Below are positions 1 through 64,000 of a stretch of DNA of 64,000 nt, in pieces. Source of the stretch: Antedon mediterranea (taxonomy: Eukaryota > Echinodermata > Crinoidea > Comatulida > Antedonidae); the NCBI RefSeq assembly GCF_964355755.1, contig NC_092672.1:2666001-2730000 (forward strand), read 5' to 3'. The position numbers were made by a program, and so were the translations under genes. Below the pieces are notes generated by a model. That model was not told where the DNA came from. It did no database searches and saw nothing but the letters and a program-made list of their open reading frames with translations. Positions within the stretch are counted from its first letter, which is position 1. Each line of letters begins with the position of its first letter.

Positions 1-225
1 AGATTAGCAGTTAATGCTGGTTAATTCGCTTAGGTTGTTTGCGCACAATATGGAGGAATATTAATGTAAAACATGAATATAAAATTATATAATGTTATAA
101 ACAACTAGTTATTATTTTAAAGAATCGGTGGGTCTAGAATAGTATTACAACATTCAGTATTAGGTAGCCTACTTTATAGGCCTAGGGAGCTAATTTGATA
201 GCTATAAGTGTACTTGCTTCAAATG
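1..225. other. Left flank, no gene seen
   Basis: AT-rich sequence with no recognisable coding exon. It ends in the CTAC target duplication (226-229) of the retrotransposon that follows. Confidence 0.6.
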
Positions 226-229
226 CTAC

Positions 230-667
230 TTTAGTAATTGTCGGCGCAACGGTAAAATAAAACAACTACTAAATGTATACAGTAAACTATGCAATTTATT
301 CCAAGTGAATCAAGTGAGGATTCTCAATAAATAGATAAAATATACAATATACAATATTTGATAAGACAGAGCAATAAACGGTGTAGCTAAGATGCTGGTT
401 GAGAAAAGAGTGTGTTAATAATGTGGTCAGTGCATGGTAATATTGGGCTTGGCCCATCTCATCTGACCAATTAGGATTAAGAGAATTAATGTGGTTTTCT
501 GTTAGAGTCATTAACATTCTTAAAATCCATTAGCTAGAAAAGTGAAGGTAACAGGAAGGTAACCTGTCAATGTGAGGTTAAATAAAGAGATATATAGAGG
601 ATGTATAAATAATCAAATTAAAAGTAAATGTTGAATTGTTTAAAAGCTATGTGGTAGGTCTGCTACA
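230..667 (-). repeat. 3' LTR of the Ty3-type element
   Basis: Direct repeat of 4806-5243, same length, one mismatch seen. On the minus strand it begins TGTAGCAGACC and ends in ...TACTAAA. The boundary is set by where similarity between the two flanks stops and by the 4-bp target duplication outside. Confidence 0.95.
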
Positions 668-680
668 GGAGCCCCCTTCC
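668..680 (-). other. Polypurine tract
   Basis: On the minus strand GGAAGGGGGCTCC lies immediately before the 3' LTR, the expected position of the plus-strand primer of an LTR retrotransposon. Confidence 0.75.
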
Positions 681-850
681 AGTGAAAGAATTAATGATAG
701 AACGAGACAAAACGTTGAGGGAAATGAACATGTCTACCAGAACGAGTAGTACGGGGAGGGGTTGCCAAAATGGGTGACGGGTTGGTTGGTTTGACTAGGG
801 GTGATGCTTGTAGCTTGGGAGTGAGGGTTTGCTCTTGGCTTTTAAATATA

Positions 851-3235
851 TCAGTATCCAAATGAGCTACCTTTTAAGCGATCAATACTGACTGTGTCCT
901 GTCGACCATTTAGATCGAGAACAAAGTGTTTGTCTGTTCGACTTAATACCTTAAATGGACCATCATATGGACGTTGTAAGGGTTTTCGAACAGAGTCCCT
1001 TCGCACAAAAACATGGGTACAATTAAATATTTCTTGATTGATATAGGATTTACGGTTAGAGTTGGTGCGGGTAGGTGTGGGACGTAGTTTACTCATATTA
1101 TCACGCAATCTATCAATATAATTAGAATAATCACAATGTTCAGAGTTTGAATTAAAGAATTGTCCAGGTAATCTTAAAGTAGTGCCATAAACAAGTTCAG
1201 CTGCACTATGACCTAGATCAGCCTTAAGGGCTGTACGAATGCCTAAAAGTACTATAGGTAAATGTTCTGTCCATTTAGTGTGATCATTATGTGCTTTGAG
1301 AGAACCCTTCAAATGTCGATGAAAACGTTCTACAAGTCCGTTCGCAATAGGATGGTAGGCAGTTGTATGAATGTGCTTAGTTCCTAGTAAGTTGGCGAGT
1401 GAATGAAATAATGCAGATTCAAATTGTCTTCCTCGATCTGTTGTAATGGTTGAAGGTATTCCGAATGAAGCGATCCATCGATTGACAAATGCGTGTGCGA
1501 CAGTATCGGCTGTGATATCCGGAATAGGTACGGCTTCGGGCCATCGAGTAAAACGATCGATAAAAGTGAGTAAATAAGAAAAACCATTTGACGGAGGGAG
1601 AGGTCCAACAATATCTATATGTACATGGTCAAAACGGGCGTCAGGTGTAGAAAAAGTAGAGAGTGGCGAAACGGTGTGCCGGTGTACTTTGGAACGTTGA
1701 CATTGAATGCATGTTTGAGACCATCGTCGTACATCACGATTGATTGCTGGCCATACGAAACGGTCAGTAATTAAACGTTGTGTTGCTCGTATACCAGGAT
1801 GTGATAGCGAATGTAGAGTGTCAAATATTATGCGTCTGAATTCTTGTGGGATATATGGACGTGGATTGCCTTTGGAAATATCACAAAGAATTGTAGAGTC
1901 AGAAGTTGGAATTGGAAAGTTTTGAAATCGTAGTGAAAACGGTGATTCAAGTAGCTTGTGCAATTCATCGTCATTCTTTTGTGCAGCAGCAATAAGACTA
2001 AAATCAACAATGTTAGTTGTGTTGTGACTGAAAGTATTAAGTTCGATTCGCGACAATGCATCAGCTGCTGCATTAGCTTTTCCACTCACATGGCGTATGT
2101 CCGTTGTGAATTGAGATATGAAATCGAGATGACGGATTTCGCGTGGCGAGTGACGATTTGGTTTGGCGAGTAAAGCATACACAAGTGGCTTATGGTCAGT
2201 AAAAATATGAAATGAGCGTCCTTCAAGTGAATGACGAAAATGTTTAACTGAAAGGTATGCCGCCAAAAGTTCACGACCAAATGTGCTGTATCGCGTCTGC
2301 GCTGGTTTCAACTTCTGTGAGAAAAATGAAATAGGTTGCCAATTGTTGTCAATGCATTGTTGCAGTATACCGCCTATGGCCACATCCGAAGCGTCAACCA
2401 TGATACTTAAAGGTGCATCTGGCTGCGGATGGGTGAGAAGTGTAGCACTTGCGAGGGCGACTTTAATATTATTAAATCCCAATAAAGCTGCGTCGGTCCA
2501 TACCAGATCCTGTTTCTTACCTGCCCCAACAAGTAGAGCTGTGACAGGTTGTAAAATCTGGGCACACTGCGGTATAAATCGCCTATAAAAGTTAATAAGT
2601 CCAAGGAATTCACGTAGTTTGCGTAAAGAAGTTGGTTGTGGAAAGTTTTGTATCGCTTCGACCTTTACTTGAAGTGGTCGGACACCTTGCGAATCAACAT
2701 GATGTCCAAGAAACTCGAGTGACGAAACTCCAAATTGGCATTTCGCTGGGTTGAGAACAACGCCATACTCATTAAGACGTGTGAATAGTTGATGAAGATG
2801 AGTTTCGTGTTCCTCGGCGTTGGAACTTGCAACAAGCAGGTCGTCGATATAAGCGTAGCAAAAATCCAATCCACGCGTTACCTGATCAATAAAACGTTGA
2901 AAAGTTTGAGCGGCATTGCGGAGGCCAAATGGCATTCTAACAAATTCAAAAAGTCCAAATGGTGTAGTAATTGCTGTTTTATGAACATCAGCAGGTTCAA
3001 CTGGTATCTGATGGTAAGCTCGGACGAGATCAATCTTAGAAAATATAGTGGATCCGTGCAGAGATGCTGTAAAATCGTGCATGTATGGGATAGGATACCG
3101 ATCTGCAACAGTAGCATTGTTCAATGCTCGATAATCCCCACAGGGACGCCAATCCCCAGGAGTTTTCTTAGGCACCATATGTAAAGGTGATGCCCAGTTA
3201 CTTTTAGAGGGGCGTATAATTCCAAGCTGCATCAT
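851..3235 (-). CDS. pol: Ty3-type pol: reverse transcriptase, RNase H, integrase
   Basis: A 794-residue open frame copies element RNA to DNA and inserts it. Reverse transcriptase occupies about residues 1-230, with the FSKIDL aspartate near 69 and the catalytic YIDD box at 119-122. RNase H follows, with a VDASD motif near 275 and FTDHKPL near 343. The integrase has an HHCC zinc finger around 470-515 (HPGIRATQ ... CIQCQ) and a D,D35E core around 535-645 ([21 protein letters not shown]). The frame ends shortly after a basic tail. It is in the gag frame, not the protease frame; its first methionine lies inside what should be continuous pol, so this is the open remainder downstream of a frame break rather than a natural start. 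Confidence 0.95.
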
Positions 3236-3269
3236 GTGTTCAAATTCATGTCTGGCTGTTTTGCAGCGG

Positions 3270-3875
3270 TCATGTGCGAGCCGTCGAGGATGTGACGAAA
3301 TTGGTGGACCATGGGTCTGAATATGATGTCACATCGTGTTTTAGCGACGCTTCCTGATAACAAGGGCGTGTAATGTTTGGGAATTTTGTAAGAATGTAGT
3401 CCCAACTGGACTTAGCCTCAAGGGTGGTAAATATAAGACCGAGAGGCGAAGTTTTGGAGGCGACACCTTGAATACTCAGGTTGGTGGTAGTGTCAATGAG
3501 TCGTCGATTATTCATATCGACTAACAGTCCAAAATGTCTTAAAAAATCAGCCCCTATGATGGGGTGTGTGACGTCTGCGACAACAAATAACCATTGAGAT
3601 GTTCGTCTCAAACCTAAGTCTAAGGTTACAGAGCGATGTCCATAAGTGTTGATAGATGTATTATTTGCGGCAGTCAAAGTAGACTCTTGTCGCCTATGTA
3701 GACGCTCATGGCGAGTAGGTGGAACAACGCTAACTTCTGCCCCAGTGTCTATGAGGAAACGTTGTTTGGATAATTGATTAACAATAAAGAAAAGGCGACT
3801 TACGAATTGACGGCCAGCAACATTCGTCGCATTTAGTTGTCGGCGTTGGAGTTTTCCGAACACGGCGGATTGCAT
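3270..3875 (-). CDS. Ty3-type protease region
   Basis: A 201-residue frame overlapping the gag end by 43 bases, one base back (-1) relative to gag, as expected if expressed by -1 ribosomal frameshifting within 3833-3875. The aspartic-protease motif DTGA is at residues 43-46, followed by a hydrophobic strand typical of retropepsins ([17 protein letters not shown] near 95-110). Its last about 20 residues do not look like pol: near 3330 the frame shifts, and sequence typical of the protease-RT connector continues in the other frame. I infer a small indel in this copy. Confidence 0.88.
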
Positions 3876-4765
3876 TTTCGAGCATTTACTCCAAATTTTT
3901 CATGGTACCAACAGAGTTGAGGAGTGTTGTTTGAATGTTGAGCTGAGCGACTGGTACTGTTAGGTTGAGCAGGAGATGAATGCCTACCACTCGATCGATT
4001 TCGGTGTCGACTTGTGCTTCGACTTTGATATCTGTTGTGCCGTCGGTCAGATTGCAAGGAATTAACTTGCGTCGACAGTTGTTGAATCTGTTTTTGCAGG
4101 TTTTCAAGGGTCGCAGACAAGGAGGGTGTATTGTCCGTGTGTACTGCCGATACACTTGTTGGCGCAGTTGCAGTTACAGATACTTCAATAATTTTGTCAG
4201 CCAATGATGTCAAGCTTCCCAGGTCCAACTCATCCTTGGTTGAAGCTAGGATAAGCTGTACATTAGTTGGGAGGCGACTTAAGAATAGTTGTTTCATAAT
4301 TGAAGATTCAAGTGGCCTGTCGCCTAAGAGTTGTAACATCCGTCGGTATAATTGCGACGGTTTCCTATCCCCCAACTCCTCGGCCGTCAGGAGTTGGCGG
4401 AGGCGCTGTTGGTCGGAGTCAGTTGTCCGACGTATTAAGGTATCTTTCAAGTTCACATACCTGTTATCAGTAGGCGGGTTGAGAAGTAGATCCCGAACTT
4501 CCTGCGCAATTTCAGGTTGCAATGATCCGACTAAGTAAGCGTATTTTGTAGCATCTACTGTAATCCCACGCGTTGTGAACTGTGCTTCCACTTGGGTGAA
4601 CCACAATATCGGATCATTGGGCCAGTATGGAGGCAGTTTCAACGCTACCGAAGAAATTGGCCTGTTGACGGTTGCTGCGTCAGGAGCGGGCACCACAGGT
4701 TGTTCCTGGTGCTGGGGTTGTGCTGGAGGTTGCGGTAGCTGTCGTTGTTGCTGTTGTCCTTCCAT
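3833..4765 (-). CDS. gag: Ty3-type Gag
   Basis: A 310-residue capsid/nucleocapsid precursor. The N-terminus is Gln/Pro-rich, followed at about residues 42-200 by a Gag capsid-like region (LPPYWPNDPILWFTQVEAQF) and a long helix-rich part. A basic Ser/Arg/His-rich stretch (about 240-275) precedes a C-terminal zinc-knuckle-like motif CWYH...CNPPC near 284-301. This C-H-C-C spacing is not the classical CCHC knuckle but recurs in animal Ty3-type Gags, in my recollection. The start ATG at 4765 lies 41 bases inside the 5' LTR boundary, so it is the natural start. Confidence 0.9.
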   Translation of the reverse strand: MEGQQQQRQLPQPPAQPQHQEQPVVPAPDAATVNRPISSVALKLPPYWPNDPILWFTQVEAQFTTRGITVDATKYAYLVGSLQPEIAQEVRDLLLNPPTDNRYVNLKDTLIRRTTDSDQQRLRQLLTAEELGDRKPSQLYRRMLQLLGDRPLESSIMKQLFLSRLPTNVQLILASTKDELDLGSLTSLADKIIEVSVTATAPTSVSAVHTDNTPSLSATLENLQKQIQQLSTQVNSLQSDRRHNRYQSRSTSRHRNRSSGRHSSPAQPNSTSRSAQHSNNTPQLCWYHEKFGVNARKCNPPCSENSNADN

Positions 4766-4785
4766 TTTAAGTTAAATTCGGTATA

Positions 4786-4805
4786 AGAACGTCGAGGGTC
4801 ACCAC
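4786..4805 (-). other. Primer binding site
   Basis: Directly downstream of the 5' LTR the minus strand reads TGGTGACCCTCGACGTT after one or two bases. TGGNGACCC is a common tRNA-primed start in Ty3-type elements. I do not assign the tRNA. Confidence 0.6.
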
Positions 4806-5243
4806 TTTAGTAATTGTCGGCGCAACGGTAAAATAAAACAACTACTAAATGTATACAGTAAACTATGCAATTTATTCCAAGTGAATCAAGTGAGGATTCT
4901 CAATAAATAGATAAAATATACAATATACAATGTTTGATAAGACAGAGCAATAAACGGTGTAGCTAAGATGCTGGTTGAGAAAAGAGTGTGTTAATAATGT
5001 GGTCAGTGCATGGTAATATTGGGCTTGGCCCATCTCATCTGACCAATTAGGATTAAGAGAATTAATGTGGTTTTCTGTTAGAGTCATTAACATTCTTAAA
5101 ATCCATTAGCTAGAAAAGTGAAGGTAACAGGAAGGTAACCTGTCAATGTGAGGTTAAATAAAGAGATATATAGAGGATGTATAAATAATCAAATTAAAAG
5201 TAAATGTTGAATTGTTTAAAAGCTATGTGGTAGGTCTGCTACA
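4806..5243 (-). repeat. 5' LTR of the Ty3-type element
   Basis: Partner of 230-667. The outer edge abuts the second CTAC (5244-5247), confirming the element end. Confidence 0.95.
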
Positions 5244-5247
5244 CTAC

Positions 5248-5748
5248 ATTTCATATTATTAATTAGTATAGCTGCAAGGACATGTCCCGAGTCAACATAC
5301 TGAATAACATGTTTCAATAATGAGTTTCTTTCACACATGATTATTATTGTGATGAGACTCGAATTACTCCAAAATCAGCGTTTCTAAAGCCGGAATAATT
5401 AACAGAAAAGAATCACACATTGAAGAAACGAAAAAAAAAAACCTTTCAAAATCCTTCAACGACCAATAACATACAATAAACCGGTTTTAATTTTCCATCC
5501 ACAAACAAATCACAACGAAGGTCACATAACAGCATAGCATACTTTTTCACGACCAACTATATCCGGTTAAATCCACTCTAAAAACGTTTAGTATTGACAC
5601 TACTTAATATAATATTCTGGATGTTTCGATCAATCAAATCACCCAATATGGTTCTGTACTTCAGCAGTCCCCTGACCGAATTTCCTCTTTTTATTTGTTT
5701 ACATTGTTTGTTGGTCGATCGTCGGTACATGACGTAACAGGTCCTTGT
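5248..5748. other. Intergenic, no gene seen
   Basis: AT-rich sequence with no open frame or repeat that I recognise, between the retrotransposon and the first TTAA-type element. Confidence 0.6.
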
Positions 5749-6036
5749 GCTTGGTTCCCACTAAAGACGATGGATATTCGAACTGTCGCTTGTCATTGGT
5801 AAAGCGTGGTTCCCACTAGCGACGCAACGCAAGGACGTAACGCAACACAAATGAATTGACCAATCACAAGCGATGGCTTATTCGCTTGTGATTGCTAACT
5901 GTCTATAACTTCGCTTGTCATTGGTTAAAACGCTTGCGTTGCGTTACGTCCTTCCGTTACGTTCTAGTGGGAACCAAGCTTTAACACGCTTGCGTTGCGT
6001 CTGCGTTCTTCCGTTGCGTCTCTAGTGGGAACCAAC
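5749..6036. mobile_element. TTAA-type miniature element with a second copy nested inside
   Basis: Outer ends read GCTTGGTTCCCACTA and TAGTGGGAACCAA. A full second copy (5804-5980) with ends GCGTGGTTCCCACTAGCG and CTAGTGGGAACCAAGC sits in the middle, flanked by TAAA (5800-5803) and TTAA (5981-5984). Other copies show that the unoccupied sequence here reads CATTGGTTAAAACGC, so the inner copy landed in the TTAA of the outer one. No transposase frame is present. TTAA targets are typical of piggyBac-like transposases, so I infer that class. Confidence 0.8.
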
Positions 6037-6207
6037 CGTTCTACAGTATATACACAATAACAAAAGACTGTACGTGAAAACAAATCGGACAAATGTGCAT
6101 TTAGGCCTAATAAAGACGCATAACGTTCAACAAAGTGACCGTGAGATATACGTAGGCCTATACGTATACATTATTAAACATACTTTTTTTTCGTGGTTAC
6201 ACATTAA

Positions 6208-6378
6208 GCGTGGTTCCCACTAGCGACGCAACACAAGGACGTAACGCAACGCAAGTGAATTGACCAATCACAAGCCATGGCTTATTCGCTTGTGATTGCT
6301 AACTGTCTATAACTTCGCTTGTCATTGATTAAAACGCGTTGCGTTTACGTCCTTGCGTTACATTCTAGTGGGAACCAA
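6208..6378. mobile_element. TTAA-type miniature element, copy B
   Basis: Same family: left TTAA at 6204-6207, GCGTGGTTCCCACTAGCG at the left end and CTAGTGGGAACCAA at the right. The right TTAA is not preserved. Confidence 0.75.
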
Positions 6379-6392
6379 TTTGCATATTTAGG

Positions 6393-7377
6393 TAGTCTGG
6401 GTTCCAGACGGAGTTTTGTCTTAATATTAGTAAAAAGATAAATATTTTGGCACATATGGCGTTTCATACGTTTACTACTTGATTTTGGATACTCCGTCTG
6501 GGGAAACACGCACAAGTCACGTGGTTTGACACCAAGAATTCTTGGTGCATACGATTATCCGGTTGACTAGTTTCAGCTGCATGCGATTGGCTACTCACTC
6601 GTACACTGTTTTAATATTCATATTTCAGAATTTCAAAGACTCAACATCTAAGATGATGCGCATGCGCTATTTTACGTTTAGACAATGTGTACTTTTGGGT
6701 ACATCATGAAGGTACCTCCATGGGTACATTGATGAAAGTTTCTGAAGGCTAGAAATGATTTTATCCCTAGTAGTCTGGTAATTATTTGATGGGATTTTTC
6801 CCAAGAACATGAAAACTCGTCTTGATATGATAGGTTAGCTTCTCCGCAAATCAAACATTGATTGAATGGATCATTTATTACGCGGAGATATTTTGATTTA
6901 ATTCCCACCCAGACCCTGTCCTGTTCTGTGTGGTGGTGTAGCCCTGTTGTGTGCCGGTGGTGGTATGTAGGCCTACCTTATTGGCGTTTTATTCGGCAGG
7001 TCATACGTGCGAGTTGAGCAGGACCTACGAAGGAGGCCTAGGCCAAGGACTAAACAATTAATAAACAAAACAACTTGGCAACACGATTTTATATTTCAAC
7101 AGTCTTGATCGTACATTCAGCACTGTTCGTATAGTACTCGATCTTTTTTATTTTGAAACAAAATGATCATTGGCTGATTCGAAATCCATATTTACATACC
7201 GCCCGCCCCATATAGCCAAATACGGTATCGTAACCTACGTCATTCTTATCGGATGCTTGCGGTCTGCAAATCGATTTCTATACGTGTTTCACAAGTCTGT
7301 ATTTTCAGACAAAAATCGCGGTCGAAATAAAAACAAATAAATAAAAAAAAAGACAATACAGACTTGGAGCAAGTCTA
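6393..7377 (+). mobile_element. 985-bp non-autonomous DNA element, copy 1 (Mutator-like by target size)
   Basis: Homologous over its full length, inverted, to 52769-53748. It is flanked by a perfect 9-bp direct repeat ATATTTAGG (6384-6392 and 7378-7386). The ends start TAGTCTGG and (other strand) TAGACTTG. Each end folds on itself: GTCTGG...CCAGAC at the left and AGACTTG...CAAGTCT at the right. There is no transposase frame. A 9-10-bp duplication is characteristic of Mutator-like elements, but the terminal repeats are too short to be sure. Confidence 0.85.
6704..6723. mobile_element. Mini-palindrome insertion (20 bp)
   Basis: TCATGAAGGTACCTCCATGG flanked by GTACA on both sides (6699-6703 and 6724-6728). 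The corresponding place in the other copy of the 985-bp element (near 53435) has a single GTACA and no palindrome, so this is an insertion. Confidence 0.7.
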
Positions 7378-7559
7378 ATATTTAGGGTGCAGCCATGATG
7401 ATTTTGAAGGATACGTTTTTGTATTTGTTGCCCATTCAACAACTCAACGGATGACGTCACTTCAGAATAAACCGAACCGAATATTCACGAACGAAGATTA
7501 CTACAATAGATTTGATCATTATTGATGACTTGCGGAAACGACGAGGTGAAAGCTGCAAC

Positions 7560-7567
7560 TATAAAAG
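7560..7567 (+). promoter_or_regulatory. TATA box of the first sigma GST gene
   Basis: TATAAAAG lies 66-73 bases before the start codon at 7633, a fitting distance for a short 5' leader. Confidence 0.5.
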
Positions 7568-7632
7568 CTAACCAGACCAAGAGATTTGCCATTATACAAC
7601 AATCTCCCACACGTGCTGTACTGCTTTGAAAA

Positions 7633-10600
7633 ATGGCTCCGAGATATGAACTTCTGTACTTTAACGCAAAAGGTTCGGTTGAGCCCGCTCGATTGATGTT
7701 TGCTCAAGCTGGTGTAGAATTCGTGGATACGCGTTTTTCTTCGGAAGAATGGCCCAAAGTAAAACCAGGTATGTGTCGTTGTTTGTAGCCTACACTTAGT
7801 ATGTAGGCAGGGCACGCAGTGTTTAACGCAATCCATGCAATATAGGTTAAAATTAGTTAGATAGTTTGACCGGGTTTCTGTTCCATTTCTTTCTCAGACA
7901 AGAAACGATTTCCGTTCGGTCAGGTTCCAGTTTTGCTGATAGACGACAGAGCACTCCCGCAATCAAGAGCCATTTTTAGATTCCTTGCACGTGAATTTAG
8001 TAAGTTAATTCATGGAGTAAATACTCCATGGTTAATTATTGTACATATCACCCCATTTGAGCCTTTTTCTCGCTTGGTTCAGTGGGAAACAAGCTTTAAG
8101 CTATATCTACTACACAATGCAAACTCAATAACGTAATATATATAATGTATAAAGGCAAGTGATTTGACCAATCAAGACGCGATAGATGATCTATCTCGTC
8201 TTGATTGGTCAAATCACTTACGTTGCGTTTATTACGGTAGCATTAGCAGTAGTCGCATTATTGCTATAGTGCTCGGAATGTAGCTTACCGTTGGCCTATA
8301 TACAATGGCGTAGCGAGTATGAGCGCAGTCACTGGCTAAACCCAGGGGCGCCGGAGCTTATAGGGGCTCCTGAGCAGTGCCCAGAGAGTAAAACATGCAT
8401 TAAAATATGTCGAAGAAAGCTAAAAACGAGGGCCACTTAGGGCTCCTAACCCACCAGGAGGGGCTTCCTCGTACGCCACTTAGGGCTCCTAACCCACCAG
8501 GAGGGGCTTCCTCGTACGCCACTTAGGGCTCCTAACCCACCAGGAGGGGCTTCCTCGTACGCCACTTAGGGCTCCTAACCCACCAGGAGGGGCTTCCTCG
8601 TACGCCACTTAGGGCTCCTAACCCACCAGGAGGGGCTTCCTCGTACGCCACTTAGGGCTCCTAACCCACCAGGAGGGGCTTCCTCGTACGCCACTTAGGG
8701 CTCCTAACCCACCAGGAGGGGCTTCCTCGTACGCCACTTAGGGCTCCTAACCCACCAGGAGGGGCTTCCTCGTACGCCACTTAGGGCTCCTAACCCACCA
8801 GGAGGGGCCTCCTCGTACGCCACTTAGGGCTCCTAACCCACCAGGAGGGGCTTCCTCGTACGCCACTTAGGGCTCCTAACCCACCAGGAGGGGCTTCCTC
8901 GTACGCCACTTAGGGCTCCTAACCCACCAGGAGGGGCTTCCTCGTACGCCACTTAGGGCTCCTAACCCACCAGGAGGGGCTTCCTCGTACGCCACTTAGG
9001 GCTCCTAACCCACCAGGAGGGGCTTCCTCGTACGCCACTTAGGGCTCCTAACCCACCAGGAGGGGCCTCCTCGTACGCCACTTAGGGCTCCTAACCCACC
9101 AGGAGGGGCTTCCTCGTACGCCACTTAGGGCTCCTAACCCACCAGGAGGGGCTTCCTCGTACGCCACTTAGGGCTCCTAACCCACCAGGAGGGGCTTCCT
9201 CGTACGCCACTTAGGGCTCCTAACCCACCAGGAGGGGCTTCCTCGTACGCCACTTAGGGCTCCTAACCCACCAGGAGGGGCCTCCTCGTACGCCACTTAG
9301 GGCTCCTAACCCACCAGGAGGGGCTTCCTCGTACGCCACTTAGGGCTCCTAACCCACCAGGAGGGGCTTCCTCGTACGCCACTTAGGGCTCCTAACCCAC
9401 CAGGAGGGGCCTCCTCGTACGCCACTTAGGGCTCCTAACCCACCAGGAGGGGCTTCCTCGTACGCCACTTAGGGCTCCTAACCCACCAGGAGGGGCCTCC
9501 TCGTACGCCACTTAGGGCTCCTAACCCACCAGGAGGGGCTTCCTCGTACGCCACTTAGGGCTCCTAACCCACCAGGAGGGGCTTCCTCGTACGCCACTTA
9601 GGGCTCCTAACCCACCAGGAGGGGCTTCCTCGTACGCCACTTAGGGCTCCTAACCCACCAGGAGGGGCTTCCTCGTACGCCACTTAGGGCTCCTAACCCA
9701 CCAGGAGGGGCTTCCTCGTACGCCACTTAGGGCTCCTAACCCACCAGGAGGGGCTTCCTCGTACGCCACTTAGGGCTCCTAACCCACCAGGAGGGGCTTC
9801 CTCGTACGCCACTTAGGGCTCCTAACCCACCAGGAGGGGCCTCCTCGTACGCCACTTAGGGCTCCTAACCCACCAGGAGGGGCTTCCTCGTACGCCACTT
9901 AGGGCTCCTAACCCACCAGGAGGGGCCTCCTCGTACGCCACTTAGGGCTCCTAACCCACCAGGAGGGGCTTCCTCGTACGCCACTTAGGGCTCCTAACCC
10001 ACCAGGAGGGGCTTCCTCGTACGCCACTTAGGGCTCCTAACCCACCAGGAGGGGCCTCCTCGTACGCCACTTAGGGCTCCTAACCCACCAGGAGGGGCTT
10101 CCTCGTACGCCACTTAGGGCTCCTAACCCACCAGGAGGGGCCTCCTCGTACGCCACTTAGGGCTCCTAACCCACCAGGAGGGGCTTCCTCGTACGCCACT
10201 TAGGGCTCCTAACCCACCAGGAGGGGCTTCCTCGTACGCCACTTAGGGCTCCTAACCCACCAGGAGGGGCTTCCTCGTACGCCACTTAGGGCTCCTAACC
10301 CACCAGGAGGGGCTTCCTCGTACGCCACTTAGGGCTCCTAACCCACCAGGAGGGGCTTCCTCGTACGCCACTTAGGGCTCCTAACCCACCAGGAGGGGCT
10401 TCCTCGTACGCCACTTAGGGCTCCTAACCCACCAGGAGGGGCTTCCTCGTACGCCACTTAGGGCTCCTAACCCACCAGGAGGGGCTTCCTCGTACGCCAC
10501 TTAGGGCTCCTAACCCACCAGGAGGGGCTTCCTCGTACGCCACTTAGGGCTCCTAACCCACCAGGAGGGGCTTCCTCGTACGCCACTTAGGGCTCCTAAC

Positions 10601-13600
10601 CCACCAGGAGGGGCTTCCTCGTACGCCACTTAGGGCTCCTAACCCACCAGGAGGGGCTTCCTCGTACGCCACTTAGGGCTCCTAACCCACCAGGAGGGGC
10701 TTCCTCGTACGCCACTTAGGGCTCCTAACCCACCAGGAGGGGCTTCCTCGTACGCCACTTAGGGCTCCTAACCCACCAGGAGGGGCTTCCTCGTACGCCA
10801 CTTAGGGCTCCTAACCCACCAGGAGGGGCTTCCTCGTACGCCACTTAGGGCTCCTAACCCACCAGGAGGGGCTTCCTCGTACGCCACTTAGGGCTCCTAA
10901 CCCACCAGGAGGGGCTTCCTCGTACGCCACTTAGGGCTCCTAACCCACCAGGAGGGGCCTCCTCGTACGCCACTTAGGGCTCCTAACCCACCAGGAGGGG
11001 CCTCCTCGTACGCCACTTAGGGCTCCTAACCCACCAGGAGGGGCTTCCTCGTACGCCACTTAGGGCTCCTAACCCACCAGGAGGGGCTTCCTCGTACGCC
11101 ACTTAGGGCTCCTAACCCACCAGGAGGGGCTTCCTCGTACGCCACTTAGGGCTCCTAACCCACCAGGAGGGGCTTCCTCGTACGCCACTTAGGGCTCCTA
11201 ACCCACCAGGAGGGGCTTCCTCGTACGCCACTTAGGGCTCCTAACCCACCAGGAGGGGCTTCCTCGTACGCCACTTAGGGCTCCTAACCCACCAGGAGGG
11301 GCTTCCTCGTACGCCACTTAGGGCTCCTAACCCACCAGGAGGGGCTTCCTCGTACGCCACTTAGGGCTCCTAACCCACCAGGAGGGGCTTCCTCGTACGC
11401 CACTTAGGGCTCCTAACCCACCAGGAGGGGCTTCCTCGTACGCCACTTAGGGCTCCTAACCCACCAGGAGGGGCTTCCTCGTACGCCACTTAGGGCTCCT
11501 AACCCACCAGGAGGGGCTTCCTCGTACGCCACTTAGGGCTCCTAACCCACCAGGAGGGGCTTCCTCGTACGCCACTTAGGGCTCCTAACCCACCAGGAGG
11601 GGCTTCCTCGTACGCCACTTAGGGCTCCTAACCCACCAGGAGGGGCCTCCTCGTACGCCACTTAGGGCTCCTAACCCACCAGGAGGGGCTTCCTCGTACG
11701 CCACTTAGGGCTCCTAACCCACCAGGAGGGGCCTCCTCGTACGCCACTTAGGGCTCCTAACCCACCAGGAGGGGCTTCCTCGTACGCCACTTAGGGCTCC
11801 TAACCCACCAGGAGGGGCTTCCTCGTACGCCACTTAGGGCTCCTAACCCACCAGGAGGGGCTTCCTCGTACGCCACTTAGGGCTCCTAACCCACCAGGAG
11901 GGGCCTCCTCGTACGCCACTTAGGGCTCCTAACCCACCAGGAGGGGCTTCCTCGTACGCCACTTAGGGCTCCTAACCCACCAGGAGGGGCCTCCTCGTAC
12001 GCCACTTAGGGCTCCTAACCCACCAGGAGGGGCTTCCTCGTACGCCACTTAGGGCTCCTAACCCACCAGGAGGGGCTTCCTCGTACGCCACTTAGGGCTC
12101 CTAACCCACCAGGAGGGGCCTCCTCGTACGCCACTTAGGGCTCCTAACCCACCAGGAGGGGCTTCCTCGTACGCCACTTAGGGCTCCTAACCCACCAGGA
12201 GGGGCCTCCTCGTACGCCACTTAGGGCTCCTAACCCACCAGGAGGGGCTTCCTCGTACGCCACTTAGGGCTCCTAACCCACCAGGAGGGGCTTCCTCGTA
12301 CGCCACTTAGGGCTCCTAACCCACCAGGAGGGGCCTCCTCGTACGCCACTTAGGGCTCCTAACCCACCAGGAGGGGCCTCCTCGTACGCCACTTAGGGCT
12401 CCTAACCCACCAGGAGGGGCCTCCTCGTACGCCACTTAGGGCTCCTAACCCACCAGGAGGGGCTTCCTCGTACGCCACTTAGGGCTCCTAACCCACCAGG
12501 AGGGGCCTCCTCGTACGCCACTTAGGGCTCCTAACCCACCAGGAGGGGCTTCCTCGTACGCCACTTAGGGCTCCTAACCCACCAGGAGGGGCCTCCTCGT
12601 ACGCCACTTAGGGCTCCTAACCCACCAGGAGGGGCCTCCTCGTACGCCACTTAGGGCTCCTAACCCACCAGGAGGGGCCTCCTCGTACGCCACTTAGGGC
12701 TCCTAACCCACCAGGAGGGGCCTCCTCGTACGCCACTTAGGGCTCCTAACCCACCAGGAGGGGCTTCCTCGTACGCCACTTAGGGCTCCTAACCCACCAG
12801 GAGGGGCTTCCTCGTACGCCACTTAGGGCTCCTAACCCACCAGGAGGGGCCTCCTCGTACGCCACTTAGGGCTCCTAACCCACCAGGAGGGGCTTCCTCG
12901 TACGCCACTTAGGGCTCCTAACCCACCAGGAGGGGCCTCCTCGTACGCCACTTAGGGCTCCTAACCCACCAGGAGGGGCCTCCTCGTACGCCACTTAGGG
13001 CTCCTAACCCACCAGGAGGGGCCTCCTCGTACGCCACTTAGGGCTCCTAACCCACCAGGAGGGGCCTCCTCGTACGCCACTTAGGGCTCCTAACCCACCA
13101 GGAGGGGCTTCCTCGTACGCCACTTAGGGCTCCTAACCCACCAGGAGGGGCTTCCTCGTACGCCACTTAGGGCTCCTAACCCACCAGGAGGGGCCTCCTC
13201 GTACGCCACTTAGGGCTCCTAACCCACCAGGAGGGGCTTCCTCGTACGCCACTTAGGGCTCCTAACCCACCAGGAGGGGCTTCCTCGTACGCCACTTAGG
13301 GCTCCTAACCCACCAGGAGGGGCTTCCTCGTACGCCACTTAGGGCTCCTAACCCACCAGGAGGGGCCTCCTCGTACGCCACTTAGGGCTCCTAACCCACC
13401 AGGAGGGGCCTCCTCGTACGCCACTTAGGGCTCCTAACCCACCAGGAGGGGCTTCCTCGTACGCCACTTAGGGCTCCTAACCCACCAGGAGGGGCTTCCT
13501 CGTACGCCACTTAGGGCTCCTAACCCACCAGGAGGGGCCTCCTCGTACGCCACTTAGGGCTCCTAACCCACCAGGAGGGGCTTCCTCGTACGCCACTTAG

Positions 13601-14960
13601 GGCTCCTAACCCACCAGGAGGGGCTTCCTCGTACGCCACTTAGGGCTCCTAACCCACCAGGAGGGGCTTCCTCGTACGCCACTTAGGGCTCCTAACCCAC
13701 CAGGAGGGGCTTCCTCGTACGCCACTTAGGGCTCCTAACCCACCAGGAGGGGCTTCCTCGTACGCCACTTAGGGCTCCTAACCCACCAGGAGGGGCTTCC
13801 TCGTACGCCACTTAGGGCTCCTAACCCACCAGGAGGGGCTTCCTCGTACGCCACTTAGGGCTCCTAACCCACCAGGAGGGGCTTCCTCGTACGCCACTTA
13901 GGGCTCCTAACCCACCAGGAGGGGCTTCCTCGTACGCCACTTAGGGCTCCTAACCCACCAGGAGGGGCTTCCTCGTACGCCACTTAGGGCTCCTAACCCA
14001 CCAGGAGGGGCTTCCTCGTACGCCACTTAGGGCTCCTAACCCACCAGGAGGGGCTTCCTCGTACGCCACTGCCTTAATATACAATATGTTTGTATTTGAC
14101 TGTAGATTTTTACGGCACAAATTCGACAGAAAGCTCGTTGATTGACGTTGCTGTTGGGGTAATAGACGACTTGAAAATGTACATATATGCAAACTTGAGA
14201 GAAAAGGATCCGGCTAGAAAGGTAACATTTGGGGACATTGTTTTAATGGTAACATTTCCGAAATAAAAGATTGAATGAATGAATATATTATAATTAAACA
14301 ATTACATCACAATTTATATAATTAGAAGCGAGTGTCGTAGTGCCAGCGAACGTATAGGCCTAGGAGGTGGTGTCCTGGCGTAGGATTGACTTTATACATT
14401 TTTACTTATACTTTTAAATTGTGTAATCTGTATCTGTATATATTTTATTATTAGGAAGAGGGTATGAAGGACATTAATGAAAATCGCCTACCAACCGCTT
14501 TGACACAGTTGGAAGAAATATTGAAAAATAACAACGGCGGGAAAGGCTGGTTCGTTTCAGATAAAGTAAGTGTTCCATTGGTCGTGTTCTGATATTCACG
14601 TGATTCGTATAGGCCAATGTTAGCCGCTCATTCTGAGTTAGGAAATTGTGGTAGTAGTTGAAGCTATCGCAACTCCCGATTGGTTTGTAGCGCATGCGTA
14701 CCATTTTTGTTGTTATTGTCATATTTATATATCATGAGGTGAAGTAAAACCTGCAAACCAAAGTGGCTTCATTATTGTTTTTTCTACTCCAACAGGTCTC
14801 GCTGGCAGATATTCTGTTCTTTTCGTTGAGTGAAAGATTGGTACAGACATCCCCAACTGTTTTCGATAGTTACCCGCATCTAAAGGCCTTGCTCGAACGC
14901 TTCAAGAGTCAAGAAAACATCAAAAAGTGGCTTGCCAACCGACCAGTTACTGAGTACTAG
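7633..14960 (+). CDS. Sigma-class glutathione S-transferase 1 (HPGDS-like)
   Basis: Five coding exons: 7633-7768, 7898-7999, 14106-14221, 14455-14565, 14796-14960. They give 209 residues, the usual size for cytosolic sigma GSTs, which conjugate glutathione to electrophiles or isomerise prostaglandin H2. The N-terminal thioredoxin-like domain starts MAPRYELLYFNAKG with the catalytic Tyr (ELLYFN); QVPVL and the glutathione-binding LPQSRAI follow in exon 2. Exons 3-5 encode the helical C-terminal domain (GGKGWFVSDKVSLADI is the usual N-capping segment). All exon junctions obey GT-AG and keep frame. A possible AATAAA lies at 14962-14967. Intron 2 is 6.1 kb, almost all a 43-bp minisatellite. Gene 2 downstream has the same intron phases, so they are tandem duplicates. 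Confidence 0.93.
8010..8031. mobile_element. Mini-palindrome insertion (22 bp)
   Basis: TCATGGAGTAAATACTCCATGG flanked by TTAAT (8005-8009 and 8032-8036). It begins ten bases after the 5' splice site of exon 2 of the GST gene, and the inner arms CATGGAGTA/TACTCCATG pair perfectly. Confidence 0.65.
8157..8219. repeat. 63-bp near-perfect hairpin in GST intron 2
   Basis: Arms of 23 bp (AAGTGATTTGACCAATCAAG... and its complement) surround GATAGATGATCTATC, itself a palindrome. The arms share TTGACCAATCA with the TTAA-type miniature elements nearby, so it may be a rearranged end of one of them. Confidence 0.75.
8432..14070. repeat. 43-bp minisatellite, 131 units, in GST intron 2
   Basis: The unit is GCCACTTAGGGCTCCTAACC plus CACCAGGAGGGGCTTCCTCG plus TAC. 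First and last GCCACT lie 5,633 bp apart, exactly 131 x 43, so no unit carries a net indel. By eye one site varies, CTTCCTC versus CCTCCTC, with the C form in roughly a quarter of units and most frequent at 11.6-13.5 kb. Each unit can form a small hairpin (CTCCT...AGGAG). 43 is not a multiple of three and the unit contains stop codons, so it is not coding. Confidence 0.98.
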
Positions 14961-15093
14961 TAATAAAGCTGGTAGGAACTTCGGACCTAGTTGGCTAAGG
15001 GTGCTTTCAGACGCTGGTTGATTTGTGTACCTTTCACACGAGGCTTCACTATTCACACGCACAACAAAAGTAGTTTTACGTAATTTATGCAGT

Positions 15094-15284
15094 AAAGCGT
15101 GGTTCCCACTAGAATGCAATGCAGTGATGTATTGCGTAAACACAAGTGGGAACCGACGACGCAATAGTGCTGTAAACATCGCAGGTTTGATTTCACGCAG
15201 GTGGGGGCACAACACAATTATTAGAAGGGCATTTGCATACGTTGCGTAGATTGCGTTACGCTGCGTCGCTAGTGGGAACCACGA
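15094..15284. mobile_element. TTAA-type miniature element, copy C
   Basis: Starts AAAGCGTGGTTCCCACTAGA and ends TAGTGGGAACCACGA just before TTAA (15285-15288). The middle differs from copies A, B and D but resembles copy E (GTGGGAACCGACGACGC in the centre), so there are two subfamilies. Confidence 0.75.
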
Positions 15285-15288
15285 TTAA

Positions 15289-15425
15289 GCTTGGTTCCCA
15301 CTAGAACGTAACGCAAAGACGTAAACGCAACGCAAGCGAAGTTATAGACAGCAATCACAAGCGAATAAGCCATCGCTTGTGATTGGTCAATTCACTTGCG
15401 TTGCGTCGGTAGTGGGAACCACGCT
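15289..15425. mobile_element. TTAA-type miniature element, copy D
   Basis: GCTTGGTTCCCACTAGAACG at the left and TAGTGGGAACCACGCT at the right, between TTAA at 15285-15288 and TTAA at 15426-15429. It shares its left TTAA with the right end of copy C, so two elements sit back to back. The interior matches the inner element at 5804-5980 in inverted order. Confidence 0.8.
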
Positions 15426-15429
15426 TTAA

Positions 15430-15805
15430 TGACAAACTATTGATCAAGAACAACTTCCCGACTAACGCACGCGCACACACGCACGTGTGTGTACGTGTGG
15501 GTTTTATATACTGGTCGGCGAAATGAGAACATTAATAATCACGTGGTATATGTGCGTTTATATTGCGCGCATATAAAAACTACATAGAAAAAACCACGTA
15601 GGCCTACAGTAGTTAAACTTGTTTTGTGTACTGTAATTGTAATAAAAAAAACATATAAATTTGGTAAAATTTGTTTCATGACATTTAATTATTCTATTTA
15701 AACAGTGTCGTTATCGTTTGCACGTGCGTAGAAGCGGTGCAAAGGTGACGAAGACAGAACATACGAAAAACCTGTAAACATATTGGATACAGAGTATATT
15801 TTAGT
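15430..15805. other. Intergenic, no gene seen
   Basis: Alternating purine-pyrimidine ACGC/GTGT stretch at about 15468-15500, otherwise AT-rich. No coding exon is recognised. Confidence 0.5.
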
Positions 15806-15811
15806 ACCACC

Positions 15812-17699
15812 AAGCCCGTAGCCAGGGGGGTTTTTTGGGGTTCGGGCGAACCCCCCCTTTTGCGCGAACCCCCCTTTTACCAGCGAACCCCCCTTGAAAA
15901 ACAAAGGCCCCACTTCCAAAATCGTGCAATTAATTATCAATTATAGCAGATTTTTTGGTCATTTTACTTCTATTGACTATGTTTAAATCGATCGAATATA
16001 CAGATTGTCCGATGTCAAAGTCACTGCTGAGCGTGAGATCGAGAGATTGTTGAGAGATGATGGTTATAAATATGACAGAAAAATGGAATGACCAATCGCG
16101 TGCTTCGGCCGGGCTTTTCGGAACGCACAAGATCACGTTCAGTTCAATTCAATCTTTTTGGGGATTTTTTTCCTGGAAATATTTTTCATTAAACCAAAGA
16201 ATTTCACTGTTTAAACTTGAATAAAAATGGTGCTGAGTTAAATTGGTACGTGTACGTAGGCCTACCGTATATTTCGGTGTATAAGACGCACTTTTGACAC
16301 GCAAATTTGACCTCTAAATGTAACCCTAATTAATTTAATTACCTACTAATACTTAAATTAATTAAAAATAGTGTAGGCCTACTACTCTGCAATGTAGGCC
16401 TAGCTAGTTACTCACTCCTGTCTAACCACAGTGTGGTAACAAGTTTATTGAATTTTTAGTTAAGGTAAATTGTCATCCTCGACTGTATTAATTAATATTA
16501 CAGTACGCATTAGATATTCTACCCAGGCCTAGTAATACTCTCTGAACTCGCGGGTGTGTATTCTAGCAGCATGCAGCATCATCACAGCGCGCAACACATT
16601 TATGGAAGAGTCTATTAATTACGGTGGTGTCACATTTTATTTACACAATAACTATTTCCCTTGATCACGGTGGTTTATTTTTATTACATCTCTATGTCAA
16701 CAATCACATAATTTTATAATCATGTAGTCAATAGTTCGTATGTCAAGCGATATCTAAAAGAGTGTGTTGTTATTGTGTTACGTAGCTTCCCCTAATCTTA
16801 TAGTGTATATGGCCACCAGGCAAACATGGTTAGTGCTCTCTCCTCATATTGCTGTAATGCATGCATGGAAATAGGAAAGATTTTCATATAGGCCTACCCA
16901 ACATGATATTCCTGGTTCATTATCAGCCCAAAAAACTGAACATCATTTGGATTGATTTTATAATGGTCATACACACAATAAGAAGGTATATATTTAAATA
17001 ATATGAAATTAAAGTTACTTAAATAGACATAGGCTAGCCCTACCCACACAGTGCATCGTAACTGAAACAATATGGGGATTTCCCTTTTCATTGAACGTTC
17101 AGTTGAAGTAGAGACTGATTACGATGTAATAAAGGCAATCAAACAAAATTATATCATTTGATTCTAATATGTCTCAAATATCGTTGTTTTTTTAATTAAA
17201 ATACCATTGTTTTGATTGTAAAATGTTTAAATTTCGGCCTAGAAATAAGTGCGTCTTATGCATCGACTACATAAAAAATACTAATATTTCAGTCTCCGTT
17301 ATGGGTGCGTCTTATACACAGGTGCGACTTGTACACCGAAATATACGGTACTATTTGTTTTTTATGTTTATAGGATAAGAAATTACTTAAGGGCCTAATA
17401 TAATATACTTTTTTGCAACAATAAAGCTGTTATTCATGATCAGTACTACTAACTTCCATACTATACTATATAATTTCTCTGCATAACCCAGATTTTAGTA
17501 GGTAAAAAATGTCTCTGTAAGCTTATTAAAACAACCGAAATTGCTCTGAGAGCCAAAGCTTCCAGGGGGCTTCGCCCCCTGGACCCCGACCGGGGGCCCT
17601 TGGCGGCCCTCTGGCCCCCAGCCTACAGTTGCTCGCTGCGCTCGCAAAATACTTGGTGTCAAGAAAACCCCCATCTGATGCATTCTGGCTACGGGCCTG
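15812..17699. mobile_element. DNA element with AGCCCGTAGCCAG ends, carrying a nested element
   Basis: Left end AAGCCCGTAGCCAGGGGGG and right end, read on the other strand, CAGGCCCGTAGCCAGAATG form a terminal inverted repeat. ACCACC flanks both sides (15806-15811, 17700-17705). The ends are very G/C-rich (runs of CCCCCC), unlike the surrounding AT-rich DNA. The interior is mostly occupied by a second element (16263-17350). No transposase frame; superfamily not assigned. Confidence 0.65.
16263..17350. mobile_element. Nested DNA element with 29-bp terminal inverted repeats
   Basis: Left end TACCGTATATTTCGGTGTAT continues AAGACGCAC; the right end is its complement with two or three mismatches. 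About 1.09 kb, AT-rich, without an open frame for a transposase. TA next to both ends could be the target duplication. Confidence 0.75.
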
Positions 17700-17700
17700 A

Positions 17701-17850
17701 CCACCGTTAGAATTCCGTGTGTAATTTCGTAGATATGCAATGCCGGCGGTATAAAATATACTCTGTATCCGATATCCACCGTTAGCATTCCGTGTGTAAT
17801 TTCGTAGATATGCAATGCCGGCGGTATATAATATACTCTGTATCCGATAT
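17701..17850. repeat. 75-bp tandem duplication, two copies
   Basis: Begins CCACCGTTAG at 17701 and again at 17776, with few differences (GAATTCC versus GCATTCC). Each ends AATATACTCTGTATCCGATAT, which also occurs inverted at 15783-15800 on the other side of the element at 15812-17699. Confidence 0.85.
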
Positions 17851-18222
17851 GTTTTTATTCTAATCGAACTTTCTAGTTTCATTATCATCAGTGCTTTGCC
17901 TTTCAGTGAAATATAAATAATAAAACCTCAATAATACATCGTCACCCTTCACCAATAATGAACATTGCGTAGACAAAGAAAAAAAATGTATAGTGGTAAC
18001 AAAAATGACTAATAATAATAAAACGATCTAGTCTGGTCTAGTTACCACTAATTGACGGCCTGGATATATTGAATGCAGCGCAGTATTGATTTAGTGTCCG
18101 TTTACACATGGAGTCATTTACATTGTGACGTGTAATGATAATTATAGTCTGAATAAAATTACACGGCCAACAGTTGATACGTTAGTGTAAGTAAGAACCA
18201 GCTTAATTCAACAGCCAGCTAG

Positions 18223-21249
<3,027 letters not shown>

Positions 21250-22135
21250 GAAGGCAACCGAATGTCCGACAATAGGACTAGAACCGCACTAATGATTGAT
21301 ATAGTTAGATACAAACACGTGTCATGTTGTGTCGTACGGTACGCAACTTTGGCGAGTCCATGATTCAAGCGCTACGCCATGTTTATATATGCACTGCGTC
21401 AGACCATGGAGGTATAATATCTCCATGGTCAGACTACATGCACGTGTTATGCTTGTTTGTATGTGACGATATTTTAGTTATTACATGGGTAAATGGAACA
21501 TACTGTACTAAAAATTATGTAGATTTGTAGAACATTTAAAAGAAAATAAAAGATACATGTTCTTTCAACAAAAATACAGTTGTGTATGTTTTATGTTGGT
21601 ATCAAAACATTAACAAATTAATGATTCTATACTCTATATTTGATTTGTTGTACTGTGTTACTGTACACTGTTGTAATCCGTCTCATTCTTTTGTAATTGC
21701 ACCATGAGGCATGGAGGTATAATACCTCCTTTTTAAATTTATATTTTAAATTCAAATACTGAAATACAGAGCTTTTATATTAAGAACATAATGCGATTCC
21801 CTGTGTAGTTTATACAATGACTGGGTGCGTACCGGTATATATCTTTGGAACTAGTAAAAACTATCATACCGCCCTCTATAGTTTGATAAGTTTTCTAAAA
21901 ACTCGGGTAAGATCAGATCATATTTCATCGGTATGACAATTCCAATTACTAAATACTTTCGTTAATTATAATTATAGGCCTATGACATAAACTTATGATT
22001 ATAGATTATGGTGCGTTTCTAGATACTATTTAGTATTTGTTTTCTAAATGATATATGAAATGCTAGTACCACCTCGGCCTATAATTCTTATGTGTTGTGA
22101 CTTCCCTATCGTCATGGTTCAATGGGTTTAAGTTT
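21250..22135. other. Intergenic, with a polyadenylation signal and a mini-palindrome
   Basis: 3' region of GST gene 2 (AATAAA at 21545) and AT-rich spacer. A decayed relative of the mini-palindrome, CATGGAGGTATAATACCTCC, is at 21710-21729 without a visible target duplication. No gene seen. Confidence 0.6.
21404..21428. mobile_element. Mini-palindrome insertion (25 bp)
   Basis: CCATGGAG ... CTCCATGG with nine bases (GTATAATAT) between, flanked by TCAGA on both sides (21399-21403, 21429-21433). Confidence 0.7.
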
Positions 22136-22149
22136 GTTTACATGGTTAC
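22136..22149 (-). promoter_or_regulatory. X-box-like RFX site upstream of the CFAP107-like gene
   Basis: Minus strand GTAACCATGTAAAC fits the ciliary X-box consensus GTHNYYATRRNAAC at 13 of 14 positions, 113 bases before the start codon. RFX factors drive many ciliary genes, which fits the product. Confidence 0.5.
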
Positions 22150-22261
22150 GACGACGCCTGTGGACGTGTGTCAGGAAAACAACACACATGTTTTATTAAC
22201 GTTTGGGAGTTTACTTGAGAAGCACGTACAGGAAAAATAAGAACAATAATCAAGTTTTAAA

Positions 22262-24187
22262 ATGGCACAAAACGACTCTGGTAAATGGAATTTGCCAGGA
22301 TGGAGAATAGAACAGCGTTTTGCAAATAAAGTACTGATAGGAAATTGGTCAGAAGAACGATATGCGGTGAGTAAATTATCTTTTTTTCGTAGGCCTACTT
22401 CTACTACTACTACTAGGCCTAGTACTACTAGTACTTACTAGTACTACTAGGCCTATGCTGGTCGTAAGCAGAGCCAGGCTTATCTAGACTAGATTAGTTA
22501 TGCATATTACTACTAATTAAATTCAGCTATCCTTCCATTTTTTGTAGGCCTGCTGTAGATAGGGTTTAGTATCTAGGATCAATTAATGCCGATGGCAATT
22601 ACTACTACTAACTATAAGCCTAGCCTATAATATATAATATTGACTTTTTACTTTTTTTATGTTGGCCCTAAGTATTATCTTTGTTTCTACTAACAGTGGA
22701 GTAAATCAAGAGTAAATTCAACATCAACACACAGAATGGATTTCAAACACAATAGCAGCTTTAAGCCGGATGTATTGACCCGTCGATCAGCAATGATGAA
22801 AAATGATGTAAGACAAACTTTAACTAGCAAATAAAATAGGTATAAAAAAATCTGTAACTTGCAGGTTTTAGTTGGGGAGAAACTTTGACAAATACAACAT
22901 TTCTTTTTCAAATGCCAAGTCCTATATACTGTACAAGAACGTTGACAGTTATGACTTTACAAATACTAGACCTTGACCTTGACCTTGATCCTCGGCAGTA
23001 AACTCTTCAGCTTTGAGTCTGAGTTCCTTTGCAATTCTTTCTATACACATGATTCCTCCACGTTCATTTCCTTTAATTTTTCTGTTAATTTTACATGTCT
23101 CAGTTTTTTTTACGTTCTAAGCAATTGTCCTATACCTTCTGTTAGTGTTAAACATATTATTACATTTGTTTTTGCAGTGGATGTGGTAATTGTGTTTCAA
23201 ATTAATATTTAACATTCTTTAATTTGTTTTTAGGGTCTGCCAGGTACACTTATTTTCCATCACCATGGTAACCATTACTCAAACAACATGATTTCCTCGT
23301 ACGACGAGCATTTTAACCGGAAAGAACGTGAACCCTCGGATCGCTTGCCAAGGTTGCGTCACTGGGACTCGCATAGTCTTGCCTGGGAGCCAGAAAAATC
23401 TGATCACCCAATGAAAGGTACTGTATACATCATGATGGCTTGAAAACTCTTAAGCTCTGTCTACACTATCTGACTTTATGTAACAAAAAGATGTGATATA
23501 TATGGACATGATGACATCATATCATTACATCACATGTTTTTGTCACATAAAGTTTGATAGTGTAATTCTAAATAAAGCTCTAGCTAGTGTAATCTTTCAT
23601 TTGTAGGAAGCTTTAAATCCACCAAAACTTTGTTGAGGAATCGAGTGGCGAAGCATGTGTCCCGTCCCGATGTTTCCAACCCATGCATAATATAACATGA
23701 TGTAACTTGGTCCTTCATAAAAATGTGTGAGATGCCCAACTAATGGTAGTGATATGACACATAGTTTAAAGTGACAGAGCTTAAGTTGCAAATTGAAAGC
23801 TATGAAGTCATACAGCAAATATATTCAATTGTTTTTACTTTAATTTTGTTATTTTCATTTTTATTATCTTAATGTTTAGGTGCTCCAACTCAACTCGGTT
23901 TACACGACAAACTAAAACAAAAGTGGGCCACCGAGCAAAAAGCAGCTGGACTTGGTGCGTATCATACCACATATGGTCACTCTTACGTACCTCAAGTGAA
24001 AGACGCCCTCGTGACGAACCATTATTCAGCTCCTCGTGTTCTCTCCACGCGCATGCACAATGGCAACAAAATCAATAAGGACTTATACCTACGTAACGTA
24101 AGCGTGATTCAAACACCTGATAAAGTATTCCTTCCAGCTTCAACACGGCCGCAAACGTGTCTGCCACCGGCGTCAATCTCGGCTTGA
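22262..24187 (+). CDS. CFAP107: CFAP107-like axonemal protein (C1orf158 family)
   Basis: Four exons, 22262-22366, 22697-22807, 23234-23417, 23880-24187, give 235 residues with all junctions in frame. The early segment RFANKVLIGNWSEERY matches the family signature KVLxGNWxEER as I remember it. Exon 3 carries ISSYDEHFNRKERE and LPRLRHWDSHSLAWEPEKSD, and exon 4 GLHDKLKQKW then TTYGHSYV, all in the family order. CFAP107 is a microtubule inner protein of the ciliary doublet A-tubule (established for vertebrates). The C-terminal 60 residues are less conserved and end in a Pro-rich tail. An X-box-like site lies upstream. Alternative: another small axonemal protein of the same architecture. Confidence 0.8.
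23450..23580. mobile_element. TTAAGCTCTGTC-family miniature element in CFAP107 intron 3
   Basis: Begins TTAAGCTCTGTCTACACTAT and ends with the complement of ACACTATCAAACTTTATGTG near 23570. Related copies lie at 24772-24861, 33204-33346 and 56764-56961. Foldback structure, no coding capacity. Confidence 0.7.
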
Positions 24188-26802
24188 ATAATGTATAGTA
24201 TATTTTAACCACAAGTATATAACATATTTTTATATGGATGTTAAGAAGTGAAATCATTAAAACTATATTAAAAGACTTCTTCCCATCATGACTAATGATC
24301 ACAATTTTTAACACATTTGATTTGTGTTTATTTTATATTAATTCATTGTGAATGTATTATAAATAACCAGGGTAGCTTTACCAATGTATTCAAATTATTT
24401 TGATAAAGCCTAAAATAGTAATAAACTTGCTTGAAATTATAATTTTTAACTGCAACAGTTCTATGATACATTCCATGTAGGAATTTTAAAAATTAGGGTT
24501 TCAAAAATGTCACATGTGACAATGTTTTGGGAATTTGCCTGGATACAAATCTTATGAACGATTATAATTCTATTTTGGCTACCAAAAACTATTATTTTTA
24601 TAAATTGCTCATAAAATGTATATAAAAATAAAATATTATATAGAAAGTTTAATATTTTGCCATGAATTATAAATTATGTACCTTTAATACAGTTCTTATA
24701 AAATCAGGTTTTTAATTAAAATTATAAAAAAAATAATGTATCTACTCTACCTACACTTAAAAGTACACCCTAAAGCTCTGTCACAAACTTTATGTGACAA
24801 AGAAATGTGATGTGCCCATATATGGACATGATGATGTCATATCACTACCATATTTAGTAGATTATTACAGTAACAAATATTAGACCAGCAACAAAATAAT
24901 TATTTAAAAATTAAATTTTAGCTTCTTTAGGGTCCTATGTCCATTACGCTTCTGATACACTGTCAATTTTAATGATCCAAATTGATTCTGCTGTGACAAA
25001 ATCATAGGCTTCCATTTTATTCTAATATTAATATTAATATTTATTTTCCATAAATAAATGGTGCCCCAGGTACGGTGCTTATTCCCCCAATACCAAATTT
25101 TAATTAGTAATTTTGAGGCGCAAATAAAAGAAGTAGAGGAGATGTTCTTTACCACTGGTTGGATCTCTGCCACACTTAAATGCAACCACATTGCTTGCTG
25201 TATCTTGCATGTTAATTTAATAGTTTTACCAAATGCTTACTTTATCAGTTATATGATGTGCTGTAAATATAATAATTAGCCAAAACATCATTTAAGTATA
25301 CAAATGCAATTTCTTTTACGTTGACTTAAGCCTTGTGGCTACTAAAGTAAAGAAAAGCACTTTCAGAAACAAACACAATGTAAGACATGAAAAAATATGC
25401 AATTTTAAGAGATGTTTACACTGGATTACCTATGCAAAATATAGGGCAACTTACGTCACTTATAAGAGCAATACTGAACTGATCACTGCAATTTAAAAAG
25501 GGAAAACGTTTTTATTCTTTGAGTTTATGATTATATAGATTTTTCGGGAAATAATTTAGTTGTAGAATCGGTGACCTTTAGAAATATCTATAATTTACTG
25601 TAAATACTTATTAAATAGAAGTGCCTGGTTTGAAAGATGCAATGTGAATGGGAACCTAACAATGATATTAACATGTTTATTTTAGGGTGTATACTAACAA
25701 TTGTATATTTCTATTGACAGCAACTATAATATATTCTGTGTAATCAAAATATGTATTTTATATTTTAATATGATTTGATGTGTGTGCAATAATGCATTAA
25801 TAAAAATGAAGAAGCTGGATTCGTCAAACCAACTTGTGTCACTTCGTGTTTTTTATCTTCCAGACTTTTTATTATCTTAACTAGTTTTCAAAGTTAAATG
25901 TACTAAACAACATTTAACATGATGATTACATGTACTGTATTTGTCTATATGGTTTTTAAGTAAATTGAAGAGTAAGAAATATTACTGTACGGTTTTTTAT
26001 AAGATGTATATGGATTTTCTAGGCACCTTTACTTCACAAGATGTACCCTCCATGTGCAGAGGTATTCAAATTTATTGTTTGTTATTGCATATGTCAAGTA
26101 GAAGTATTGCCGACCTCTGACATATCTGTAGACTGTCACAAGTCTTATATTATGTTAGGCCACCCCTCAGGATGTGTTTTGATTTTGTCTTAAGTATTAT
26201 ACGTATGAAACGCAATGTGTGCCAAAATATTTATAACCTACTACTAGACTATAAACCAAAGTTTGCTTGCTTGTAGATGTGTTCATTAATTATAAACAGA
26301 AATAAGTATGTTTCTATACATACTGACCCCCAACCCCTCCTCTGACAAAACTCTGTTACCTGGGGAAAGTTTTCAGAATACATTAAACAATTTGATTTTG
26401 GCCTTAAGTATTAAGCGGACTTGGCTTGCCATACTCAGGTATTCACTTTACTAGGTGTTTCTTTTATGATATTGTAGTAGGATAAAACACACAAAACAAA
26501 AGGTAACAAATTAATAGTTTGTCATTTATTCCACTAAAATAAATATAAAATTATGTTTAAAATTGATTTAATATAATATTGCATATTATCAATTTAAGTT
26601 TTAAGACATTTGCTGCAGCACGCCTACCTGTCCAATATGGTTATGCTGTTACAGAATTTTTGGTAAAACTAATACTCAACATTTTATAATTAAGCACCCG
26701 TATTATTGATTTTTATTTATCTTTTTTTTATCTCCTGCGTGTCTACCATATACAGTACTTTATCTTTTATTGGTAATTGAATAATTAAATTAAAGGCCAA
26801 CA
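24188..26802. other. Intergenic, no gene seen
   Basis: 2.6 kb of AT-rich DNA between convergent genes. Holds a partial TTAAGCTCTGTC-type element (24772-24861). At 26196-26250 there is a fragment (TATACGTATGAAACGCAATG ...) matching 53665-53710 inside the 985-bp element, a third, decayed copy. AATAAA at about 25799 lies far beyond the CFAP107 stop. Confidence 0.6.
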
Positions 26803-28921
26803 TCAACTTCTTGAGACAGGCTGCTTTGTTGAATCGCCAGAACTCGCTTTGATATCCAACACCTGTTTAACAGTTGGAGTGTACATTTCCCGTAAAACCA
26901 CTTTCAAGCATTCGTCCGTTGCTATTGCTGACAAACCCCAAACTTTGTGCGCACCTCCTAGAAATACCGGCATAGTGTATGTGAAGCTTGATTGTGTGGG
27001 CGTTGCAGGTTCTCGAAAACGGGTATAACGGGTGAACAGTGGATCTGAAAGGACAGCGATGGGGATGCTGAATATACTTGTAACCTGTATATACAAAAAA
27101 AAGTACAAAGAATTTGATTGGTGAAAAGTTCTATAGCAGAAAACACTGCTTTTGATTGGTGGGATGTTTCAAAACAGAACATTATTATTATTTGTCTGTT
27201 AATTAGGATATTTCATAACAGCAAATACTGCGGAAGGTTCTATATAGAAAACACTGATTTGATTGGTGGAATGTATTGTTTTTTAAAAAATGCTGTTATT
27301 TGATGGAATGTTGTGGAATGTTTCATAACCGAAAACACTGTTATTTGATTGGTAGAATTTTTCATAAAATAAAATACTGTTATTTGATTGGAGGAATGTT
27401 TCATAATTAGCAAATGCTGTTATTTGATTGGTGGAATGTTTCATAACAGAAAACCGTGTTATTTGATTGGTGGAATGTTTCATAACAGAAAACCCTGTTA
27501 TTTGATTGGTGAAATGTTTCATAACAGAAAGCCCTGTTATTTGATTGGTGAAATGTTTCATTAGCAAATGCTGTTGTCTGATTTGTTTTTACCCTCACTC
27601 ACCTCTGATTGATTAAATTTTACTTGATCCAATTCAATTTTTCCTATGTTACATAAAACTGGAGTTACTGCAATTGTCTTGGTCTGTTGAAATAATAAAA
27701 AAAAAAAAAAAACAGAGGGTGAAAAGTTAGCCATTGTTTTTTTTTAGACCATTGTTACAGGGCCTTTAGGATGGTGCTATTTATTATAACATCCCGGTAT
27801 TGTGTGGTAGTATTACATCAAAAGTACATACATAGTCTGGAATAGGGTTTAGCTTTCCCCAGACTTCCACAGAGCTTGGCAGGATATCTATCTCCTCATG
27901 CATTTCTCTCAGACCAGTTGAAATGATGTCAGCATCACCTTCCTGCCATTTACCTCCTGGAAAACTGAAAAACAAAGAGAGAATGGAAAATAATTACTCG
28001 CTTACCAATTCCAAAGTATTGGGTTCAAATCCTGTCCAATGGCAGTTGTTGTTCTGAGAGACATCATGTATGCTACAGAGAATCCTAACTGTATGACTGC
28101 ATCAGGATTATGACATTTTAATTAGATATAATGGTCAAGTTCAGGTTTACTTGCGCTAATGCACAGCTAGAGGCGAGACTATCTTTAGGGCTAGGTTCAA
28201 CCATGGACCTATAAATTAGAAGTCCATGGTTCAACTAATGATAATGCACTTGTCAATTGTATTGCCCACTTTGTGACCCCTTTCATTTGTACAATGTGCA
28301 TCATACCTTATGAATACCATGATTCACCCCTGTTTAAAAAATGTGACTTACCTTTAGGTGACCATGACGCATCCATTTTGATGCACTGTTACCATGTTGT
28401 TTATGATATGATGGGTGGGTGGTAAAGTGACGGACATTGACACACCATTGTTCATTGATGTGACGTACCATCTACTGTAGGTTTTTTGATGCACCCCAGT
28501 GTAAATAATTATTTGTAATGACGCTTCCATGACGCGGGTCGTGTGGGTCACAATTGACAAGTGCATATAAGCGTTGCCGTGTCCTGGACTAACCCTAAAG
28601 ACAATCTCGGTGTGATAAAGTGCAGTAGCGTCGATTGACCTACCTAACTTGACCTCTATGAGATTTAAGCTCTGTTGACCTTAGTGTGAATAAGATGGAT
28701 GGTTGATTGTTCACTGTACACATTGGGATACAAACGGCTGCGTTTAATTTCAACCCTTTCAACATTCTTCTTAGAGGATGTACTTGGTCCATTATCTTTA
28801 TTGCTCTTTCTTTATTATTTGACGAGAAAACATTTTCTGGTATCCAAGAAGAGGATGTTCTGTTGCTATAGTGACAACTACGCATGGAAAAGACAACTTG
28901 ATACCGAAGTGACCGGTACAT
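26803..28921 (-). CDS. NUDT8: NUDT8-like mitochondrial Nudix hydrolase
   Basis: Four exons on the minus strand: 28921-28644, 27964-27832, 27683-27603, 27084-26803; 257 residues. Exon 1 begins with a basic, acid-free leader (MYRSLRYQVVFSMRSCHYSN), a likely mitochondrial presequence, then SILFTLRSTELKSHRGQV. The exon 1-2 junction creates QVSFPGGKW, and the Nudix box GGKWQEGDADIISTGLREMHEEI contains REMHEE, the metal-binding core; the first box Glu is Asp, as in NUDT8/CoA-diphosphatase relatives. Exon 4 has TYTMPVFLGGAHKVWGLSAI, the NUDT8-type C-terminus. The family cleaves CoA and related nucleotide diphosphates. Divergent from GST kappa, 0.9 kb away. Intron 1 holds a foldback element and intron 3 a tandem repeat. 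Confidence 0.9.
27119..27570. repeat. About 39-bp tandem repeat in NUDT8 intron 3
   Basis: About eleven diverged units of the type TTATTTGATTGGTGGAATG plus TTTCATAACAGAAAACACTG. Units vary in length (38-43) and drift toward the edges, so the array is older than the 43-bp and 54-bp arrays. It contains repeated ATTGG (inverted CCAAT) motifs. Confidence 0.85.
28168..28612. mobile_element. Foldback element in NUDT8 intron 1
   Basis: Left GGCGAGACTATCTTTAGGGC and right (other strand) CCGAGATTGTCTTTAGGGTT are inverted repeats, followed inward by GCACTTGTCAATTGT and its complement. The middle contains several ATGATGCA/TGACGCATC-type repeats. No open frame. Confidence 0.75.
28201..28229. mobile_element. 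Mini-palindrome insertion (29 bp)
   Basis: CCATGGAC ... GTCCATGG with 13 bases between, flanked by TTCAA on both sides (28196-28200, 28230-28234). It lies in the left arm of the foldback element; the right arm has no such palindrome. Confidence 0.7.
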
Positions 28922-29833
28922 GCTTGCAAACGTTAAATTTTATTGTAAATAAATCCTAAGATGCATGGTTGAACCTGATAAATAAAATAAAAATAATCAT
29001 TAATATAGTAAATTAGTTGAAAACAGCAAATTAATTAAACGTTTGAAGACGGTGTTCTTTCTGAGTGCTATATTAAGATGTCAACGACTAGGCCACTTCT
29101 ACTCTACTAATAAAATTATATTAGTTAGTAATTACTAATAATAATTATTACATTAATAATACTGAAATTGCACAGCTGGTTTACCACACTGGCACCGTAC
29201 TTGCCACACCCCTGCCAACAGTCACAAGCTATATGCAAAATAGTGCAGGTACTCTTTATCAGGATATCCTAGTTAGGCCTACTACTAGCCTACTAAAGCT
29301 ACTACTGTACTACTGCCTACTGTACTGAAGTACCAGGGAGGTAGGTCCCTCCCTGGTACTATCTGGTAGTAGGCCTAGCTAGAGTAGTAGTACATACAAG
29401 TACCTCCTCCCATGGAGTATGCTCCTCCACCACCACCACTACTAATAATACCTGCGCTGTCATTCATTTCAAATCAATCATTTTTTTTGTCAAATGATTG
29501 TTCAAAAAACACAACTCGTTAAATAACGGGATCTTGTTTTGTACTTCTTTCAATGTGTTAATTTACTATAAATGAAACAACAACAGTGTTTTTTGTTTGT
29601 TTTTATACTATAAATACCTAGGCCCTAGGCCTGCATACCTACGGTATCCTACTGCAATACTGCATTCCTCCTCTAAACGACTTTTTTGATCTGTGATCGA
29701 GGTGTGATCTGTTGTTGTTTATTGTTTATCAATATTGCGCCCTCACCGCCGACGGAGAGAAGTTCGCGAGAGTAGGCCTCGCCTCCTCCGATCCTAGAGC
29801 CACTCTCCTAGGTGGCCTAACTAAATTAAGAAA
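28922..29833. other. Divergent spacer between NUDT8-like and GSTK genes
   Basis: Probably holds both promoters, though no TATA box is convincing. A perfect hairpin, arms GTACCAGGGAGG (29330-29341) and complement (29348-29359), is followed by TAGGCCTA-rich sequence. The last 120 bases before the GSTK start are the most GC-rich part, fitting a TATA-less promoter. Confidence 0.5.
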
Positions 29834-32366
29834 ATGGCTGCGCCTATAAAAAAAACGATAGAGTTGTTTTACGACGTTATATCACCATATTCTTGGCTTG
29901 CATTTGAAGTAATTATTAATAATACACTTCAAAATCTTAGTCTTGACTCTTAGCTACTCTAGCTACAAACTAAAACTAAAACTTAAAGGCAAGAAGTCTA
30001 CTCTAGCCTACTAGATAGCTAGCTAGGCCTAGCCTAGGCCTAGTCCTCCCAAACCATGCATATATGGAGAGTAAATGTCCTACTCCTGGAGGCCTAGCTA
30101 GGCCCTAGTATAGATTTTAGGCCAGACAGGAGGCCAGGCTAAAATAAAAGGCTATGCTGTATGCTCTTCTGTCTGCGTAGGAGCTAGGCTTACTGGCTAC
30201 TAGCTAGGCGGGCCAACAAACAGTGAACATTGTTTGACATGATTGTCTAGCATGATCATTTATTCATTGCATTGTTTTGTTTGTTTTTTTTTTGCATTGA
30301 AAGTTTTCTATTTTGGGACGGCCAACAATCAATCATTGACATTTACATTGAATAATTATTATTTATTGTTTTAGATATTAGGAAGGTACAGGCAAAGATG
30401 GAATATAGACTTGCAATACAAGCCGTTTTTTCTAGGAGGTATAATGCAGGGAGCAGGTGATATAACATTTGTTATTTCTATACTGTATCTAGGTCTGAAG
30501 CATACATGCCAACACTTCCATTTTTGGCCGGGAGACTTCCGTATTTTAGGCTCGTATCTCGGCCAAATATTGTGCTCAATAGCTGTGCTGTAAAAAAATG
30601 TCGTTTATCGTTCATTGACCTTCACACCAAGTGTACCTAAACTAGCACCTGATTAATAATAGAGTTTACGATTTTTTATTTATTTTTTTTTCTGTTTATA
30701 CGTTTATTAATATGGATGATATATCCGAAATAAAAAGAAATTGAAATTGAATAAGTATAAACTAAGATAGTTTGAGTAGCATTCTATAGGATTTTACTTG
30801 TAATATTTAGATGTGGTGAAACTTAACTTATTTTTACATTTTTCAGATAATAAGCCGCCAGGGTTGAATCCTATGAAAGCAGTGTACATGTTTGATGACT
30901 TAGCAATGCAACGTGATTACACTGGTGTTCCGTTTTCAAAATCCGTCCCAACGTCATTCTTTGAACAAAGTAAGTTTGAAGGTTTGCATGGCGAAGAAAA
31001 ACAAAGATTCAGGGACATCATGTTACCGTACCACAAAACTGACTTTTAAATGTGTTAAGAGGATTAGAGTTTCTCTAAATGTATTAAATTATACTTTGTT
31101 ACAGTTTTGATAAATGTCATTTTGTCATTCTAGGTTCTTTGACGGCACAGAGATTTTTGACCGTTGTAAATGACCAACATCCAGATGACCTTGAAGAAGT
31201 ATCAAGACAATTATGGATAAGAATGTGGTCAAAGGTCAACTAGTTCAAACATTTATTTTTTCTATAAAATATAATTATATTAACTTATAATGTATATATC
31301 TCAGACTAAATTTTCCCCATACTCAGGGAAAAATTTCATTTTAAAATTTTGTTTGCAAAATTGCTAATCAAACTGATTTTTTAGTCGAGAAACATAGTTA
31401 TGTATTGTATTTTTTGCTACACATTTTAGAAATGTGTAGCAAAAAAGTTGTTTTGTATAGCTTTTTGCTATGCTACACTGGCGAAATTATTCCCTGCATA
31501 CTAGTATGTTCCCAATTTTAAAACAATCGAACCGCAATGGAATATATAATTTTATGGACTTATTATTACATAAATATTATAATATTATATGTTACATATA
31601 TAACTTTTAAATATTTTTTTTTACAGGATAAAGACATTACAGATCCCACATCCGTTCTTGAGGTATGTGAATATTTAATTTTTTTTTATAAAACTTTTTT
31701 TGCAATCAAAATTACAAAAGGCTGGATTGATATTTTAGTTGATTGTGATGAAAATTTTAATTTAAATTTAATATTATATTATTACATGATAATTATTTAT
31801 TGTGATATCAAATCTACATCTTCAATTATTTTTAGGCAGCCCAGGCTGCTGGAATGTCTGAAGAGGTTGCTAATAAATGCATGTCAAAGGTCAAAGATCA
31901 GTCAACAAAAGAAGAGTTAAAAAGAATAACAGGCATTGCACTCGAAAGTGGTGTAAGTAATTTGAATTTAAAGTTTATTTTTTATTTTTAAAATTAATTC
32001 AATTTACAGTATATATTGGCGATCTGTTGTATACAATTACATATTCAAATAAAAAACGTGATTTTAATTTGTAAAGGCATTTGGCGCACCATGGATATTA
32101 GCTCACAGTGATGGAGAAGTAAAGACATTTTGGGGAACAGATAAAATACCTCTTTTAGCTCATGTAATAGGTAAAAACGCAAACAAATTATCAAATACTT
32201 GTAGTAGGCATACGTATTTTAGTATTTTAAAATCACTGTATTATTAGCAGTATTTTCATCATATCTTTGTCAATGTTTTCATTAGAAATTAATACTGTGA
32301 TAATATTATTTTATACTTACAGGTGAAAAATGGGAAGGTCCATTAAAACCATCATCAAAATTATAG
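29834..32366 (+). CDS. GSTK1: Glutathione S-transferase kappa, peroxisome-targeted
   Basis: Eight exons: 29834-29908, 30375-30456, 30847-30969, 31134-31234, 31627-31662, 31836-31952, 32077-32170, 32323-32366; 223 residues (human GSTK1 has 226). DsbA-like fold: IELFYDVISPYSWLAFE carries the catalytic Ser of SPYS, then FFLGGIMQGADNKPPG, SLTAQRFLTVV, LWIRMWSK, and AFGAPWILAHSDGEVKTFWG near the C-terminus, which closes the glutathione site. The last residues are SKL, a canonical PTS1, so a peroxisomal location is likely; mitochondrial location is also known for the family. The exon 4 donor (AAG/gtcaac) is weak and the exon 7 acceptor (gtaaag) unusual. Exons 4-8 are duplicated at 54186-56083. Confidence 0.93.
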
Positions 32367-33834
32367 TCTGCTGCCCTCTACAAATTTCAGTTTGTCAAAC
32401 TTTTTAAACAAGATCAACATTACTGCTGTTTTAATCAAAAATTGTATCATGGTTTTAATTGTGATTGTAAATAATATTTGTGTTTATCTATTATATTCAT
32501 TGCAACCACTATTTTTAATTCATCATTACAAGAAACCAATTTAGGATGTAATATTGTGAAAAATTGATTATAACCAAACCTTTTAAAATTTATGAATACT
32601 GTATTAAATCAACGATATTTTATAAACAATATTTAATATAAACGGTGACTTTGTTTTAAAATAATGTGTAACATTAAAGTAAAGGAATTATCACCAGTTT
32701 ATTTGCATAGTGTATAGTTTTTATTGAAACAGCTAAAATATATATTAATCAAAGACTTAGACCTTTAAAAAAATGACAGAAATTAAATTTAGAGTAAGTT
32801 AGGTCCATCTCCTCAAACACCACCCCCTCCCCTGCCAAACCATTGTATTCTCTCTATTATAACACTACATCTGTATTTTAACTTTAAAGTGATCTGAGCA
32901 TCTTGGAAATAGTAAATCAAAAACACTCCTTGTATGTATTAGAATTATTAGGTTAGTTGTTTTTGTAAACTATAGTAATCAATAATATATGGACAGTTTG
33001 TCTGAAATAAAGTTGAATTGAATTGTTAGCATTTTGACTGAACTTATCCCTGTTACAAACTGAACATAAAGCATTCCTTTATTATGCAAAATATTAAACA
33101 ATAACATTTTTGTTTACTTCTGGTTTAATTGGTTAGGAGGAGGTGGATAGGTTTTTGAATTAAAGTTTTTAATAAATAGTTTGTTTTTTTATGGGTTTGC
33201 TACTAAAGCTCTGTCTTTACACTTTGTGACAAAAAAATGTGGTGTGTCCATATATGGACATTATGATATCGTATCTCTACCATTTGGGCATATTGCTACC
33301 ATATTTGGGCACATCACACTTTGTTGGTCATGTAGACAGAGCTTAAGTTTGTTTATATTTAGACTTAAAAAATGAAGTGATTTTGGGTGACAAAGGGTGG
33401 ACCTCGCGAAACTAGTGCTACTCCTCCCACTGGACCTGGCCCTGATCGCATGATCATGACATCATGGTCTCTGCAGGTTTATTTTTGACATGCTGTAGAC
33501 ATCACACAATACTAAAAAAAGATAACATTTAAAAAAAAACTTTATTAATAATTTTGTCCTCAAGAAAAAGTGATTTTACATGAGTCATTGGAACAACATT
33601 GATAATAATTAACATTAATTTTACTATCATTATCAACAATAATTACATAAAAATATTCTAAAAACTTAACAATAATATACAATACATAAGTATACACAGA
33701 TGGAATATAACCGTACAGAACATATTACTTTAAAATGACAATTGTTATTTATTATACTGCAAAGTAGATTATTAATATATTATTAAATGATTTAATATTT
33801 TCTTTCTTATAACACATTAATATATAATACTAGG
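32367..33834. other. GSTK 3' flank, no further gene seen
   Basis: AT-rich, with one TTAAGCTCTGTC-type element. AATAAA-like signals occur (AATAAAG near 33007). It is conserved in the right-hand duplicate (56084-57451). Confidence 0.6.
33204..33346. mobile_element. TTAAGCTCTGTC-family miniature element
   Basis: AAAGCTCTGTCTTTACACTT at the left and GTAGACAGAGCTTAA at the right form the inverted ends; the interior has CCATATATGGACA and two CCATATTTGGGCA-like blocks. Its counterpart is at 56764-56961. Confidence 0.75.
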
Positions 33835-36800
33835 CATTCATACACAACTATCACATAATGTAATATGGCAGTATGCTCACTGTATACACATTCATACACA
33901 ACTATCACATAATGTAATATGGCAGTATGCTCACTGCATACACATTCATACACAACTATCACATAATGTAATATGGCAGTATGCTCACTGTATACACATT
34001 CACACACAACTATCACATAATGTAATATGGCAGTATGCTCACTGTATACACATTCATACACAACTATCACATAATGTAATATGCCAGTATGCTCACTGCA
34101 TACACATTCATACACAACTATCACATAATGTAATATGGCAGTATGCTCACTGCATACACATTCATACACAACTATCACATAATGTAATATGGCAGTATGC
34201 TCACTGTATACACATTCATACACAACTATCACATAATGTAATATGGCAGTATGCTCACTGTATACACATTCACACACAACTATCACATAATGTAATATGG
34301 CAGTATGCTCACTGTATACACATTCATACACAACTATCACATAATGTAATATGGCAGTATGCTCACTGTATACACATTCATACACAACTATCACATAATG
34401 TAATATGGCAGTATGCTCACTGCATACACATTCATACACAACTATCACATAATGTAATATGGCAGTATGCTCACTGTATACACATTCACACACAACTATC
34501 ACATAATGTAATATGGCAGTATGCTCACTGTATACACATTCATACACAACTATCACATAATGTAATATGCCAGTATGCTCACTGTATACACATTCATACA
34601 CAACTATCACATAATGTAATATGGCAGTATGCTCACTGCATACACATTCATACACAACTATCACATAATGTAATATGGCAGTATGCTCACTGTATACACA
34701 TTCACACACAACTATCACATAATGTAATATGGCAGTATGCTCACTGCATACACATTCATACACAACTATCACAAAATGTAATATGGCAGTATGCTCACTG
34801 TATACACATTCACACACAACTATCACATAATGTAATATGGCAGTATGCTCACTGTATACACATTCACACACAACTATCACATAATGTAATATGGCAGTAT
34901 GCTCACTGCATACACATTCATACACAACTATCACATAATGTAATATGGCAGTATGCTCACTGTATACACATTCATACACAACTATCACATAATGTAATAT
35001 GGCAGTATGCTCACTGTATACACATTCACACACAACTATCACATAATGTAATATGGCAGTATGCTCACTGCATACACATTCATACATACACAACTATCAC
35101 ATAATGTAACATGGCAGTATGCTCACTGTATACACATTCATACACAACTATCACATAATGTAATATGGCAGTATGCTCACTGTATACACATTCACACACA
35201 ACTATCACATAATGTAATATGGCAGTATGCTCACTGCATACACATTCATACACAACTATCACATAATGTAATATGGCAGTATGCTCACTGTATACACATT
35301 CACACACAACTATCACATAATGTAATATGGCAGTATGCTCACTGCATACACATTCATACACAACTATCACATAATGTAATATGGCAGTATGCTCACTGTA
35401 TACACATTCACACACAACTATCACATAATGTAATATGGCAGTATGCTCACTGTATACACATTCATACACAACTATCACATAATGTAATATGTCAGTATGC
35501 TCACTGTATACACATTCACACACAACTATCACATAATGTAATATGGCAGTATGCTCACTGCATACACATTCATACACAACTATCACATAATGTAATATGG
35601 CAGTATGCTCACTGCATACACATTCATACACAACTATCACATAATGTAATATGGCAGTATGCTCACTGCATACACATTCATACACAACTATCACATAATG
35701 TAATATGGCAGTATGCTCACTGCATACACATCCATACACAACTATCACATAATGTAATATGGCAATATGCTCACTGTATACACATTCATACACAACTATC
35801 ACATAATGTAATATGACAGTATGCTCACTGTATACACATTCATACACAACTATCACATAATGTAATATGGCAGTATGCTCACTACATACACATTCATACA
35901 CAACTATCACATAATGTAATATGGCAGTATGCTCACTGCATACACATTCACACACAACTATCACATAATGTAATATGACAGTATGCTCACTGCATACACA
36001 TTCATACACAACTATCACATAATGTAATATGGCAGTATGCTCACTGTATACACATTCATACACAACTTTCACATAATGTAATATGACAGTATGCTCACTG
36101 CATACACATTCATACACAACTATCACATAATGTAATATGGCAGTATGCTCACTGTATACACATTCATACACAACTATCACATAATGTAATATGATAGTAT
36201 GCTCACTGCATACACATTCACACACAACTATCACATAATGTAATATGGCAGTATGCTCACTGTATACACATTCATACACAACTATCACATAATGTAATAT
36301 GGCAGTATGCTCACTGTATACACATTCACACACAACTTTCACATAATGTAATATGGCAGTATGCTCACTGTATACACATTCACACACAACTATCACATAA
36401 TGTAATATGGCAGTATGCTCACTGTATACACATTCACACACAACTATCACATAATGTAATATGGCAGTATGCTCACTGTATACACATTCACACACAACTA
36501 TCACATAATGTAATATGGCAGTATGCTCACTGTATACACATTCATACACAACTATCACATAATGTAATATGGCAGTATTCTCACTGCATACACATTCACC
36601 CACAACTATCACATAATGTAATATGGCAGTATGCTCACTGCATACACATTCATACACAACTATCACATAATGTAATATGGCAGTATGCTCATTGTATACA
36701 CATTCACACACAACTATCACATAATGTAATATGGCAGTATGCTCACTGTATACACATTCACACACAACTATCACATAATGTAATATGGCAGTATGCTTAC

Positions 36801-37894
36801 TGTATACACATTCACACACAACTATCACATATTGTAATATGGCAGTATGCTCACTGTATACACATTCACACACAACTATCACATAATGTAATATGGCAGT
36901 ATGCTCACTGTATACACATTCATACACAACTATCACATAATGTAATATGGCAGTATGCTCACTGCATACACATTCATACATAACTATCACATAATGTAAT
37001 ATGGCAGTATGCTCACTGCATACACATTCATACACAACTATCACATAATGTAATATGGCAGTATGCTCACTGCATACACATTCATACACAACTATCACAT
37101 AATGTAATATGGCAGTATGCTCACTGTATACACATTCATACACAACTATCACATAATGAAATATGGCAGTATGCTCACTGTATACACATTCACACACAAC
37201 TATCACATAATGTAATATGGCAGTATGCTCACTGCATACACATTCATACACAACTATCACATAATGTAATATGGCAGTATGCTCACTGTTTACACATTCA
37301 TACACAACTATCACATAATGTAATATGACAGTATGCCCTCTGCATACACACTCATACACAACTATCACATAATGTAATATGGCAGTATGCTCACTGTATA
37401 CACATTCATACACAACTATCACATACTGTAATATGGCAGTATGCTCACTGCATACACATTCATACACAACTATCACATAATGTAATATGGCAGTATACTC
37501 ACTGTATACACATTCATACACAACTATCACATAATGTAATATGGCAGTATGCTCACTGCATACACATTCATACACAACTATCACATAATGTAATATTGCA
37601 GTATGCTCACTGCATACACATTCATACACACCTATCACATAATGTAATATTGCAGTATGCTCACTGTGTACACATTCACACACAACTATCACATAATGTA
37701 ATATGGCAGTATGCTCACTGCATACACATTCATACACAACTATCACATAATGTAATATGGCAGTATGCTCACTGCATACACATTCTTACACAGCTATCAC
37801 ATAATGTAATATGACAGTATGCTCACTGTATACACATTCATACACAACTATCACATAATGTAATATGGCAGTATGCTCACTGCATACACATTCA
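33835..37894. repeat. 54-bp minisatellite, 75 units
   Basis: Unit CATTCATACACAACTATCAC, ATAATGTAATATGGCAGTAT, GCTCACTGTATACA. First and last CATTCA are 4,054 bp apart, equal to 75 x 54 plus one 4-bp insertion (CATA near 35085). Units differ mostly by transitions at two sites (TGT/TGC before ATACAC; CATAC/CACAC). Because 54 is a multiple of three, frames stay open on both strands: minus strand 888 and 428 residues of an 18-residue repeat (YECVYSEHTAILHYVIVV), plus strand HIHTQLSHNVIWQYAHCI. Most differences change the amino acid (Tyr/Cys), so I see no sign of protein selection and treat it as non-coding. Confidence 0.95.
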
Positions 37895-38873
37895 CATTTA
37901 CTACAAATGAAATATATCAAGATATTATGAAATAGGCACTGGTTTAGGCCTACTTTTGGTTTTCTAAAGATACAAACAAGATCATATTTTGTGCAAATTA
38001 GTGTTTCATTGAAAAGTCAAGCATACAAGTCTAAATTGAACATATCATATCATTTAATCATATATTATTTATTTAATCATATATTTATATTTATTTAATC
38101 ATATATTAGAAGGAAATAATTGTTTATAATAAGATTCATGTTTTAATGTAAAATAATTTAAAGAAAGAGAGAGTGCAGAACACAATAATAAATATCATTT
38201 CTGTCTGTTCTTAGCTAGTGTCCCACCAAGTCTTTACAATATTGAAATACTTACATTACAATAATCCCTAGGCCTAGTCTACTTACAAACTTCAACTTTA
38301 GCAATCGAATGACTGAATGAATGAAAAGAACATACCTCAAATATGTGCAGACTAGACAAGCCGAGTTGAGGCAGTCAGTAGTAGGCTAGTAAGTAGGCCT
38401 AGCACAGACAAACAAGGTATAAGTTCTAGACCTGTTTAGGCTAGACCTAGGCGAGGCCTATGCCTACACAGTTTTCAGCTAGGCTAGGCCTAGCAATAGG
38501 CCTAGTCTAGAGCCTAGCCTAGCCTACTTTCTAGGCCGCCTAGCCTAGATAGACTCATCATTTTTTAGACATTGTTGCCTATGTTGTAGCCTACCTACTC
38601 TAGTAATAATAATAGTGCTTGATGGACAATTTATACAGATTTTTGTTCTTTGTGGCTGCAGACATTCAGTCAGATCGGGAGTCAGATAGAACCAAATATT
38701 AAATGAACGAATTTGAAAATGAAAATCTCCTCTACTATACTAGCTGCTGCTAGCTGCTGCAGCTGTTTTGATTACGCGTATGATGTAGACACGCGCGCGA
38801 CAAGGAAGATGAATATGGATGAATTTGATGATCGCGACCAAATATATAACTAAAACAAAATGTATTTCTTTAA
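36561..38873. repeat. 2,313-bp tandem duplication, left copy
   Basis: Spans the last 25 units of the 54-bp array plus the unique spacer to TTTCTTTAA. Every variant unit I checked (ATTGTAATAT, GTATGCCCTC, CACTCATACAC) recurs 2,320 bp to the right, with no difference found. Confidence 0.93.
37895..38873. other. Spacer between array and NLR gene, no gene seen
   Basis: Rich in TAGGCCTA (38390-38540). Occurs three times: here, at 40215-41193 (identical) and, diverged, at 61511-62250. No exon recognised. Confidence 0.6.
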
Positions 38874-38880
38874 TAATAAT

Positions 38881-41193
38881 AATGTAATATGGCAGTATTC
38901 TCACTGCATACACATTCACCCACAACTATCACATAATGTAATATGGCAGTATGCTCACTGCATACACATTCATACACAACTATCACATAATGTAATATGG
39001 CAGTATGCTCATTGTATACACATTCACACACAACTATCACATAATGTAATATGGCAGTATGCTCACTGTATACACATTCACACACAACTATCACATAATG
39101 TAATATGGCAGTATGCTTACTGTATACACATTCACACACAACTATCACATATTGTAATATGGCAGTATGCTCACTGTATACACATTCACACACAACTATC
39201 ACATAATGTAATATGGCAGTATGCTCACTGTATACACATTCATACACAACTATCACATAATGTAATATGGCAGTATGCTCACTGCATACACATTCATACA
39301 TAACTATCACATAATGTAATATGGCAGTATGCTCACTGCATACACATTCATACACAACTATCACATAATGTAATATGGCAGTATGCTCACTGCATACACA
39401 TTCATACACAACTATCACATAATGTAATATGGCAGTATGCTCACTGTATACACATTCATACACAACTATCACATAATGAAATATGGCAGTATGCTCACTG
39501 TATACACATTCACACACAACTATCACATAATGTAATATGGCAGTATGCTCACTGCATACACATTCATACACAACTATCACATAATGTAATATGGCAGTAT
39601 GCTCACTGTTTACACATTCATACACAACTATCACATAATGTAATATGACAGTATGCCCTCTGCATACACACTCATACACAACTATCACATAATGTAATAT
39701 GGCAGTATGCTCACTGTATACACATTCATACACAACTATCACATACTGTAATATGGCAGTATGCTCACTGCATACACATTCATACACAACTATCACATAA
39801 TGTAATATGGCAGTATACTCACTGTATACACATTCATACACAACTATCACATAATGTAATATGGCAGTATGCTCACTGCATACACATTCATACACAACTA
39901 TCACATAATGTAATATTGCAGTATGCTCACTGCATACACATTCATACACACCTATCACATAATGTAATATTGCAGTATGCTCACTGTGTACACATTCACA
40001 CACAACTATCACATAATGTAATATGGCAGTATGCTCACTGCATACACATTCATACACAACTATCACATAATGTAATATGGCAGTATGCTCACTGCATACA
40101 CATTCTTACACAGCTATCACATAATGTAATATGACAGTATGCTCACTGTATACACATTCATACACAACTATCACATAATGTAATATGGCAGTATGCTCAC
40201 TGCATACACATTCACATTTACTACAAATGAAATATATCAAGATATTATGAAATAGGCACTGGTTTAGGCCTACTTTTGGTTTTCTAAAGATACAAACAAG
40301 ATCATATTTTGTGCAAATTAGTGTTTCATTGAAAAGTCAAGCATACAAGTCTAAATTGAACATATCATATCATTTAATCATATATTATTTATTTAATCAT
40401 ATATTTATATTTATTTAATCATATATTAGAAGGAAATAATTGTTTATAATAAGATTCATGTTTTAATGTAAAATAATTTAAAGAAAGAGAGAGTGCAGAA
40501 CACAATAATAAATATCATTTCTGTCTGTTCTTAGCTAGTGTCCCACCAAGTCTTTACAATATTGAAATACTTACATTACAATAATCCCTAGGCCTAGTCT
40601 ACTTACAAACTTCAACTTTAGCAATCGAATGACTGAATGAATGAAAAGAACATACCTCAAATATGTGCAGACTAGACAAGCCGAGTTGAGGCAGTCAGTA
40701 GTAGGCTAGTAAGTAGGCCTAGCACAGACAAACAAGGTATAAGTTCTAGACCTGTTTAGGCTAGACCTAGGCGAGGCCTATGCCTACACAGTTTTCAGCT
40801 AGGCTAGGCCTAGCAATAGGCCTAGTCTAGAGCCTAGCCTAGCCTACTTTCTAGGCCGCCTAGCCTAGATAGACTCATCATTTTTTAGACATTGTTGCCT
40901 ATGTTGTAGCCTACCTACTCTAGTAATAATAATAGTGCTTGATGGACAATTTATACAGATTTTTGTTCTTTGTGGCTGCAGACATTCAGTCAGATCGGGA
41001 GTCAGATAGAACCAAATATTAAATGAACGAATTTGAAAATGAAAATCTCCTCTACTATACTAGCTGCTGCTAGCTGCTGCAGCTGTTTTGATTACGCGTA
41101 TGATGTAGACACGCGCGCGACAAGGAAGATGAATATGGATGAATTTGATGATCGCGACCAAATATATAACTAAAACAAAATGTATTTCTTTAA
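38881..41193. repeat. 2,313-bp tandem duplication, right copy
   Basis: Identical to 36561-38873 as far as read, joined to it by TAATAAT (38874-38880). It restarts the 54-bp array (38881-40214, about 25 units). The right-hand segmental copy has no such duplication, so it is newer than the segmental event or an assembly artefact. Confidence 0.93.
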
Positions 41194-41404
41194 AAACCAC
41201 AATTATAATAACAAATTATTACTAAACAGTTTTTATAACATATCAATTAATTACATGCTATTTTTAGATTTACAGATACAATTCTATTTTGTAATTACAA
41301 TATTGACACTTGTGTACTGCGACTTTTACAAATGCGCTCTTTATATGAATTGAGACGTAGTACACATTACATACTGTAGTTATTGGCGGATGATGATCGT
41401 GAAT

Positions 41405-41614
41405 TTAATAATCGAAAGATATCTTTCTCTTCCAACACTCTTCAGTCAAGTAATTAATTACTTCACCTGATATATTGCAATCCCACATTTCAAGCACCTC
41501 CAGCTTAGGACACATAATGAGTAATGAAGACATTGAATTAACATCAATGTTGTGAAAGTTATTACGAGCGATATAGAGATGACGTAATGCTAATTGAACT
41601 TGTTTGAGAGAACA
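41405..41614 (-). pseudogene. Untranslated LRR tail of NLR gene 1
   Basis: Downstream of the stop at 41615-41617 the same frame stays open for about 69 codons to TAA at 41407-41405. It encodes a further LRR unit (NNFHNIDVNSMSSLLIMCPK) and the terminal SGEVINYLTEEC segment that NLR gene 2 keeps. The full-length gene therefore once ended here. Confidence 0.85.
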
Positions 41615-44600
41615 TTATGTACACAAGTGATTGATGACGTCACCTGATAGATTGCAAAAACTCATGTGAAGCCACTTCAGCTTAGGACACATAATGAGAA
41701 ATGAAGACAATGAATTAACATCAATGTTGTGAAAGTTATTACCAGAGATATCGAGATAACGTATTGCTAATTGAACTTGTTTGAGAGAACATTCTGTACC
41801 CAAGTGATTGATGACATCACCTGATAGATGGCAATGACTCATTTCAAGGTACGTCTGCTTAGGACACATAATGAGAAATGAAGACATTGAATTAACATCA
41901 ATGTTGGGAAGGTTATTACCAGAGATATTCAGATAAACTAATGCTAATTGAACTTGTTTCAGAGAACATTCTGATACAAAGTCATGAAATACATCACGTG
42001 ATAGATACTGATCAATAACAACACTTTTACATTTAGCTTCAATTCCTAGAATATGTGCAATAACTTTTCCCTTGCGTTTCAATGCCATCTTACTACAAAA
42101 TGTATTCAAACTTTTATTCCCATTTGCATATTTCAACGGTTCTTTGTCATATGCCATGCAATAAAGTTGCATAATTAGAGGTATGAAATGCTTATTACAT
42201 TGCACACCTGGACTAATGTGGTCAATAAACATTGTTATGGAGGTAGATATATTGTCCAAATGTGTCTTTATTTCTAAATCTTGAATTTGATCATTTAATT
42301 CATTTACCACAGCATCTTTATGTTGTTCTTTAACAAACATTAAATTACTCGGCAGAGAACGATATGTCGACAAACTATTTGTAACCCAGTGCTTTAAAAA
42401 TGCATTAGCGTTAGCACCAAGGAAACCAATTGCAAACTTTCTCCCCATCTTTAAATGCTCACTTTCTCTTATTACTTTCCATTCATTATCATCCAATGGT
42501 GTAAGTATTCGTCTTACATCTTCTGTTGTGCATTCATTCTCGATACCATCACTTTCACATAATTTGCACAAATAGAATCCTACCAATGACTCTACTATCA
42601 ACTTGTGAGGAGGCATGAAAATCCTTTCAAAGCTAGATTTTGAAATTGGTGCTTCTTCGTAAACAAACCCAAGATTTACGGCCATGTCAATCATATCTCT
42701 TGTGGAATGTGCATCATTCAAATCTGTCATGTTTATTGAAAGTTGATTCTTTTTTAAGCTTTTATACATACACTTCCCTAATAAAATCATAGCATTTACA
42801 TAATTCGCTGGGATGTCTTCAAATTCAGAAATGTTGGCGAATTGTTTTTGTTTGTTAAACTGATTTAAAATACTACGGAAAAGTTGTTTGAAAAGATCAG
42901 CACTGTCACTAGGAAGACTTTGATTGTTTTCCCATAACATACACATTGAAAGAAGTAACATAGGGTTTTTGCACATTGAATATGCTTCTGGATGTTTTCG
43001 ATAATAATACCTAGTGTCAATACCTAATTCCCTTTTAAGCGACTCTCCCAATTGCGGTTGTCCAAAATAATTAAAATATTTCTCAATATACTCATATATG
43101 CTCTCTTGATTAAATCCCTTAACTCTCACATGAACGTTACACTCTTTTTTAAATTCATCTATGTTTTCTTGTCGTGAAGTAAGTATCACAGTACTTTCTT
43201 TAAGGTTGGTTTTATTGAAAAGACTTAATACACTTTGATTATTAAATCTCAACTCATCTAATCCGTCTAGTAGCAACACAACTTTATCGTCATGTTTCTT
43301 TATGAATTTCTGAATTAACCGTGGATCTTTTGGGAGATCTGTGTCTAAATTGAAATCTTTCATATCCAGTTGCTTTACAATTAGATCAAATATATTGTCA
43401 TCTTTTTGCAAATCTCTAACACATAAGAAAAATACAATTTTACCTTCAAAGACATTATTAGATTGACTAGGTGTAGCCCATGTGTATGATAAATGTCTTA
43501 ATATGGTAGTTTTACCAATACCTCCCTCTCCTTCAATAAGAGCTCTACATCCAGGTGTGGAGCTGATTACATCTACCACCTCTTCTAATGTTGTTGGTTT
43601 GCTTCCTTTATTGTTTTCACGTTCTTTGAGTAGTTCCATATCGGTAAACATCTGTGAAACGTCAACTTTGTATCGATCATTCATTGTTGCAGGTGTAAAT
43701 CTACTGGCCTGTCTGCACTTGTTCTTTTGAATTTTAATCAGATATGTTTGCATCTTTTCTAAAAACAAAGTAAATTATTCAATAGAAAGAATCTTATACT
43801 TAATTATATTTTATTAAGCATTTTATATATTAGTATTATTATTGTTGATATTAATTCATCTTAATTATTTATTTAAATATAGGCCTATAATTTATTTTAG
43901 TAGGCCTAAATAATATTGGTTTGGTTGTTCTTTTTACAGGCCTAGATAATGTCATCCTAGCTATAAATAAAATTGAAAGTTGTTATTATAGCAATTTGAA
44001 ATTATTTTACCTAAAGTTATTGAAGATTGTTATCAGTCATACCAAACTCTCAATATCGTATTTTTTTTGTGTAAATCAATAGGGTTTTAGAGGGCGACAA
44101 ATACATATTTTTTTCTATCAGGCCGGTAGACCAGCATATTTCAGATTAAAATCAAACTAACTCCGTCAGAAAACGATATAAGTATGTAAGTTTTATTTTT
44201 GTAAATTTCTTAATTTTGCTGTCATAAAAAATTGTTCATATCCGATTATACGATTGTTGGAATGAGGTGTATACAAGATTAACTGTTCTAATCCTGATTT
44301 TAATTACATTTTTCATGTTTTTTGTTCTTTTATAATTATAAGCCTTGTTTAGGACAAAATTCACAACAAGAAATATTCTACTGCATAAAAAGCGTCTTTT
44401 TATACGATACTAATAATAACTAACCTGTTTCTGACTCAACCTTATTTTGCGTTCCTTGTTCTTCGTTACTAGTAGTCGACACTTCTACTGTTTAATAAAT
44501 AAATAAGTGTATTAATCATTATTATCAAACCGACCTTATTACTTTACAATTATTCTACCGCATAATAAACTTCTTTATAGAAGAAAACTTATACAGTTTA

Positions 44601-47540
44601 AAGTTATTAACAAACATGCTTCTGGTTTAAACTCTTTTTGCGTTCCTTGTTCTGTTTTACTAGTGTTCGGCACATTTACTGTTTAATGATAAATAAGAAT
44701 AGATAAATAGTTTAATTAATTCAAAATAATTATAAATTTAATAATATAGAAATACAATTATAATAAAAAGAAATACAGTTTTCATTTCAGAAATATTTCC
44801 ATTTAAGTAGTCAAGTTATATTGCAATTAAGGTCTTTTTTCACAAAAAAAATCCTTTTTAGTAACGCAATTGTATATAGAGGGCGACAAACACAATTTTA
44901 AATCAATCAGAAGAAGAAAACTTCAATTTCTGTACTGACATGATCGGAAATGACGTCAAACTCTTTTTTTTATAAACCTAAAGAGACTATAACAAAATAA
45001 ATCAAGACTAAATATGCATTAAAATCCGAGATTAGAGATACATTTTACAGAGAGCATAAATTCAGATACTTTCCTCCCATTGAATTGTAATATTTGTTAA
45101 TCTGCACTCACCAGTGTCTGATTTAACTTCTTGTTGCGTTCCTTTGTTGAACCTACCACTGGTCGGTGGCACTTCCTCTGTGTAATAAAAAGAACGGGAG
45201 AAATATGAATTTACAATAATTTTAGGGATTCATTAAAGCATAAATATCTAACTAAGAAATAACAAAAACCTAAACCAATCGAGTTAAATTCAAATAATGG
45301 CCAAAATAGATAGCCACATATTAGACAAATCAATGTGATGTGATTATTCTAATTGATCTTTTCTTTTATATTGTTGTTTTCCCCGTAAATTTTGATTTTG
45401 GAGTCAAAGTTTTCTAGCTTTATAATCTTTTATTTCTACAAATATGTTGAATTAGATTAGGAATGATGAATGTAATGTATTTGTGGTTGATTTGGCTTCA
45501 ATAATAATCATCTCTATATTATATTGTTCAAATAATTGAAAACATGCCTCTGGAAAGTTATTGGTTCCATGGAACCTCCATCTTTTATCGGTTTTCTCAA
45601 TCTTCATATTAATTTATTTACAATTAAGTAAGTATAAAAAATGATGATAACGTTGTATCTTAATGAGTAATTATTAAGCTATTGTCGTCTAATAAAGGTG
45701 TTAATAACACTACCAAATATTGACTGGGAAACAATCACAATTATACAATATGTCGTTGGTTACTTGTTTGGTTTACACTAACGTAACGCAATAATGTAGA
45801 CGCAACGCAAGCGAATAGACCAATGATAAGCGACAGTTCGAATAATGCATCGCTTGTGATTGGTCAATTCACGACGTTGCTTAATATTTAATGTATATCT
45901 CTAGGACTCGTAACAGTACGGTAACTAATCTGTTTCTGATTTAACTTCTTTTCGTGTTCCTTCATTACTACTGGTCGTCGGCACTTCCACTTTATAAATA
46001 TATAATTAACAGAAAACAATCTAAATTAATATTAGGAGCGCAATTCAGCATAGAATTAATTTATATATAAATACTATTTCCATTATAATTATACACATTA
46101 CTAACAAAATGAAATCATTTTGTTAGTGTACGTCTATACATAATTGGTAACTATAAACCTGTTTCTGACTTCATATCTGTTCTCATTCTCTTGTTACTAC
46201 TATGCACTTTCTCTTATAAATAAAAACAAATCTAATGGCTTTTACCTAGTGAATGAAATGATTATTTCTAGATATTGTTTATTTTCAAAATAATACGTTT
46301 GTAATGTTATTCAAATTGAATTGTATTATGTTATGGTTAATGTATATACTGTAAATACAATACCTGATTCTGACTCAGATCCGTTCGTCTGCCTCTTCTT
46401 CCTTCCTGTCATTTTGGATCCGCCGCTGTTATCCTCTGCTTGTATTCCTTGTTCGTTGTTAGGCCTAAAACTGGTGGTTGGCAATTCTTCTGTTTAAAAT
46501 AACAAACTGAATTTACAATATGGTATCCATCTTGTGAACAACCAATGATTAGAGTATCAATCCAGCTAATATACAACATTACGTATTAATTAGGTTTTTA
46601 GAGAGGGCGACAAATAAAATATGCTCAACAGAAGGCAGTAAAATAAAAAAAAATCACAAATCTGTAATAGATGTTTAGTCAGCGATCTTTCAGATTAAAT
46701 ACAAAACCGTATATCAAATTTATTCGACTAAACGCCTCCCTTTGAATACACGCCTCTCTCAAATAAACGCCCCATTAAAACATCATTTTGTATGTAGGCC
46801 TACAAAGTAGAATTTATTGACTTTCATGATCTCTACAATTTAGCAAACATATTAATTATATTGATACAATTGTTAATTTTGTTACAATAACGGATTTTGT
46901 TTGATAATTCGTTCCTGTTACATACCTTGTGTCAGGCATTTCATCGTTGATGCCAGTCCAATTTTGTTAAGAATGTTAATAAACTCTTCTTTTCTTTCTT
47001 CACAAACTATTTGTCTTTGTTCCAAGTCTATAATCATACTCCAAGAGTCTTCATAATTCTTTAAAGGATTGTTGAAGAGTGCATCAATTTTCTTAACAGC
47101 AGCCTTTCTTAGTTCGTTTCCAAAATCTGCAATCCAGTGTCGATATGGGGTGAAATTTATAATTTGTATTTCTTGAACTTCAAAGATAGATTGTTGGAAA
47201 ACTTTGATAGCTCCAAACGTTTGTGTTACTTTTATCGTTTCATAAAGTAACTCCAGATTGCCTGGGCTTAAACGTCCTGTTTTCCTCAATGCATGCAGTA
47301 GATCTATCGTTGTGTTGGCTTTGTCTATGTCTGCTACTGAAATTAAATCGTGGTATAAAACCTTCAGCTGTCTGACCAGGTTGTTTTTATCATACCATTC
47401 TGAAAAGTTCACCAAGTCCACATTAAAATCTATTTCTAAAAAAATAAAAAGTGGGAAAAAGAAAAGATTAGAAAAAACATTTTAAAATTGTTTTCGATGC
47501 AATATAAAAACACCATTTTTTGTTTATTACCTGTTCCCAT
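41615..47540 (-). CDS. NLR-type protein: death-effector-like domain, NACHT, LRRs
   Basis: Exons, minus strand: 47540-47531 (MGT), 47435-46926, 46489-46364, mini-exons (next entries), 43758-41615. The second exon encodes a helical death-fold segment (LVRQLKVLYHDLISVADIDK ... GNLELLYETIKV), closest in look to a death effector domain, plus about 90 helical residues. The large exon has Walker A GEGGIGKTT (43531-43505), Walker B VVLLLDGLDEL about 85 residues later, the NACHT helical part, and C-terminal LRR units of 58 residues (YLDISGNN ... SSFLIMCPK ... NLSGDVINHL). Such proteins are intracellular immune sensors that oligomerise through NACHT. A stop codon at 41615-41617 removes the last LRR unit and tail. 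Exon use between 46364 and 43758 is inferred. Confidence 0.85.
43770..44424. other. Last intron of NLR gene 1
   Basis: AT-rich. Contains AGAGGGCGACAAA (near 44090), a motif also found in two other introns of this gene (44879, 46603), a trace of the exon-plus-intron duplications. Confidence 0.6.
44425..46489 (-). other. Row of phase-1 mini-exons in NLR gene 1
   Basis: Candidate exons of 54-126 bp, all beginning and ending after the first base of a codon: 46489-46364, 46212-46159, 45989-45930, 45177-45112, 44678-44616, 44487-44425. Each encodes a version of E-VPTTSxNEQGTQKEVKSETG, so they arose from one exon by tandem duplication. Any subset joins in frame, changing only the length of the linker between the death fold and NACHT. 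Exon 45989-45930 has lost its GT donor (CAG/attagt). Exon 44678-44616 ends in T rather than G and would create a stop (TAA) if joined directly to the NACHT exon. Confidence 0.75.
46100..46127. repeat. Perfect 28-bp hairpin
   Basis: Arms ACTAACAAAATGA and complement around two bases, in the NLR gene 1 intron next to mini-exon 46212-46159. Confidence 0.8.
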
Positions 47541-48140
47541 TTTGTCAATTCAGTTTTCTATCTTTATTTCTGAAAAACAGAATTGCTGTATTTAAGATAA
47601 ATGCTGTGCATCCGTTTTTCAAATTGAAGACCTTCTTTAAACAAGAAATATTTCTTACAAAAAACGCTGCTCGCTTATTGACTTATTCACTTTAGTTCAT
47701 TTTATTGCTAAGGTCAAGTCGGGGGTCACTTCATCACGCCTAGATACATGGACTGTTTTGATAATAATTCAATGATTTATCTGACACCAAATTACAGTAT
47801 TATATAACATCATGGGACTCATAAATACGAGAAATGCTTTGGGATTTGTCATTCAACCGTTAGACTCTTTTCCCAGACGTTTTTGGGTCTAGCAGGTGGG
47901 ACCTATAAATTATGGTGGAGTTTACATTTTCGCAAAAATGTCAGTCCCTCAGTACTAAATCTGCTGCTGCTTTATATCGGATTACGTCATCTCTTGTGAC
48001 GTATCGGGCTAAAGCAGCAGCGTGAAAAATGTTTAAAATTAAACAATAGGACTAATGTAAATAAATAATTTTGTTTGACAGATCCAGTAAAGAATTTACT
48101 CACATTCTTTAGCTTTCGCCATCTTGGCTGATGGCTTGAT

Positions 48141-51100
48141 CACAAGTGATCCGGTCCACTGCTACTTCTGGAAATCTGATGTTATTGTTTCTATATTACG
48201 TCATACTTTTTCGTAGCAATGATGTGTATACGTGATATGATATATTGCTGAACGTTTCCTCTTGTTTATTTCTTGAGATCCCATTAATAGGAGTGTCCCC
48301 TGAATATAGGTGCCTAAAGGAGGTGAATACTTTTAACTACTGTAAATACAGTACGTCTATTAAGAGGACACCCACTTCATTAGATCTAGTTAATAATAAT
48401 AATTCAAACCTAAAATTATTTCAAAAGATCACAGAGGAGAAAAGACCACGGTCACCTGGATTACCACGTGACACGATGTTGGAATCGTAAAAGGACAGTT
48501 TATCACAATTAAAATGTTTGTTCTGTTCTCGTGTTGTTTGTGCCGAAATTAGCAAAACAATTATATCTTTCTTTCTTTCTTTCTTCTATCTTTCTTTCTG
48601 AAAAAAAATGATGTAAATTCAACATAGCTGATAAAATATGGCGATTAGCACATTTAACATTGGTGGTATGGACAAAGGATATTCATGTGCATGGCCTGAT
48701 GTCTCAATAAAGTACATACAATTTTAACTCTTTTCCCCAATTTATTCACCTTCACCCATGCTATAAATCACGTAGTGATGGCCCTCATTTCTACCGGCTC
48801 AAATCTGTTCTCCTTCACCTCTCAACTGGCCCTGTCCTTGTCCTGCGGCGTGATTTGACTGTTTTTCTTACATGATGATTTGATGTTTTGATGATCATGA
48901 CTGGACGATATAAAGGTATTATTAGGTAGGGCATTATATTAAAGGATATGATTACATGATTCTGTTCTGATAACTCCGTCTCTTCTCGTATAATTGCTTA
49001 GGCCTATATATTGTACAATGTATACAAGTTTCTAAACGGAAGTGCGTTCGAATCCATGTTCTTACAAAAAAAAATATATATATATATATATATCTATATC
49101 AAAAGGACATTTAGACACATTAATTTACTGAAAATGACTATATATATGTAAGGATGTGGACGACAACACAAAAGGAAAAACACGCCTTTTCTCACTTTTA
49201 CCACGGTCCTGTGGTGTATTTGGTTTTAATTTGTTTTTAGCATAACAATAGAGATCAGTATGGTCCTGAAAACCACAAAATAAATACAATGAGAAACAAA
49301 AGTAAATAATATTCTAAAATACAAGCCAATTCTTAGTAACGACCTCAACTTAACAGGCGACTCTAATAAAAAGGATTCTCTCTGAGGACTGCGACTATTA
49401 CATCAAACGGCACGTCTACCTAAACAGCCTCTGTATACTTTGTTAGAGTATACAAATACCTAATTAATTACCTACACAATTGCATCATAAGTGCCTGAAT
49501 ATTACTATTATATTACTAGAATAAATGCATGTTGGAATTTACTCACACTATTTGAATACTAAACTTAGTCTATTCATTGAATCAAGGAGTTATAATCTTA
49601 GGTTTGTGTAAAATATATAAACAATAACAAATCCATGGGCGCAGCCATTTTGTATGATAAATAGAGGGCGCACTACATGACGATCTATCACGAGCATGGT
49701 AGCCTCGTGTGTACAAATTAATCAAGTGTGAACTGTAGGATGAACTATTTTATACAAACTGTTAACTAGAAACTATCTTCTATAAACTAAACATTACTAA
49801 ATCTATCTAAACATATTTTGTTAATACAAAGAAGGTTTATCACAAAAGTATATATTATAACATTATATGGCATAAAATCCTAGTTCAAAGATTGTAACAC
49901 AATACTATTCAATAGGCTTCCTAACTGCACATTCCATGAGTCAAGGTTAACCCAAAACAAATGTCTAGGCCTATGAATGCAATCATCTTAAAATACAACA
50001 TTACTGTTTCTTAAACATAACAGAATCTTATAAATGTATAACAAAGTAATATATGTATAAAGTAGAGTAATTACCTTTTAATCAGATGTATTGTCCCTTT
50101 GACTAATTCCAACAAAAAATTTTTTTTTAATTTCGAAAAAAAGTGGGTCATTTTGAAGTATCATAATAGTTATTAACTTTCACCAACAATTAGTCAAAAA
50201 AATAATAATTTAACCGAAATACAGATGTTTTTTTGTTCAAAAAATAACTTTGACTTCCAGTCAAAGTTTTCAATCAAAACATATCCCATAATGCAATGCG
50301 CTTGTTGGCTACTCTGTATGCATAATCATAAAACTTCCTCGCGACCTGTGTGAAAACACCTTCTCAACCGTGATGAGTTGTAAACAATCCTAATTAGCAT
50401 CATGCATAATGCATACTCATGGTTTGAAATCTTTGTTTACTTTCGCTTGCGACGATTTCTCAGACGAAATGTAATCTAATTAATTTACCTGTTAATTACG
50501 TAAACTGTTGGTTTTGGCTCGAATTTTCGACTTAAAGTGAATAACTTTAATATTACTTTAATATGGCCAATTTAAAATTAGAATATTTTTTTTTTCATTT
50601 TTTGTGTTTCAAGGGACAATACATCTTTAAGTAAGAGACAAAACTATCTGCTTCCTTGACCGGTTCATGAATACAAAAGAAAGCAAATCATTTGAAAAAG
50701 ACTGTTACAATTATAGGGGGCAGCAACACCTATAGGGGGCAGTATTTAATTATCACATGATTAGATTAATCCCCACATATATGCCAATGGTTCAAAATAA
50801 TTTCTGGTTGATTTCAATTTAGGATGTATAGATTATTTTGTAAAAGTTGGGGTTGGGTGAGGGAAAGATTGATAATTTGTTATACGTAACGTACGATGAG
50901 AGTCAATACATTACAATATACGCCATGAGAACGGAGGCCAGACACAACATTGAATTGGTGGCTCGTATATGAGTGGCAATAAGCATTGTAGTGATCAACA
51001 ATGGACATTTGAGCTCATTTTAAGATGAGTAAATTACAATTGCATATTTGGCCTATATATATTTCCAAGGAAAACGAAACTCTTCGCACACAAGAAAACA

Positions 51101-52189
51101 AATGTAGCCCGTGTAAGTATTGCACTCACAGCGCACCATGTTTGATGAGTTGATGTGTTACAATACACATGAGCTATCAATATATGTTGTACTGTAGGCC
51201 TATAGTGTGTACTAAAGCATAGACTGAGAGATAGGGACATATACAACACTGTAGCTGTATGCTTGCACAGCCACTAAAATGCTGAGCTCTGTCTGAAATC
51301 AATGGTAATTATTATAGGGTGTCTAAAAATTACAATTATATTTAGAAGAAATTAAGTTGACAGAGGTCCCAACTTAGAAAAATAAAAGTCAAAGCCGTGG
51401 CCAAACCAACAATAGACGACCCTTGAATCAGGGCCTTGCTTTAATTCAGAATCACCAATACGGTCTTTGTTATCACCCATTGGCGGATCCGTGGTTTAAT
51501 TACAAAACAGACTATTGTACAACTCTCTTATTCCCTTCCTGCCATCAAACGTACAACATAAACTATAAATATTTTAGATTTGGATAAATTTAAATTGCAA
51601 ACTTACATTGTTGGCTTTAAAAGTGAATTTGACTGGAAAATATCATAACTTGTAATAACATTAATACATAATAATAGGCCTACAGTCAATCTTTGACGAT
51701 TTCATACCAGTCGCTGTGTGCCACTCCTTTTAACGGGTCAACTATAATATGTGTATTCATATCACATATTGACTTTGCCATGATGTCACAAAAGCTGTTC
51801 ACGGTCTATGCATTTCCTTTCTTCAATGCACAATACACGATCACGGAAGTCTATATAATAATATTTTATTAAAAAATCCACACAAGTTATTTATAGTTAT
51901 AGAAAAGACACAGAATCATTTGAAATAATTTAATTTATATATTTTAAAAAAACTGCAGAAGTTGTATATACCCACATAATTATAAACACATTTGATTAAC
52001 CCTTGTTTAAGACTTATCTAATAAATGCACTTACAGTTTATTCAACTTTAAATTTACTTAAATTTGAGATAGCATTTAACATACAAACATTTCAGTACTT
52101 TAATCGAAAGAAGCGACACACAATAGCCACAACTAAAATACAATAACGTCTAAATCCCGACGACGACGATGATAAAAATTAATAGGATA
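48141..52189. other. Gene-poor stretch, upstream of NLR gene 1
   Basis: Four kb without a convincing exon. Holds a TTTC microsatellite (48570-48600), a TA microsatellite (about 49073-49092) and a TTAA-flanked miniature element (50082-50626). Confidence 0.6.
50082..50626. mobile_element. Second TTAA-type miniature element family
   Basis: Left AGATGTATTGTCCCTTTGA and right (other strand) AGATGTATTGTCCCTTGAAA inverted ends, between TTAA at 50078-50081 and TTAA at 50627-50630. Interior about 545 bp, AT-rich, no open frame. Confidence 0.75.
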
Positions 52190-52393
52190 CTACAATAGTA
52201 GTTTCTCCATAGTAATTATTGTGTCTAAGTACGCCCCTAGGAGACTGATGATCAATCTGTCATCAAAATGACAGGTATACTGTGTATCAAACAATTTGTA
52301 GCCAACTCCCAGAGTGATCATTTTTACAACATTTTGACGACGTAGTAAAGTGTAAGGTGTGATAAATTCACAGATAGGTAATTCGATCACCAT
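52190..52393 (-). CDS. Small hypothetical protein (67 residues)
   Basis: ATG in a good context (AACCATGG) and one uninterrupted frame with hydrophobic and charged residues interspersed (FITPYTLLRRQNVVKMITLG). Inverted CCAAT motifs lie 100-170 bases upstream. I recognise no family, and nothing else supports translation. It could be chance. Confidence 0.2.
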   Translation of the reverse strand: MVIELPICEFITPYTLLRRQNVVKMITLGVGYKLFDTQYTCHFDDRLIISLLGAYLDTIITMEKLLL

Positions 52394-52758
52394 GGTTGTT
52401 TTAGATGGTCACGTGTGACATAATGTTAAGTTGTCTATTGCACCGTCAATCGTGCCACGCCTGCATCCTTACATTGGATATCGGCATGATTGGTAAGCCA
52501 ATAGTCACTATTATGGTGTGGAAGTTAGCGAGCTGTGCATTCCTATTGGCCCGATACCGTGCGTTTAAACGCCATATTTTGTGTTGAATTTAATGTTTAT
52601 CAGTATATGTTATATACGTTAATGACAATACTCTATGTATATACAAAGGATATCAAGTGACAGCCTCTCATTGGATGCTCACTTGCACAAGATGTCACTT
52701 GTTATGCAAATGAGCATAGAATAATTATTGGAACAGGGTTTAGGTATTTAAGTTGTAC
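52394..52758. other. Intergenic, no gene seen
   Basis: Contains CCAAT/ATTGG motifs near 52490-52550 and the outer left flank of the 985-bp element. Confidence 0.5.
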
Positions 52759-52768
52759 AGTACTAGTC

Positions 52769-53748
52769 TAGACTTGCCCCAAGTCTGTATTATCTTTTTT
52801 TTTTATTTATTTGTTTTTATTTCGACCGCGATTTTTGTCTGAAAATACAGACTTGTGAAACACGTATAGAAATCGATTTGCAGACCGCAAACATACGATA
52901 AGAATGACGTAGGTTATCATACCGTATTTGGCTATATGGGGCGGGCGGTATGTAAATATGGATTTCGAATCAACCAATGATCATTTTGTTTCAAAATGAA
53001 AGAGATCGAGTACGTAGGCCTACCAGTGCTTAATGTACGATCGAGACTGTTGAAATATAAAATAGTAATGCCAAGTTGTTTTGTTTATTAATTGTTTAGT
53101 CCTTGGCCTAGGCCTCTTTCGTAGGTCCTACCATGGAGACTCCATGGTCCTACTCAATCGCACGTATGACCTGCCAAATAAAACGCCAATGAAGTAGGCC
53201 TACATACCACCGGCACACAACAGGGCTACACCACCACACAGAACAGGACAGGGTCTCAGTGGGAATTAAATCAAAATTATCTCCGCGTAATAAATGATCC
53301 ATTCAATGTTTGATTTTCGGAGAAGCTAGCCTATCATATATCAAGACGAGTTTTCATGTTTCAAAGATCCCATCAAATGTTTACCAGACTACTAGGCATA
53401 TAAAATAATTTCTAGCCTTCAGAACTTTCATAAATGTACCCAAGTTAAGTACACATTGTCTAAACGTAACATAGCGCATGCGCATCATCTTAGTTGTTGA
53501 GTCTTTGAAATTCTGAAATATGAATATTTACACGGTGTACGAGTGAGTAGCCAATCGCATGCAGCTGAAACTAGTCAACCGGATAATCGTATGCACCAAG
53601 AATTCTTGGTGTCAAACCACGTGACTTGTGCGTGTTTCCCCAGACGGAGTATCCAAAATCAAGTAGTATACGTATGAAACGCCATCTGTGCCAAAATATT
53701 TATCTTTTAACTAATATTAAGACAAAACTCCGTCTGGAACCCAGACTA
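52769..53748 (-). mobile_element. 985-bp-type non-autonomous DNA element, copy 2 (980 bp)
   Basis: Inverted relative to copy 1 at 6393-7377. Flanked by a perfect 10-bp direct repeat AGTACTAGTC (52759-52768, 53749-53758). It begins TAGACTTG and ends CAGACTA, with the same self-folding ends. It lies just before the right-hand segmental duplicate and may have been present when that block was copied. Confidence 0.88.
53131..53147. mobile_element. Mini-palindrome insertion (17 bp)
   Basis: CCATGGAGACTCCATGG between TCCTA (53126-53130) and TCCTA (53148-53152). Copy 1 of the host element has one TCCTG and no palindrome at the matching place (near 7023). Confidence 0.75.
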
Positions 53749-54547
53749 AGTACTAGTCGTACAGAATGTGGGCCAAGGGGGAATAACGGTTGTACACCTT
53801 AGCAAAAGGAACAACTAAGGATATTAATCTGTACACTCAGAAACCACCCAAGTACGTGAGGACATATCGACACTAAGCACTGTATAATAATGTACTATAA
53901 GAGTGCTGCGTGCTATTTAATCATTTTGTTAGGCTTTGTGAACATGTATAATTGTGTTAGATCATTTTAGATTTGTAATATTACCGCTTAAATTATTTAC
54001 TAGAAAATGTATATTGTATATTCATTATGTTACTATAATTATGGTCGTCGTCGAGGAAGAGGAGCCATACTGCAAAACTGACTTTAATTGTTAATCCCAC
54101 ATGCTATGGGAGAATTAGAATTTCTATTAATTTATTAAATCATACTTGTCACAATTTTGATGAAAAATGTCATTTTGTCATTCAGGTTCTTTGACGGCAC
54201 AGAGATTTTTGACCGTTGTAAATGACCAACATCCAGATGACCTTGAAGAAGTATCAAGACAATTATGGATAAGAATGTGGTCAAAGGTCAAGTAGTTTAA
54301 AACATTTATTTTTTCTATTATAATATAATTATATTAACTTACTTAAAATGTATATATCTAATTCTAAACTAACTAAATTTTCACCATATTAGTATGTTCC
54401 CAATTTTCAAACAATCAAACCCCAATGGAATATATAATTATCTTATTATTACATATACAAATATTATAATATTTTTTATATAACACCTAAATAAATTTCT
54501 GTCATTTGATTGGACGATTGTGGGTCACATGGCGTGCAATAGTACGC

Positions 54548-54571
54548 ACTATTAAACGATCGTTTAATAGT
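54548..54571. repeat. Perfect 24-bp palindrome
   Basis: ACTATTAAACGA followed by its exact complement, in the first intron of the GSTK pseudogene; absent from the parent intron (31235-31626). AGTAC occurs on both sides (54541-54545, 54569-54573). Confidence 0.85.
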
Positions 54572-55225
54572 ACTTTTTGAAACATTTTTGTGTACGAAAA
54601 AAAAAACGTCTCGCAGATGAAAAAAAATCTAGTACACAAATTATCCTATGATATATGGCTCTGTACTGTGAAATACAACAGCGCCACCTGTCGTCTGGTC
54701 TCAGTTTCATTTGTAAACACCAACGCGAGATATGCAACAGCAGCAGATATTTGTGTACGATTTGGACATTATGTACTAATTTCATTCAAAGAGGCATTTA
54801 AATTAGCTTTAGATCGTTTTTAGGATTTTGATTAATTAATGGGGACATCCCTACAAGACGTGGAATTGTTGGAAAAACCATAATTAGCTTAGATAAGTTC
54901 CAATTGTCTGTCGAAGTTTTGCCTTTCAGCCAAGCTAGTACTAGGCTACTAGGTCTAGCCTACTAGGCCATGCTAGTATTAGGCTAGGCCTAGCCTAGGC
55001 GTGTTAGCCTTGCTAGGCCTAGGATTGTTTGGTCGTTTGTTGACATAATTAACACAAAAGTAGGTGTGTTTACGAAATCCAAATAAATATAACATTTAAT
55101 ATAAAATTATTAAAAACCAAATGTTATTGTTTTTAATCAATGTGTGTGAATGAAATGTAGTAAGCTTTGGCTAGGGCTACCTTTTATTTGATTCAAATAA
55201 CTAATTTATTTAGATGTTATATAAA

Positions 55226-55387
55226 ACAAATAATGAATGTTTTGTATTCGTGTAATGGTACAAAGAATGGCACTTGGTGAATGATGAAAGGTTATATCAA
55301 CTCGGCGTTGCCTCGTTGATATAACCTTTCATCATTCACCTCGTGCCATTATTTGTACCATTACACTCATAAACATTCATTATTTGT
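55226..55387. mobile_element. 162-bp foldback element in the GSTK pseudogene
   Basis: ACAAATAATGAATG and further about 65 bases pair with the complement at the right, with a short loop (CGGCGTTGCCTCG). The parent GSTK intron lacks it, so it inserted after the segmental duplication, or was lost from the parent. Confidence 0.85.
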
Positions 55388-56083
55388 ATAATATTACATA
55401 TTTACAGGATGAAGATATTTCAGATCCCACATCCGTTCTTGAGGTATGTGAATATTGAACTTTCTTTTCATAAAACTTTTTTCAATCAAATTTACAAAAG
55501 ACTGAATTAATATTTTTGTTGAGTTGGATGAACATTTTAAATTTATTATTATATTACACCATATTTATTGTCATATCAAATCTACATCTTGAAATATTTT
55601 TAGGCAGCCCAGGCTGCTGGAATGTGAAAGGTCAAAGATCAATCAACAAAAGAACAGTTAAAAAGAATAACAGGCATTGCACTCAAGTAAGTAATTTTAT
55701 TTTTAAAATTAATTCAATTTACAGTATATATTGGCGAGTCTGTTGTATACAATTACATATTCAAATAAAAAATGTGATTTTAATTTGTAGGCATTTGGCG
55801 CACCATGGATATTAGCTTACAGTGATGGAGAAGTAAAGACATTTTGGGGTACAAATAAAATACCTCTTTTAGCTCATGTAATAGGTAAAAACGCATGCAA
55901 ATTATCAAATACTTGTAGTAGTAGGCATACGTATTTTAGTATTTTAAAATCACTGTATTATTATCAGTATTGTCATCATATCTTTGTCAATGTTTTCATT
56001 AGAAATTAATACTGTGATAATATTATTTTATACTTACAGGTGAAAAATGGGAAGGTCCATTAAAACCATCATCAAAATTATAG

Positions 56084-57451
56084 TCTGCTGCCCTCTACAT
56101 ATTTCAGCTTGTCAAATTTTTTATTTTAATCAAAAATTGTATCATGGTTTATATTTTGATTGCAGTTAATATTTGTTTTTATCTACCAATATTATCTTCA
56201 TGGAGGCTACTATCTTGAATTCATTACTACAAGACACCAGTTTAGGAAGTAATATTGTGAAACATTAATTATAACCTTTGAATACTGTATTAATATCAAT
56301 CATAGATGTTATAAACAAAATATATTTTTAAATGATGACTTTGTTGTAAAATATGGTGTAACAATAAAGTAAAAGAATTATCACGAGTTTATTTGCATAT
56401 AGTTGTTATTGGAATAGCTAAAATAAAAAAATGACAGAAATTAAATTTCGAGTAAGTTAGGTCCATCCCCCCAAACACCCTCCCTCGCCAAACCATTGTA
56501 TTCTCTCTATTATAACACTAAATCTGTGTTTTAACTTTAAAGTGATCTGAGCATCTCGGAAGTAGTAAATCAAAAACACTCCTTGTATTAGAATTATTAG
56601 GTTGTCATTTTGACTGAACTTATTACTGTTACAAACTGAACATAAAGCATTCCTTTATTATGCAAAATATTTAAAAAACAACATTTTTGTTTACTTCTGG
56701 TTTAATTGATTTCGAATTGATAGATTTTGAATGAAAGTTTTATAGTTTGTTTTTATGGGTTGCTACTAAAGCTCTGTCCACACTGAAGAGCAAGTGTGAT
56801 CAATTGTAAAGCTCTGTATTCACACTTTATGTGACAAAAAAATGTGATATGCCCATATACAGTATGGACATTTAATGATGTCATATCACTACCATATTTG
56901 GGCATATCGCTACCATATTTGGGCACATCACACTTTTTTGATAGTGTAGACAGAGCTTAAGTTTGTTATATTTAGATTAAAAAAATGAAATGTGATTTTA
57001 GGTGACAAAGCGTGGACCTCGCTACCCCTACCACTGGACCTTCCCCTGATCACATGATTATGACATCATGGTCTCTGCAGGTTTATATTTGACATACTGT
57101 AGACATCAAATAATACTAAGAAAAGATAACATTTAATAAAACTTTATTAAAATAATAATTTTGACCTCAAGAAAAAGTTATTTTCTCGAGTCATTGGAAC
57201 AACATTCATAATAATTAACATTACTATCATAATCAACAATAATTACATATAAATATTCTAAAACTTAACAATAATATACAATACATAAGTATACACAGAT
57301 GGAAAATAAACGTACAGAACATATTATTACTTTAAAATGACAATTGTTATTTATTAATAATTATACTGCAAAGTAGATTATTAATATTATTATATTATTA
57401 AATGATTTAATATTTTATTTCTTATAACACATTAATATATAATACTATAGG
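56084..57451. other. Downstream flank of the GSTK pseudogene
   Basis: Counterpart of 32367-33834, alignable by eye along most of its length. No gene. Confidence 0.7.
56764..56961. mobile_element. TTAAGCTCTGTC-family miniature element
   Basis: Counterpart of 33204-33346, with a partial duplication of its left end (AAAGCTCTGTCCACACTGAA then AAAGCTCTGTATTCACACTT), so it is about 55 bp longer. Confidence 0.75.
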
Positions 57452-60400
57452 CATTCATACACAACTATCACAATGTAATATGGCAGTATGCTCACTGTAT
57501 ACACATTCATACACAACTATCACATAATGTAATATTGCAGTATGCTCACTGCATACACATTCATACACAACTATCACATAATGTAATATGGCAGTATGCT
57601 CACTGTATACACATTCATACACAACTATCACATAATGTAATATGGCAGTATGCTCACTGTATACACATTCATACACAACTATCACATAATGTAATATGGC
57701 AGTATGCTCACTGTATACACATTCATACACAACTATCACATAATGTAATATGGCAGTAAGCTCACTGTATACACATTCACACACAACTATCACATAATGT
57801 AATATGGCAGTATGCTCACTGTATACACATTCATACACAACTATCACATAATGTAATATGGCAGTAAGCTCACTGTATACACATTCACACACAACTATCA
57901 CATAATGTAATATGGCAGTATGCTTACTGCATACACATTCATACACAACTATCACATAATGTAATATGGCAGTATGCTCACTGTATACACATTCATGCAC
58001 AACTATCACATAATGTAATATGGCAGTATGCTTACTGCATACACATTCATACACAACTATCACATAATGTAATATGGCAGTATGCTCACTGTATACACAT
58101 TCATGCACAACTATCACATAATGTAATATGGCAGTATGCTCACTGCATACACATTCATACACAACTACCACATAATGTAATATGGCAGTATGCTTACTGC
58201 ATACACATTCATACACAACTATCACATAATGTAATATGGCAGTATGCTCACTGCATACACATTCATACACAACTATCACATAATGTAATATGGCAGTATG
58301 CTCACTGCATACACATTCATACACAACTATCACATAATGTAATATGGCAGTATGCTCACTGCATACACATTCATACACAACTATCACATAATGTAATATG
58401 GCAGTATGCTCACTGTATACACATTCATACACAACTATCACATAATGTAATATGGCAGTATGCTTACTGCATACACATTCATACACAACTATCACATAAT
58501 GTAATATGGCAGTATGCTCACTGTATACACATTCACACACAACTATCACATAATGTAATATGGCAGTATGCTTACTGTACACATTCACACACAACTATCA
58601 CAAAATGTAATATGGCAGTAAGCTCACTGTATACACATTCATACACAACTATCACATAATGTAATATGGCAGTAAGCTCACTGTATACACATTCACACAC
58701 AACTATCACATAATGTAATATGGCAGTATGCTCACTGTATACACATTCACACACAACTATCACATAATGTAATATGGCAGTATGCTCACTGTATACACAT
58801 TCATACACAACTATCACATAATGTAATATGGCAGTATGCTCACTGTATACACATTCATACACAACTATCACATAATGTAATATGGCAGTATGCTCACTGT
58901 ATACACATTCATACACAACTATCACATAATGTAATATGGCAGTATGCTCACTGTATACACATTCATACACAACTATCGCATAATGCAATATGGCAGTATG
59001 CTCACTGCATACACATTCACACACAACTATCACATAATGTAATATGTCAGTATGCTCACTGTATACACATTCACACACAACTATCACATAATGTAATATG
59101 GCAGTATGCTCACTGCATACACATTCATACACAACTACCACATAATGTAATATGGCAGTATGCTCACTGCATACACATTCATACACAACTATCACATAAT
59201 GTAATATGGCAGTATACTCACTGCATACACATTCATACACAACTATCACATAATGTAATATGGCAGTATGCTCACTGTATACACATTCATACACAACTAT
59301 CACATAATGTAATATTGCAGTATGCTCACTGTATACACATTCATACACAACTATCACATAATGTAATATGGCAGTATGCTCACTGTATACACATTCACAC
59401 ACAACTATCACATAATGTAATATGGCAGTAAGCTCACTGCATACACATTCATACACAACTATCACATAATGTAATATGGCAGTATGCTCACTGCATACAC
59501 ATCCATACACAACTATCACATAATGTAATATGGCAGTATGCTCACTGTATACACATTCACAGACAACTATCACATAATGTAATATGGCAGTATGCTCACT
59601 GCATACACATCCATACACAACTATCACATAATGTAATATGGCAGTATGCTCACTGTATACACATTCACACACAACTATCACATAATGTAATATGGCAGTA
59701 TGCTTACTGTATACACATTCATACACAACTATCACATAATGTAATATGGCAGTATGCTCACTGTATACACATTCATACACAACTATCACATAATGTAATA
59801 TGGCAGTATGCTCACTGCATACACATTCATACACAACTATCACATAATGTAATATGGCAGTATGCTCACTGCATACACATTCATACACAACTATCACATA
59901 ATGTAATATGGCAGTATGCTCACTGTATACACATTCATGCACAACTATCACATAATGTAATATGGCAGTATGCTCACTGCATACACATTCATACACAACT
60001 ATCACATAATGTAATATGGCAGTATGCTCACTGCATACACATTCATACACAACTATCACATAATGTAATATGGCAGTATGCTCACTGCATACACATTCAT
60101 ACACAACTATCACATAATGTAATATGGCAGTATGCTTACTGTATACACATTCATACACAACTATCACATAATGTAATATGGCAGTATGCTCACTGTATAC
60201 ACATTCATACACAACTATCACATAATGTAATATGGCAGTATGCTCACTGCATACACATTCATACACAACTATCACATAATGTAATATGGCAGTATGCTCA
60301 CTGCATACACATTCATACACAACTATCACATAATGTAATATGGCAGTATGCTCACTGTATACACATTCATACACAACTATCACATAATGTAATATGGCAG

Positions 60401-61510
60401 TATGCTCACTGTATACACATTCACACACAACTATCACATAATGTAATATGGCAGTATGCTCACTGCATACACATTCACACACAACTATCACATAATGTAA
60501 TATGGCAGTATGCTCACTGTATACACATTCACACACAACTATCACATAATGTAATATGACAGTATGCTCACTGTATACACATTCATACACAACTATCACA
60601 TAATGTAATATGGCAGTATGCTCACTGTATACACATTCATACACAACTATCACATAATGTAATATTGCAGTATGCTCACTGTATACACATTCATACACAA
60701 CTATCACATAATGTAATATGGCAGTATGCTCACTGTATACACATTCATACACAACTATCACATAATGTAATATGGCAGTATGCTCACTGCATACACATTC
60801 ATACACAACTATCACATAATGTAATATTGCAGTATGCTCACTGTATAGGCCTACACATTCATACACAACTATCACATAATGTAATATGGCAGTATGCTCA
60901 CTGTATAGACATTCACACACAACTATCACATAATGTAATATGGCAGTATGCTCACTGTATACACATTCATACACAACTATCACATAATGTAATATGGCAG
61001 TATGCTCACTGCATACACATTCATACACAACTATCACATAATGTAATATGGCAGTATGCTCACTGCATACACATTCACACACAACTATCACATAATGTAA
61101 TATGGCAGTATGCTCACTGTATACACATTCATACACAACTATCACATAATGTAATATGGCAGTATGCTCACTGTATACACATTCACACACAACTATCACA
61201 TAATGTAATATGGCAGTATGCTCACTGTATACACATTCATACACAACTATCACATAATGTAATATGGCAGTATGCTCACTGCATACACATTCATACACAA
61301 CTATCACATAATGTAATATGGCAGTATGCTCACTGCATACACATTCATACACAACTATCACATAATGTAATATGGCAGTATACTCACTGCATACACATTC
61401 ATACACAACTATTACATAATGTAATATGGCAGTATGCTCACTGAATACACATTCACACACAACTATCACATAATGTAATATGGCAGTATGCTCACTGCAT
61501 ACACATTCAC
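57452..61510. repeat. 54-bp minisatellite, second array, 75 units
   Basis: Same unit as 33835-37894. First and last CATTCA are 4,052 bp apart: 75 x 54 with two 2-bp losses (near 57470 and 58571) and one 6-bp gain (GGCCTA at 60848-60853). Variant order does not match the first array. Minus-strand frames of 985 and 379 residues are open for the same arithmetic reason. Confidence 0.95.
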
Positions 61511-62461
61511 TACAAATGAAATATATCATATATATTTATTATTTATAAAATAAGTATATTTTATATTTATAAAATAAAATAGGCACTGGTTTAGGCCTAC
61601 TTTTGGTTTTCTGAAGATACAAACAAAATAATATTTTGTGAAAATTAATGTTTCATTGAAGAGTCAAGCATACAAGTGTCAGATAAATTGAACATATCAT
61701 ATAGGCCTAGGCCTAGGCCTATATTTAATCATATATTAGAAGGAAATAATTGTTTATAAGATTCATGTTTTAATGTAAAAGTCGAGTTGAGGCAGTCAGT
61801 AGTAGGCTAGTAAGTATGCCTAGCACAGGCAAACAAGGTATAAGTTCTAGACCTATTTAGGCTAGACCTAGGCCTACACAGTTTTTAGCTAGCTAGGCCT
61901 AGCCTAGTCTAGTCTCTAGAGAGAGCTTAACCTACTTTCTAGGCCGCCTAAATAAACTCATCATTTTTTAGGCATTGTTGCCTAGGCCTATGTTTTAGCC
62001 TACCTACTCTAGTAATAATATAGTGCTTGATGAACAATTTATACAGATTTTTGTTCTATGTGGCTGCAGACATTGAGTCAGATAGATCCAAATAAAATGA
62101 ACGAATTTGAAAATGAAAATCATAATTATATCTAGCTGCTGCAGCTGTTTTGATTACGCGTATGATGTAGACACGCGCACGACAAGGAAGCTGAATATGG
62201 ATGAATTTGATTATCACGACCAAATATATAACTAAATCAAAGTTTATTTCTTTAAAAACTACAATTTAAATAACAAATTATTACTAAACAATTTTTATAA
62301 CATGTCTATTAATTACATGTCATTTTTATCACAGATACAATTCTATTTTTTAATTACAATATTGACACTTAAGTACTGCGAATTTTACAAAATTAATGCG
62401 CTCTTTATATGAATTGAGACGTAGTACATACTACTGTAGTAGGCGGATGATGATCGTGAAA
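61511..62461. other. Spacer between second array and NLR gene 2
   Basis: Diverged counterpart of 37895-38873 and the NLR gene 1 3' flank. It has an extra GGCCTA run at 61703-61721. No gene. Confidence 0.6.
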
Positions 62462-64000
62462 TTATTTATAATAGAACAATATTCTTCTCTTTAAACACTC
62501 TTCGGTCAAGTAATTGATTACATCACCTGATAGATTGCAATCCCGCATGTAAAGCTCCCTCAGCTTAGGACACATAATGAGTAATGAAGACAATGAATTA
62601 ACAATGTTGTGAAGGTTATTTCGAGAGATATCGAGAATATCTAATGGCAATTGAACTTGTTTGTGAGAACAGTCTGTACTCAAGTGATTGATGACATCAA
62701 CTGATAGATTGCAATCCCGCATGTAAAGCTCCCTCAGCAGCTTAGGACACATAATGAGAAATGAAGACAATGAATTAACATCAATGTTGTGAAGGTTATT
62801 ACCAGAGATATCGAGAATATCTAATGGCAATTGAACTTGTTTGTGAGAACATTCTGTACTCAAGTGATTGATGACGTCAACTGATAGATTGCAATCCCGC
62901 ATGTAAAGCTCCCTCAGCTTAGGACACATAATGAGAAATGAAGACAATGAATTAACATCAATGTTGTGAAGGTTATTACCAGAGATATCGAGAATATCTA
63001 ATGGTAATTGAATTTGTTTGTGAGAACATTCTGTACCCAAGTGATTGATGACGTCGCCTGATAGATTGCAATCCGGCATCCAAAGCGCCCTCAGCTTAGG
63101 AGACATAATGAGTAATGAACACATTAAATTAACATCAATGTTGTGAAAGTTATTACCAGGGATGTTGAGATAAGTTAATGCTAATTGAACTTGTTTGAGA
63201 GAACATTCTGTAACAAAGTGTTTGAATGCATCAGAGTCTCCTATTAGATTCTTAATAATCGTTCGTTCGTCACATTCAGCTATGGCTAAAATGTGTGCAA
63301 TTACTTTTCCCTTGCATTCCCCTGCCATCCTACCACTACTAAAACGCTCGATTTTTTCATCAAAATCCTCCATGCAATAAAGTTGCATAATCAGACGTAT
63401 GAAATGCCCATCACATTGTACATCTGGAAAAATGTGTTTAATAAACAATCTTATGGAATTAGCTATATCGTCCAAATGATTCTTTATTTCTAAATTTTGA
63501 ATGTGATTATTTAATTCATTTATCACATCATTTCTTTGTTTTTTAACAAAATTTAAATGAGCTGGTAGAGAACGGTATGTTGACAAATTATTTGTTATCC
63601 AATGCTTTAAAAATACATTAGCGTTAGCACCAAGGAAACCAATTGCAAACTCTCTTGCTTTGTATAAATACTCACTTTCTCTTATCACCTCCCATTCTTT
63701 ATCATCCAATGGTGCAAGTAATCGTTTTATATCTGTGTTACATCCACACTTCATACCTTTACTTTCACATAATTTACACTCACCCCATGTATTATCATCA
63801 AATGGTGTAAGTAGCCGTCTTACATCGTCTTCGCATTCAAACTTCAAACCTTCACTTTCACATAATTTGCTCAAGTACAGTCCTACCAATGACTCAACTA
63901 TCAACTTGTGGGGTGGCATGAAAACACTTTCAAAGTTAGATTTTAAAATTGGTGCTTCTTCGTAAACAAATCCAAGTTTGACGGCCATGTCAACCAAGTC
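62462..64000 (-). CDS. NLR gene 2, C-terminal part (NACHT end and LRRs), cut by window edge
   Basis: The frame is open from the right edge to the stop at 62464-62462, about 511 visible residues; the Walker motifs lie outside the window. It begins in the NACHT helical part (LGFVYEEAPILKSNFESVF), parallel to gene 1, then GFLGANANVFLKHWI, then LRR units of 58 residues. Three or four units are almost identical (LDILDISGNNLHNIDVNSLSS ... LRELYMRDCNLS), which indicates recent expansion or conversion; one carries an extra Leu codon and one lacks the Asp codon. A 31-residue segment (KLCESEGLKF...) is tandemly doubled relative to gene 1. It keeps the natural terminal segment that gene 1 lost. Confidence 0.88.
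   Translation of the reverse strand, partial: DLVDMAVKLGFVYEEAPILKSNFESVFMPPHKLIVESLVGLYLSKLCESEGLKFECEDDVRRLLTPFDDNTWGECKLCESKGMKCGCNTDIKRLLAPLDDKEWEVIRESEYLYKAREFAIGFLGANANVFLKHWITNNLSTYRSLPAHLNFVKKQRNDVINELNNHIQNLEIKNHLDDIANSIRLFIKHIFPDVQCDGHFIRLIMQLYCMEDFDEKIERFSSGRMAGECKGKVIAHILAIAECDERTIIKNLIGDSDAFKHFVTECSLKQVQLALTYLNIPGNNFHNIDVNLMCSLLIMSPKLRALWMPDCNLSGDVINHLGTECSHKQIQLPLDILDISGNNLHNIDVNSLSSFLIMCPKLRELYMRDCNLSVDVINHLSTECSHKQVQLPLDILDISGNNLHNIDVNSLSSFLIMCPKLLRELYMRDCNLSVDVINHLSTDCSHKQVQLPLDILDISRNNLHNIVNSLSSLLIMCPKLRELYMRDCNLSGDVINYLTEECLKRRILFYYK

Follow-up and report, generated by a model that had tools for sequence, protein, structure and literature searches.

Short palindromes between 7-bp repeats in a feather-star genome are probably excision footprints of a cut-and-paste transposon

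Cut-and-paste transposons often depart with little trace. Drosophila P elements have ends that start with CA, and hAT elements have YARNG ends and make 8-bp target duplications. According to excerpts of the published accounts, an excision footprint consists of an overhang flanked by target duplications; Tc1/mariner leaves 2-3 nt, piggyBac leaves nothing, and hAT excision forms hairpins on the flanks (PMC3878927). Excerpts from other work state that Drosophila P cuts 17 nt inside its ends and makes an 8-bp duplication (PMC7776569), that Galileo, a member of the P superfamily in Drosophila, makes 7-bp target duplications (PMC3573991), and that 94 putative excisions in rice have filler with a mean of 13 bp (PMC4423477). 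In the literature that we searched, scars of this kind are not described from any crinoid.

The palindromes described here were identified in a stretch of 64,000 nucleotides of Antedon mediterranea DNA (the window; G000:C3:2666001-2730000), and the genome searched comprises 354 Mb in 18 contigs. An NLR reading frame of the window is 100% identical to a protein of A. mediterranea. The palindrome CCATGGAGACTCCATGG lies at 53131-53147, where the original prediction had placed it. The 5-bp target duplication assigned to it was wrong: exact 7-bp direct repeats occur at five of five window sites, and in the 5-bp register two bases of the repeat (G and C/T) had fallen inside the palindrome. We rejected the shorter duplication, as repeats of length 5 occur near shuffle level in the masked window (7 vs 4.55), whereas length 7 is clean. 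Four further window sites had been proposed as relatives and do form a family with it, all five consisting of a 7-bp repeat, CATG..CATG and the same 7 bp. The features are as follows.

53125-53131, + strand: left 7-bp target duplication GTCCTAC
53132-53146: insert CATGGAGACTCCATG, 15 bp, the corrected register of the palindrome noted originally
53147-53153, + strand: right 7-bp target duplication GTCCTAC
6705-6722: insert CATGAAGGTACCTCCATG, 18 bp, in copy 1 of a 985-bp element; GGTACAT at 6698-6704 and 6723-6729
8011-8030: insert CATGGAGTAAATACTCCATG, 20 bp; GTTAATT at 8004-8010 and 8031-8037
21405-21427: insert CATGGAGGTATAATATCTCCATG, 23 bp; GTCAGAC at 21398-21404 and 21428-21434
28202-28228: insert CATGGACCTATAAATTAGAAGTCCATG, 27 bp; GTTCAAC at 28195-28201 and 28229-28235
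21710-21729, + strand: CATGGAGGTATAATACCTCC, near-copy of the 21405 palindrome, lacking both the CATG end on the right and a direct repeat
7018-7024, - strand: GTCCTGC, one base off GTCCTAC; empty counterpart, in the sister 985-bp element, of the 53132 insert
53434-53440, - strand: empty counterpart, in copy 2 of the 985-bp element, of the 6705 insert; the + strand reads ATGTACC

The near-copy at 21710-21729 is probably a decayed family member. Two longer pairs in the window, of 6,256 and 118 bp, also combine 7-bp repeats with CATG ends, but their ends are weaker and we attribute them to chance.

Alignment of the two 985-bp copies places the sister copy at 6393-7377, on the strand opposite to copy 2. 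It is alignable on both sides of the 53132 insert, has the target once and lacks the palindrome, which confirms the empty site reported earlier. The alignment also provides the second empty site, so that there is one in each direction between copies 1 and 2. The presence/absence variation expected by the original prediction is therefore observed, between repeat copies of one genome. The reciprocal empty sites imply two insertion-like events after the copies separated. Each of the 985-bp elements (6384-7386 and 52759-53757) appears, by eye, to lie between 9-bp target repeats (ATATTTAGG; AGTACTAGT), which suggests that they are independent transposon insertions.

Other repeats and inverted sequences occur in the window, along with one gene start.

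33835-40214 and 57452-61514: two arrays of one 54-bp unit, both strands open for hundreds of codons
8432-14070: 43-bp unit x 131, 99% match, young-looking; a gene start at about 7634, glutathione transferase-like by eye, is about 0.8 kb away
851-4771, - strand: Gypsy-like retrotransposon frames (gag, protease and pol by eye)
15269-15304: 36-bp palindrome with arms CTAGTGGGAACCA, a putative member of another short inverted family; the arm is also found near 6370 and in a 56-bp repeat at 5925
31324-31496: 173 bp with inverted ends CAGGGAAAAATT / CAGGGAATAATT (11/12) and a direct repeat of 6 bp, CATACT; may be a small transposon

With tandem arrays masked, the window contains 64 CATG..CATG pairs with a span of 8-60 bp, and five of them are flanked by an exact 7-bp repeat, where base composition predicts 0.006. 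The other 15 palindromic tetramers form 2,139 pairs, none with such a repeat. A motif-free scan of the masked window (arms of at least 6/7) recovered exactly the same five sites at length 7, against 0.55 per shuffle and a maximum of 2. A further 210 kb of other DNA, with no tandem-repeat filter applied, gave 2/164 for CATG and 6/12,161 for the other tetramers. The window and sequences L001-L021 together form a 274-kb set, which was extended by 50 kb and 40 kb to 364 kb. In the 274-kb set, a motif-free scan requiring perfect 7-bp arms identified 9 sites at repeat length 7 vs 0.2 per resampled set. Eight of these nine have CA..TG ends; the ninth lies within a repetitive tract. Repeat lengths 4, 5 and 6 are also above resampling (18 vs 3.0, 10 vs 0.8 and 4 vs 0.0), and only one of these sites has CA ends. 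Thus, short local palindromes have other sources too. At repeat length 8 there are no CA-ended sites in 274 kb. The additional 50 kb yielded three sites at length 7 (arms of at least 6/7), two of CA type, and the 40-kb block (L027-L030) one site that is not CA-type, which we count as a miss.

Exact 7-bp repeats flank 31 CA..TG inserts in the 364 kb; the arms match well in 11 (7-8 of 8, or 7 of 7) and poorly in the other 20 (at most 5 of 8), which we left out. L017:5264 and L020:7968 count as one, both being copies of a single larger repeat (98% over 267 bp). The duplication has the consensus G-T-Y-N-N-A-Y (G in 9/11, T in 8/11, C/T in 10/11, two free positions, A in 9/11 and C/T in 10/11). A relaxed scan for CATGGAG-like ends returned 11 rows, whereas none of 12 shuffled end motifs returned more than 1. 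The excess of direct repeats in the flanks that had been anticipated is clear where flanks could be read, at 7 bp.

Genome-wide, CATGGAG-N(1-30)-CTCCATG matches 2,507 sites vs 12 for the reversed pattern; these are matches to the end motifs, with the 7-bp repeat read at 11 sites only. Inserts of 35-65 bp (CATGGAG-N(21-51)-CTCCATG) occur at 442 sites, with 7 for the control. Among 50 listed N(1-30) matches, 45 are 17-34 bp long, and among 50 listed longer inserts, 22 are 35-38, 12 are 39-46, 9 are 47-59 and 7 are 62-64 bp long. From these 50 listed per search, the estimate per length class is about 111 at 15-34 bp, about 49 at 35-38 bp and about 13 at 39-46 bp, and the listed matches of both searches give an estimated 2,220 or so candidate scars of 15-34 bp in the CATGGAG class. 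Abundance thins above 34-38 bp, not strictly at 34 = 2 x 17. Some of the 62-64-bp inserts may be two scars that share one repeat between them. Three end motifs follow one another at an exact 7-bp spacing at C1:2816779-2816877, and two do so at C1:3317626-3317701, a pattern to be expected if one target were used repeatedly. A 794-aa P-type open frame, at C1:2823415, lies some 7 kb away from the triple site.

Sister classes have the ends CAGGGAG and CAAAGATAG. The 7-bp repeat is common to both, although some members are imperfect.

L011:6889: CAGGGAG ends, CCCTTAG repeats
L021:8760: CAGGGAG ends, one mismatch in the repeat
L023:2576: CAGGGAG ends, GATAGAT repeats
L001:9436: CAAAGATAG ends, GTCATAC repeats

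The CAAAGATAG palindrome at L011:7869 was rejected as a 7-bp site, with flanks matching at 5/7 by eye, no better than at other offsets. Sites with the same ends have different joints: CAGGGAGTTGTACTCCCTG in L011, CAGGGAGTTGTAACTCCCTG in L021 (with one repeat mismatch) and CAGGGAGTTCTAATAACAACTCCCTG in L023. Likewise, CAAAGATAGT arms enclose two different centres in L001 and L011. Two sites are lopsided: L009:4223, whose repeat has one mismatch, and L021:8884, which has an exact repeat around a 12-bp insert and may be a chance occurrence.

The L023 scar can be read as 17+9 or 18+8 nt, one arm being CAGGGAGTTGTTATTAG followed by the other stub. Its 17-mer occurs at 169 genome sites (control, 0), and adjacent pairs within 20 kb are expected about 1.07 times by chance. 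Inverted pairs among the 100 listed of these sites, and a lone end in the window, are given below.

18936-18952, + strand: lone sister-class end CAGGGAGTTGTTATTAG, one of the 169 sites, 18 nt common with the L023:2576 arm
C1:15412606-15415138: CAGGGAG inverted pair, 2,533 bp
C1:21378171-21380717: CAGGGAG inverted pair, 2,547 bp
C1:29252604-29255146: CAGGGAG inverted pair, 2,543 bp
C2:6308856-6311409: CAGGGAG inverted pair, 2,554 bp

The lone end has no partner within -10 to +15 kb. The four pair lengths lie within 21 bp of one another, which points to an element family, and the kb-scale CAGGGAG pairs are the putative parent-type elements of that sister class. The same 100 sites include one further inverted pair of 4,014 bp and four of 38-74 bp; an inverted pair of 11,615 bp, an outward pair of 11,120 bp and a same-strand pair of 2,627 bp were left aside.

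We did not identify a full-length CATGGAG element in the 274 kb, using a scan for repeats plus inverted ends, nor in 90 kb more. These scans of 364 kb yielded only other inverted repeats or weak ends, and a candidate with an 8-bp repeat in L027-L028 was rejected as the inside of a larger inverted repeat. CATGGAGGTATWATA occurs at 155 genome sites (control, 4). Among the 100 of these that were listed there is no kb-scale inverted pair of lone ends, except for one 7.2-kb spacing in which the partner site is itself a palindrome. Of the same 100 sites, 26, at dispersed places, carry one exact 23-bp palindrome, CATGGAGGTATWATACCTCCATG. Its inner 11 nt, GGTATWATACC, are nearly self-complementary, and 34 minus 11 is 23.

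We conclude that the mini-palindromes are probably excision footprints of a cut-and-paste transposon whose enzyme likely belongs to the P/THAP9 superfamily or a near relative. A transposon with inverted ends starting in CA (CATGGAG, CAGGGAG or CAAAGATAG) would insert and duplicate a 7-bp G-T-Y-N-N-A-Y target. Its transposase would later make a wide staggered cut, at the element edge on one strand and about 17 nt further into the element on the other, as in Drosophila P, leaving each flank with a single-stranded tail of at most 17 nt of the element end. End joining would then pair the tails or trim them at the middle and seal the gap, producing a 7-bp repeat, two facing stubs and a second 7-bp repeat. 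Because the facing stubs repeat one sequence in inverse orientation, the scar would be palindromic, and because trimming would vary, scars would range from 15 to about 34 bp and differ at their centres. A cut 17 nt inside the ends, as made by P, limits the stubs to 17 nt per flank and the untrimmed joint to 34 bp. While the duplications themselves are observed, the element would once have been present at each scar. This feather-star genome thus appears to hold thousands of excision scars as a record of past jumps.

Excision working like that of P is supported, with a P/THAP9 enzyme or a close relative as the most probable agent. P-type transposase domains are present in the genome, with at least 12 PF21788 matches and at least 35 PF21787 matches. 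Three copies lie in open frames of 794 aa and have equal scores.

C1:2823415: 794-aa P-type frame
C3:37950354: 794-aa P-type frame
C8:6208861: 794-aa P-type frame

No P-domain match lies inside the five listed kb-scale CAGGGAG pairs (2.5-4.0 kb; 100 of 169 sites listed), and for this reason we do not assign the CAGGGAG elements to P. These kb-scale copies may be non-autonomous. A tblastn search of the 364 kb with 120 P-type transposases gave no match. A search of P proteins gave 125 matches, with no crinoid name among the 120 listed; many entries are nameless and the word filter limits the reach, so that this search says nothing against P in Antedon. One CATGGAGGTATWATA site, at C4:14293511, is 1.3 kb from a P-type match at C4:14291632-14292221, although its orientation is not that of a right end.

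Several findings count against the footprint reading: the lack of a full-length CATGGAG element in the 364 kb, the position of the P domains outside the listed CAGGGAG pairs, the thinning of lengths at 34-38 bp rather than strictly at 34, and the 40-kb block with no CA-type site. The recurrence of CATGGAGGTATWATACCTCCATG is unit-like and needs a favoured joint, which the nearly self-pairing inner 11 nt can explain; a mobile 23-bp unit could account for it as well. The original prediction left the choice between mobile mini-palindromes and a repair footprint. Its insertion signature, empty site and family all stand, and the footprint is better supported than the mobile unit. We prefer it because lengths vary up to about 34-38 bp, centres differ, and kb-scale elements with the same 17-nt ends exist. 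It is unlikely that the palindromes are mobile in themselves, as hairpins of 15-34 bp inserted by a resident transposase that needs only CATGGAG ends. Target duplications with empty sites, the 2,507 pattern sites and the 26 dispersed copies of CATGGAGGTATWATACCTCCATG with no full-length partner among the 100 listed would agree with mobility, but the lengths spread over 15-38 bp and do not conform to a fixed length or sequence. Members with the same ends vary at the centre, some are lopsided, and in one class the 17-nt end is shared with kb-scale elements. Two transposase-bound ends require separate DNA arms and inner binding sites, for which 15-27 bp is generally too short, and we know of no MITE as small as 15-34 bp. 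We similarly consider it improbable that at least the 23-bp CATGGAGGTATWATACCTCCATG is transposable via a resident P-like transposase with 7-bp duplications, which would make it the smallest known mobile DNA of any animal.

Chance palindromes, or template switching during replication with no transposon, are scarcely credible as a source. Template switching can generate palindromes, and short palindromes with 4- to 6-bp repeats are indeed above resampling, but neither process predicts exact 7-bp repeats, CATGGAG ends at thousands of sites and elements with the same ends, and both are contradicted by the counts (5 vs 0.006 in the window and 2,507 vs 12 in the genome). It is possible, though less likely, that the footprints derive from a non-P cut-and-paste transposon, undescribed or poorly studied, with a wide staggered cut and a 7-bp duplication. 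The odds of this alternative overlap with the odds of the reading that we favour; the two differ in nothing but the enzyme. It is consistent with the lack of P domains inside the listed 2.5-kb elements, and CAGGG and CAAAG fit the YARNG ends of hAT. CATGG does not match YARNG, however, and the 8-bp duplication expected of hAT has no CA-ended counterpart in the 274 kb. The excerpted account of hAT gives a target, NTNNNNAN, which G-T-Y-N-N-A-Y resembles, but also places the hairpins on the flanks, so that element ends would not stay behind (PMC3878927). The P-type transposases in the genome also argue against a non-P enzyme.

For the P-type footprints that we favour, departure apparently leaves scars that carry a recognisable motif and are countable within one genome, and they far outnumber the parent elements seen. 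If this is true, past jumps, the repair pathway (annealing vs trimming) and target preference are directly measurable in a crinoid. The scars resemble Drosophila P footprints in having the duplication on both sides, retained inverted-repeat ends, CA ends and a putative wide (17-nt) stagger. They differ in having 7-bp rather than 8-bp duplications, other end sequences and a transposase unlinked to the ends, and they are natural and numerous, whereas the footprints of P are laboratory events. Duplications in the P superfamily are 7 or 8 bp long, and the 11 exact repeats in 364 kb are all of 7 bp. Galileo shares the 7-bp target duplications, although its own inverted ends are very long. MITEs also have inverted ends, target duplications and high copy number, but the Antedon inserts have no inner sequence, are only 15-34 bp long and vary in length and centre. 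As in rice, natural excision scars are read from genome sequence. However, the rice scars belong to other superfamilies and mostly show flank deletion or filler, whereas those in Antedon keep long element stubs and, unlike those in rice, are recognisable by motif in a single genome.
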